64,000 nt of DNA from Dastarcus helophoroides. Its lineage: Eukaryota; Arthropoda; Insecta; Coleoptera; Bothrideridae. Below are positions 1-64,000 of this stretch, one piece after another. Location of the stretch: NCBI GenBank assembly GCA_028583605.1, contig CM053330.1, forward strand, positions 17,757,539 to 17,821,538, written 5' to 3'. A program made the position numbers and the translations under genes. Within the stretch, counting starts at the first letter, position 1; each line of letters begins with the position of its first letter. The notes below the pieces were generated by a model that saw only the letters and a program-made list of their open reading frames with translations, did no database searches and was not told the DNA's origin.

Positions 1-32
1 CTGCAGAAAAAGATCGAAATTTTCAGAAAGTG

Positions 33-2462
33 AATTTTATTAAAGCAGAAATTTTTGAAAAGTTCCAGTTTTGAAAAAATCCAAAATTGTTACAATCGTG
101 AAAATGTTCAAAATAAAAAAGAAAACGGAAAGAGTCGAAATTTAAATAGACAAAGTTTTAAAAAAATCGAATTTTTAATTTAACAAAAAAATGATTTATT
201 TAACTGGGCATAGAAAGTAGTTGCATGGCAAAACTGATAATGTTTCACCCTCATAATCGACTGGTGTCAGCTACTTTTGTTTGATAAATTTTTTTGCGCA
301 CAGTCACGACGTATTTTTGTAGTGGGGTCCGCCAAGCGCGGGGCCCGTAGCATTTGCTAACCCTTGCTACGTGGTTAATGAGACATGGTTAAAAATCCTC
401 CGCTTTAAAGTGCCAGCGAGATTAAAATTGAAATTTCAAAATTAAAGTCGAAATTAACAAAAAAATTACAATACATTACGAATTTAGTCACAGTTAAAAA
501 AATATTAAAATTTTGAAGATAAGGTCTAAGTTTCCAAATAAGAATCAAAACTTGCGATTTAAGCCGAGAAAAATCGAAATATCGAGGTGCTAATTGAAAT
601 TTATGTAGATAAAAATGGACCACCATAAAATCGTAATTTCGGTAAAAATTAGGATTTTGTGTTAAATTTTTAGAAAAAGCGAAAAAAAGTTATACTTGGA
701 AAAACTCATTTTTTCTAAAATGTTGAGGTTGTTTTTCTAGAATTTCAATTTGTTCAATTTGAAGAAATTTAAGTAAATATAAAAGTTTTAATTCTTTCCT
801 AGAAACCAATTGAATCGATGTTAAATACACAGCGTTATTAAAAGTTGAAATTTGGGGAACACATTTTCTGATTTGGATGTCAGAGTTTTCTTCCAGAGTT
901 AACAATGTCCAATTTGGTCCCCATCTAGCCACGGGCTTGAAGTAAAAGTAATTTTAAACGAAATTATATGTTTTATATCAGCGTCTCCCAAACTTTTTTG
1001 TCATGGCCCGGTTATTATTATGCTTCCCCTTCGTGACAGATTAAAAGATAACTTAACTTAATACTTCGTTTTCTTTCTCAAGATGTCGTTCACATTTTGA
1101 GGTTAAAAGTTTTTTCTTTCTAAAAATTTTAATTTTCTTTCCTCAAAATATAGACTTCGATCCCAAAACTTTGCCTCGGAATCCCGAGTTGAAGGTCGAT
1201 CTGTTATCTCTCTTTAATCTTAAAATTGGATTTTATCACCATGCTGAATTTCTTTTAAAATTTCGGTACTTTTCTAAACCTTTTTCGAATAGATTTGATT
1301 TTTTATATTTGTCTAAAAATTCAAGATTAAATACACTTTATTTTCTGAAAATTTTGACTTAAATTTTGCTATTTTGAATTTTGAAGTGAACATTGAAAGA
1401 AAAATGTGGAGAATTTTGAAAATAGGATCAAACTTTTGAAAGAAAACCTAAAATGGTAAAACTTTTCTAAAAAGTTCGAATTTAAATTTTGAATTTTTGA
1501 TGTTTAACCTAAAATTTTGCTTTTTTTATTTCGACTTTTTTCTAAATATTTCGGCTTTAGAAATCGTAAGGTTTTGTTTTCAAAACTTCTACTCTAAACT
1601 CAAATTAGTCTTTTTCCTAAAGCCAGTTTTAGCCAAAAATTTTCTCACCGTTGAAATAGATTGACATTGATTTTTTAGAGACTTTTAGTGAAAATTGAAT
1701 ATTTTTAAAACCCATAATATCGACTTTAAATAGAAATTTGGACTTTTTTTTTCAAATTTAGAAATCAGAAGCTATAATTATGTTTTTTTTCTCTAATTTT
1801 TCACTATTTCTCCCAAAATTTCCATCTTAATTTAAAAAATCGATTTAGTATAGTAAAAAAAGGAAATTTCAAAATACGAGCTTGCAAGTGGTCTTTCAAG
1901 TTTTATTTCTGTGAGTTTAAGCTGGCAGTTTTAACAAAAAATATCAACATTCAAAATTTTTAAAAAATTAATATCTAGTTTGTAGAGGAAATTTCGTAAA
2001 AAGACTGAAAATTTTTAATGTAAATCATATTTCTAAAGAAAATCGAAATTTCCAAAAAATTAAATTAATAAAAAAAGTAGAATTTTTTTAAGTCAACAAT
2101 TGCAAAAAGTTAGAAAAAGAAAAATGTACAAAAAAAGATGAAAATTCTGTGTTTAAATGTTTAAAAAACTCAAAATTTTGAAATTTCGTTTTTTTAAGTT
2201 AAATTTACAAAAAAATTCGAGAAAAAGTAAAAAATTTGAAGTCAAAATTTTGATAAAAAGTGAAAATTTTGATAAAAATGGAAATTTAGAAAAAGTGGAA
2301 AAAAATTTTATTTAAAAAAAATGTCTAATTTTTTAAATAAATTGATAGGTTTTTATAAAAACTTCAAAATTTCGATAAAAAGGTGAAAATTTGAAATCGA
2401 AATTTTTACAAAATAGTCGAAATTTAGAAATAACGTACATTTAGAAATTATGTAATTTTCAA
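33..2462. repeat. 2.4-kb direct repeat, copy 1
   Basis: This block recurs in the same orientation at 6810-9198 with only small substitutions and indels. Shared landmarks include a GC-richer stretch (about 322-380, containing GGTCCGCCAAGCGCG), a hAT-terminus-like start near 979 (CAGCGTCTCCCAAACTTTTT) and a T-rich block near 1150-1850. No coding sequence is convincing; the 63-codon frame at 1171-1362 is also present in copy 2 but resembles nothing I know. It could be a dispersed non-autonomous element present twice or a local duplication. Confidence 0.85.
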
Positions 2463-3077
2463 AAAAACCGAAATTTCCAATTTAAAAATAGGTCAAATTT
2501 TAAATAAAGAGATGAAATTTTTAAATAAAGAAATTTTTGAGAAAAGACAAAATTTTGGAATTAAGTCGAAAACTTTTAAAAAAATTGAAGTTTGAAAAAA
2601 AGTTAAACTTAAAAAGTCAAAATTTGAAATGAAATCCAAATCTTGACAAAATTCAACTTTAAAAAAAACATTTTTAAAATATCAGTCAAATATTTTTAAA
2701 AAATTCAAAGTTTGAAAAAAAATTAAAAGTCAAATTACATTTGAATAAAAAAAAAATTATAAAATTGGAATAACTTCAAAAAAAATGACATTTTGAAAAA
2801 TTTGCCGAAATTTTGACAGATTTCAGAGATTAAAAATAATCGAAATGAAAAGTGTTCAAATAAAAATTAAACTTGTTTAGAATTGCTTAAAGTTTCTATT
2901 TTTAAACTCCAAAATTCGAAATTTAACCTCATAATTCCATCTATTTTCTCGAAATTTAGAAACATTTTTATTTTAAATATCAATTTTTCTTTTGTAAAAT
3001 TAAATTTTACGGAAATCACAATATTTCGATTTTCTGTTTCTCCAAATTTAGAATTTAAATTCAACTCTTTCGTCACC
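2463..3077. other. A-rich degenerate repeat DNA, no gene seen
   Basis: Sequence made of runs of A with repeated words such as GAAATTTT and AGTCGAAA, changing to T-rich (the complementary form) after about 2880. Frames here are low-complexity K/N/F/I strings. No gene is supported. Confidence 0.7.
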
Positions 3078-3224
3078 AAAAAGAATTTTTCCCAAAAATT
3101 ACAACCTATCCTTGTTTGAAAAGGGGGTTCATCGTCATCTGTCCTTGTTTCCGTATCCTTCTTGCAGTGCTTCGAAGGCATAATGGGGTTGTCCTTTGCG
3201 AGTGGAGTAAACTTAAAAAAAAAA
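3078..3224 (+). mobile_element. 5'-truncated 3' end of the jockey/CR1-like retrotransposon
   Basis: About 145 bp matching the last segment of the element at 32405-35612: the CCTATCCTTGTTT run, the GCATAATGGGGTT segment and the terminal AGTGGA-TAAACTT followed by poly(A). 5' truncation with an A-tail is the usual product of target-primed reverse transcription, so this is a second insertion of the same family. Confidence 0.85.
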
Positions 3225-3503
3225 CATGTTTTTCTTGTAAATTTCGAGTTGTTCTGGAATTGTCTTGAGTAATTACCTAATTGATTTAAAGAAGTAAGAG
3301 TATGGTCATGTGTTATGATGAGAGACAGGATCAAAAGGACCAAAACCAGAGTTACGTAATTTACGGATAATCCTTAAATGTACAGGGTGATTGTTTATAA
3401 TGTCCCCCCCATCTTACCTTTTTTGTTTTTCGTATCAGAGAAAAATGTTGAATACAAAAGTGATACAAAATAATGTAAACTATTTGCAGAATATATTTAT
3501 CTA
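3225..3503. other. Short intergenic stretch with transposon-end remnants
   Basis: Contains a GTAATTTACGGATAATCC segment resembling the ends of the element remnants near 53690 and 56500, and a TACAGGGTGATTG segment at about 3380 that looks like one terminus of another Tc1/mariner-type element. No partner terminus or gene was found. Confidence 0.35.
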
Positions 3504-6175
3504 TACAGGGTGGGCCACGCTGAACGCTGCGGCCTCTAGGAGGTATGGGATAACATATTTTAAAAATAAATATAGCAGTTAAATATTGGACAATAAGGTA
3601 TACATGCTAAAAATATTTTCAAACATACAGGAAAATTGCTACATATCAAAGTTGTGATTTTTTTAAAGGAGACACTATGTTTTTTTTTCTCATTTTTAAA
3701 TTCAGTGCAAAAAAGTACGTCAGTTTTATTCAGGTTACCCCTGCACCAAAACTTTACCCTTTTTAAATTAATCAGGTTTTTTTAAAAAAAGACGAGTTTC
3801 GCAAAATGTTAATCTTACTCCCGAAAGTGAAAAATTTTAATGGTGGCGTCTTCAAATTTTTATTTGGCATACCTCTTGCTAGAAAATGCAGTTGGGGCAA
3901 ATACCTAACTTTATAACAGGACGTTTCAAATTTATCGAAACATTTACTCAAAATTAGGATTTAAATTTCTTTGTAAATTTAAAAAAAACACCCAGTATAT
4001 TTTTATTTTAAATACTAGAAAATTTAATTCTCTTTCAGATGGTATACACTTTGTATACACTTTTTCTACTCAAGTTCAAAGGTTTGAGAGATAAAACTCA
4101 TTTTTGACGAATTATGCTGCTTTTAATCCGATATCTAAGATAAAATAACATTTGATCATAGTTGGCAGACGTCATTGAGTTGACGTAACTCTTATAATAA
4201 GTTAAATTGCACTTTCTTAATTCAAGAGAGTTTATGTTGACTTCTTTATTAAGTTAAAGTTGAATTTGCTAAAATGGGAGGATATTCTGTTGACGAAAAG
4301 GTCAACAAGATTTTGACAATAGGTGAATGTTACAAAAACTGTTTATTAGCATCCAGAGTATACGCTCAAAAATTTCCGGATAAAAGGCATCCGGATAAAA
4401 ATGTCTTTCAAAGACTGTTAGCAAGATTTCGTGAATCAGGTACCATTGGTTATGAAACCCGTAAAATGTCAAAACCTGTTACGGGAAACGAAGGAAATGA
4501 GTTTCTTATAATGCAGTGAATTACTGAAAACCCTAATGTAAGTACCAGAATTCTTGAAAAAGAAATTACGATAAGCAGAACAAATATACGAAAAATACTT
4601 AAGAAACATCAATATCATCCATATCACTATGAAATGCACCAACATATGTACGGAAGAGATTTTGAAAGACGTTTGGAATTTTGTGTATGGTTTCTTGAGA
4701 AAGTTGGAGAAGAACCTGACTTTTATGGTTCTATTTTATTCACAGATGAATGCACGTTCCATAATACCGGCCTAGTTAATCGTCACAATTTTCATTATTA
4801 TAGCACTGAAAATCCACATTTATTTCGTAGTCAGGATTATCAAAATCGTTGGAGCGTTAATGTATTTGGTGGAGTTATTGGCAATAACGTCGTTGGGCCA
4901 TACTTTTTTGATGGCTCCTTAAGTGGGCAAGTTTTTTTAAGATTTCTAAAAACACATTTCTGGATTATACTAGAAAATGTACCCTTAAATACAAGGTCAA
5001 AAATGTGGGTTCAGTTAGACGGAGCTCCTGCCCATTTTCACACTTCCGTAAGGGAATATTTAAATAGGAAATTTCAAAATAAATGGATTGGTAGAGGCGG
5101 TCCCCATAGCTGGCCACCCAGATCGCCGGACCTAACCCCAATGGACTTTTTCCTATGGGGGTATGTAAAAAACATTGTATACAATGTTTCCCCTACCACC
5201 CCAGAGAACATGAAAAATCAAATAGAAATGCTTTTCAAACAATTGACGAAAGTATTTTAACAAACGTTAAGAACTCTTTTGAGAAAAGAATAAGACTTTG
5301 TGTAGAACAAAATGGTTCCCACATTGAACATTTGTTGGAGTAGAAGATTGTTTTTTATTTCTGTTGGATATTAGTTTCGCAATTTCATTAAATACTACAC
5401 TAAGTATGTAGTTGTCTTTTTTAAATAAAACTATTTGTAAATTAAGCTAGGTTAAAATAAAACAAATGAAATTACCTTACATAAGTCACTATAGTTTAGC
5501 AAAGCATGCCATCCTTGATCAAAATTTGTTTCTTTTTGGATAATGATGAGAAATAGCACAATTCCTGAAAACAGTTATATTTCTTAAACTACTGAATTTA
5601 AGCATAGAAAACGTACATACCAACTTAAAGACAAATAAATATGTCATTATTTAAAATTAAAAGATACTGGGTGTTCCGTTTAAATTTACAAAGAAAACGA
5701 CGTCTGAAGTTTAAGTAAATGTTCCGGTGAATTTGGAACATCCTGTATAAATTTTGAAACTTGTCCAAACTGCATTTTCTAGTAAATGGTATGCCAAATG
5801 AAAATTTATAGATGACACTGTCAAAATTATTTACTTTAAGGGATAAAATATTTCTTTTTGAAAACCTTGAAACCTTGTATTTAAAAAAAAAAGTGGATTT
5901 TCTCAAAAAAGGTTAGGTTTAGGTATAGGAAAACCATATAAAAATTGACTTTATTTTTAGCGCTGAATGTAAAAATAAAAAGAAAAATATGGTGTCCCAT
6001 TTAAAAAATTACAACTCTTATATGTAACTATTTACTAAAACATCCTGTATATTTCTTCAAAATATTTTTGACATGTAGATCCCAGCAATTCATATTTAAA
6101 CATAATATTTATTTTGAAAAATATGTTATCTTATAGCTCCTAGAGGCCGTAGCGTAGAGATTGGCCTACCCTGTA
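3504..6175 (+). mobile_element. DD41D Tc1/mariner-superfamily transposon with long diverged terminal inverted repeats
   Basis: The element starts TACAGGGTGGGCC and ends with the inverted form GGCCTACCCTGTA, each flanked by TA (3502-3503 and 6176-6177), the expected target duplication. The inverted similarity continues inward for roughly 500 bp on each side (about 3504-4012 against 5665-6175): both arms share the CCTCTAGGAG block near the tip, the TTTGGCATACC block and the AACACCCAGTAT block, but are much diverged. The transposase gene lies between them. The internal decay points to an old, inactive copy. Confidence 0.85.
4274..5343 (+). pseudogene. Transposase pseudogene (DD41D Tc1/mariner-like)
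   Basis: The N-terminal part is a helix-turn-helix region of the DUF4817 type (ASRVYAQKFPDKRHPD), which would bind the inverted repeats. The DDE catalytic part follows: first Asp in LFTDECTF, second in QLDGAPAH, third in SPDLTPMDFFLWG. The spacing between the last two Asp is 41 residues, unlike classical mariner (34). The frame is broken twice: an in-frame TGA at 4517-4519, and a one-base frameshift near 5235, after which the C-terminus continues in another frame to 5343. Without these breaks the frame would be about 355 codons. It is not expected to give active protein. Confidence 0.9.
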
Positions 6176-6177
6176 TA

Positions 6178-6809
6178 CAGGTTATTCCAGAAATGAGTGA
6201 CAGATGACGAAATTAATTAAATTTAGGTACAGGACAGGTTACAGAAAAATATTCAGAGTTTTTCGAAGATTCTAAAAAGTTAGCAATATACAAATAAAAA
6301 TCATCATTTTTAAAAAAGTAGAAATTTTTGGAAAAGTCGAAACTTTTAATAGGCAAAATTTTCAAAAAAGTTAAAAATTTTGGAAAAAATCCAAGTTTCG
6401 AAAAACTGTCGAAACTCTTTAAAAAGTCCAAATTACTACAAGAAGTCGAAATTTTGAAAATGAAAGTCCAAATTTTCAAATAAAATTGCTATTTTGAAAA
6501 AATCCAAGCTTTAAAAAAGTCGGCAGGGTCCAAATAGTTAATATTTTCAAAAAAAAGCTGAAAAACTCAATATTTTTCTTCAGATTTTCAAAAGTATTCA
6601 AAATTTTCGAGCAAAAGGCCAGAGTTACCAGAATGAAAATATTCAAAAAAGTCGAAATTTTAAAAACGTCTCCATTTTAACAAAAAAGTCGAAATTTTAA
6701 AAAACGTTACATTTGAACAAAAGAATCGAATTTTTGAAATAAAATCCTGAGGAAACTGCAACTAATATTCATAAAATACATTTTTAAAAACGGTGAAAAT
6801 AAAAAAATA
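6178..6809. other. A-rich degenerate repeat DNA, no gene seen
   Basis: Dense AAAAAGTCGAAATTTT-like words with irregular spacing. Short minus-strand frames are low-complexity F/S/I/K strings. Nothing functional is visible. Confidence 0.7.
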
Positions 6810-9198
6810 AATTTTATTAAAGCAGAAATTTTCGAAAAGTGCCAGTTTTGAAAAAAATCCAAAATTGTTACAATCGTGAAAGTGTTCAAAATAAGAAAGA
6901 AAAGGGAAAGAGTCGAAATTTAAATGGACAAAGTTTAAAAAAATCGAATTTTTAATTTAACAAAAAAATGATTTATTTGACTGCGCATAGAAAGTAGTTG
7001 CATGGCAAAACTGGTAATGTTTCATCCTCATAATCGACTGGTGTCAGCTAGTTTTGTTTGATACATTTTTTTGCGCATAGGCATGAAGTATTTTTGTAGT
7101 GGGGTCCGCCAAGCGCGAGACCCTTAGCATTTGCTAACCCTTGCTACATGGTTAATGAGGCACTCCGCTTTAAAATGCAAACGAGATTAAAATTGAAATT
7201 TCGAAATTAAGGTCGAATTTACCAGAACAAGTATAATACTTTACGAATTCAGTCACAGTTAAACAAAATTTTAAATTTTCAAATAAGAATCAAAATGTTT
7301 CGGTTTAAGTCGAAAAAAATCGAAATATCGAGGTGCTAATTGAAATTTATGTAGATAAAAATGGACCACCATAAAATCGTAATTTCGGTAAAAATTAGGA
7401 TTTTATGTTAAATTTTTAGAAAAAGCGAAAAAAACGTTATACTTGAAAAACTCATTTTTTCTAAAATTTTGAGGTTTTTCTGGAATTTCAATTTGTTCAA
7501 TTTAAAGAAATTTAAGTAAATTTAAAATTTTTAATTCTTTGCTAGAAACCACTTGAATCGATGTTAAAGAACATCGTTATTAAAAGTTGAAATTTGGGGA
7601 ACACATTTTTTGATTTTCTTTTCTTTTCTGCCAGAGTCAACAATGTCCAATTTGGCCCCCATCTAGCCGCGGGCTTGAAGTAACGGTAATTTAAAACGAA
7701 ATTATATGTTTTATATCAGCGTCTCCCAAACTTTTTTGTCAGGGCACGGTTATTTTTAAGCTTCCCCTTCGTGACCGATTAAAAGATTTTTTAACTCAAT
7801 ACTTCGTTTTCTTTCTCAAAATTTCGCCCACATTTTGAGGTTAGAAGTTTTTTCTTTCTAGAAATTTTAATTTTCTTTCCTCAAAATATTGACTTCGATC
7901 CCAAAACTTTGCCCCGGAATTCCGAGTTGAAGTTCGATCTATTATCCTTCTTTAATCTTAAAATTGGATTTTATCACCATGCTGAATTTCTTTTAAAATT
8001 TCGGTACTTTTTTGAACCTTTTTCGAATAGATTTGATTTTTTATATTTGTCCAAAAATTCAAGATTAAATACACTTTATTTTCTGAAAATTTTGACTTAA
8101 ATTTTGCTATTTTGAATTTTGAAGTGAACATTGAAAGAAAAATGTGAAGAATTTTGAAAATAGGATCAAACTTTTGAAAGAAAACCTAAAATGGTAAAAC
8201 TTTTCCAAAAAGTTCGAATTTAAATTTTGAATTTTTGATGTTTAACCTAAAATTTTGCTTTTTTTATTTCGACTTTTTTCTAAAGATTTCGGCTTTAGAA
8301 ATCGTAAGGTTTTGTTTTCAAAACTTCTACTCTAAACTCAAATTAGTCTTTTTCCCAAAGCCAGTTTTAGCCAAAAATTTTCTCACCGTTGAAATAGATT
8401 GACATTGATTTTTTAGAAACTTTTAGTGAAAATTAAAAATTTTTTAAACCCATAATATCGACTTTAAATAGAAATTTGGACTTTTTTGTCAAATTTAGAA
8501 ATCAGAAGCTATAATTATGTTTTTTTCTGGAATTTTTCACCATTTCTCCCAAAATTTCCATCTTAATTTAAAAAATCGATTTAGTATAGTAAAAAAAGGA
8601 AATTTCAAAATACGAGCTTGCAAGTGGTCTTTCAAGTTTTATTTCTGTGAATTTAAGCTGGCAGTTTTAACAAAAAATATCAACATTCAAAATTTTTAAA
8701 AAATTAATATCTAGTTTGTAGAGGAAATTTCGTAAAAAGACTGAAAATTTTTAATGTAAATCATATTTCTAAAGAAAGTCGAAATTTCCAAAAAATTAAA
8801 TTAATAAAAAAAATAGAATTTTTTTAAGTCAACAATTGCAAAAAGTTAGAAAAAGAAAAATGTACAAAAAAAATGAAAATTCTGTGTTTGAATGTTTAAA
8901 AAACTCAAAATTTTGAAATTTCGTTTTTTTAAGTTAAATTTACAAAAAAATTCGAGAAAAAGTAAAAAATTTGAAGTCAAAATTTTGGAAAAAAGTGAAA
9001 ATTTTGATAAAAATGGAAATTTTGAAAAAGTGGAAAAAAAATTATTTAAAAAAATGTCTAATTTTTTAAATAAATTGATAGGTATTTATAAAAACTTCAA
9101 AATTTCGATAAAAAGGTGGAAATTTGAAATCGAAATTTTTACAAAAAAGTCGAAATTTAGAAATAACGTACATTTAGAAATTATGTAATTTTCAAAAA
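6810..9198. repeat. 2.4-kb direct repeat, copy 2
   Basis: Second copy of the block at 33-2462, same orientation. The two run in parallel from the TTTATTAAAGCAGAAATTTT segment to the TTATGTAATTTTCAAAAAAA segment and then diverge into unrelated A-rich sequence. The offset changes from about 6777 at the start to about 6735 at the end because of small indels. Confidence 0.85.
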
Positions 9199-10242
9199 AA
9201 AGTCGTAATTTTCATAAAAATATAATTCTTCGGAAAAGATTAAAAATAGTCTCAGAAAGTCATCATTTCGAAAAAAACAGAATTATTTTTAAAAAAAGTC
9301 TACCTTTTGAAAAAGTCGAAATTTTCTTTAGAAAAATTTCAAAAACTACAGTAAAAGTCGAAATATCAAAACAAAGTACGAAATTTAGAAAATAACTTGA
9401 ATTTTTCGAAAATAAAGTAAAAACTTTGAAAAAAAGTTAAAATTTTCAGTCGAAGTTTTTAAAATGAATTAAATAAAATTATCTAAAAAAACCGAAATTT
9501 TGATAAAGGTTGACATATTTAAAATAAATCAAATAATTGCGAAAAAGTCGAAAATTTGAAGTAAATATGTAAATTCACAAAATAAGCGAAATTTTGAAAA
9601 AAAGCCAACATTTTGAAAGAAAAATGGTAATTTTGAAAAAGTGCAAATTTTACAAAATAAAGTAAATTTTTAAATGTCGAAGATTCAAAAAAGGTCTAAA
9701 TTTTCAATAAAAAATTAGAAACAATGAAAACTTTTTAAAAAGTTTATTTTTAATTCGAAATTTTTAAAAAGCGGACTCTTATAATCAACATTTTTAAAAA
9801 GGTCGAAGTTTTCAGTCAGTCACAATTTTCAAAAAAAGTAATAATTTTGAAGAAGGTTGAAATTTGCAGTTGATCGAAATTTTCAAAAAAAAGTCAAAAT
9901 ATTCAAAAAAAAATGGAAGTTCCAGAAAAAGAAGAAAATTGAATTTTTGCAAAAATTTCAATTATTAAAAAAGTGGAAATTTTCAACAAAAAAATTAAAT
10001 TAAAAAAAATCATTTTAAAAATTAGTTTTTTTTTAAATAAAATTTTAAAAAATTGGGCAGCTATGGGGACTGCGGAGAGAAGCAAAAACCTAAAACTATG
10101 ATTCAACAAATTTTAAGATATTTCAAAAAAAAACTTTTTTCAAATTTTCAGAGGTTTCTCTCAGTTGAGGAAAAGTAAAAATAATTGGGGGCAGCGATTA
10201 ACATCCGCCCCCCCCATATCCCCCCAAATTTTCTTTTGTATA
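9199..10242. other. A-rich degenerate repeat DNA, no gene seen
   Basis: Continuous A-rich block with AGTCGAAATTTT-type words up to about 10140, then a short C-run (around 10208) before the next transposon. No gene. Confidence 0.7.
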
Positions 10243-12571
10243 TACAGGGTGAGTCACTAAGCGGGAATCGGTCTTTGGTAGGCGTATCGTTCAAAATATC
10301 GAAAAATGTTTCGAATAAAAGTTGTTCGAAATAAAGTTCTTCACAACCTAAAATTATTGCCAATTATGGCGGCCTTCCGGTTGCACTGGAAGTGAACACA
10401 ACTTTCTTATTTTAAATAGAACACCCTATGTATTTTTACATTTTTGGATTCCTTGTTAAAAATGAATATGAATTTATTAGGACGACATAGGCCCTTAGTT
10501 GAACCGTTTTCGCGTAATTTAATTTTTTTGGTTAAATTTGACGATTTCGGACCTTGACGCCATTAACGATATTTTCCAAACGCAATGGCTCAGAGTTGTG
10601 TGGCATACGGTTTTGGATTCAGGAAGAAATGGAGTATTTGTTTACGTCTTTGCTGTCAGCAAGATTTCTTAAATTTCTTCACATCCGTCGACTCAATTCT
10701 TCAGTTGTTCAAACATGCATAACTTAATTTTTTCAAATGGAACCACCTATCTTGGATTATCTTATCGGATGCGAGATTAAATTACTTTTTTTTTGGTACC
10801 AGGTATTGCCACCTCCGTCCAATAATTTTTGAGAAATTTAGAATTTTGAAAAAAATTTAATTAATTTCGTATTATCGCGTTAGCTCTGGATGTCGCGGTT
10901 TTGTTTCGTCTCGTTTGTCCGGCAATAACTGACAGTTTATCTCATTGTTGTCGCGAGGTCTTGGTATTAGTACTGAAAGACAATATTTTCTCAAGAAGAA
11001 TTGGTCGATATGGTTTACGCCTTGGGCAGTGCTGACAGAAATCTTCTAGGGTAGTTGGTGGTTCCTTTTACACAACTTGCTTAACATGACCCCACAAGAA
11101 AAAGTCTGGCTTAGTTAAATCCGGTGATCTTGAGGGCCATGCCACTGGACCTCCTCTTCCTATCCACTTGTTACGGAATTGTGTATTGAGGAAGTCCCTT
11201 ACATCCCTTCCATAATGTGCCGGTGGCCCATCAAGTAGTTCACCACCCCAAACATTCAGAGACCACCTATGCTGATGGTCTAAGGGCCTTATCCAATGAG
11301 GATTTTCAGTGTGGTAGTAATGGGAGTTGTGTCTTCCGACGAAGCCGTTCTTATGAAATGTACATTCGTCGGTAAATAGTACATTGTCCAAAACGTCATT
11401 TTGTTCTTGTAGTTTTCGTAACGCCCACTCACAAAACTGCATTCGGTTATTGAAATCAGCTTGATTGAGTTCCTGTACTAGCTGGACACGATACGGATGA
11501 AACTTATTTTTAAGCAAGATTCGTGAAACCGAGGTTTGACTTATTTGTAATTCCGTGCTTATTATTCTGGTACTTAAATGCGGATCTTGGACAACAGCAG
11601 CCGCTACTAAAACTTGGTTTTCTTCATGCTTCGTTGGTTTCTACGCTCCTTTTTCTCGTATTTCGTACTACCAGTTCGCTCAAACCTCTCTCTCAATTTA
11701 GCGAATGCCGCTGAATTTGGATGTCTCCGATCGGCAAAGCGTTGGGCATAAATTCTTGAGGCAAGAAATGAATTTCTGTCAGCACTACCCAAGGCGTAAA
11801 CCATATCGACCAATTCTTCTTGAGAAAACATTGTCTTTCAGTACTAATACCAAGACCTCGCGACAACAATGAGATAAACTGTCAGTTATTGCCGGACAAA
11901 CGAGACGAAACAAAACCGCGACATCCAGAGCTAACGCGATAATACGAAATTAATTAAAATTTTTAAAAAATTCTAAATTTCTCAAAAATTATTGGACGGA
12001 GATGGCAATACCTGGTACCAAAAAAAAGGTAATTTAATTTCACATCCGATAAGATAATCCAAGATAGGTGGTTCCATTTGAAAAAATTTAGTTATGCATG
12101 TTTGAACAACTGAAGAATTGAGTCGACGGATGTGAAGAAATTTAAGAAATCTTGCTAGCAGCAAAGACGTAAACAAATACTCCATTTCTTCCTGAATCCA
12201 AAACCGTATGCCACACAACTCTGAGTCATTGCGTTTGGAAAATATCGTTAATGGCGTCAAGCTCCGAAATCGTCAAATTTAATCAAAAAAATTAAATTAC
12301 GCGAAAACGGTTCAACTAAGGGCCTATGTCGTCTTAATAAACTCATATTCATTTTTAACAAGGAATCCAAAAATGTAAAAATACATAGGGTATTCTATTT
12401 AAAATAAGAAAGTTGTATTCATTTCCGGTGCAACCGGAAGGCCGCCATATTTGGCAATAATTTTAGGTTGTGGAGAACTTTATTTCGAACAACTTTTATT
12501 CGAAACATTTTTCGATATTTTGAACGATACGCCTGCCAATGACCGATTCCCGCTTAGTGACTCACCCTGTA
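10243..12571 (-). mobile_element. Foldback derivative of a DD41D transposon with two 800-bp inverted arms
   Basis: The left arm (10243-11042) and right arm (11772-12571) are near-identical reverse complements of about 800 bp, starting TACAGGGTGAGTCACTAAGC and ending with its inverse. The right arm holds the authentic 5' end and start codon of the transposase, which reads on the minus strand. At 11042/11043 the coding sequence stops abruptly after the KEPPTT region and is followed by an inverted copy of the 5' end, so the true 3' end is missing. The arms differ only by scattered substitutions and a few small indels, suggesting recent formation or homogenisation. Confidence 0.9.
11050..11831 (-). 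pseudogene. Truncated DD41D transposase, minus strand
   Basis: It starts at ATG 11831 with [19 protein letters not shown] and the helix-turn-helix ([15 protein letters not shown]), then frameshifts near 11640. The catalytic part continues in another frame with LFTDECTFH, then a deletion joins the LNVWGG segment straight to ELLDGPPAHYG, removing roughly 50 residues. The [19 protein letters not shown] block is present. The protein is cut by the left inverted arm after HVKQVV, so it is inactive. Compare the copy at 44498-45529, which keeps the C-terminus. Confidence 0.88.
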
Positions 12572-12867
12572 TTTCCATTTGGCCGCAGCAATTCTTATCT
12601 TTCATATATTTTCATGGTGCCCCCCATTTCTCCCTTTTTTCCCTTTTTTTTTTCTTTTTTATGTATTTTCATGGTGCCCCTCATTCCTCCGCCCCTTCCC
12701 ATTTTTTCTTCATATTTTTTTTTAATTCTCACCCGGATTAACGGGTGCCGAGGATTGGAAAGGTTTTAAGAATTGTCATTAAATGTCCGGAGTGGCGCAG
12801 TGGTAGAACAATCGACTAGTAGTTCAAGTAGTTCAAATCGCCCTTTTTGGTAACGCAATTTATATAT
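12572..12867. other. Short spacer with a 54-bp direct repeat and a tRNA-derived (SINE-like) fragment
   Basis: A TATTTTCATGGTGCCCC segment occurs twice about 54 bp apart (near 12608 and 12662), separated by T-rich sequence. At about 12785-12840 a segment GGAGTGGCGCAGTGGTAGA followed by GTTCAAATCGC resembles the A and B boxes of a tRNA-derived SINE or decayed tRNA; no complete cloverleaf could be drawn by eye. Confidence 0.4.
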
Positions 12868-14140
12868 ACAGGATGGATCATAAGTGATGGTACACAGAGC
12901 AATGGAGGATTTTTCGAATAAAAATAATGTGATTTAGCTACATTTAACTTATACCAAAAGTTGATATTAACAGAGATACAGGTTGTCAAAGTTGAGACAA
13001 AAATTTCGATTTTTTCGTATAATTATGGAACGAATTGTAATAAAGGCACGAAATTTGGCACAAGGAAGTTTCTTAAGTCGACAAACTCTAATTTGCTAAC
13101 ATATTACCAATAGCTGTTAGGGGGCGCTACCTGCGCTATCCTGCATAATTCTAAATCATCATAACTTTTTTGTGCACCCACGTATATTAATTTTAAATGG
13201 GTTATTTTATTTCTCCATCTTTTTTACGTAAAAAAGGTGTACTTTCTGAAAGTTAATACAAGCAACCATTTCCAAGATATTTGCCTTTAAAGCTTAACGT
13301 GCCTTGCTTTTAAATTACTAAGATATTAAATTTTAGAAGTAGGCTCAAAAAAAATAATCATAAGACAGCTTTGAAACTAATTTATGTCAAATATTAATTT
13401 GCTGAAAATATTATTACTTAAATTTTGAAAATCTCAATAAAGAAAATCCAAAAAATTAAGACTTAATTTATTTTCTAACATAGAGATGTGAGATGATCTC
13501 TGAGTCCGCACAAGAAAATTTTAAAAGTCTAGGTGGTCAAAGCAGATATTTAGAGATGAATTTCAATAAAAGACAGCTAAATTTTTAATTGTTTACAACC
13601 CCTTTACATGAAAAAGGTCATTTCCCACATACCTATTTTTGAAAATAAATTTTGTTTTGGTATTTTATTTAAATTTGCTTTACAAATTTAAAAAATATGT
13701 ACAATAATAATGTTAACAGAGTAATATTTGATATAAACTATTTTAGAGTCAGTTTTATTACTTTTATTTTGAAATCTACTGCGAAAAATTCACATTTACG
13801 TAACTTAAAATAAACGTACGGCAAACTTTGAAGGCAAATATCTTGAAAACGGTTTCTTCTTTCAAAATTTAGAAAGTATACCTTTTTTAGGTAAAAAATG
13901 TAGGTAAAAAAAGGTAGCGCAGGTGGTGCCCCCTATGAGTTACTGGCAATCTGTTAGCAAATTAGAATTTCTTGACCAATTGACCTATGCCAAATTTCTT
14001 GTCTATAGCGAAATACTTTGACATCCTGTATCTCTGTTAATATCAACTTTTGATATGAGGTAAATGTGGCTAAATCACGTTATTTTTATACGAAAAATCT
14101 ACTCTTGCTTTATGTACCATTACTTAAGGTCCATTCTGTA
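12868..14140. mobile_element. Non-autonomous inverted-repeat element (TACAGGATGGA family)
   Basis: The ends are TACAGGATGGATCATAAGTG and, inverted, TACAGAATGGACCTTAAGTA. The inverted similarity continues through the TTGATATTAACAGAGATACAGG block and the GGGGGCGCTACCTGCGC region, giving arms of roughly 350-450 bp around a unique A/T-rich centre. No transposase is encoded. A related, heavily interrupted copy lies at 29741-30918. Confidence 0.8.
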
Positions 14141-14825
14141 TAAGTATATTACATATATGGCAATTCCATGCATTTTTTCCCTATTTTTAGTCGCTTAGCG
14201 CGCCTAAAGCTGTTTTCACTTCAAAAATATTGAAAAGTAGAAAAAAAGTTAATTTCTTCATGGCTTTAAACTCCGCCCGCCCGTTAAGCCAAAGCCTAAA
14301 ATACTGAGGCACGTCGTCATTAAATTTTGAGAACAAATCAAAATTTTTACGAGTATAAAAATTTTCTGAGGAAAAATGCGAAAAAATATAAATTTGTTAA
14401 GAAAAATGTAAAAAAAAAGCCATCATATTTAAAAAAAAATTCTTTACATTTATAGGGATACAAAAGGTACATGAAATATCTCTTATTCTCATAAACTCTA
14501 CGAATATGATTGAATAACATGGAAATAATTCTGCGATTCGGTATTTTATTTTTCATGGCCCGGTGCCGAGTTGCGACCCATTATTTGGAGAACGCCGTTT
14601 TGGATCAATCGTGTTGTTAGGCAACCAATTAAACATCTGGGGCTTTTTCATTTTGCCAGTTGCCTCCTCTATGGTGATTCTAGTTTGACAGCTCCACATC
14701 CTTTTTATTTCGTTTGTCACTTTTGTCAGTAGCCTGCCTTGTTCATGAGTTGTCTATGAAAACGTCGTTTTTCCTTTTACGTTTGGTAAAGTGGCAGGGC
14801 AAAATAGTTTTTTTGAGGTTGAAAA
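14141..14825 (+). other. Upstream region and probable 5' UTR of Rab8, with a hAT-end-like remnant
   Basis: Near 14554-14600 the sequence CATGGCCCGGTGCCGAGTTG reads, inverted, like the GGGTCGCAACTCGG terminus common in hAT elements; no partner end was found. The 200 bp before the Rab8 ATG are less A-rich than their surroundings and probably contain promoter and 5' UTR, but no TATA box or initiator could be fixed. Confidence 0.4.
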
Positions 14826-17800
14826 ATGGCCAAAACCTACGATTATTTGTTTAAGTTATTACTCATCGGTGATTCTGGTGTAGGGAAAACGTGTGTTTTG
14901 TTTAGATTTTCGGAGGACGCTTTTAACACGACTTTTATTTCAACAATAGGTGAGTCATATTGTTTCAAATTATCTTTCAGTCCTTCAGATAAATATTTAA
15001 GGAGCATTTGATGAATACTTTTTAGCCTCGAGCATGTTGTAGGCATATTTGATAATTCGTATTATTAATAAGTTTTTAACCACACCTATTTAAATTGTTT
15101 AATTAGTTTGTCTTTTATTTTGATTTGCAAAAGTACCACTCGCATATCAAGTGGAATGCCCTATGATATTATGCATACATGAAATTTGATGCTTGTGTAC
15201 CTATTAAAGTAATTTTTAAATGTGAATAAGTAAAGTTCATGAACTTTAATGAGTGGTTGACCTAGGACTTCATTTCCTGTCAGATGCAATAGTTGTTATT
15301 TTGCAGGTATTGACTTCAAAATCAGGACTATAGACTTAGATGGCAAAAAAATTAAATTGCAAATATGGTAACATTATTCAACTAGTTGAAAATCTGTAAC
15401 ATTAATCAAAATTTTTCTACAGGGACACAGCAGGACAAGAGCGATTTAGGACAATAACTACTGCTTACTATAGGGGTGCTATGGGAATTATGTTAGTGTA
15501 TGATATTACGAATGAAAAAAGTTTTGAAAACATTAAAAATTGGATAAGAAACATTGAAGAAAATGCATCTGCAGATGTGGAAAAAATGTTATTGGGTAAT
15601 AAGTGTGAGCTTGAAGAAAAAAGACAAGTGTCTAAAGAAAGAGGTGAACAATTGGCTGTGGAATATGGTATAAAGTTTATAGAAACTAGTGCCAAGGCTA
15701 GTATTCGTGTCGAAGAGGCTTTTTTTACTTTAGCTAGGGACATTAAGGCAAAAATGGAAAAGAAATTGGTAAGTTATATGTTAATTATAGATTGAATTCT
15801 CAAAAATGTTAATTGATTTCTCATATAAACAATTTTAATTACCAACTGTAAATTTGGTCTAGTTTACGAAACTAATATAAACATCAGCACATTCTTCAAT
15901 ATTGCAGCATGTGCATAGATGAACCTATGGTTGAGGTATTTTGATTACTTTGAAAACATTTTTTGCTAATTTGTTAATTTTGATTCAAATATTTAAATTT
16001 ATGATAAGCAAGACTATATTTGTGGACACACTTTAAGGCCCTAGGAATTAAATTGAAGATATTTCATTGATTTCTTTCCTTTATTTTAATGCATAGAATG
16101 GTATTCAACATTTGCAGTAAAAAAATCAAAATTTACAGACAAATTAGAAATTTTAAGAAAAATTTGAAATCAAAACCAACTTTTTAGAGTAAATAAATTG
16201 ACATTTTGGTCTTCAGATGAAAATTTTGAGAAAAATCCTTAAATTTAGAGAAAACGCCTAACAAATTTTTTTTTAGAAATTTTAGGTTTTAAAGTGATAT
16301 TTTTCAATTTTAACTTAAACTTTTAGGTTGGACATAGACAAGCCACATTTTGCAGTTGTACTGACCACAAAATTGCTGTTGCATGGCAGCGAACTGCAAT
16401 TCATCATAAAAACTATTGAATATCCTGTACAGAGTGTCATACTTCAGTCAAAATGAGGATCTGCAGTTTGTTTGTGGCGTTCTAACTACTACTACTACCC
16501 CTTTTTTTTTTCTTTAAAAGAAGTAGCAGCAGTGCTTCCTCTTCAAAATTCATTTCAAAACTATTGTGTGGTGTGACCAATGGATCTGGTTGAGCCAACT
16601 TTAGATGTGATCGATTGGACTTAAAACTGACCACAAATTGTGATTAGAATGCAGTCTGATCAACTGCAAGTTATGACCATTAATTGTGGTCTGTGCGACT
16701 GTAAAATGTCGCTCCTCTACAGCCGCCCTTAGACTTTGCTTATGAAATTCTAAGTTATAGTAAGTAAGCATAAGTCAAGATTTTGCAGTTACAGTCAAAA
16801 TCTCAGTATGCAGGAAAAATTCTGAGATTGACATTGAAATTTTAAAGTTAATATCTAAATTTTGGTAGACAATTTATGTATAAAAAATAGACGAGATTTT
16901 GAGATAAAGAAAAGAAATTTCTTGAATACGCTTAAAATCCAAAACAAATTTTGAAGCATTTTGACTTTTTTTTAGAAAAATTTTTTTTTTCTTTAAATTC
17001 TTAACTTACATGTTGAATTTTTAAAGTTTTGACTGTGTACTCGAAATTGTGACCATAGTACTAAAAATGTTTAATAAAGTTGACATTTTACAATATGTTT
17101 CAGAATTTCGAAATTAAAATTCAAACTGGAGAAATGACTGGTAATTTCTAGAAGGAATCTAAATTAAAAAGAAATCAAAAAGTGTCATTTTAAGTTTCAT
17201 CTTAAAATTTCTAGTAATTTTGATTTTTTTTTTGAAAATTTTATTGTTTTTTCTAAAGAGGTTGAAGTATTTCAATAGTTTAATTTTTTAGCAAAAATCT
17301 AGCGGTTAAGTTTCAAATCTAAAGCAATAATAATCTTAATGCAATAAAATATTTTCATAATTACATGTGTGGCCAGCAGTGTAAAATTGAAGAAAAAAAA
17401 TCAAAGAAAAAAGAATAAAGTTAAACGTTCCAATTTCTCATTTTAACAAGTCAACTTTTTGTTTGCAAAAATTGTGCATAAAATTTATTGACAAGCATAG
17501 TATTAAAAAGTACTAAAGATAACTTCTAACTCTTTTGAAAGCCATTTTCGCTTACATAATATAGGATTCATTAATAATGATACATGTGTAAGAGTTCAAA
17601 TTTGTAATCAAAATATTCAAGTTATTAACGAACCACTCGACCCACATGATAAGACATTGTCGATACACGCTCAGTACAATCTCGATTCGCTCTTGGTGTC
17701 CTCTCGATTCTTTCTCATACACCTTAGTAATTCGACATTTATTTTATTAAAGCGTCCTTTTAAAAACAAATTGATTTAAATTGTTAATAATTCAAGAAAT

Positions 17801-20800
17801 ATATTAAAATCGTAAAAATGAAATCAATATTTAAAAAAAGAAAGTGGAAACTGTTAATTTAAAATTTTTATTTTGGGAAAAATATTGATCTTTCGAGATT
17901 AAACGGGTCATATGACCCGCTGTGATAGAAATAGGTATACATGAAGTAACGGTAGGTTTAGTGTTAAAATCGAAATTTAGTTAAGTCTTGAATTCGTTTT
18001 ATAGAATTCGGTAAAAATTCGTAATTTGGACAATTAGATTCTTCAAAAAAAAATTTCAAAATGCTGGAAAAGGCGAATTTTTCAAAAAGTAAAATTATAA
18101 AAATTCGAAGTTTCAAGAAAACTGTCTGCACTTAAAAAAATTTTGAAAAATATCGAAATTTTTACAAATAGTTGAACTTTTGAAAAAAGATGGAAATTTC
18201 GGAAAACTTTTAAATTTTGAAAAAAGCCATAAATTCGAAAAAAAAAGTTCAAATTTTGATGATAAAAGGTAGGGATTTTAAAAAAAGATGAAAATTCTGA
18301 AAAAATTCCAGAATTTCAGTCTCAATTTTGAAAAAAATCAATTTTGCAAAAAAGGAAAAATTTTCGGACAAACGTCGAATTTTTCAAATTTATTACACAA
18401 AAGTCGAAGCTTTGAGAAGCTAAAATTTAAAAAAAAGGCAGAATTTTAAAAAAAAATTAAAACTTTGAAAAATAGAAAACACTTTAAACAAAAGCAGAAA
18501 TTTTCAAAAAAAAAAAATTATTTAGAAAAAAGTAAAGGTTTTCAAAATTTTGAAAAAAATCTGAATTTGAGGAAAATGTCACAATTTTCATAACAAGTGG
18601 AAATTTTAAAAAATGGAAAAATGTTTCAAAAAAAAAAACATTCATAAAACAGTTAATTTTGAGAAAAAATCGAAATTTTGATGATAAAAGGTCGAAACTT
18701 TTTCTAAAAAAGTTCAGATATATTAAAAATGTCGAAATTTTAACAAAAATACAATTTTGCAAAAAGGCGAAACTTAAAAAAGTAATCGATTTTTTTTTAA
18801 ATAAAATTTCAATTTACTACATAGTCGAATCCTCGAGAAAAAGCTGACATTTTTTAAAAAAGTCGCAATTTTCAAAAAAGCTCCAAACTTCGAGAAATTG
18901 TCAACCAAGGTGGAAATTAAAAAAAAAGTAGCATTTTTCAAGTCAGTTTTTCAACATGATCAAATTTATAGAAAAAGTCTCAATTTTGAAAAATAATCAA
19001 AATATTTTGTAAACATTTCCAAAAAAATCCTAATTTAGAAAATAAATTAAAATCCTTAAGAAAAGCGAAACTGAAAAAGTCTTGCGATTAATAAAATAAT
19101 TGAAAGCTTAAAATAATTGGAAAAAATGAGAAAATTTGAATTTCGAAGCATTTAAAATATAAACTATAATAAAAAAATGCAAAAAATGTTTAAAGAATTT
19201 TCAATAAAAATCGAAGGCACACTTTCCAAAAAAGTCATCAATTTTAGAAAGTCAAAATCTTGAAAAAAAGTCGAATTTTAAAAGATCAAACTGTCGAGAA
19301 AGTCGATGTTTGCAAAAGTTGAAAACTTTTAAAAAATTCAGATTTTCAAAAAAAATTGAAATGTTTTGAAAAAATTAAATTTAAAAACACTCTGATTTGC
19401 AAAAAAAACTGAAATATCGAATCGAAATTTCAAAAAACTTCAATATTTCCAAAAATAAGTCATACATTTAAAAAAAGTCGAAATTTTCGAAAAACTTCAT
19501 AACTTCGAGGTAAGTATTATTGAAAACAATTTGAAATATTGAAAAAGAAAATTTCAAAATAGTTGAAGATTTAAAAAAATAAAATCTTAAACAAGGACAA
19601 AAGTTATAAAAAAGTAAAAAAGATAAAAAAATTAAAATACAGTCGAACTTTGATAACTCGAACCGTGACTTGCCAGAAAAAAGTTCGACATATCAAGACT
19701 TCGAGTTATTGAAAATTTACATTAAAAATTAAAAGACGTACATATGTGTGTAACTGCACTTTTTTCTGAAAAAAAAAGTTATAGTTTTGAGAAAAAGTCG
19801 AACTTTCAGGATAAAGGGTTGAAATTTTCCAATAAAGTGAAAATCCTAAAAAAGTTAAAAATTTGAAAAGCCTAAATTTTCAATTGTTCAAAAAATTGCA
19901 TGTTTTCAAAAAAATCATTTTTTCAATTTTACAAATAAAAGTCCAATTACTGTATAAAAGTTGAAACTTCGAGAAAAGTTCGAAATATTTTTAAAAAATT
20001 AAAGGTTTATAAAAAAAATCAAAATTTTGAAAAAGTCAAAATTTTTCAAAAACATACTTTTGTGTCAAAATTATCCAAAAATTTCAAAAAATTAAATGCT
20101 TAAAGAGAGAAGAAATTGTGAAGGTTGAAATTTACAAAATGATAGTTTGGAAAATCGAAATTTAAAAAAAAATCGTCATTTTCAGAAAATCAAATTTTAA
20201 GCAGATGCCGAAAAAATCAGACATTTCTAGTTAGTAAAAATCGAAATTTTTAGAAAATTCAAATTTTCAAAAAGAAAATTGAAATATATCTAAAAACTCG
20301 AATTTAAAACAGACAGATTTGCAATAAAGTTGAAGTTTCGAGTCAAAATTTTAAAAAAGATTTACATTTTCAAACACAAGATGCCAAAGACAAAAAGATG
20401 AATAAATTAAAAAAATTTAAAAAACTCAAAACTTTGATCAAAAAATGTTAATAACAAAAATCGACATATCTCAATTTTAAATTCGTAATTTCTAAAAAAA
20501 ATGTTTAGAGATTATGAAATTTTTTCTGTCTATTTTCTACTTCAAACCCTATATTTCGACTTCGAATGTCCAAAAATGTATGAAATTGCAGTTTTTTTTT
20601 TCCAAAAAGTCGTACCGTTTATGTAGATCTTTGGATTTCGAGATTCTAAGTCGAATTTTGAAGAAGAAATTTTTTTTAGTAATTTTAAAATTTAAATTTA
20701 TGACGATAATAAGTCTCTTTTCCGCAAACATTGTTCGCCCATCATTAAATTGAAACTAAATTTAGCTTTTATGTTGAATTCTCAAAAATTATCGTACAAA

Positions 20801-23800
20801 TGGCCATTATGGTACATGCACTATCGTACATCGTATGGGAACTGTAAATAGGGGTTTCCCCTCGGTTTAACGTAACAAACTTCGACTTATCAAATGTAGC
20901 GCCAATGATTATATTCGAGTTATTGAGGAATTCGAGTTATCAAGTAAAATTTGCATTCAACATTTGCTCTTGATTTTGTTCGAATTATCAAAAATTCGAA
21001 TTATCGAAGTTCGAGTTATAGAAGTTCCACTGTATATCCAAATGAGACAGAATTTTGAAGAATTTGGAGAAATTGTAATTTTCAAAAAGTCAGAATTTTA
21101 AAAAAAGTCGATATTTTCAACTTTGTGACTATGAAAAAGTGGATATTTTAAAATGTCGAGATTTACAAATAAGTCGAAATTTTCAATAAAAATTGAATTC
21201 TTTAAAAAAGTAGGAATTTTCAAAAAAGTGACCTGATATAAGCGGATGTTACATATACAAGATACCCAGCTTGATACCACTTACCCTGAAGAACAAAAAA
21301 AATTGTCCAATGTATTTTATTTGGAAGTCAGTTCAGTCACATCCAAAATTCAACAAAAGTACTCGTTAAAAACTTTGGGTATGGAATCGTTAAATGCTAT
21401 TTCCGTGAGTTGGATCTTCCTTCAAAAAATTATTATTTCGAGTCGAGAGGATATCGGGGTCGGCATCAAAAGATTTTATATTTTATATCAGGGGTGGCCA
21501 ACCCAAATGATCTTGCTGGCGATTTTGGAAACGCATCAGGCAGCTTGACAAGAAATGTTTAGTCAGAGTAGAACGAAAAATAGAAACTTGTAAGTGTGAT
21601 GAATCTCTCGGGGCGCAAACATAGATTGGCCATCCCTGCTTTATATATTTTATAAGGATGACATATTTCTAGAATGAGTAAAATAACTATTTCTAATTGA
21701 TTTTCTTTCTTTTTCTCTTGCTCCTTTGACGTGTAGAAGGTAATTTATATTTTTCCTTAGCATGAATATTTTCTAATTACTAATGGAAATATATTGTCTA
21801 GTTATTTTACTAACAAATTATTAATAACGGAAAATAATATTGTTTGCTTTGGTTTACATAATAAAATTACTTGGGGAGTCTACAAGAATGCATTGATATA
21901 ATCTTTTTTATTTGATTTGGTTTATTTGCATGTTTTATCATATAACAGTTTATTTTACCCAACTAGAATAATATTCAACTCACATTTTGATACTGAAATT
22001 AAATAGCTGTGTTTATTTTGAAAGAATTGTGAATATATTGGCCATTTGTTATTATCTCAATATGTATTCCCTATTTTTCATACATTTTAAATGCAAATAT
22101 GACTGCACTATACTGTAAACTGTAAAGTATTAATTGTTCATATACACGATAACAGGATAAAAATATGCAACAAGATGTTTTCTCGAAATTATTAGATATA
22201 TTTTCGAAGGGAATACACTGGAAAAACGAGTGATTTCATTTCATTAGCTTTAAATGCATAATAAATTCATCGTTTATCGAATTGTTTATTTATTTTATTG
22301 TTAGAAACCATTACTTTTTGTAATGATTTTGCGATCAAATCTGAACTTTACCCTCTTAAGCAATGCTGTCCATATTATAGATCACATTTATAAAAATCTG
22401 AAACAAAAAAAATTTAATCGAATTCAAAGAAAATATGCTGTTAAAACTTCACTTCGTGTTCATTATCAGGAATAGTTTAGTCATCAGACGCTTGCAATTG
22501 TTGAAATCTATTATTATTGATTGGTTCAGTCATGAGGGCCGTGCGCCGTTTAAAAAGTTTTTTTTTAATATTCCGAGAAGAGATCGGGACATCCTATGAA
22601 GATAATTAGAGGCGTTTCTAAGTCTCCAATCGCCTGCATATTGACTGCCTCAAAATATTTTTTTTTCTGATGAAGTATAGTGGCAGGATTCTAGCCAGGA
22701 ATTTTTCAAAAGATGTTTAAAATTTGTAACAAAAACTACCAGAAATTTTGGCAAATGGCGACATTTCTCGGTTAAAATGTTGATAAAAATCGAGTTTTTC
22801 AAATTTGGAGGTTAAAATTATGTATAACAAGAAAATGCAAACTTGGAAAATTATGGGAAAACAGTCGAAATTTCCGAATAACTGACAGTACACAGCCAAT
22901 TTTAAAAAATCTAAGTTTATCATAGATAGATCGCGGCCAAAGGGAAATTTCCTATGTAAAATCAAATTCTAAACATAAGATAAAGAATAACGTTTTCTCA
23001 TATCTGACTTGGAAAATATTTATTTACATTTTTTTATTTTCTTCGATCATTCGAACAATTTTAACACAAGATGTTACAAAAAAATGTTGTACTTAGTATA
23101 TTTTAAATATCCCATTATTTACATTGTTCGGCAACGCAAAATAAGCGAATGGTAAACTTCTGCAAAATGTACGTTGTTTTGAATGTGATGTATGAGGGCC
23201 GTCCCAAAAGTACCCGACTTAACAAAGAAAACAAAAAATTTTGAAAAAATAATTTTATTTCTCTACATAGTGCCCCTTCAACTCAATACATTTTTCCCAG
23301 CGATGCTCAATAGTTTCAATACTCTGTTTATAGTAAAAATCGTTGAGCTCTTTAAAATAGTCATCAATCACAGAACTTGAACTTTGGAAATCAAAAATAA
23401 CACTGGTCAACACTGATTTTGTCACACGAACTCTGGTAGGTAATTAGGTTTGGACTACCTACCCCCATCGTGAAACCGTACTTATTTTTTTCCATCACCC
23501 TCAGTTTTCTTGTGACAAGGTAAAATTTCTTTTTGGAAATGTAGCCTTCCCAAATACTGTTTGTTTTTATTTAGGTCCATGTATTATTTACATCTTAAAA
23601 ATATTTATCAGAAATAAAACATAATATCAAGATCATATTAATTCATCCTTTGAAGTGTTTTTTATCATTAAAATTTGGGTACTTTTTATGTGAATGGGAC
23701 ACCAGGGATCGAAAAAATCACAATTAGGAAAAAGTTTATCCTACACGTAGATATTTAATTTGTAAATAGAAAACTGTAAAGCATTTACACTTTTAAAGCT

Positions 23801-26800
23801 CTCTGGTATATTTCTACAACCACTTCATTCAAATCAGGCTTATCAAAAATTTTCTAGAGGGGATGGGTCCCGATAAACATGGATTTTTATTTTTCAATGA
23901 GAAATTCCCCAATGAGTGAAGTAGTAGTAAAAGATCAAATTAAGAAAATTAATTAAAGACTCGTTGTGTAAAGAAAAAATAAATGTTTTGAAAAAAATCA
24001 GCATGAAGATGCTTCAAGAAGGTATTTGAAAATTTTTCTGGTTTACCATAAGAGTGACATCTATAGATATTTGGGTAAATAACTTTTATTGGAGTATCAA
24101 ACTTTCGGTTGCAATATGGGGATCAAGATTTATTTTTTAGACACATATCTTGACTTCATTCCTACGAATTAGGAGGCCCTTGAGTGATAAAAACTGATAA
24201 AAGTTTCAGGCGGACATTTCAATGAAAAACTATATCAGGGCACATTAAACTTAGGGGTGTTGACTGAGTGCTACTGCTTGATTAAGAGGGACCAATTAAA
24301 ACCTAAATATTCTAAAAAAAACCAAGATTATAAGTTCCTAATGTATATTTTTTACGTTATATTTCTGGAAATCCATTATTTTTCAAACATTTAACAAATG
24401 TCGTGGGTGATGAAAATTTCAAAACTGCTTATTATAAACGACAACTACTAACACCATCAAAAAACACAAAAGAAGTTCATGTGACATGACAAAACTTCAA
24501 TTTTGTTGACCAGTGCAATCAGGCGAAGCTAAATCGGGCGAATAGTATGCGTCAGGAAGCAATTCGAACGTTAACTCGTTGATTTTAGCCATCGCAATAG
24601 CGGATATGTGAACTGGTGCATTGTCTAATGAACAAAACTTTCTTTTTCTCCAAATGCGGCCGTTTATGTTTTAATGTCATCTCTTAAACGCTGCAGTAAG
24701 TTCGCATAATACTCGTCATTGATTGTTCTTCCTTTCTGAAGATAATCAAAATTATCCCACGTGCATCCCACAAAACTGACGCCATTGTCTTTTCTGAAGA
24801 TCTTTGCCTTTTTTGGAACCGTTTCCCCCTTTCAGTCCATTGTTTTGACTGTTCCTTCGTCTCAAGAGGAAAGTGATGGACCCATGTTTCATCCCTGGTT
24901 ATGAATCGACGCAAAAATTCGGCTTACCATTGCAAGTTTTCAAAAAATTTAAAATTTTGCAAAAAAGAAGAATTAAAAAAATTCGAATATTTTAAAAAAG
25001 TCAAAATTTTGGAAAATAGTCGGAAATTTCAAAAATGAGCGAAATGTTTAAAAGAATGTAGAGATTAATTTGAAATTTTGAAACATGTCAAAACTAAAAA
25101 AGTCGAATTTTTAACAAAAGTTTTCAAAAAATTTAAAGATTTGAAAAATATTCAGAAATTTCAAAAAAGAACAAAATGTTGAAAATATCTGGAGATTTGA
25201 AAAATTGAAAATTTAAAAAAAAAACAACATTTTTAAAGTCGTAATATAATTTTCAGAAAGACAAATTTGAAAAATGTGGAAATATTATAAGCAATTAGTC
25301 AGCAATTTCAAAGAAGTTGAAATTTTGAAAAAAAAATGCCTAATTTGGAAATTCGAAATTAAAAAAAAAACCTAAAACATTTTAATATTTAAAAAATCGA
25401 AATTGTTGGAGTTTTACTAATCTCCAAGAAAAGAAAATGAAATTTTGAATAAAATTGAGATTTCAAAACAGTCAAAATTTTGAAAAAACGGCGAAATTTT
25501 TTTTAAAAAGCCGAATTAAAAAAAAATCGACTTGTGCAATTCAGATAATGTCGAAATTATTAAGGACAGCTGAAAAGAAATTAAAATTTTCAAGTTAACA
25601 TTTTCATAGAACGTCGACATTTTCAAAAAATCTGAAATTGTAAAAAATAGAAATTGAAACATCTAAAAATGTACAAATTTTCAACTGTCGAAATTTTGAA
25701 AAGGTGAAATTAAAAAAGTCCTGACTGAAAAAAACGAGTAGGAATTTTGAAAAATGACTGGAAATCTTGGAAAACGACGGAATTATTAAGAAAAGACCAA
25801 TTCAAAATTTTCGAAAAAAATCAAAGGTTTGAAAAATCGAAATGTTTAAAGAAATCGATATTTTCAAAAAAAAGATCGAATTTTGAATAGCAGTCTGAAT
25901 TTTTAAACAAAATTGAAATTTGGACAAAATTACAAACTTTAAAAAATTCGATATTTAAAAAAACAAAATTTTGAAAAAATCTAGATTTTAAAAAATATCG
26001 AAATTTTTAAACAAGCTTACATTTTTTAAAGTCAAAATTCTGAAAAATTTCAAATTAAAATTTCAGTCAATTACGAAATTTCAAATTTGAAAAGTGAGGT
26101 TTCCAGTGAGGTTTTTTAAAAGTAATCGACCATTTTCTCCAAATTATTTTTAGTTTGACTTGCAATTTAGACACATTTTCCGATAAAAATTATGTACCTT
26201 ACTTTGCATTTTTTGAATTTTTTTCTCCATTTCTTCTAAAATTTTAACTTAAAATTCAACATTTCTAGAATTTTCTTTATTAGTTCCTAGTGGACACTAT
26301 AAATATATACTATTTTCCTAAAAGTTCCAAAATTCTGGCTTTTTGTTATTTTTTTATTAAAAAATTTAGGCGTCATTTCGAAGATTTAGGATATTTTACC
26401 GAAAACTCCTTTTATTTTTCAAATATTAACTGAACTAAAGATTTGAATTTTTCTTCTAACAATTCTTTTTTTTTTCGAAATTTCAATTTTATCATTAAAA
26501 CGTGGAGCTCCAAATTTCAGGAAACCTTTGCTGTAAAGTGCGATTTTAAACTTCGACTTTTTGCTAAACAAAAATATCCAATTTATACTCTTTTTAATTG
26601 TAGATTTTTTTCTCAACATTTTGAAAAAGTATTTTGTTTTAATTAACGGGTTTGCTTTCGAAATTTTAATTGTTTTAATTCACTTTCAATTTTATTTTTT
26701 CCTTAAAATTTCCACTTCAGATTCGAAAATTTTACGTTGCTCAATATATCAATTCTTTTTTAATAAGCTTTGGTCGAATTTTTGGGTTTTTTTCTTCCTT

Positions 26801-28346
26801 TTGTGAAAATGGGGAATTTTATGTTTTTTGGTGTGAGAATTAAAATTGTAAACTTATCTTGACATTGCTCCTAGAGGGCGCTACTTTCCGATTGGTACTG
26901 TCAAAATTTTCTCAATTATTGAGAAATGTCAATAAAATTTCAACTTTGAACACATTATATCTGTTAAACTAGGGACATTAGTATAAGGCATGTTTAGCTC
27001 AATCATAATATTTTGATATTTAGCATCTCCGGTTTAAAGTTGGCATATTATATTGTCCTTCGAATCGCCTAATTAGATAGGGGTTGATAAACTCAAAAAA
27101 CTAAGGTTTTTGATAATCCTATTTTCTCCAAATTCGGTGCTCCTTTTTAAACATACTGTATATAAAATTAATTATTTACTGTTAGTCCAGATTGCTCTGT
27201 CTTCATGATGTGAAACCACATTTAATCAATCTATTCTTGTAGTTCTGAGAGATGCAAGATTTTATGGAAAGTGTGAATAAGAAGAATATTTTAAGAAAAG
27301 AAAGTTGCAATTATCAATTATCTCAAAAAATGGTTAATAAGAAAAGAAAGTTGCAATTATCAATTATCTCAAAAAATGGTTAAAGGAAAAGACTGTTGTA
27401 ATAACAACTTTTTTAAAACTTGACGACAAATTCGAGAATTAAATATGACACGGGGTGTACCATTTAAATTACAAAATATGTCAGCTTCCGATATGACCGA
27501 AATTACCACAAAATAAAGATTATTTTTTTCGAAGCGGTTAGATAATTGATATTTCCAACCCTTCGTGGAATTCTTTAATATTCATAGCTATTAAACTTTA
27601 TTAACGAATAAAAAGCCACAGATATTAAAAATTCTACAATGTTTCGATAAATATTTGTTAACACAGGACCAGGTTTCGCATTACTGCATCATCAGTGGTC
27701 ATGTAATGTGTTCAAACACACCTCTAATTGAAGCTTTGGACGAGAATTCGGATTAGACATAATATTCGTAGGAGTCTGTGATCCATGGAGCTTGTTAGCA
27801 TAACAACCTCTAAACAAATCGCTGGTATGTCTGCCGATGATGCAGTAATGCGAAACCTGGTCTACTGTTTGCAAATATTTATCGAAACATTGTGGAATTT
27901 TTAATATCTGTTACTTTTGCTTCGTTAATAAAGTTTAATAGTTAAGAGGTTAGATGTAAAGATGTAAATATTCAAATATTCAAAATGTAAGTTTCAGTAA
28001 TTGCTGAGATAATTCTAATGCACGATGCGTCAAACCTCCTGTATATCAACTAATCATCTAAAAAATTATCATTACATCTTCTTTCTACTTCACCTAAGTT
28101 GAAAAAGATCAATGATTTGAATGTGATCTGTGAGATAAACTGTATTACATCAGTTTTTATAACTCGTTGGCCTTAGTTATTTTTTTATGTGTTTGATTTA
28201 TCATTTATTTACTAACCAGGGGTCTTAAAATGCATGATTGACATTTACAGGAAGCAAGTAATCCACCAAAAGGAGGACACCAACTTAAAGCAATAGAACC
28301 TCAAAGGAAACCAACGAATTGGTTATCTAGATGCACATTGTTGTGA
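14826..28346 (+). CDS. Rab8: Rab8 small GTPase (4 exons, 208 aa)
   Basis: Ras-superfamily GTPase that controls exocytic traffic from the trans-Golgi and recycling endosomes to the plasma membrane. Exons: 14826-14949, 15307-15367, 15423-15768, 28251-28346; all introns are GT-AG and phases agree (627 nt with stop). Visible motifs: P-loop GDSGVGKT (residues 15-22), switch I/RabF1 ISTIGIDFK, switch [11 protein letters not shown], the guanine-binding NKCE (normally NKCD) at 121-124, and ETSAKA. The C-terminus is CTLL, a single-cysteine geranylgeranylation signal of the Rab8 CaaL type. The start matches the family start ([18 protein letters not shown]). The 12.5-kb third intron separates the GTPase core from the last 31 codons. 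The Asp-to-Glu change at residue 124 is the one oddity. Identity is certain from near-continuous similarity to animal Rab8. Confidence 0.97.
16333..16720. mobile_element. Small inverted-repeat element in Rab8 intron 3
   Basis: The left end reads CATTTTGCAGTTGTACTGAC and the right end, inverted, CATTTTACAGTCGCACAGAC, each followed by CACAA. The centre shows no coding sequence. It looks like a MITE of about 0.4 kb; I could not define a target duplication. Confidence 0.6.
17900..19637. repeat. A-rich degenerate repeat block in Rab8 intron 3
   Basis: From about 17990 the sequence is an irregular series of A-runs and words such as GTCGAAATTTT, TTTTGAAAAA and AATTTTCAAA, with unit length varying around 15-30 bases. 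No gene. Confidence 0.7.
19638..21034. mobile_element. pogo/Tigger-like non-autonomous element
   Basis: The left end TACAGTCGAACTTTGATAAC and the right end, inverted, TACAGTGGAACTTCTATAAC form terminal inverted repeats continuing with CTCGAA words, typical of pogo-type elements. Subterminal TTCGAGTTAT words repeat near 19700 and 20920-21020. The interior is the same A-rich repeat as the surrounding DNA, with no transposase. Confidence 0.65.
21488..21642. mobile_element. Short hAT-type MITE
   Basis: The element begins CAGGGGTGGCCAACC and ends, inverted, CAGGGATGGCCAATC. It is flanked by TTTTATAT on the left and CTTTATAT on the right, matching at 7 of 8 positions, as expected for the 8-bp hAT duplication. 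About 155 bp, no coding capacity. Confidence 0.75.
21643..23190. other. Rab8 intron 3, mostly non-repetitive A/T-rich sequence
   Basis: Moderately A/T-rich sequence lacking the GTCGAAATTTT words until about 22690, where a short block of them appears. No exon with good similarity to Rab8 or any other gene was seen. Confidence 0.45.
23190..24945 (-). pseudogene. mariner (DD34D) transposon remnant, interrupted by another element
   Basis: On the minus strand the segment 24914-24690 encodes the central transposase block with [10 protein letters not shown], the first catalytic Asp region. 24630-24517 encodes the DNAPVH block and ends in [10 protein letters not shown], so the DD34D spacing of classical mariner is visible. 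The C-terminus ([11 protein letters not shown] region) follows at about 23310-23260 and the element ends with GGGCCGTCCCAAAAGTACC inverted near 23193-23215. The N-terminal third is missing and there are stops and frameshifts. An unrelated 1.1-kb insertion separates the SPD block from the C-terminus. Confidence 0.85.
23402..24514. mobile_element. Element inserted into the mariner remnant
   Basis: It begins ACTGGTCAACA and ends with the inverse TGTTGACCAGT-like sequence; subterminal GTCACA / TGTGAC words also mirror each other. It splits the mariner reading frame, so it arrived later. No transposase was recognised in the 1.1 kb and no clear target duplication was found. Confidence 0.6.
24946..26830. 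repeat. A-rich then T-rich degenerate repeat block
   Basis: A-rich words (GTCGAAATTTT type) dominate the + strand to about 26105; from about 26140 the complementary T-rich words (AAAATTTCGACTT type) dominate. The strand switch makes a rough large inverted structure. Short frames on both strands are low-complexity. Confidence 0.65.
27292..27383 (+). repeat. 46-bp tandem duplication
   Basis: The unit containing AAAGTTGCAATTATC and TCTCAAAAAATGGTTA occurs twice back to back, identical over nearly the whole unit. Located in Rab8 intron 3. Confidence 0.85.
27544..27947. mobile_element. Foldback insertion with hairpin-GAAAC motif (copy a)
   Basis: Inverted arms at about 27589-27700 and 27830-27941 flank a short unique centre. 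GGTTAGAT occurs just outside both ends (27536-27543 and 27948-27955), a possible 8-bp target duplication. In the left arm, minus strand 27695-27673, the sequence is CTGATGAT, stem GCA/TGC with loop GTAA, then GAAAC. The right arm carries the same motif on the + strand with one change (27834-27856). Non-coding. Confidence 0.6.
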
Positions 28347-29560
28347 CCTATTGAAAAGACGAAGGGACCTTTCCTGAGAATATTAACATCACATTTTAAC
28401 TAAGTCCTAAGAGACAGTCATCAATTAAATAAAAAAGGTGGTGAACGAAATCTAGGTTGTTCCAAAATTTTGTGATGTCAGAACAATCGCTGGTGGCATA
28501 TAATTTTGTGTTGATTCTGGAAAATTCTGTTGTGTATGTACGTTATTTGACAAAAATGTGTAATCTGAAGGAATCATCAAACAATAAATTTAATGTACCT
28601 AATTGTGGTAACATGTCGTTTTATTATAAATACAAAATCGTATGCCATTTTTATACATACTTCATGTGATTAAGGGTAATTTTTACCGTTTTATTTAAGT
28701 AATTTATAGGTATATATTTATATGTGTGCACATTATTCTAGTACTTCCAGTATTGACAATTGAAAATAATCCCCTTTGTTCTAATTGTATTGAAACTTTG
28801 GTGAATACTTATATTAAATAAAATCGCGCAAAATTCCTTCCTATGTTATTTAAATTTTAAAAGTCGACAATTTTACGAAAACATCTTAAAATCCCACTTT
28901 CAACGAATATGTGAAATTGAAGAAATTTTTTATTTTCTAAATAAATAACGTTACATTCCAAAAAATTGTAATACATATTGGACAACGAACTTCGATTGCA
29001 CTTGTATTTTTGGTACCCTTTTCCCTGATTTATATATATTTTTGTTATATTGCTCATAAAGTCTATATTATTTTCAGTTAGCTTTAAATGTTATAGAAAT
29101 CAACTTCTAGGAAAAATCTGATATTTCATAAAATGTTCGTCATCTGTTAATTTTATGTAGTTTACTAAACCTAGCTAATTTTATTTTTAAAATGACAGTA
29201 TTCATATCTGGTAAGTAATATTTCAATTGTTAATAATTCATTGATATCTAAAAACTGTTTATCTTCTTTTTTTTTCAAAAGTTATTTGTTATAATCTTAT
29301 GTGATTATTTTTAAGCTAAAGCTAGTTAAAAAAATGAATGGATTTTAAATTCTTTATATATTGAATTTTATGTATGTAGTCCATTTTAGTTATTTCCTAA
29401 TGTCAATTAGTTTTCTGAGGGCAGTGACAATTCAAATGAAAAGGAGCTTAAACTTTTTTCTAAACCTTTACAAACCAATTTTGTATGTTTATACCGTACA
29501 TTATTTATGCCCCCTTTGAAATCCATTTTGTAAATATAAATAAAGCATTAATGAGTAACA
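28347..29560 (+). other. Probable Rab8 3' UTR
   Basis: A/T-rich but not transposon-like sequence follows the Rab8 stop codon. The only good poly(A) signal in context is AATAAA at 29539-29544, about 1.2 kb after the stop. No other gene is visible on either strand. Confidence 0.5.
29539..29544 (+). promoter_or_regulatory. Candidate poly(A) signal of Rab8
   Basis: AATAAA followed within 25 bases by a T/G-rich stretch, a typical cleavage and polyadenylation context. Confidence 0.5.
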
Positions 29561-29885
29561 TTTGTTTTATTTTGTTCAATTATCTATCATTTAAGACAAT
29601 TGTATCATTCATTAATGTGCTGATAAAATAGAGCATTTGTAGGGCTAACTTTGTCCGCAGAGGTGCCGCCAGGGTCGTGTAGTACTTGACGTTTCTTTCA
29701 AAAATTGTGTCAAAATTGAAAATAAATTCTTTTTTGGTGCACGACAAACTTTGATAGCAAAAATCTTGAAAATTCTTTTTTGTATCAACATTCAGAAGAT
29801 ACACTTTTTTTACACAAAAATGATAAAAGTACCTAATCAAAAAGAAATATGTATACCTAGAGACGCAAGAAAGTTGTGATGCTTT

Positions 29886-30391
29886 ACGTTATGTCCAACG
29901 TAAATGCTTCTAATGCGATGCATACGGTGCAACGCACGCATTGTTTTAATTTTAAAACTTTTTTTGATTTATTTTGCCCGCAACCGTATGCGTTATTTAC
30001 AGTAGTAGGAAACAATATGCATCTTATTGGCAATATAATCAAAGATATTTTACTGTTATTCTAATTATTTTAAATTCTAATAATTGAGGGAAAGTTTCTG
30101 ACTGCAATTTAAGATACATAGAAATAATGACTTGCCATGAATTTATATTTGTCTATAGATTTTAGGAGTTGGTTTTACATTCACGTGTTTTTCTCAATTT
30201 TCGCAACAGTTTTAATTTTAATAAATAGTTTTACGCAATTTAAATAGAACCTACTAACTTGGAATCTACCGAAACAAACAAATATCGGAGTGTAATTTGC
30301 CACCTATTTTTAAACGCACGTAATCGCACTTCATGGCGGTGCGTGCGTTTTATCGCATCGCACGTACCCGCGTTTACGTTGGACATAACGT
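29886..30391. mobile_element. MITE inserted in the 29741-30918 element
   Basis: The ends are ACGTTATGTCCAACGTAAA and its near-perfect inverse, with further inverted GCGATGC and ACGCACGCA words inside. It is richer in CG than the surroundings (several GCATCGCAC and CGCACG words near both tips). About 0.5 kb, no transposase. Confidence 0.75.
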
Positions 30392-30601
30392 TAGAATCAT
30401 ACAGGTAGCACCTCCTACTAACTACTGACAATCTGTTGGAAAATTTTCTAAGAACCCAGCTCTGTTCCAAATTTTGTGTCTATATTGAAATATCTTCTGT
30501 AGTTATGAAAAAAATATTTAAATATTTGCTTTACCTTTGACATCCTGTATTTTAGTATCAGGTTTGGTATAAAGTAAATTTAACTAAATCACATTTTTTT
30601 T

Positions 30602-30840
30602 AGTGGAACGGACTGGTCCTTTGTTATCTTCAAAAATTGAAATACAAAACTTGTCTCCTGAAACCAAGAAAGACTAAAAAACACAACAAAGGTTGCTCTA
30701 ACGCATTTCGACAGCCAGCCATGCTATCATTTAGTATATCTCTGAAGATGATAGCTTGGCTGTCGAAACGCGTTAGAGCAACCTTTGTGTTTTTTTAATC
30801 TTTCTTGGTTTCAGGGGACAAGTTTTGTATTTCAATTTTT
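30602..30840. mobile_element. Foldback insertion with hairpin-GAAAC motif (copy b)
   Basis: A nearly perfect hairpin: arms 30632-30728 and 30740-30840 around a loop of about 15 bases. On the + strand 30742-30769 reads CTGAAGAT, six-base-pair stem GATAGC/GCTGTC with loop TTG, then GAAAC. Imperfect AAATCA-containing sequences at both outer edges may be the target duplication. It splits the element at 29741-30918. Confidence 0.7.
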
Positions 30841-30918
30841 AAATCAATTACTTTTTTACGAGAAATCCATTCTGGCTCTGCATACCGTATACCATTACTT
30901 ATGGTTCATTCTGTATAT

Positions 30919-31434
30919 TTAGATTTTTTCCAAAAATTTAAATTTACTGGAAAAGTCTAACATTTGAACAAATTTAAACAATGTTGTTTCCAGTTTTCTC
31001 GTAATTTCGTGTTCAGTCTTGAATTTATTGAGTTTTCGAAGAAGCTCCAAAGTCGAAAAATAGAACGAAATTTCGAAAAAAATATGGAACATTCAAATTT
31101 AAAATTAATGAAAAAATTGTGAAGATTTTTTTTCATAATGTCATCCCTTTTTTTAAATTGTGAACGTTTTTTCTCCAACTTTGGGGTTTAAGCTTGAGTA
31201 ACTAGACATCTCTATTTATTAATTTAAAATTTCGAGAAAAAAATCAAATTTCTGGGCAGACCTAAATTTCAAATCAAGTAAAAAGTAAAGGATATTTAAA
31301 TAACTCGTAAATATTTTGGCTTTTATTTAGAAATTTTCACTTTTTTTAAATTTCACCTGAAATTTTTAGCTACGAAAATAAACTTGTAAATTCTTTCTTA
31401 TTATACCATTCCAGTTTTTATTGAAATTTTGTAT
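30919..31434. other. A/T-rich degenerate sequence, no gene seen
   Basis: Mixed A-rich and T-rich repeat words (ATTTCGAGAAAAAAA, AAATTTTTAGC). Frames are low complexity. Confidence 0.55.
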
Positions 31435-31446
31435 AACACTTAAATT

Positions 31447-31995
31447 TGATAACGAAGGCTTTCACGGCCAGAGTTAGTACAGGCTATACTTCTTCCGGGA
31501 TTGGACCGCGTCAAAGAACTAAAAGTGTTCGACGTTTCGCCCACCATCGTAGGGGGCTTCTTCAGGAACAAAGAAAAGAAACGATAAATAAAAAGAGAAA
31601 TATAAGGGAATATGCAAAAATGAAATAATGAAAAGGCCAATTTCAAAACATCAGAGCACGGTAACTCACTATGAACACCATACCAGAGGCGAAACTTCTG
31701 AATTGAAAATTGGTACAAAGTGAATTACCGTGCTCTTCTGTCTAAACTTTCTTATCCTTTGTACCAATTCAGGAGAATTTTGCCTCTGGTATGGTGGACA
31801 TATTGAGTTACCGTGCTCTGATGTTTTGAAATTGGCCTTTTCATTCTTTCATTTTTGCATATTTCTTTATATTTCTCTTTTTATTTATTGTTTCTTTTCT
31901 TTGTTCCTGAAGAAGACCCCTACGATGGTGGGCGAAACGTCGAATACTTTTAGTAGTTCTTTGACACGGTCCAATTTCGGAAGAAGTATATCCTA
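31447..31995. mobile_element. Foldback insertion with 12-bp target duplication and hairpin-GAAAC motif (copy c)
   Basis: AACACTTAAATT flanks the element at both sides (31435-31446 and 31996-32007), a clean 12-bp direct repeat. The two halves are long inverted arms sharing GAGCACGGTAA, CATCAGAGCACGG, AAAAGGCCAATTTCAAAACA and CGACGTTTCGCC-type blocks. The motif reads CTGAAGAA, stem GCCC/GGGC, then GAAAC on the minus strand at 31565-31534, and again on the + strand at 31907-31938 with a disturbed stem. The short frames on both strands are mirror artefacts of the palindrome. Confidence 0.8.
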
Positions 31996-32007
31996 AACAC
32001 TTAAATT

Positions 32008-32404
32008 CGTCTTTATAATTTTTGAAAGAAATTTTGATTGAAGAAACTAAAGGAAATCCATTAATAAATACTCACACACTTTTGTGTAATACTTAAATTT
32101 AAAGTCAATATTTTGAAATTAAGAAAATTATAGGAAGTTTGAAATTTTTGTTTTCATAAATTTCGAGAAATTGCGAATGTTTTCTCAAAAATCCGAGTAA
32201 TAATGTCGACATCTTTATTTCTTTTAACTAAAATTTCGAGAAAAAAAGTCAAAATCTTGGGAGTCTTTTAGAAAAGTTAAAGTTATTACATAAATAAAAT
32301 TGGTCAAGTTTTACTTTCAGCTTGAAATTAATATTTTCCAGAAATTGAAGTTTAGAATAAATAGCTCGATTTATCTATTAAAATTCTGAATTTAAACTTG
32401 CATT
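32008..32404. other. A/T-rich degenerate sequence, no gene seen
   Basis: Similar low-complexity words (AAATTTCGAGAAA) before the retrotransposon begins. Nothing coding. Confidence 0.5.
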
Positions 32405-35400
32405 AACAGGTGGTAGACTGGAACTTTCAGTCGTCCGAGGTAGTACCACCCCACGTATCACTAGGAGGCGGTGAAATGATGCTTACATCATGTTTCCGTC
32501 TCTGACATGTGAGTCGGTATCTGCTATTCTTCTTTCCTCATCCTGTCCTTTTCCTTATTTCATTTTTTCATCTACTCTGATTTTTTCTTCTAATTATTAA
32601 AAACAAAGATTATGGATCCTCTTCGTGCAAAAAATTCCGGTCGTAAACTACCTCCCGTTCGCATGTCCTGGTGGAGGGTGTACGAGGGAATCCAAAATCG
32701 ACGGAAAATTTTAATGTACCACGGGCCAAGTTTCTTTCAAACAATTCATTCAAATTTCAATTCTATAACATTCGGGGTCTAAACTCAAATCTAAACTCGG
32801 TTCATCAACACCTTCAAAATGAAAGACCCCATGTGCTGTCTCTGACAGAAACCCAGTCTCCCCATCCATCAATACAGTCCATTTGCTTTGCCCTAACTAC
32901 GACTTGCACACAAAATTTCGACGCAAGAGGGGAATTTGTGCTTTTACGCGAAGCTACCTGTCCTGTTAACGAGAAGAAGCACTGCTATCTGCTGATCATG
33001 ATGTGATTTGTTCACTTTATTTGTATCCAAACGATTTCTCATACAGGCAGCTTTTCTTTTATCTCTCCGTAAGCTTTGATCACCTACAGACGAATTATCC
33101 AAAAGCTGAGGTTGTCTTTCTCGGTGACTTCAATGTACACAACATCCCCTAGTTAAGGTTTTCCTCCCGAACTGACGACGCGGGGAGGGTGGCAGAGGCT
33201 TTCGCCATCACTTGTGGACTATCGCAATTAGTTGAGGAACCCACAAGAATTCCTGATGTAGATACCCATCAACCTACTCTACTCGACCTTTTCCTTATAA
33301 ATTCACCAAATTTGTATAAAATATCTGTGACATCGCCGCTTGGAAATTCGGATCACAAGCTTGTAGTAGCCTCTCGCTCGCTTCATATACCACATCCTTC
33401 CCAGACGTAGTCCCGTAGGGTTTGGCACTTTAACTCCTCAAACTGGGAAGAATTAAGAGACTTCTTTGCATCTTTCCCATGGCAGGAAGTCTGCTTTAAC
33501 TCAGACAACCCTTCCTTAGTCGCCGAATCCATCACGGAAACTGTCCTGATTGGTATGGAATGCTCAATTTCACACTCCCAAAAGAAGTCTGCCTCCAGTA
33601 AATCTTGGTTCAGTAAAAAATGTGCTCGGGCTGTCTCCTGCAAAACTCGCGCATATCGTCGTTGGCGAAATAATCCCTCAATTGAGACTCGGACCATATT
33701 TGTAGATGCACGAAATTCTTGTAAGCAGGTAATTGACGAGGCAAAAGGTGATTTCGATCGTAAAATGCGCCAGAGACTTACCAACTGTCCGAATGGTTCC
33801 AGGTCCTTTTGGGGATTTGCAAAGTCGATTGGAAAGAATTTGACACCCTCAAATTTTCCACCTTTACTCGATGAAAATAACAATATTGCTACTACCTCCA
33901 AGGCTGACATGTTAGCCTTAATGTTTGCTGAAAATTCCAATCTTGATTCTCAAAACGCAGAACCTCCTATTCTTCCTAAGGTTGGCACTTCGATGCCTGA
34001 AGTTGTTTTCAGACAACGCACAATTAGGAAGATTCTCCTTGAGCTCGACACCTCGAAAGCTTGTGGCCTTGATGATATTCCCGCTATTGTTCTTAAGAAG
34101 TACGCTCCAGAGTTGACTCCTGTCCTAAGCAAATTGTTCACACTCTCTTACAACAAAGGTGTATTCCCTAACATCTGGAGCTGCTAGAGTGCAACCTGTC
34201 TCTAAAAAGGGAAAAAGGAATCTGGCTAACAACTATCGCCCTATATCTTTGTTACCCGTTATATCTAAAGTGATGGATCGAGATTTTTAAATATCTGGAG
34301 GAAAATAGATCATCTCCGACAGGCAATACGGTTTTAGACAACAACGTTCCACTGGCGATCTACTGGCATATGTTAATCATATCTATAATTCAACTATGGA
34401 AAAACATGGTGAGGCTAGGATTGTGGCATTGGATATCTCAAAGGCTTTCGACAGAGTCTGGCACCGATCTCTTCTCGCCAAATTAACATCTTATGGTCTT
34501 CCTCCTGGACTCTGTTATTTGATATCCAATTTTCTCGCTGACAGATCTCTTCAGGTAGTCGTCGATGGCATCTCATCCGAGACATTTGCGATTAACGCAG
34601 AGGTGCCTCAGGGGTCTCTTCTGTCTCCTACTCTATTTCTGTTACACATAAACGATGCTCTTAGCTTTAGCTTCCAATCCTATATACAGCTACGCAGATG
34701 ATAGTAACCTTGTGTCATTTTTTTTCTCCGACAAACCATTATCTATCGCTGCTTCAGATCGACTAAGGGAACAGCAGATACAGACGATTAATCGGGATCT
34801 CGAGATTATTCTGGAATGGGGTAAGAACAATTTGGTCGACTTGAACGCTTCAAAAACTCAGGCCGCGGTTTTCTCTAAGAAAACATCAAGGAATAATGCA
34901 ACAAACATACTAATGGACGGTAAAATCCTTCCGATGGAATCTTATCTATCTATCCTAGGAGTGAATGTGAGCACTAACTTCTCTTGGGATAATCATGTGC
35001 GCGCCATTGCCAAATCCGCCTCTCAGAAGCTAGGCTTTCTTTTTAGAGCTAAAAAGTACTTCACATCTCATCAGCTATTAACACTATACAAAGCTCAAGT
35101 TAGGCCAACACTAGAATACTGTTCTCATGTTTGGAGTTCAGCCCCAAAACACACTTTAGCTCTCTTGGATTCAATTCAAAGAAGAGCGATTCGCCTAATT
35201 GATGACGAGAGTCTGACCGATTCTCTCTAAACACTAGAGCACAGGCGTATGGTTGCTGACTTGTCTCTTTTCTACAAGTACTGTCATGGAAGGTGCTCGC
35301 AGGAACTAATAGGATTGATCCCTCAAGGACAAGATTCTTGAGGCGTCCTAGACAGTCGGAGACAGCAAATTCCTGTGCGGTCCAGCTTGACACAGTGAGG

Positions 35401-35612
35401 ACTTCTGTCTACGGGGACTCTTTTTTCTATAGAACTTCCAAGTTATGGAACTTGTTACCGAAAGGAATTTTCCCCAAAAATTAAACCTATCCTTGTTTAA
35501 GAAGGCGATTCATCGCCATCTATCCTTGTTTCCGCATCCTACTCGCAGTGCTTTAAAAGCATAATGGGGTTACCCTTTGCAAGTGGATTAAACTTTAAAA
35601 AAAAAATTATGT
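32405..35612 (+). mobile_element. jockey/CR1-like non-LTR retrotransposon, nearly full length, broken
   Basis: The element starts near 32405 with a G/C-richer leader and ends at about 35600 with an A-run after AGTGGATTAAACTTT. The order is apurinic-type endonuclease, linker, reverse transcriptase, C-terminal domain and poly(A). A 5'-truncated sibling lies at 3078-3224. Local base composition is clearly richer in G+C than the flanking DNA. The clade (jockey or CR1) is inferred from domain order and the C-terminal sequence style. Confidence 0.9.
32671..35490 (+). pseudogene. Endonuclease/reverse transcriptase ORF of the non-LTR element
   Basis: The endonuclease part shows the YNIRGLNSNL start and an LTETQ motif (32761-32860), a frameshift near 32920, GDFNVHN near 33130, and GNSDHKLV near 33345, the SDH motif of the APE fold. 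A TAG interrupts at 33408-33410. The same frame resumes to about 34187, covering the pre-RT region and KACGLDDIPA. The RT continues in shifted frames: NNYRPISLLPV (34230-34262), AFDRVWHRSL (34445-34475), VPQGSLLSPTLF (34602-34640), and the catalytic YADD near 34690. The C-terminal domain runs to about 35230, then stops and frameshifts follow to about 35490. At least five breaks, so it is inactive. RT would copy element RNA at an EN-nicked target. Confidence 0.9.
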
Positions 35613-36448
35613 ATTTTTAGTTTTTCCCAAAATTTGCGTTTTCTTCAAAATTGGGAAACCAAACTTGAAATTTTTAAACTATGTATCAATTTTAGGATTG
35701 AAGTTAAAATTTTGCATAAATAGTAAAAATTTTCAAAAATACCTTATTTTGAAAATCAATTGAAAATGTTTACGTTTTACTAAAATTACAATAGACGTTG
35801 ACTCAAAATATAGATTTTACTCTTAAAATTTCTAAATTTCAAACTTAGAATGCGGGTATTTCATTCAGAATACAGAATGAGGGTAAATATTTCCAGGGCA
35901 TATCTGACAATTTACCAGTAAACTGAGGCCAAGGAAGACTGAAACCGGTCTACAAATATTTTCAACTGCAGCATGTTAGACTGTTTCATAACAGAACATT
36001 TAATTGACATTATTAAATGCATATCACTTATAGTTAATGGATGTTGCTATGTAGTTGTGGAATTAGTTATCTCGATACTATCGACCTTTGTGATTTTAGT
36101 TACATTGTATATAATCTGGTTGTAATTCTCAATTATCAGTTCCATTAGCATACAATAAAAATGTTTCTCTAGTCGAAACTTAGTTACAGGTCACTTAATA
36201 AAATTCACGTCTCCTGAGTACTTATGTATCTCACAATGGTTATAATTTTGTAGTATTTACAGTAACCATGTCATATAGATGACGCCAAGGAAGGCCAAAA
36301 CTGGTCTATGTTGTTGGTTGGAAATATTTTTAACTGTAGCATGTTCAACATTTAATTGGAGAACATCATACCATTAAACCAGTTTACCGATTCAGCATTA
36401 CATTGATGGCAGTCACTAGTCTAATATTGAATTATATTCATTATATGT
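35613..36448. other. Spacer with a pair of 60-bp direct repeats
   Basis: A segment GCCAAGGAAG...GAAACCGGTC followed by AAATATTTTCAACTG and CAGCATGTT occurs at about 35928-35975 and again, diverged, at 36284-36345, 356 bp apart. The form (purine-rich 8-mer, short complement, GAAAC) recalls the motif of the foldback insertions. No gene. Confidence 0.45.
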
Positions 36449-36454
36449 TTTATT
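36449..36454 (-). promoter_or_regulatory. Candidate poly(A) signal of the zinc-finger/lyase-like gene
   Basis: AATAAA on the minus strand about 105 bases after the stop codon at 36560. Confidence 0.55.
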
Positions 36455-36559
36455 CTACAGAAATTACAAAAGACTGTACAATAGCCGTGTAATTAAAAAT
36501 ATTACAAAGCACGATATTGAGTCTTACAATGCATAAATAAAAAGTCATTGATAGTAAGC

Positions 36560-39500
36560 TTAAACAAGTCCAAATTCATGTAGTTCATTTTTCATTTTTT
36601 CGACATTGCCACCCCACATCTGTTCTAAGGGAGGTCTTACTGGACCCATTGGGATTTTAGATATAATAGTCATTGCAGCCTTGAGTGCCGAAACTGCTTC
36701 TCCTAAAAAAAAGAAAACTTCCAATTATTCAAATTTCTGAAAGTAAATATACCTTTAACATTTCGATATTATTTCAAAATGCTAATTTGAAATACATAAA
36801 AAAATTTAACATTGTACCTATTCAGTATCTTTCCAATCAATTAAGGTTACTTTTTTTTATTATTTTTATAAGCAGTGTGTCTCAAAGATCATTTTAAAAT
36901 GTCCATTTTGGAAACTGGGAATTTTTAGAAAAATCGCTTAGAGGTCAATTTTGTTTTGTGGAACATGAACTTTGATGAAATTCGGTTATTACTTTTTAAG
37001 AACAACGACTTTTTATATTGCACCATATGAAAGCTTATGTTTTTCTGTTTAACTTAATGATAACATGCAAGGATTGGTAAAAATTTTTTTTGGAGAAATG
37101 GAAAAAACCGTAGAAAGAGAAACTCAGAATTTACAATTTTTTTCGATATTTTTCCAAAATTTTTCCTACCAACCTTATAATGTTGCATACCAAATTAATC
37201 AAAAAGTTCAAATTGGAAATTTTGAGAAGGCAGTTTAAATTTCAAAAGAAATGTATTTAAATTTAATCACAAAATTTTGAATATTTGATTTTTCTCAGCA
37301 CTTCTAGAAAAAGTCCCAATTTTGGGAAGATTTTTATTCATTTTATAAAATTTTGAAGTTTTTGGAAAATTCCGAAATCGAATTTTATTTCACCTTCGAC
37401 TTCAAACTTAACCTTTTCCAAAAATATTGCGAGAAAAAAAGTAAACATTTAAAAAAAATCGAGTGTTTTTACTATTTTTGGATTTTTTCAAAAAAATTGA
37501 CCGATCTGTAAAATGTTGCCTTATTTGTCTAACACTTCGAATATTCGAGTTTAATATCAAATTTTCTGAAACAGAAATTGAAAATTTTAGAATCCTACAT
37601 TTTAAGAATTCTTTTTTATTATGAAATTTGTTTGAAATGTTTAATTTTTTCTCACATTACTGTCTAAACTTGTAACTTTAATTTTTTTTCTCTCTAAAAT
37701 TTCGACTTAAAACTTCAAATTTATTTTCGCACATTTTAAGTTGGTTTTTTTAACATTTCGACCATAATCATAAAGTTTAGACTTTTTCCCAAAGTTTTAA
37801 AATTAAACTTTACATAATGAGGGAACTGTTTTACCACAATGTTATGTTTAAATTATAAACCCAAAATATTTTTACTGTAAATTTGGACCTTTTTTTAGTT
37901 TTCAGTTTCAACTGGAAAATTAAACTTCTTTCTAAGATGTCAACATTAAAAACTAAATTCTAAGTTAAATCTTAAATTTGTTTGATACATTTTGAATTTT
38001 CAAAAAATTTGATTCTATTTCTAGAAATTATAAGTTATATGGAAAATTTTTAATTTTTGCCGAGTCGAAGTTTTGACTATTGGGCCGAAACCGATATTTC
38101 AATCAGTCTACAGCCTCTAAGAGTAAATTACTTACCATGTGAATATATTCGACTAAGAGCTTTTGATAAAACAGCCTGCGTTTTTTGTGCGGTGAGTATC
38201 TCACCTTTGGTGGCAGAAAAACATATAGATTCCACCAATTTAGGAAAGATGTTTGCACTGTTGCCCATAATACAAGAAAATCCACTGGCTGCAGCACCCA
38301 AAATGCACTAAAAAGCATAAATATAAGTATACAGTACTGAATGAGCCTACTTTATTTAACCTCATCTGTTCCCATAAATACTGTAAATTGTTCTTGATTT
38401 ACGTGCAAACTGGAAAGTGAATGTTGTAAATCATTAGTACTGTGGATCAAACCAACAAATGAATCGATTTCACCAGTAATATCAAGTAAAAATGAAGTCA
38501 TATCAACTGGAAAAAATATTCAGTTATTAACAAAAAAATGAAATAGGAATCTCACTTACTGTTCAGATTCGTATAACCAGGATTGTGATGATATATTATG
38601 GGTATTTCTTGACTCACTTCTGAGACTAGTTTAATATACTTAATCAGGTCCAAATGATTTTTAGGCCTATTATACATGTCTGGTAAAACTACAATTGCAC
38701 CTACTTTTATTCGTTCTGCATGAATAATCTACAATCGATTAATTAAATAGAAATATTCATTTTTAAAAAAAATATTACCAATTCCATGACATCTTTCAGG
38801 GGTGCCCCTCCTACTTGTACCATTAAGAATTGTCCATTTTTCTTACACTGATGATTCCATTCCTCAACCAACATTTTTCTTTCAGATATTGTTAGGGACA
38901 TACCTTCTCCCATAATATCGTTTACTGCAATTTAATGAAACAAAAAACTGATGTAATTGACCTAAGATGAAATACATACCTAAAATCCCTTTAATTCCGC
39001 AAGCTTTTAAAAAACCCGCATAGCTGGGTATAATTTTGTAATTTATATCCATAGTCCTAAAAATCAAAATGTTTTAATTTTGAAAAAAAAAAAAAATGTT
39101 ACAGACAATCGAAGTAAAGTGGTTTTCAAAAGTAAGTTACAAAAGCATATATATTTTCAAATTTTTTAATTCTTTCCCTTTTTCATAAAATGTCGACTTT
39201 ACCCATAAAATCTAGAATTTTTTTCTAATAATTTTGAACGAACAGCGAATTTAAAAGTAAAAACTTTGAGAAAAATGCCATATAGTCAGATTTAACATTG
39301 AAATGTTCCTGCTAAAAAATTGAAATTGCGAGAGAACACTTGGACTTAGTAGAACTTGTACTTACTTTGTTTTGCAAAATGGTGTAAAAACTGGACAAAG
39401 TAGTCCACGAAATCGGAACTTTTTCTAAAAAAAATGTTCAGTGTACATGGAAATAATTTCAGCATTTTAATAACTACCTGAACTGTCAAAGTTGGAATGG

Positions 39501-39986
39501 TGTGTTGCTGATGCTTTTTTGACGACATATGTTTGAGAATTTCAGATTTCCCACATTTGTAATCTTTTTTACAAAACTTACAATAAAAGTAGATATCCCC
39601 ATGTATACTTGGAGATAACCATGGCTTAAAACTAGGAACACTATCCCATTTCTTCTGATACTTCTGCAAATATTTCTAAATTCAATGTTTATAATACACT
39701 GTTATTTGTACAATAGTCAAGGTACCTTTCTCGTAGATGCGCTGCTAGGTGTGTTACTTGTTGCTTTCTTCTTATTTGCAAGAGGTTCGTCGTCTGAGTC
39801 TTTACTTATATCATTATCTTCCGGTTCTGAAGCACTATCAGAGTCAGGAGTAAAAACTGAAAATAAATCTTTAGCGGTCTTCGGGTCTGCCTTGGATTTA
39901 TCGCCTTCTTCCTCTTCTTCTTCTTCTTGAAGAATAAAAATTTCGTTCTGCTCTTGTTTTATTGTTGATGAATTGTCCTTTTCCAT
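36560..39986 (-). CDS. BED-like zinc finger fused to an N-acetylneuraminate-lyase-fold pseudoenzyme (9 exons, 456 aa)
   Basis: Exons in transcript order: 39986-39726, 39675-39478, 39424-39366, 39056-38980, 38924-38779, 38728-38560, 38506-38361, 38307-38136, 36702-36560; all GT-AG, 1371 nt, phases consistent. Residues 1-87 are acidic and Ser-rich with a run of Glu and a small KKK cluster. Residues 88-153 form a finger with C119, C122, H136, H142 (C-x2-C-x13-H-x5-H) preceded by W97, F103 and W106, as in BED or hAT-derived fingers, which bind DNA. Residues 154-456 follow the NAL/DHDPS barrel end to end (RGLLCPVFTPF, MGEGMSLTISER, SKIPMGPVRPPL). The active site is gone: DIM replaces the GTT/GST triad (201-203), His294 replaces the Tyr, Ile324 replaces the Schiff-base Lys. 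The codon just upstream of exon 3 is an in-frame TAG, so the barrel needs the upstream exons. Lyase activity is very unlikely; the true role is unknown. Confidence 0.88.
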
Positions 39987-41782
39987 ATTTTTTACACTTA
40001 CTAAAAATTACTATACGTTTATTGTTTATTTTTGCAAAGGCTTCGCTTCCGTCAGTTGTCAAATTGTCATAAGAGCATCATTGTAAAATTAGACCTACTG
40101 ATTCAGGGTCAAAAGAGCTACCGAAAACCACAGAGAATTCCAAAATAAAGAACGTTTTCTGCGTGAAATAGTAAGTATTTCAGTAAGCCATTTTCACTCC
40201 ATTTCCCGCCTAAAATTGAAATTTGTAAATATACAGGTGTTTTAAATTTACTGGTGGAGTCCGTAATCACAAATTCCTTACAACATTCTAAAAGGAAAAC
40301 TTTGAAACAATTATATCGATTGTGCAACCGTTATCGAGCCTGCGCTGTTGAACTATGCATTATGAAAAATTATGATAATCCCATTGATTTACTAAACTTT
40401 GATCTTTAAGGTTAAAATTTCGAAGTAAAGCCGAAATGTTATTAGTTTATTAGCCAAACAAAATTGCCATTTCTACAAATTATTTTTTAAAAATTTGAAT
40501 TTACAGTCGAATTTTGAGAAAAAACTTCGAACTTCGTCTAATCTTCCTGGGTGTCGTATTTTCTACAAGACGAATTCAAAAGTTTCCAGAAAAAATTACA
40601 CCTTTTAAAAATTAAAATGAATATTTGTGTGAGAAAAAAAGTTAAATGTCATAAATAAAATGACATTTCGACTCCTAAACGCAAAAAAATTGAAAAAAAT
40701 CCGCACTTTCTTAACTCAAAATTTTGGAAAAAGATGAAATTAAAAAAAATCAAGATGCTATGTTAAATATTAAGTATTGAAAGTTAAAATTGGGGATGTT
40801 CAGAAAAAGTTACCATTTCAAGTCTACTTTTAAGTTTACTTTAGCTTAGAATAATAGGAGAATATTATACACTTTTTTTTTGAAATTTTGGTCCTTAAAT
40901 TTCAAGTTTGTAGAACGGATTCAAAATATGTTTATTTTAAACGAAATTTTGAAATAAAAAATCATAACCTCGATTTAACGTCCACATTTTAGTAAATATA
41001 AAAAATCGGAAAAGTTTGATAAAAATCGAAATGTTAATGGAAACATCGTGAAAAAATCAAGTTTTAACATACAAGCCTAGAAATAGGACGAAGTTTGGAA
41101 TTTAAACCCGGATTTCCAGAAGAAAAGGAAAAAAAAGGGATTAAAGTTGAATATTTGGACAGAAAATTGAAAAATTGTTGAACGAAAAAACGAAACTTTG
41201 ATTTCTAACCACAAAAATTAATTACTGTCGGAATTTTGAGAAAGAAGTAAAAATTTTTAGTTTAAGCTAGAAAGTTTGAGAAAAAAATATAAATTTTCAG
41301 GCAAATTCGAACAAGCTTCCCTAACTTCCATGAAGAACATTTCACTGGTTGATAGTGTATTGCTTTAAAGAAAACTCCTCTCACTAGAAATTTTTCATCA
41401 TGTAAATGTTAAATTAATGACTAAAAAAAGATTTTCCCCCTGTAAATAACAATTCTCACTAATATGAAGTTAAATTAACGACATACGAGAAATTTGAAAA
41501 GGTATAAAAATTATGGTATATTATTACCTAAAAACTAGTTCCAAAACGATAGAAATACCGTTTTAACAGTAGACCTGGCAACACTGCATATTGGAGTCAC
41601 AGAATACCTTCAAAAGAGGAGTAAAGTTTGTAGTTCTCATTTGGTGGTAGTTCTTATGAGATCTCTTGAATAGGTTATAAGTTCCAATAATATAACCTTA
41701 TTTTATATATAACCTAAACAGGCTCAAGTAATCATAACGTGGAATTCAATATTTAACTTAACTGATATTGCAAAGAGCGAAA
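39987..41782. other. Divergent intergenic region between the lyase-like gene and POLR1C
   Basis: It carries both 5' flanks. 39987-40380 and 41330-41782 are unremarkable A/T-rich sequence likely to include the promoters; 40400-41320 is degenerate A-rich repeat. No TATA box was assigned and no other gene was seen. Confidence 0.45.
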
Positions 41783-44700
41783 ATGGATGATGAAAAACCA
41801 AGAATTATTTTAGGGGAACATAAAATTACTCAGGTGAGCCAATTTCCGGTGGTATCTTCCTTAGTTTTGTTAATTTTCATTTTATCAGAATAAACCTTTG
41901 GGGCCCACTGTCTTGGACGAAGAATGGAGTTTTAAGAAATTTAAAAAGAGATTCCGTGTGGTAGTTGTTAGATACGAGAATTATGAACTGGAATTTGATT
42001 TAATTGGTATTCACCCATTTTTGGCCAACACTTTTCGCAGATTGATGTTAAGTGAAGTGCCTAGTATGGCCATTGAAAAAGTACATATTTTAAACAATAC
42101 ATCAATTATTCAGGATGAAATTCTTGCCCATCGATTGGGTTTGATTCCATTGAGGGCAGATCCAAGATTGTTTGAATATAAACTGGATCGTAAGTATATT
42201 TTTCAGATATGTTGGGTCAGTGTGATTATGTATTTTAACATATTTTTCATTGAAAATAGCATGGAACTTAATGTCAAAGTCTATATTAATCTAATGAAAT
42301 GAAAGATTCCAATACATTTAGTGAAGTTTTAAGGTTAAAAACTCAAAATTTAAAAGGGAAGGAACAAGTTGGTAACCGTAATTATGTATTCAGTAATTTT
42401 TGACGCCCTAAATCTTGGAACACAACATTTCGATTTTTTTCTAAGAATTAATTTCTAAGTTTAAACTTGGACTTTTACTTGCATTTTGAAATGATTCCCA
42501 TTTTTGCCTCAAAATTTTATCTCTTCAACTGCCAAGAAATATTTTTTTTTAATTGTGAACCATTTCTTAAAATGTTATCTCAAGACGCACGAATTTGACT
42601 ACATTGCATTTCACTTTTTCCATGGAATTTTGACTAAACTAGAGAATTTGACCTAAAGCTCTTAATTTTGAATTCTTTTTCGGTTTTAATCAAAATTTTC
42701 GCTTTCATATCAAAATTTTGAATTTTCATTTCAAAATTTTGAGAATAACTAATTTCATTTATAAATTCCGATATTTTTTTTTAATTTGTGTACCACATTT
42801 CTAAGTTAATTTATTAACTTATGAAAGTGACAGCTTTTAACTCGAAACTTGTTAGAAAAAAATTGTTTACTAAAGTTTTTATAATTTGAACTTCACAAAA
42901 TTTCGATTTTAAAGACGAAATTTCAATAAAGCATTGAACTAAACACTGTGGCTTGTGATTAAGTCCAAAGAAGGTTTCACCCCTTTACCACATCGGCAAT
43001 TAAATAATTAATTACGCGATACGTATTTCGCCAGCAGAAGTGGCATTTTCAAGCGAACTAATCCAAAAAGATTAGCAAACGATGCATCGACGTCATTTGC
43101 ATTGAGATTCAAATCGATACGTATCTCCAGATGACGTCGATGCATCTTTTGCTAATCTTTTTGGATTAGTTGGCTTGAAAATGCCAGTTCTGCTGGCGAA
43201 ATACGTATCGCGTAATTAATTATTTAATTGCCGATGTGGTAAAGGGGTGAAACCTTCTTTGGACGAAATTTCAAGCAAAATTTTGTTTAGACAATTTGAA
43301 TTTTTATCAGAAATTTATACTTTTTAAGTTGTGGTTTCAATAATAAAAACGTAAATTAAGTATTTTTCATTTAAATTAGAAATTTCAGATTTTAGCACTT
43401 TCTTAAAAACATGAAGTCAAATTTTTGAAGCGTAAGTTGAAATTACGAATTTTAAAAAATAACACTGTTGAAATTAGTCAAAGATTCTAAAAAAATTGAT
43501 ATTTCTTAAATTAAGAGGTTTTTTTTTGGAAATTTCTACTATAAGTTCTAAAAATCCTCTTTTAAACTAAAAATTCGCTGAATTAACGTTTCGAAACCTT
43601 GAGAATTTTCCTCTTAATTTTGACTTGACTATCAAAGTAGGATTTTGACCCGCAATTTTGAAAACATTTTTTAAAAATATAATTTTAATATAATTTAATA
43701 TTATATATTATTAATTTAATATACCTAATTTTAAACTAAACATTTTAAAAAAATTGTTCTGAGTTCTTTCTCGAAATTGTGACTGTAAACTCGAAAATTC
43801 GGGAAAAAATTTGTTTAGAAATTTCGTGATTTTTCGGAAAAAGTTTAGTTAGTTTAGTAGAAAACAATCTGAATTTAAAGTTTTCTTTTTTAATTTGAAT
43901 CTTGTAACATTGCACCGGAAATGAACACAACTTTCTCATTTTAAATAGAACACCCTATGTATTTTTACATTTTTGGATTCCTTGTTAAAAATGAATATGA
44001 ATTTATTAAGACGACATAGGCCCTTAGTTGAACCGTTTTCGCGTAATTTAATTTTTTTGGTTAAATTTGACGATTTCAGAGCTTGACGCCATTAACGATA
44101 TTTTCCAAACGCAATGACTCAGAGTTGTGTGGCATACGGTTTTGGATTCAGGAAAAAATGGAGTATTTGTTTACGTCTTTGATGTTAGATTTCTTAAATT
44201 TCTTCACATCCGTCCACTCAATTCTTCAGTTGTTCAAACTTGCATAACTTAATTTTTTCAAATGGAACCACCTATCTTGGATTATCTTATCGGATGCGAA
44301 ATTAAATTACCTTTTTTTTGGTACCAGGTATTGCCAATAATTTTTGAGAAATTTAGAATTTTGTAAAAATTTTAATTAGTTTCGTATTATCGCGTTAGCC
44401 CTGGATGTCGCGGTTTTGTTTCGTCTCGTTTGTCCGGCAATAACTGACAGTTTATCTCATTGTTGTCGCGAGGTCTTGGTATTAGTACTGAAAGACAATG
44501 TTTTCTCAAGAAGTATTGGTCGATATGGTTTACGCCTTGGGCACTGCTGACAGAAATCCATTTCTTGCCTCAAGAATTTATGCCCAACGTTTTGCCGATC
44601 GGAGACATCCAAATTCAGCGGCATTCGCTAAATTGAGAGAGAGGTTTGAGCGAACTGGTAGTACGAAATACGAGAAAAAGGAGCGTAGAAAACCAACGAC

Positions 44701-47363
44701 GCATGAAGAAAACCAAGTTTTAATAGCGGCTGCTGTTGTCCAAGATCCGCATTTAAGTACCAGAATAATAGGCACGGAATTACAAATAAGTCAAACCTCG
44801 GTTTCACGAATCTTGCGTAAAAATAAGTTTCATCCGTATCGTGTCCAGCTAGTACAGGAACTCAATCAAGCTGATTTCAACAACGGAATGCAGTTTTGTG
44901 AGTGGGCGTTACGAAAACTACAAGAACAAAATGACTTTTTGGACAATGTACTATTTACCGACGAATGTACATTTCATAAGAACGGCTTCGTGGGAAGACA
45001 CAACTGAAAATCCTCATTGGATAAGCATCAGCATAGGTGGTCTCTGAATGTTTGGGGTGGTGTCATAGGAAGATTTGTTGTCGAACCACACTTCTTCAAT
45101 GAACATTTGAATGCCAACAATTACTTGCATTTTTTGCCAAATCAATTGCCCGAAATGATAGACAATTTGCCTCTTGCTGTCGTGCGGCAAATGTGATTCC
45201 AACATGATGGGGCACCGGCACATTATGGAAGGGATGTAAAGGAGTTCCTCAATACACAATTCCCTAACAAGTGGATAGGAAGAGGAGGTCCAGTGGTATG
45301 GCCCGCAAGATCACCGGATTTAACTAAGCCAGACTTTTTCTTGTGGGGTCATGTTAAGCAAGTTGTGTACCAGGAACCACCAACTACCCGAGAAGGTATG
45401 ATGGAAAGGGTTCGTGTTGCTTTCCAAAATATCAATGAAAACGTCTTGGTGGATGTGAACAATTCTTTGCTACAGAGACTGTGCATTTGCCATCGTAAAG
45501 CTGGTGGTTATGTTGAACATTTAATTTAATGTTATTATTACCATTGTTTATGTATTCTTCTTAATATTTGTTTCAACTTACTGTTACCGATTTGTTTATT
45601 GTTTATTTACTTTCTTTAATGCTTTACACTGAAATCCAATGATGATTTTCAGTATCGTGGTGTATCGTTTCCTTCCCACGAAGAGGTTCTTAAAAAATGT
45701 TTGTACATTCGTCAGTAAATAGTACAATGTCCGAAACGGTCATTTTGTTCATGCAGATTATGTAACGTGCATTTACCCAACTGCATCGATTGTTAGTCAG
45801 CTTGATTGAGTTCTTGCACTAGCTAGGTGTGATACGGATGAAACTTGTTTTTACACAACAATCATGAAACCGATTTTTAGCTTATTTGTAATGGCACACT
45901 TATTCTTCTGGTTCTTAAGTGCGGATATTGGACAGCAGCAGCCACTACTGAAACTTGGTTTTCTTCATGCGCCGTTGGTTTTCTACGCTCTTTTTTCTCG
46001 TATTCTGTACTTCCAGTTAGCTACAACCTGAAGAATGCCACTAAATTTGAACATCTCTGGTCGACAAACCGTTGGGCATACCTACATGTTACAAACTCTA
46101 ATAAAATTGTTTATTTTTTTGAATTTTAATTATTTTAGTTCATAATTAATATTTAGGCCATTGTGTTTGCCTTACTCTAACAATTGACCTAGTTTTCAAA
46201 AAATAATTTTCTTTAAAAAATGTAAAGTGTAAACCACATCAACCGATTCTTGTTCGAAAAACATTTTCTGTAATTTGCAGGACAAACGAGACGAAACAAA
46301 ACCGCGACATCCAGGGCTAACGCGATAATACGAAATTAAAATTTTTACAAAATTCTAAATTTCTCAAAAATTATTGGACGGAGGTGGCAATACCTGGTAC
46401 CAATAAGATAACGAACGATACGCCTACCAAAGACCGATTCCCGCTTAGTGACTCGCCCTGTATTCGAAATTTTTATTGTAATTTCGACTTTTGAAATCTT
46501 TTATATTAAAGTTTGGAAACTTATATTTTCAATGAATAAATATTTTTAGCTTCTGCTGAGCCAGGTGAACAAGATACACTCGAATTTGAATTGAAAGTAA
46601 AATGTACCTATAATAAAGATGGAAACAAAATTTCATCCCGAGCTGAAGATATGTACAAAAATAGCAACGGTAAAATACCATTTATTAAATAATTCACCTA
46701 GCAGTGACTAAATAGATGCAATTTTAGTTTATTCTAAACAAATAAAATGGATCCCAGTTGGAAATCAAAAAGATAAGTTGAAAGAGGATGATGTAGGTCC
46801 CATTGAGTCCGACATTTTAATCGCAAAAATGAGACCAGGTCATGAACTAGATTTAAAGCTGTTTGCAGTGAAAAGTTGCGGAAAGGATCATGCCAAATTT
46901 TCACCTGTGGGTAAGTGTTATAACGTCTGTAAATTGCGATAAAAAAAATCAAATTTGTTTGCAGCTACAGCATTTTATAGGATGTTGCCAGAGATCCAAT
47001 TAACTAGGGAAGTGGAAGGAGAGGCAGCTGAACGATTGCAGCGATGTTTTTCACCTGGCGTAATAGGAATTAAGCACGACAATGGACGCAAAATCGCCGT
47101 TGTGAATGATGCTCGATATGACACTAGTAGTCGCAATGTTTTTCGCTATGAAGACCTTAAAGATTCCGTAATTATAAGCAAAGTTCAGGATCACTTAATA
47201 TGTAAGTTTTAGCTAATTTGAACATTTAACATAACTAATGATTTATGCAGTTTCAGTTGAGTCTGTTGGTGCCTTGAAACCAGATGTCATTTTTGTAGAA
47301 GCAGTTAAAATATTAAAAAGCAAATGTTTGAGTCTTTTAGAAGAATTACATTCACATTCTTAA
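41783..47363 (+). CDS. POLR1C: RNA polymerases I and III subunit RPAC1 (6 exons, 334 aa)
   Basis: Alpha-like subunit (yeast AC40) that pairs with RPAC2 to nucleate assembly of RNA polymerases I and III in the nucleus. Exons: 41783-41833, 41889-42189, 46550-46669, 46728-46910, 46965-47201, 47251-47363; GT-AG throughout, 1005 nt, phases agree. Recognisable blocks: [20 protein letters not shown] (alpha-motif dimerisation helix), the [12 protein letters not shown] block, [46 protein letters not shown], and the C-terminal [19 protein letters not shown]. Length is close to human RPAC1 (346). Intron 2 (42190-46549, 4.4 kb) is enlarged by a foldback insertion and a DD41D transposon; the other introns are 50-60 bp. 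The coding sequence is intact. Confidence 0.97.
42927..43261. mobile_element. Foldback insertion with 13-bp target duplication and hairpin-GAAA motif (copy d), in POLR1C intron 2
   Basis: GACGAAATTTCAA flanks both sides (42914-42926 and 43262-43274). The inverted arms run from about 42963 to 43110 and 43115 to 43261, nearly identical, around a short centre. The + strand at 43175-43202 reads TTGAAAAT, stem GCCAG/CTGGC with loop TTCTG, then GAAAT; the minus strand 43052-43025 has the same with one stem change. Non-coding. Confidence 0.8.
44498..45529 (+). pseudogene. DD41D transposase pseudogene, best-preserved copy
   Basis: [15 protein letters not shown] is followed by a helix-turn-helix ([15 protein letters not shown]), then [12 protein letters not shown] and LFTDECTFH (first Asp) in an open frame to 45007. 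Two small deletions after GFVGRHN and near SISIGG shift the frame. The rest is readable: [16 protein letters not shown], an in-frame TGA at the position after RQM (about 45194), [10 protein letters not shown] (second Asp), and [13 protein letters not shown] (third Asp, 41 residues further), ending EHLI at 45529. Inactive. Confidence 0.88.
45650..46275 (-). pseudogene. Degenerate inverted N-terminal half of the DD41D transposase
   Basis: Minus-strand DNA similarity to 11280-11840 is clear at the nucleotide level (GTACATTCGTCAGTAAATAG, CATTTTGTTCATGCAG, CTGAAACTTGGTTTTCTTCA), but stops, indels and a foreign A/T-rich insert near 46090-46230 destroy any frame. Confidence 0.75.
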
Positions 47364-47882
47364 TTTAATTTATTTTTATTTCGTTCCCTTTTCTAGTTTA
47401 TATGATCAGGTTACAGTCGACTCTTGATAATTTGAAATTCGAAGAACAAGCAAAAAAGTTCAAATTACTGAGAGTTCAAAGAAACAAGAGAGAGTGGGAG
47501 AAAATTCAAATAAACAAGAATTTTACCAAAATTCTCGATTTCTATTTCACATTTGTAAAAGTACACAAATGTTCATTAAAAAAAAATTCGTAATTTTCTT
47601 TTGAGTGAGTGACTTCCATCTATCATTGTCTAATTATTAGGTAAAAATAAAATAATCGATCAAAGTGAATATATATTACATTTGAAGTTACAATGTATAA
47701 AAATATGCAGTCATTGACCTATAAGTAAGTAGTTTTAAATAATTCCTTGTCAAGTTATTTGCCCTAAAACATCCATCACCTATGTTGAAAATAAGGTTAA
47801 CATTTTGACTGATTTGTTTTAAGGAATGGAGGTCAATTGAGGTAAAAACATGATAAATTAATATATTAATTAAAATAAAATT
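47364..47882. other. Convergent spacer between POLR1C and PSME4
   Basis: About 520 bp hold both 3' UTRs. An AATAAA on the + strand at 47646-47651 could serve POLR1C. At about 47412-47450 the sequence ACAGTCGACTCTTGATAATT resembles the tip of the pogo-like element at 19638; no second tip was seen. Confidence 0.45.
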
Positions 47883-50800
47883 TTATGCATAATAACTAGG
47901 CGGAACAGTAAGATCATTTAAAACTGAAAGCTCACTATCTGTAAATTTCAGTTTATGCATTTCCCAGTTATCATGGTGCGTCCTCTTGAAATCTCCCAAC
48001 GTTTTTCTAATACTACCCTGTAAAGTAAAACAAATTAGTGTAATCAAATATTACTGATTTTCCAAGAATGAGTTGCGTCTGTTTGGAGAGCTATTGTGAC
48101 AAAGTTAAAACAGTGGAAAAAGTCATAATTGAATTGAATAAAGAAGTATATTTCTAGTTTAAAGTTAGTTAAAGACGAAATATCGCGAAAAAATTCGTTT
48201 GAGTACAAATATCGATGGCTCGAGTTTGAAACTAAACAAAGAATTTAGAAAAAAGATCTCAATTTAGAGTAAAAGTTTAATTTGATATAGAAAATAAGTA
48301 ACGCAATTCTTATTCGACTTTTTAATGTCAAATTAAGAATTTTTCTAAAAGTTTTACTTTTTTCTCTAGGTACTTGTGTTCTTTCTTACAAAAAAATTGC
48401 CAAGTTAGGATTTTAAGAAAATGGTAAACATTTAGAAAAAAATCTTAATTTTGCTCAAAGTATCTTATAAAATTTGAAATTGATTAAGTTGTTGCTAGTA
48501 GATCTAACTTATCTTTCGAAATGTTTGCATTTTTCCTAAAATGCATAATTTAAACTTGGATTTATTATAGTTTTGTTTCTCAAATTTTAACAACTAAAAG
48601 TGTCAAGTTTATAAGAGAAATTTTGATAAAAACTCTAATGTTCAACTTAGCTTTCCAAATTTCTAGATTTTTCAGATTAATGTCATTTTGAGAAATGTTT
48701 CTTAATGGATTCAGATTGTTTTTTCAAAGCTTTACATGATTGGAAATTAATATTATATGGAGCATTTACTTTTGACTTTTTGCGAATTTGAAATTAAAAT
48801 TAATAGTCAGAATTTTCAAGCTAAAACTCGAAATTTGAAAAAACTTAACAATTTGAAAAAAACTCGACACTTATGTTAATCATTTACTGTTGATTTTCTC
48901 TTAAAACTTTAAAATTTCTAGATAAGAACAAAATTTGGAAAAATTAGTGTTTTTTGAAATTCCGATTTTTATTTCATTTCGAAATTACTTTTCATAAAAC
49001 TTTGACTCCGAATTAAAAAATTAGATTTTCTTTCAAACGCTGACTGCATTTTTGAAAAATCTAGCGTTTATTCTCTAAATTTCGACTTTTTCTAGAAATT
49101 TGAAGTTTAATCCCGCTTGTTCAGCTAAGATGTGTAGTTGGAACCTTGTGAGTACTTATCGAATTTGAATTGGAAGTATCAAATTGAGGTGATCAAATAA
49201 AATCGAAATCAATCAGTGGTTTTCAAATCCCGAATCTAAAAAATGCGCTAGTTTATCTGTTAGAATTTTTTCTTCGTAAATGTTTTTCTACGTTTCGAAT
49301 TAAAACACGAAATTACTAAAAAACAAAAAAAAAATTGAAACTTCAACCTTTGTAGATAATGTGGAGAATTGAAGAAAATTTTTCAATTATAATTCATTTT
49401 TTATATTTTTAAATTTGGAAATTTTTAAATTTCTAAATGTATAGATTTTTTTTTTAGAAATGTTTGACTGCTTTTCCACGAAATTTATAACTTTTGATCA
49501 ATAAATTTCGCCTTTTTTTCTCGAAATTTGAAATTTAAACTCGAACTTAAGTGATTAAAAAAATTGATTCGTGTATTTCCATTTTACAAGGAAAACCTTG
49601 TTTATATGCTCCAATAAATTGTTATATTTTTAAAATCAGCTTTCCTTATAACAATAGAAAGGCTTTGTAAAAAGTGACAAAAAATACTTTCACATTCGTA
49701 CTTCATTCTTATATTTTGGATATTATAACTAGAAACAGGCCGAGACTAGATTTTTGGCCAAAACAGAACCAAATTTCGGCTTCTATTCTGGTTACAGCCG
49801 AAAACAAAACTTATGAAAATTGTATTAATATGCAGGTACGTACAATTAAAACAAAATACTATCAAACGGCAACAATTTAATGTTTATCTACTACTTTAGT
49901 AGCTAATTTATAGTTAAATAATTAAATAAATAATAAGTAAGTCTTGTATTGGTATCTTGTTCTCCTTGAAAGTTAAGAAAACATAGGAAATTTATAATGC
50001 TATCGGAAAATTCCGACTTTTTTTTTCGAAATTTTGAATTTGAACTCGCTCTTTTAGGTATCTGAACAGTTTAAACTTTAAATTTCAAGAAGTGACATTT
50101 TCTGGATTTAAATTTCGAAAAAAAAAAACAGGAGACAAAAACTCAATTGAAGTTAAAATATTTTAAAAATGAGAAAAAAGTTTTGAAATTTTAAAAAGAA
50201 AATCAAAGCATTTAAAAAATAAATTAAGAAAAAGTGGGCGAATTGTGAACAACTAGGGGAGATTTCAGATATCATGGAGCAATTTTACATTAGGTTTTTA
50301 TTCATTGCTTGTCAGAATGTTCAACTATTTTACTAACTACCTTTAAAACCAACTTTATTAAATATATTTTTTTATCTAAGAGCAAAAGCAAAACACTACT
50401 TCTTCTGTTTTACCCGACGTTTGTGGAGTAAATGGAGGACTTTTACATTTTTCATTACAAAAAATATAACAATCTTCATTACTACATATTTGAACTTTCT
50501 TCTTGTTATTTACATTGTTATAAAAACTCTAAACAGTTTGGAAATTTTTTAAAACCTTTTACGCTCTCATTGTGAATACAGAGTGCTCGAGATTGTCGCC
50601 CCAATCCTTGTTCGCAATAACCCTTTATAGTGGAAAATTAAAAGGAAATATTTAATTTGGGGAACAGATTTTTATTGTGCCACGGTTGTCATTCTTTAAA
50701 TAGTAAATATTTATGTGTGCAAATTTCATGTTTGAATTGCTTATAGAAACCAAAGCTATATTGAGTTTAATCTATGAAAAAATTATATCATAAACACCAA

Positions 50801-53800
50801 AATTTCTAAAAAATTAATAACTTAAATAATGTCTACAATGGTTCGCTCCATTTATGGTACAGCATAAAAGGTGAAATGATTTGTAAGATGGAGATGAGCA
50901 AAAAGATGTCAAAGAGGTCAGATATTTCTATCATAGAGCAATCATTGTGTGTTCGGGATTACCTAGCGTTCGTGTTTACCCTACTTTCCCCTAAGTAAAA
51001 ATGTGCTAACATTTCTTAAAAAAAAAGATTAATATTTCCAAAAAAAATGTGGCTTTAATATTTCAACTTGACACATTTTGCCTTTTCTAAAATTTTCTCG
51101 CAAAAATTCAACTTTAACGAAATAGGTATGAAGCTAAATCTAGAACTACTTTTATAATTGGAAGTTTTTTTTCAAAATCTTATGTTTTTAAATAAAATGT
51201 AGACTTAAAAAGTAAGGTTTCGGCTAGGCCAAACCGAAACTGGGTTCGTTCGGTCGGTTTCTAATTAAAACTTTTAATGATTGTCACAACTGGCATTAAA
51301 AGTTGTAAAACAAAGTAATACTTACAGGAATAGGTTGTGGGTCACTTAAATGTGGCCCAAGGTGTTGGAAAATGTCAGGTAGGTATTCAGGTACATCATA
51401 TGGGTCTGAACTAATAAAGGCACAGAGACCCAAAACACCAGCATGTCTTATCCTAAGATTTGTTTCATTAGAACACTTATTTTTCATTTTGGTTTTAGCC
51501 TTTTGTTTAAAGTGGTTCTGTAATGAAAAGAACATAAAATTCTGATTAAAAACAAACTAATAATGAAAAAAATTACCAATAAATCCATTGGCGCTGGGAT
51601 AAACTGACAGTGAATTAATCCACTCAAAACTTTACTAGCCCCTGTTCTGACTTCAGGTTTTGGGTCTTCCAGTAAATTTAAAACAATATTTTGAACCTGC
51701 AATTTTACATAAAAATATATAAAAAGGGAATAAATAGAAAAGTTGTACTTACGTCTCCGATCCAATCTTTTTGAGATATTATTAAAGGTCTATTGTGGAA
51801 TACAAAGCAATTCAAAAAATCTGTTAAAACCAGCCGGGCTGACCACATTGGACAATCTGCTATGCTATGAAAGACAGACAAAATGTGCGGTATGTGACGT
51901 TCAGTAACCAGTGATTGAGCTAATAAGGCTAATAAATTTGAGCATAACGGGCCCAATTCATCATCAACATCATTACTTTGGAGAACTGCGGCTAATGGTA
52001 ATAAGTTGTAAAACTCTAGCGGAATATTAAGCGTTCCACGACACACAACCGTTGAGGTAACATTTTTGGCAACTACAAATATAATCATGATTTGCATTAT
52101 GTATTACCTTAAGAATAAACAAAGTAGAATATACAGTGTTACTGATTATGGATGATCCGATTTCAACCCTAAATATATCAGTAGCCATAAGAGATATTGA
52201 CAAAAATTAAAAATTGTTAAATAATACTTTGTGCACATTACATTTTGTCATTCATGTATGTATAAAATCCACCCCATAAATAGCTTGATGCCAAATTGAA
52301 TTTAAATACACTTAAAAGTGCTCGAGCTATCACTACCCGATATTTTAGTGAAGCACACCCACTTATAATCACAAATATTGGGTAGTGATAGCTCAAGCAC
52401 TTTTAAGTGTATTTAAATTAAATTTGGCATCAACCTATCTATGGGGTGGATTTTATATATACTTGAATGACAAAATTTAATGTGAACAAAGTATTATTTA
52501 ACAGTCTTTTACTTTTTGTTTATATCTCTTATATTATCTTATGTTTTTTACTGAGTTCATGAAAGATTTTTCTACATACTATTAATTGTAAGTTTAATAA
52601 AACACAAAAATGAAAAAAAAAGTGCTAACCTAATTTTGACAATTTTCAAATTATTAAATTTAAAAATGAACCAAACAGTTTTTTAATACTTACATATTTT
52701 AAACAGACGCATTGCTTTTTCCCTATCTTGTTCACTATTCAAAGTTATTAATTGTAAAGTATCACAGGTATTTTCTACATCCATTTCATTGTCTTTCTTT
52801 TTTACACTTTCGTAAACCACTTTCTTTAAAACATCGCTGTACAGAGTATTTAATATCGGTTTATATTCATCATAAAAGTCTTTAACTTTAGGACACTGCA
52901 TTTCGCTTTGTCCAGAAAATTGTATATCTTTGGTTAAAATTACTTTAAGTGCGCTACTGATTTTTTCTCGTATATTTTGGAAGGGATGCGTGAGATATTG
53001 TTTGAGGTAGTCTAGTAATCTAACAAATAATTCATAATTCCTCCAGGTTTGCTGATTTATAGCATTCACCAGCAGATTCATTCTTCCACAGGCTATGAAA
53101 GAAGTAGGATCTGCTAAGGGATCTTCCATTAAATACTCTAGTAGCCAGTGATGTCTATTTGGATCTCTGGAATTTAAGGCCATAGCTAAACATATGCTCC
53201 AATCTGATGATGTTTCAGATAACATATTGATAGAGGCAGTGTGAATTATTGGAATAAGTTCTGACCACATTGTTTGTACTTTTTCAAAAGGCCAGTGTTT
53301 TGATCCTCTTATTAGACCGCTTATTAATTCTGCTGCACATCTTTGACTAGCTTCTTGTTTGTCTGCCACTAATTCTTGAAGGTGGGGCAAGAATAGATTA
53401 AGAACTTCGTCCTCCATTAATTTAAAAAGATTCTAAAACAAAAATGATATGCAGAGAACAAATTTTCAATATTACTACTATTTCACCACGATTCAGAGAA
53501 ATCTCAAAATTGGAAAATATACAGGGCGATTCAAAATTATCTTTACAGATTTCATGAATAAAATGGAAAATTCTTATTAATAACGGTTCTTGGGGCCTCA
53601 TAACGGGGGCAGAGGGTGAATTGTTTTTTAAAAAAATTAATGTTGTAATGGTTCCTAAACGCCTGGAGCTTACTTTAGGAAATATGGGTTATCCATAAAT
53701 TACGTCACATATGAAGGGATAGGAAGAGAGTCAATTTTTGTTGTCAAAACTTATTGGAATCAGTCAGTGGCGTATTCTCCCTGAAAGCTAGGGAAGTTCC

Positions 53801-56800
53801 TAGCTTTAAAATGAAGTTGCAAAATAAAAAAATACATACTAATATCTTTTTATTTTGAAACCTTCTTTCCAGGCGAGCTCTATCAATCACATTCATTTAC
53901 TGTACAAAACCATACCTCCAATGATTAACGCCATCCGCCGAAACGCTTATAACAAAACTATATATCGCACCGAATACTTTCAATAAGCTGTCGGAACACA
54001 TTACAGTTTTTCATTGAAATTTAATGGAAAATGTGCTTGTACCGGCTAAACGTCAACTGATGATTCAGTTTGTGGTATTTGTTGTTCAGAAACTGATTAT
54101 GAGATCAATTATGATGCGAATGTTTTAAGTAGTATCTACTAAATACTTATTAACGGATTATTTGTAAAATAGTGGCACTTGACAAATAAAAATTCAGTTA
54201 ATTTACCGCAGGAGTAAGCTGACGACAGATAAGCTAAAAGTATGGAGGGGCTAGCTACTGCGGTTGGCGCAACTTCAGGCTCAGACAAGATCAGATTTAT
54301 GTAAGTACAGTGAAAATGAATTAGAAACTTTAAATGTTGAAAAAAATATCATTATTTTAAAAGGTAGGCGAACTCCTGCGGTTGTACATTTAGTAACGCA
54401 GACAGTTTTCCGGTTGGAAATGCCAAATGTAATTAAGCATTACCAACCCGAAAACTGTAACAATAAATGTGAATGGCCCAAAAGGTGTAATACAAAATCT
54501 CTTTTATTATGTTGGTCGTATCTCCTGTTCTCAAACGAAAATAATTTATGAAATATAAATGGATTTTATAATTAATATCTTGATTATTTCCATTTTCCTA
54601 CATTATGATCCAAACTTTGAAGTGATATAAAACTCATCTTGCATGTGGAAATCTATACTAAGATGTGAGCCGGATCAAACTTTTCCCCAAATTCTTAAGT
54701 TGTGTGATTTATTTACGTAAGTGCTTCTGCAGAACGTAGTTTTCCTCCCTAAAACGGATTAAGTAAGTTGTTATAAATTCTGCTGAACAAGAAAGTTTTT
54801 CAAGTTTAGCGATGCAATATCCATTATTATCCTGATCAGCTTCCCCATTTATAAGAGGCATGTCACGCCACTGGGATAAGTATAATTATAGAACACCTTT
54901 TTATTTGATCGCATTTATTGGGGCAGCATAATTATTGAATATGCTCTAATGTTACCCATTTATATACCTATGGATAGAACCCACAATATAATTTAAAAAA
55001 AAACGCGAGATCAGCAGCGAGGTTCAAACTCGGACTCCGCCACGCAAAGTATTCTCAAAATTTATTTATACAATATTTTGATCTACTGAAGTTAAGCTTC
55101 CCAAATACACGCAGATCGAGGTCAGAGCGCACTTGGAAAGTGGTACAATATGTTTGGGTGCCGCAGCTCCTGACTCATGTCTTTTCTGCGGATTTTAAAT
55201 TTTGTTGTTCCCTGTTGGGTTGAGACAATTAAGTAAGTATTTAAAATGTTTAATAATTTTTAGAAGGAAAAATCGGTTGAAAAGTTAACGCGGCGCGCCA
55301 TCTCAGAAATTTTGTGGTAGTTTGATTGGGTTAGCGATAAATAATTGTAGGCGTGAGTTTTTTTTTTATTTTGGGGACGCATAGTATAGATTCTAAACCA
55401 CTGGAGCACTCCAGCTTATCCTCTTGTAAGCTAAACTCGCCTGATAATCTAACCCTACCTTTGAAGTTAAATCGAATATGCGAAAATGTGAATACTATAA
55501 TTGTTTAAATTGTGTTTTAATTTGATTATTATTATTCCTATTCGTTCCGTAAACTAAATCTGACTACATCAGAAAAGAAAAAACGCTGCAGGCGTTGCAA
55601 AGATGGCATGCGACTTGCAAGATTAAAATAGAAATCAAGACGCTTCATACGTACATAATTTCGCTTGCCCCTTTGCGAATGACTAGTAACATTTGGCCGA
55701 GAGTGTGGCCACGCTGCTATATTTTTAAATGAAACTTGGTTGATATTAGAGACCTGCACGAGTAAGTACAAATGTAATCGGATTATAATCGCCGATTATT
55801 TTTTACGAGTATGTAATCGGGAAATTGGCATCGTCGCATCGCAGCATCGTTGGTATCGTATCGAATATACTCATTTGTAATAGTCCACATGTGACATGAC
55901 TTTCAAAAATATTTGTCAAATATCCATTCTGTCAAATGTTAATTTAACCAAATTTATTTTTAATCTTATAATTGATTTATCGCCTGGATCATGTTTTATT
56001 GTTGTTTTTGCTTTTATATTCTTCTTTGTTTGCAGATGTATTCATTTTGCAGTGCTATTAGTTATAAATATGTCAAGATAATATTATATGTGTTCTCCTT
56101 CATTTTAACGATGCCGATTACATAATCGGACGCGATGTCGATTACTACTCATACTCGTCTCATGACATCACGATTACTTTAATCGGCATCGTTGTACTCG
56201 TCAAACGAGCATCTTGTAGGTGTAATCGCCCGATGCCTACTCACTCGTGCAGATCTCCACTAGCTACCAAAATATATGGACATTTTAGGTTTAGTTTCAG
56301 AACAATTAAATTACTTCATATTCAATAACACCAGGAAAAAATTTATCACTATTATTTCCTAGTTTTGAGTTTTCACTTCAAATTGTACAATATGTGACGT
56401 CACACCAGGGGAGGAGGAGGTAATACAAATGTGACCACCTGTGGCAAAGACGGGGTGGGGGATTCAAAGTCATGAAATTCGTGGCGCAATTTACGGATGG
56501 TCCCTTTTTTCTCAAAAGAGTTTTTACTGATTAAATTTTTTTTTTTAAATCCCAATTTAAACTTAAATTTTGAAGTTTCGGCAAAGGCGAAATTTCAGCT
56601 TATTATTGGCCGACTAAAATTGCATTTTATTAACCAAAACTGACCGAAACAGAAACCCAAACTACGGTCTCTATAATTAATTTAATTGAAGAAAAATGTT
56701 AAAATGTAAATAAGCTCGAAAATTTCCACAAAATCCAAAATTTCAATAATCAAGTCAACATTTTCAAAATTAAGTGAACATTTCGAAAAAGAGAGGAAAT

Positions 56801-59800
56801 TTCTCGTACGAAGTCGAAATTTTGAGGAAAAAGGAAAAGTTGCGAATTTGAGATCAAAATATTAAAAAAAAATTAAATTTTACTAAAAAAGAGGAAGCGA
56901 ATCGTTCGAGATTTCGACAGAAAATTTAGAACTTTTGTAACAAATTATTATTTGAACTTAGACAAGTCCAAAATTAAAAATCAAAAGTGTTTACTTTGAT
57001 TTTTGAGAAAACCATCTTTAAGGTAAATTATTTCCGAGTTACAAAGCTTTGGGCCATAATCAGGGCTTCGAACCGGAGCTGAATCAAAAATCGGAAACCG
57101 AAACCGTTAGTTTTATCGGAACGAAAACCGGAACAAAACCGGAAAAAAATAACAGTTATTTCGGTTCGTTGAATTTGTACATTCTTAAAATAATTTTTAT
57201 TTTTTATGTTATCCTAAAATTTGAACTTTTTTTTTATAAATTTTGATTTCGAAATTTCAAATTTTCTTGAAATTTCTCCTTCAAATTTCACTTTAATTCC
57301 AATTTTCCATTTGTTTCTTCAAATTCCAAATTCTAATGATATTTTTACGATGCCGACTTCCTAATACTTCCCAAAATTCAAGGATTTGACTTTTTTCTCA
57401 AAATTTCCGATACAATTTCACCATTTTCAATTTGTCTAGAAATTTGGAACCTAGTCAAAATTTCAAGAAAAAATACATTTATATTCCAATTTAAAGTAGG
57501 GATCTTGAAGTTGAGGTCGAAATTTTGAGAGTAAACTTGAAACGGTGACATTTTAGAAAATATCTAATTTAAATTTCCAATTTTTTAGCTGGTTTTGTTT
57601 AGGCTAAATTTGACTTTTTGCTTAAATTTTCTACTTCAACCTTAAAGATGCGTTTTTTTCCAGATTTATTTTTTTGAATTTAGAAATAAAAATTAAGGAT
57701 TTTCTAAAATATTGTTTTCAGGATAATCCTGTTTTAAACTCAAAATTTCGACTTCAATCTCCTAATTTCGAGTCCTGGAAATTTTGATCTTTTGATCAAA
57801 AAGTCGAATATTCGAGGTTTTAACAAAATTTCAAGTATAAATTTTTAATTTTCAATTTCTTTAAATTGAAATGTCTATATTTAAAGAATAAACTCAACAT
57901 GCCAGGAAACAGGGTTAGGTTAAAAAATACAACAAATACAAGTTTAGATTTGGAACTTCAAAAGAAACAAGTTAAATGATCTAAAAAAGCTAAATTAAAC
58001 AAAAAAAACTTTTTGAACACTTTTACTTTTTCTGGAAAATTTAAAGTTTTCAGCAACATTTTCAGAAAGAAAAATGAATATTTGGGTTTAAGGTCAATAT
58101 TTCTAAATTAGTATAGAAATATTGAGTGAATGTGAAGTTTTTTTTAAAATTTGAACTATTTCCTTAAAATCTTAAAATTTTTTAATTTTGTTTTTTACTA
58201 CAAAGTTCTAGAAAACAAAGTCGAAATAATAAAAATCAATTTCTTTGGAAAAAGTAAGTCACAATCAAAACTTCGATAGAAAACCAAAATTATAAAAAAA
58301 AGTATCTTACATCTTCGAAATTAATAGCCAAATTTAGCATATTCCGGAAATGTTGAAATTTTGGGCAAATAATTTAAGAATTTTATGAATATTCCGAGTT
58401 TGAAATTTTTAAATCTGAATATTCCGATTTAATTTTTTTATAAAGTTCGGGTTTTTCTTGAAATTTGAACTCAAAAGAAATCCAGAATTTAGTTTCAGCT
58501 TGAAATTTTTAAACTCGGAAAATCCAGAAATATTTTCTCCAAATTTTAAGCAATACCAGAGTAATATGTGTAATATTAAAGAAAGAACATTTCCTAAATT
58601 ATGCTAGAAAATCAATTTTTAATTCAAATAAAACCTTTTAAAAAAGTATCAAATGAGCCGTCCGGAACTGACCTGAAAACCGGAAAAAACCTCTATTATT
58701 GCCGAATGAAAACCGAACGGAACCGATATGATTTTTTTCCGGAACGAAAATCGAAAACCGGAACGAAAAAAAATAGTGATTCGAAGCTCTGGCCATAACT
58801 GATTTATTATAAGATATTTTGACACTATTAATAATAATAATAATAATTTATTCCACATTCTTAATATAAAGAGAATACAAAACACAAAAACTACAGAAAT
58901 TAAATACTAAACAATTATTTATATACTAATCATTGGTTATAATTAAAATATGCAAAAGGAACTGAAAACACAATTAGTGATATAGTTCAGTCCCCAAAAA
59001 AGGGAAAAGAAAAAAAAGAAAAAAAAAGGACAAAGATAACAACTATAATTACCAATTAAACTGTATACTGTCGTGGTATTCTTTGATTAATTATTTAACT
59101 ATAAATAAAATTAAAAAATTAAGGACAGGAAGAAATAAAATACAGATATTTACAACGCCAGGATTTTAAACCTTTTCAGCTAAAAACATTTTTCTTACTG
59201 CTACTTTAAATAATTTAAGATTTAAGTTTTTTAGACGGGATGGTACAGCATTGTATAGAATATAAAAATTAAACGTAAACGACTTTTGAAACAGAGAAAT
59301 TTTGTAAGAAGGTGGTGAAATTTGACCCCTAAATCTTAAATTTAATGTATGCACATCCGTTCTGTATTTGATTTTAGCAGTTAGATAACTGGGTGTATCA
59401 TTAATTTGCAAACTGAGAGTATAACATGCGTCTTTGCTTCATATTTAGCCAATTTGCATCTTTCAATTTAAATGAAACGGGTTGATATTTTCTAATGCCA
59501 TATATAAATCTTAGGCAGGATTTTTGTACTTTTTGTATTTTATTAACATATTCTTTATCAAGACATGGACCATACACCACATCGCTGAAATTAAAATGAC
59601 TTGAAACCAAACTATCAGCAAGTAACTTTTTTAACTGTTGTGACAAAAAATGTCGTTGCGGATATATAATATATTCAAGCATATATTTTTAAACTTAATT
59701 TTCTTAAGAGGATAAAGCATAACTAAAATCACGAATGCAATAAGATAAAAATAAATAATAAATTCTTTACGAATAATAGCACAAATAACAAGAGCACTGA

Positions 59801-62268
59801 AGTTTAAACGTTGGCTCTCTAGTTTGGAGGATGATGTGCCAAAATAAAACTATGACTAATAATCAAAAAGTTATGATAACGATATTTGCTAGATAAAATG
59901 CAAATTTTTAAAATACAGAGAAATTGAATGTACTTATTTGTAAGTGGTTACTGCAATAATTCAAGTTCATTTTAATTTTATCAATGGAAACTCACCTTAA
60001 AAACGAAGTATCTTCCAGCGTTAAACTGATCTTTTCCTTTTTTATCCTCCATAGATAAATATTTCATTAGAATTTTTATATTTTCGTCATTGCTAAAGAA
60101 ACTATAAATTTCTTGAACTTCCGGCGTCATCGTCTTTTTGGAAAACCTAGGCTGTTCATATGAGGGTGCATAAATTTCTAATTTCTTTGGCCAAGCATAA
60201 TGTCCGATACTTTGATCATGAAGATATCTAGATTTGTCCCACTCATCTGCAGTTTTTGGTATAGTTTTACTATTATATAGTAACCACTTATTGTCATCTC
60301 TAATACCAAGAACTAGCGCTTTGTTTGGGGCTACAGTTTTTGAAAAACTGTAGGGGTCTATTGTTAATTTTTTGAACTTTGGTTTGTTTTGTATTAGTAT
60401 AAAAACTGACACCTTAAGGGCAATTTTTCTGATATGGATTGAATCACTTATTAAGGACTTAAAGAAAAAGTTTATAACTTCTGGGGGATAGGGGATATTT
60501 GGGTGGACGAGATCCTTTAAAAATCCAACTGCCATCTGATGATATCTCCAGTGCCTATAAAAAATTAGTTAAAAATGAATAAACACTTTTAAACTCACTA
60601 ACAAATTTCCGGAAACACATGAGTCGAGCAACGCCGTTATGGTAGCGTTATAGTGTTGTCTTCTTTTTTCGCACTGTTTTTTTAAATATTCCCTACTATT
60701 GGTGCAAACACTGTTAAAATCGGAATAATCACATTGCGGGTTATTCTCTGCTAGTTCTTTTGCCGTTTCTACGATGGTATCAGGAATATCAAATTCGATG
60801 GCAATCGTCGGAAAACTGCGGCTTACGCAGTCGCATATGTTTGAAATTAAATTAACTATTGAAATTTTTTCAGAGGGCTTTGATTTTACAAGCAAGGGCC
60901 ATATTTCCTTGATAAAGTTCCAATCGTGTTTTGCTACAATTGGAGTTCCTTTAGAACCTAACAAAATATACAAACAACCTTTGAACTTTTCGTGATGGAC
61001 TTCTGAGTCTATTTGAAGTATTTCTTTTATTCTCGGAACTAAAATGGTGTATGTATATGGAAAATTGTATACGAGTGATAACATTTTTGACTGAGCTGTA
61101 ACTCTGACCTAAAATAAGGTATTAATTATACAAATATGCGGCAAGCTTATGGATATTTACCTCACTATAACGCGATACGCTTAACTCGAAAAGATCCAAC
61201 AATATTTGTTTATGCGTTTGGGTAAATGAGCAGCTTCTGCTCTCTGTTCTGAAGATTTGTTGTAGTGCAGCTCTATCTATTAACACATGTCTCAAATGCA
61301 GTTTGCGTTGCAGCAGCCTACTCTCTTGTAATTTTTTAATTATGTGGAAGTTTGTCCAGTGCTGCTCAAAATCCATTCCTTTGATTTTATTAAATAGTAA
61401 AACATTGTATATCTACAAATAAAAGCACCTTAATGCGTTATTATTTTCAAGCAAATCAATTCAATTTAATTAGTGGGTCATGTTAGAGCCTTAAGCTATT
61501 GTAAGTCGAGAAAATATCCACTACATTTAAAAAGTTATGTAATTTTTAATAAGTTTAGGCAAGTTTTGATTTTAGTAAAAAATTTAGTTTCGGTTGGACT
61601 CTGAAAATGTATAAAAAAGACTAGTCCTAAAATTTTGGATTGATATTAAAATTTTAGACGAATAAGGAACTTGGACTGTACTAAGAGATGTCTAATAAAA
61701 AGGAAAATATTTTTTAAAATTTTAGACGAATAAGGAACTTGGACTGTACTAAGAGATGTCTAATAAAAAGGAAAATATTTTTTAACGTACATAAATAATA
61801 TTCTCAAAACTTTTAGTATCTCCTTCATCAATTTCAAGAATCTTTGCTTGCACTCGATGCATTGTGTCAGCAACAACTTTTCTTACGTTACGCCCGTCAG
61901 GCATTGTAATTTCATGGCTTCCGCTAACGATAAGGTTAAAGGCCCATGGATTTAATGCCGATTCAATTCTATAAAACAAAACATTACTAAAACACGATTA
62001 AACTAAAATAAAATTATACAATTGAAGCGCTGGTTCATTCCACATTGGTAACATAGTATGGGCAGTCATAACAGCAATGACGATTTTCAAAGATCTCCTA
62101 AGTTCCTCCCTAGATAAAATTATCTTGCCTGCACTGTACTGATCGAGTTTATTTATTTCAGGCACAAGGTATTTATTAAGCAGTGATTGAACATATGCTA
62201 TCTCTTTATCCTTGGGAACGTACCACTCCATGGTGAGGTCTTTTACTCTACCCACAGCAGCCCATTCT
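47883..62268 (-). CDS. PSME4: Proteasome activator complex subunit 4 / PA200 (C-terminal 10 exons, 1082 aa; 5' part beyond window)
   Basis: HEAT-repeat ring protein that caps the 20S proteasome and promotes ubiquitin-independent degradation of acetylated histones in the nucleus. Exons in transcript order: 62268-62020, 61968-61791, 61412-61161, 61108-60603, 60554-59996, 53432-52694, 52072-51753, 51696-51577, 51517-51326, 48017-47883; phases agree throughout. Landmarks matching vertebrate PSME4 in order: AVGRVKDLTMEWYVP, HVLIDRAALQQ, FKGCLYILLGSKG, ALLDSCVSGNLHWRYHQMA, DKKGKDQFNAGRYFVFK, LVADKQEASQRCAAELISGL, RHAGVLGL and SSDPYDVPEYLPD, DPQPIPGSIRKTL, RRTHHDNW-like RTHHDNWEMHK. The C-terminus SYYA keeps the YYA tail that docks into the 20S alpha pocket. 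The first exon here begins in mid-codon, so roughly 750-800 residues lie to the right of the window. Introns hold several mobile elements; the coding sequence is intact. Confidence 0.96.
48018..51325. other. Last intron of PSME4 (3.3 kb), no element resolved
   Basis: T-rich and A-rich degenerate words alternate (for example 48540-49550 and 50020-50240). Segments near 49740-49800 and 51205-51265 are rich in CCGAAA/TTTCGGC words and look like worn hAT-type subterminal repeats. No exon or gene was found. Confidence 0.5.
52216..52502. mobile_element. Palindromic MITE in a PSME4 intron
   Basis: Arms 52216-52350 and 52373-52502 are near-perfect inverse copies, beginning GTTAAATAATACTTTGT and sharing ATCCACCCCATAAATAG-like, TTTAAATACACTTAAAAGTG and GCTATCACTACCC blocks. 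The loop is about 20-25 bases. It makes up nearly half of the 621-bp intron. Confidence 0.85.
53433..55747. other. PSME4 intron: element remnants and a SINE-like fragment
   Basis: TACAGGGCGATTC at about 53519 looks like another Tc1/mariner-type tip. GGGTTATCCATAAATTACG at about 53687, with its inverse near 56480-56508 (GCAATTTACGGATGGTCCC), may be the outer ends of a composite. At about 55010-55045 GAGGTTCAAACTCGG resembles a tRNA B box, and a minus-strand AGTGCTCCAGTGGTTTAGA near 55395-55415 an A box. The 95-codon frame at 54264-54551 has no recognisable domain. Confidence 0.4.
55748..56262. mobile_element. MITE with ATCG-rich subterminal repeats
   Basis: The tips are AGACCTGCACGAGTAAGTA and, inverted, AGATCTGCACGAGTGAGTA. 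Inside each tip TAATCGG/CCGATTA and GCATCG words repeat many times (55780-55860 and 56105-56235), as in hAT elements with multiple subterminal transposase sites. No coding sequence or clear target duplication. Confidence 0.7.
57061..58791. mobile_element. hAT-type non-autonomous element with 8-bp target duplication
   Basis: The element starts CAGGGCTTCGAACCGG and ends with the inverse of CAGAGCTTCGAATCAC. GCCATAAT (57053-57060) and GCCATAAC (58792-58799) flank it, a 7/8 match to the 8-bp hAT duplication. Subterminal CCGGAACGAAAACCGG-like words cluster in the first 100 and last 150 bases. The 1.4-kb interior is the degenerate A/T repeat found elsewhere in the window. Confidence 0.82.
58826..59690 (-). 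mobile_element. 3' part of a second non-LTR retrotransposon, in PSME4 intron
   Basis: On the minus strand 59682-59401 and 59411-59166 encode, in two overlapping frames, the C-terminal region after the RT of a non-LTR element (SHFNFSDVVYGP, IQKVQKSCLRFIYGIRKY, INDTPSYLTAK). A 3' UTR follows, ending near 58828 in a simple ATT repeat, the tail style of I-, CR1- or RTE-like elements rather than poly(A). It is 5' truncated and frameshifted once. It differs from the element at 32405-35612. Confidence 0.8.
61650..61786. repeat. 68-bp tandem duplication beside a PSME4 splice donor
   Basis: Two identical units containing TTTAGACGAATAAGGAACTT and GAGATGTCTAATAAAAAGG lie head to tail with a 68-bp period, ending a few bases from the donor of the exon 61968-61791. 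Confidence 0.9.
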
Positions 62269-63168
62269 CTGCAATTACAAAAAAAAGTTAAATTAGAACC
62301 TCGAGAAATTTCGAACTTCACCTTAGAATTCATAAGGTAATATTGAACATTTTACCATTTTTCCAAACATTTCAATTTGATAGTTTAAATTTTGACAAAG
62401 TTTTACTTTAACAATTTTTAGGTTTTTCTCGAAATTTCAGCCATTTTTTTCCAAAATTTCCAGGTTGAAGTCGATTTAAAAAAAATATTTTTTTCACTTT
62501 CGACTTTAAAATTCAAATTTAGACTATATTCGAAATATCATTCTTTTAAAGAATTCATTATTAAAATTTGAGTGCCTTACACATTATGAATTTAGACTGG
62601 ATTTTTTTTTACTTTTCCCCTAAAATTTCGACTCTAATATGGGACTCAAAATCTAATTCCAAAATTTTGACTTTAACATTAAAATTTAGCTTTTTCCCTC
62701 CACATTTTGAATTCTGAATTTGCTACTATAAATGCTTATGTCTCATGTCTGCACCGATATTTGCAATATATTAAATATATTTTTTTTTTGAAATTTTGAC
62801 TTATTCTAGAAATTTTGGAAACTTCGACGTTTTCTCAAAATTTGCGTGTTACACTAGAACTTTTTCCCTAAAATATCGACTCTCCATTTAATTTAAAGCT
62901 TTTTTCTGGATTTCTCGAGTTTCCGACTTTAAATCTGCAATTTACTGGTTTTCCCCAAAACTCTGACATTACACTCGAAATCTTGACCTTTCTAAGGCCG
63001 GCTGCACACATTCAGAATTCGGATCAGGTTTCCGAATCAGAAATTCAGTCACTGGTCGCATAAGCACGGATTCCTGACGTTTCATAGAATTGTGTTTATT
63101 TCAGTGTTCGAATTCTGATTAGGGAATCGAAACAGAATTTCATACCTAATGATATTTGTCAGCATTAC
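62269..63168. other. PSME4 intron: T-rich repeat and a MITE tip
   Basis: 62340-62990 is T-rich degenerate repeat (AAAATTTCGACTT-type words). At about 62996-63010 GGCCGGCTGCACACATTC resembles the tip of a common insect MITE type; GAATTCGGA/TTCGAATTC words follow to about 63130. No exon. Confidence 0.45.
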
Positions 63169-63755
63169 TTAACCCTAGAGTAGGCGAGCCATACTTTGTA
63201 ACACGAAGGGGCGCGCGCGGTCTCAGAGACCGCATCTGTAAATAATGTTATTAATTAACCTTTTTTGGTTCTATGATGAAATATGGTATCTTGGTATATT
63301 TGTTAATAAAATTAAATTACAAATCATGCATTGGTTTAACCTATAAACAAAAAATTTAGCCAAATACAAAGGCCAAATTATTTTACGAAATACGGAGCTA
63401 AATTTCTAGTAATATTATATTTAAGGGTTGGGGTCCAAAAATAGGTTTTATTTGGACCATACTTGTTTGGAATTATCCTCTACAGCCTTATTTCCAAGCA
63501 AAAGTCAATTTATATCTGGAACTATAATGATAAAACAATTTAAAATGCGTGGGCGCGCGCGGTATCATATAATGCAAATGGCTATAACTTACAAAAATGG
63601 ACATATAATTAATCACTTGATCAACCATTACATTTGTGATGTTATAAAACTCAGCTAAACCAAAAATGAGCATTATTGGCAAACTAATTATTGAAATATT
63701 AAATAATAAATATAAGTGCGGTCTGAGAGACCGCGCGCGCCCATCGGCGGGTTAA
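63169..63755. mobile_element. piggyBac-type MITE with palindromic GGTCTC subterminal repeats
   Basis: TTAA is present at both edges (63169-63172 and 63752-63755), next to CCCTAGAGTAGGCG on the left and, inverted, CCCGCCGATGGGCG on the right; TTAA plus CCC is the piggyBac hallmark. Each tip carries GCGCGCGCGGTCTC followed by the inverse GAGACCGC, and a third partial GGGCGCGCGCGGT site lies at about 63550. No transposase is encoded. Confidence 0.82.
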
Positions 63756-64000
63756 AATTTAAACATCGAAATTTCGACTTTCTCAAAATTTATTACTTGC
63801 TTTAACATTTCAATTTTATATTTTGAAATTTGAAATCGATAATTTCTTCGACTTTTAGTTCAAATTCTATCCCCCAAATTTATTTATTTATTTATTTTTA
63901 AAATAACATCATTTTAAAATTTACGGTCAATTGTATAAATTACGAGTTTAAACTTGAAATTGTTTACTTTTTTTCCTAAAACTTAGACTCATCATCTTGG
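63756..64000. other. A/T-rich sequence to the window edge
   Basis: T-rich degenerate words and a TTTA simple repeat near 63880-63896. This is still inside the PSME4 intron that continues past the window. Confidence 0.5.

What the first reader, a model, noticed from the sequence alone, without database searches (positions are those of the whole stretch)
36560..39986. A BED-like zinc finger and acidic N-terminus spliced onto a neuraminate-lyase barrel
Nine minus-strand exons join with perfect phase into a 456-aa protein: acidic Ser/Glu region, a C-x2-C-x13-H-x5-H finger, then a full NAL/DHDPS-type barrel. The exon that starts the barrel is preceded directly by an in-frame TAG and has no start codon, so the barrel cannot be made without the upstream exons. 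NAL-family proteins known to me are stand-alone cytosolic enzymes; a nuclear-looking DNA-binding front end would be a new architecture, probably a transposon-derived finger captured by exon shuffling.
Basis: partly seen in the sequence, partly recalled or inferred. Interest (0 to 1): 0.86.

Follow-up and report, generated by a model that had tools for sequence, protein, structure and literature searches.

The report
Dead sialic-acid enzyme wearing zinc finger
In beetles a copy of a sialic-acid-splitting enzyme has lost its catalytic residues and carries a conserved zinc-finger front end, which suggests that an enzyme copy was turned into a nucleic-acid-binding regulator.

Summary
The gene is real: nine minus-strand exons (39986..36560), GT/AG ends and matching phases, 456 aa. 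The same layout (acidic N-terminus, C-x2-C-x13-H-x5-H finger, NAL barrel) occurs in 28 further proteins; the 22 with species names are beetles. Finger proteins form one clade. The same genome has two NAL genes with these residues kept, about 0.8 Mb away; in the one read through, seven of seven barrel-exon starts share phase and six of seven exon lengths are identical. So an NAL gene was duplicated, and one copy has finger exons and lost catalysis. The missing start codon is shared by those NAL genes. The finger's subtype (U1/matrin or BED) and any transposon origin stay open. Seven other NAL proteins, residues kept, carry ZSWIM3_N, THAP, Tc5 or psq domains. Function as a nuclear, perhaps ligand-gated regulator is inferred, not shown.

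The parts
39726..39986 (-). exon 1: start codon, acidic Ser/Glu-rich region with KTAKDLF motif
   Evidence: in-frame stops upstream of the ATG; motif pattern found in 20 of 29
39478..39675 (-). exon 2 (phase 0-0, 198 nt): C2H2 finger C-x2-C-x13-H-x5-H with N-terminal helix
   Evidence: C119, C122, H136, H142 in 29 of 29; model; one match in own genome
39366..39424 (-). exon 3: first barrel exon (KKFRFRGLLCPVFTPF)
   Evidence: same acceptor position and phase, same length as paralogue A
38980..39056 (-). exon 4: barrel
   Evidence: 77 nt against 71 nt in paralogue A
38779..38924 (-). exon 5: barrel; enzyme motif G-T-T/S-G-E replaced by D201-I-M-G-E
38560..38728 (-). exon 6: barrel; catalytic Tyr replaced by His294
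38361..38506 (-). exon 7: barrel; Schiff-base Lys replaced by Ile324; Asp351-Glu352 kept
38136..38307 (-). exon 8: barrel
36560..36702 (-). exon 9: barrel C-terminus and stop codon

Best explanation
This is a beetle pseudoenzyme paralogue of N-acetylneuraminate lyase (NAL). An intron-bearing NAL gene was duplicated, at the latest before Elateroidea and Cucujiformia split. One copy carries, upstream of its phase-0 first barrel intron, two exons coding an acidic/basic tail and a C2H2 finger, and has lost Lys, Tyr and the Gly-Thr-Thr pocket (shown by sequence). Most likely it now acts in the nucleus as a nucleic-acid-binding regulator: the finger binds DNA or RNA, and the barrel, probably still a tetramer, multiplies the fingers and may sense a sugar or other small molecule instead of cleaving it (inferred). 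The NAL paralogues keep the enzyme job (inferred from residues).
Against: No nucleic-acid binding, localisation or tetramer was tested. The window's own protein lacks the simple K[KR]x[KR] NLS pattern. The finger matches no Pfam family above cut-off, and H-x5-H fingers may bind RNA or protein instead. The Thr pair that holds the carboxylate is lost as well, so binding of intact sialic acid is doubtful. The deep forks of the tree are open, so whether the duplication is a beetle event or older is not resolved.
Confidence: 0.55

Rival explanations
1. The barrel is only an oligomerisation scaffold for the finger and binds no ligand.
For: Complete fold kept while catalytic residues are lost. NAL enzymes are tetramers (PMC6213981, passages).
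Against: The replaced pocket residues are themselves conserved (D201 29/29, I324 29/29, H294 28/29), and E352 is Glu in 29/29 where the other NALs mostly have Gln (86 of 121), which points to a re-used pocket rather than a decayed one.
Confidence: 0.25
2. The finger is a U1/matrin-type RNA-binding finger and the protein acts on RNA, not DNA.
Against: All these matches are below significance; finger model pLDDT only 70.
Confidence: 0.2
3. The protein is still an enzyme, with a different, non-Schiff-base chemistry.
For: Pocket residues remain conserved though changed.
Against: No relative of class I aldolases works without the lysine as far as I recall; Tyr and the Thr pair are lost too.
Confidence: 0.06
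4. Gene-model artefact: two neighbouring genes joined.
For: Only DNA was read in the window; no RNA reads were seen.
Against: 28 relatives with the same order, including uninterrupted frames on contigs of 1,534-2,710 bases. No second finger exon in the genome at E<=1e-3.
Confidence: 0.02

Closest known systems
N-acetylneuraminate lyase (NPL/NanA), e.g. human 6arh
   Same: (beta/alpha)8 barrel, best sequence and fold match
   Different: Schiff-base Lys, catalytic Tyr and GTTGE motif lost; zinc finger and acidic tail added
ZSWIM3_N-NAL proteins (P0135 unnamed; P0139, P0158 fireflies; P0142 longhorn)
   Same: a predicted DNA-binding-type domain in front of the NAL barrel
   Different: unrelated N-terminal domain; catalytic Lys and Tyr kept
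Predicted THAP-NAL (Onthophagus), Tc5 HTH-NAL (Monomorium), psq-NAL (Vollenhovia)
   Same: DNA-binding-type domain plus NAL barrel
   Different: one listed gene model each, Lys and Tyr kept; transcripts not checked
Yeast Gal3 and other enzyme paralogues turned regulators (recalled, no call)
   Same: works like: duplicated metabolic enzyme that lost activity and may signal
   Different: other fold; no zinc finger in the same chain

Membership tests
DHDPS/NAL superfamily (PF00701) | profile match above curated cut-off | tested here: met
   85.9 bits against cut-off 22.1, residues 158-439
DHDPS/NAL superfamily (PF00701) | complete barrel fold | tested here: met
N-acetylneuraminate lyase enzyme | Schiff-base lysine | tested here: not met
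   Ile324; Ile in 29 of 29 finger proteins, Lys in 121 of 121 others
N-acetylneuraminate lyase enzyme | catalytic tyrosine | tested here: not met
   His294; His in 28 of 29, Tyr in one (P0029)
N-acetylneuraminate lyase enzyme | GXXGE substrate motif with Ser/Thr | tested here: not met
   D-I-M-G-E; Asp in 29 of 29; motif from PMC6213981
N-acetylneuraminate lyase enzyme | tetramer and lyase activity | not testable with these tools
   needs protein
BED zinc finger | C-x2-C-xn-H-x3-5-[HC] spacing (recalled) | tested here: met
   C119-x2-C122-x13-H136-x5-H142
BED zinc finger | profile or fold match to BED | tested here: inconclusive
U1/matrin-type finger | H-x5-H spacing (recalled) | tested here: met
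   29 of 29
U1/matrin-type finger | profile or fold match | tested here: inconclusive
Transposon-derived finger | relation to transposase fingers or repeats | tested here: inconclusive
   one match in own genome at E<=1e-3, 10 candidates scored; a protein search of the finger found only orthologues, 8 matches among 9 candidates

The most novel reading that the evidence does not exclude
Insects have repeatedly built one-chain metabolite-sensing regulators by placing nucleic-acid-binding domains (C2H2 finger, ZSWIM3_N/FAR1-like, THAP, Tc5 HTH, psq) before the NAL barrel through its phase-0 first intron. The beetle finger form is the fully committed sensor: the Lys-less barrel binds an amino sugar or keto-acid without cutting it and so gates the finger.
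Probability: 0.22. Interest if true: 0.88.

Novelty: new variant of a known kind. Interest (0 to 1): 0.66.

Why it matters
Databases name many of these beetle proteins 'N-acetylneuraminate lyase', yet by residues they should not be lyases. A duplication with finger exons on one copy, loss of catalysis in that copy and NAL copies with catalytic residues still in the same genome is a clean case for studying how an enzyme becomes a regulator. It also gives a testable link between sugar metabolism and nuclear control in beetles, which I did not see described in the searches listed, and the other NAL fusions suggest that the barrel is prone to such use.

Tried and rejected
Gene-model artefact: rejected. 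Active NAL: rejected on residues. Missing start codon as proof of fusion: rejected, since two NAL paralogues share it. A second NAL in the window: none by tblastn with six relatives and the protein itself; one stray match of E 0.71 at 4985-5203. A DNA-binding exon in front of paralogue A or B: none convincing in the fetched stretches, tested only with the ZSWIM3_N and THAP front ends of four proteins; the first (start-codon) exons of A and B were not found. Finger relatives: a region search gave only orthologues (limited by protein length and exact words); viral contigs gave no confirmed relative; PDB sequence search best E 0.15. The absence of a BED or matrin profile hit is not proof of absence. 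The VIA list for the whole model covers only the barrel.

Literature. Searches of the held open-access library: NAL with zinc finger and insect (2 papers), Coleoptera, pseudoenzyme, THAP (37, 4), neuraminate lyase with Tribolium, insect/sialic acid/catabolism (45, 20 listed of 290), DHDPS with pseudoenzyme (55, 0), ZSWIM3/insect/N-acetylneuraminate (66, 8 listed of 100), beetle (67, 2). Of what was listed I saw titles and starts of abstracts; none of these describes this architecture. Subscription journals are mostly not held. One search looked for U1/matrin/BED background (listing only). Passages only were read from PMC6213981, PMC13220900 and PMC13214540.

Rows dropped. From the 29-row finger set I left out P0024 (finger present, N-terminus and start of barrel missing), P0030 (finger exon and part of the barrel missing in its model) and P0034 (barrel mispredicted); P0024 and P0030 also have Ile at the lysine site. 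P0035-P0040 (bacterial or of unknown origin) were left out of the 121; they have Lys. The 121 are P0031-P0033 and the 118 new hits, which listed 120 of 578 hits ranked by likeness to an unfused NAL, so they lean to intact enzymes; some bear no species name, and seven lack the stretch with the GTTGE motif. The tree used 58 rows chosen by me out of 159 sequences; its deep forks are open, P0029 sits on a long branch and the outgroup rows are long. I had labelled P0140 as a partial ZSWIM3_N row there; Pfam does not confirm it.

Full report
OBSERVATION. The nine exons were re-cut at base level. The eight introns have GT..AG ends, phases match throughout, and the join is 456 aa plus a stop. The finger exon is 198 nt with phase 0 on both sides. 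The window lies at C6:17757539-17821538 of a 538.9-Mb, 50-contig genome. The nearest named relative is from the ladybird Coccinella septempunctata (73%; lineage), so the host is a beetle, probably a ladybird or near kin (inference).

RELATIVES. A search with the whole protein gave 40 hits. Twenty-eight of them (P0001-P0023, P0025-P0029) carry tail, finger and barrel. The 22 with a species name are beetles: ladybird, longhorns, seed and leaf beetles, weevils and bark beetles, darkling beetles and fireflies (families recalled, except two lineages looked up). Six are known only from Logan contigs (P0001, P0010, P0020, P0027, P0028, P0029; longest contig 1,534-2,710 bases) and have uninterrupted 446-485 aa frames, which fits cDNA (inference; the contigs were not seen). 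Mean pairwise identity over the 29 finger proteins is 72% in the finger, 62% in the barrel and 25% in the N-terminal tail. The four presumed metal ligands are invariant, 29 of 29.

ORIGIN. The finger proteins form one clade with 100/100 support, in 100% of 200 bootstrap trees, 22 finger rows among 58 chosen rows. NALs with Lys from beetles lie outside it, but the deep forks are open, so the tree does not tell whether the split is a beetle event or older. Six named species hold both forms: Cylas, Zophobas, Gonioctena, Anoplophora, Aquatica and Abscondita. In the window's own genome two further NAL genes lie about 0.8 Mb away on the same contig. Their fragments read GTSGE or GTTGE, YYHIP and GIKFTS, so the catalytic residues are kept. 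Paralogue A was read through from its first barrel exon: 301 aa, 113 of 305 alignment columns identical. All seven barrel-exon starts have the same phase (six at the same alignment column; the second is offset by two columns beside a gap), and six of seven exon lengths are identical (59, 146, 169, 146, 172, 143 nt; the other is 77 against 71). The pseudoenzyme thus arose by duplication of an intron-bearing NAL gene. In paralogues A and B the first barrel exon also begins at a phase-0 acceptor without a start codon; their start-codon exons were not found in the fetched stretches.

WIDER PATTERN. Among the 120 listed (of 578) relatives of an unfused NAL, Pfam confirms ZSWIM3_N plus barrel in P0135, P0139, P0142 and P0158, THAP plus barrel in P0155, Tc5-type HTH plus barrel in P0050, and psq plus barrel in P0071 (an eighth protein tested, P0140, showed the barrel only). 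All seven keep the catalytic residues. The ZSWIM3_N form recurs in two fireflies and a longhorn and in an unnamed source whose longest contig is 1,906 bases. The other three are single gene models and may be mispredictions.

HOW IT MAY WORK. Shown: architecture, conservation, loss of catalytic residues, origin by duplication. Inferred: nuclear location (acidic and basic tail; an NLS-like pattern in 28 of 29 but not in the window's own protein), nucleic-acid binding (invariant finger), a tetramer (family habit). Speculative: ligand sensing. Entry titles show lysine mutants of bacterial NAL solved with sialic acid (6rd1, 4imf), so loss of Lys need not abolish binding; but loss of the Thr pair makes intact sialic acid a doubtful ligand here.

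VERDICT. The stronger finding is a conserved finger-bearing NAL paralogue of beetles that by its residues is catalytically dead. I saw no description of it in the listings of the searches given under Tried and rejected.

Noticed in passing
P0135, P0139, P0142, P0158, P0155, P0050, P0071: Other NAL barrels, with catalytic Lys kept, carry ZSWIM3_N, THAP, Tc5 HTH or psq domains in front; possible recurrent fusion of this enzyme with DNA-binding domains.
   Followed up: partly
L016:7958-8163 with L013:7187-8590, and L018:9893 onward with L019 and L014: Two NAL genes with catalytic residues kept, about 0.8 Mb from the window gene on the same contig (A read through from its first barrel exon, B in pieces); the first barrel intron is phase 0 and precedes a barrel exon without ATG.
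   Followed up: yes
window 32400-35600, + strand: Broken LINE-like (jockey-type by eye) endonuclease/reverse-transcriptase reading frames just downstream of the gene's 3' end.
   Followed up: no
window 4520-5260 (+), 11068-11640 (-), 44492-45007 (+): Transposase-like frames with an LFTDECTFH motif in all three and SPDLT..DFFLWG in the first two (by eye).
   Followed up: no
window about 41780-42200, + strand: Start of a gene resembling RNA polymerase subunit RPAC1/POLR1C (by eye), divergent from the finger-NAL gene, about 1.8 kb between starts.
   Followed up: no
window about 51700-61100, - strand: Frames resembling proteasome activator PSME4/PA200 (by eye).
   Followed up: no
window about 31530-31950: The motif GACGTTTCGCCCACCATCGTAGGGG and its near reverse complement about 400 bases apart, like the ends of a small repeat element (by eye).
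   Followed up: no
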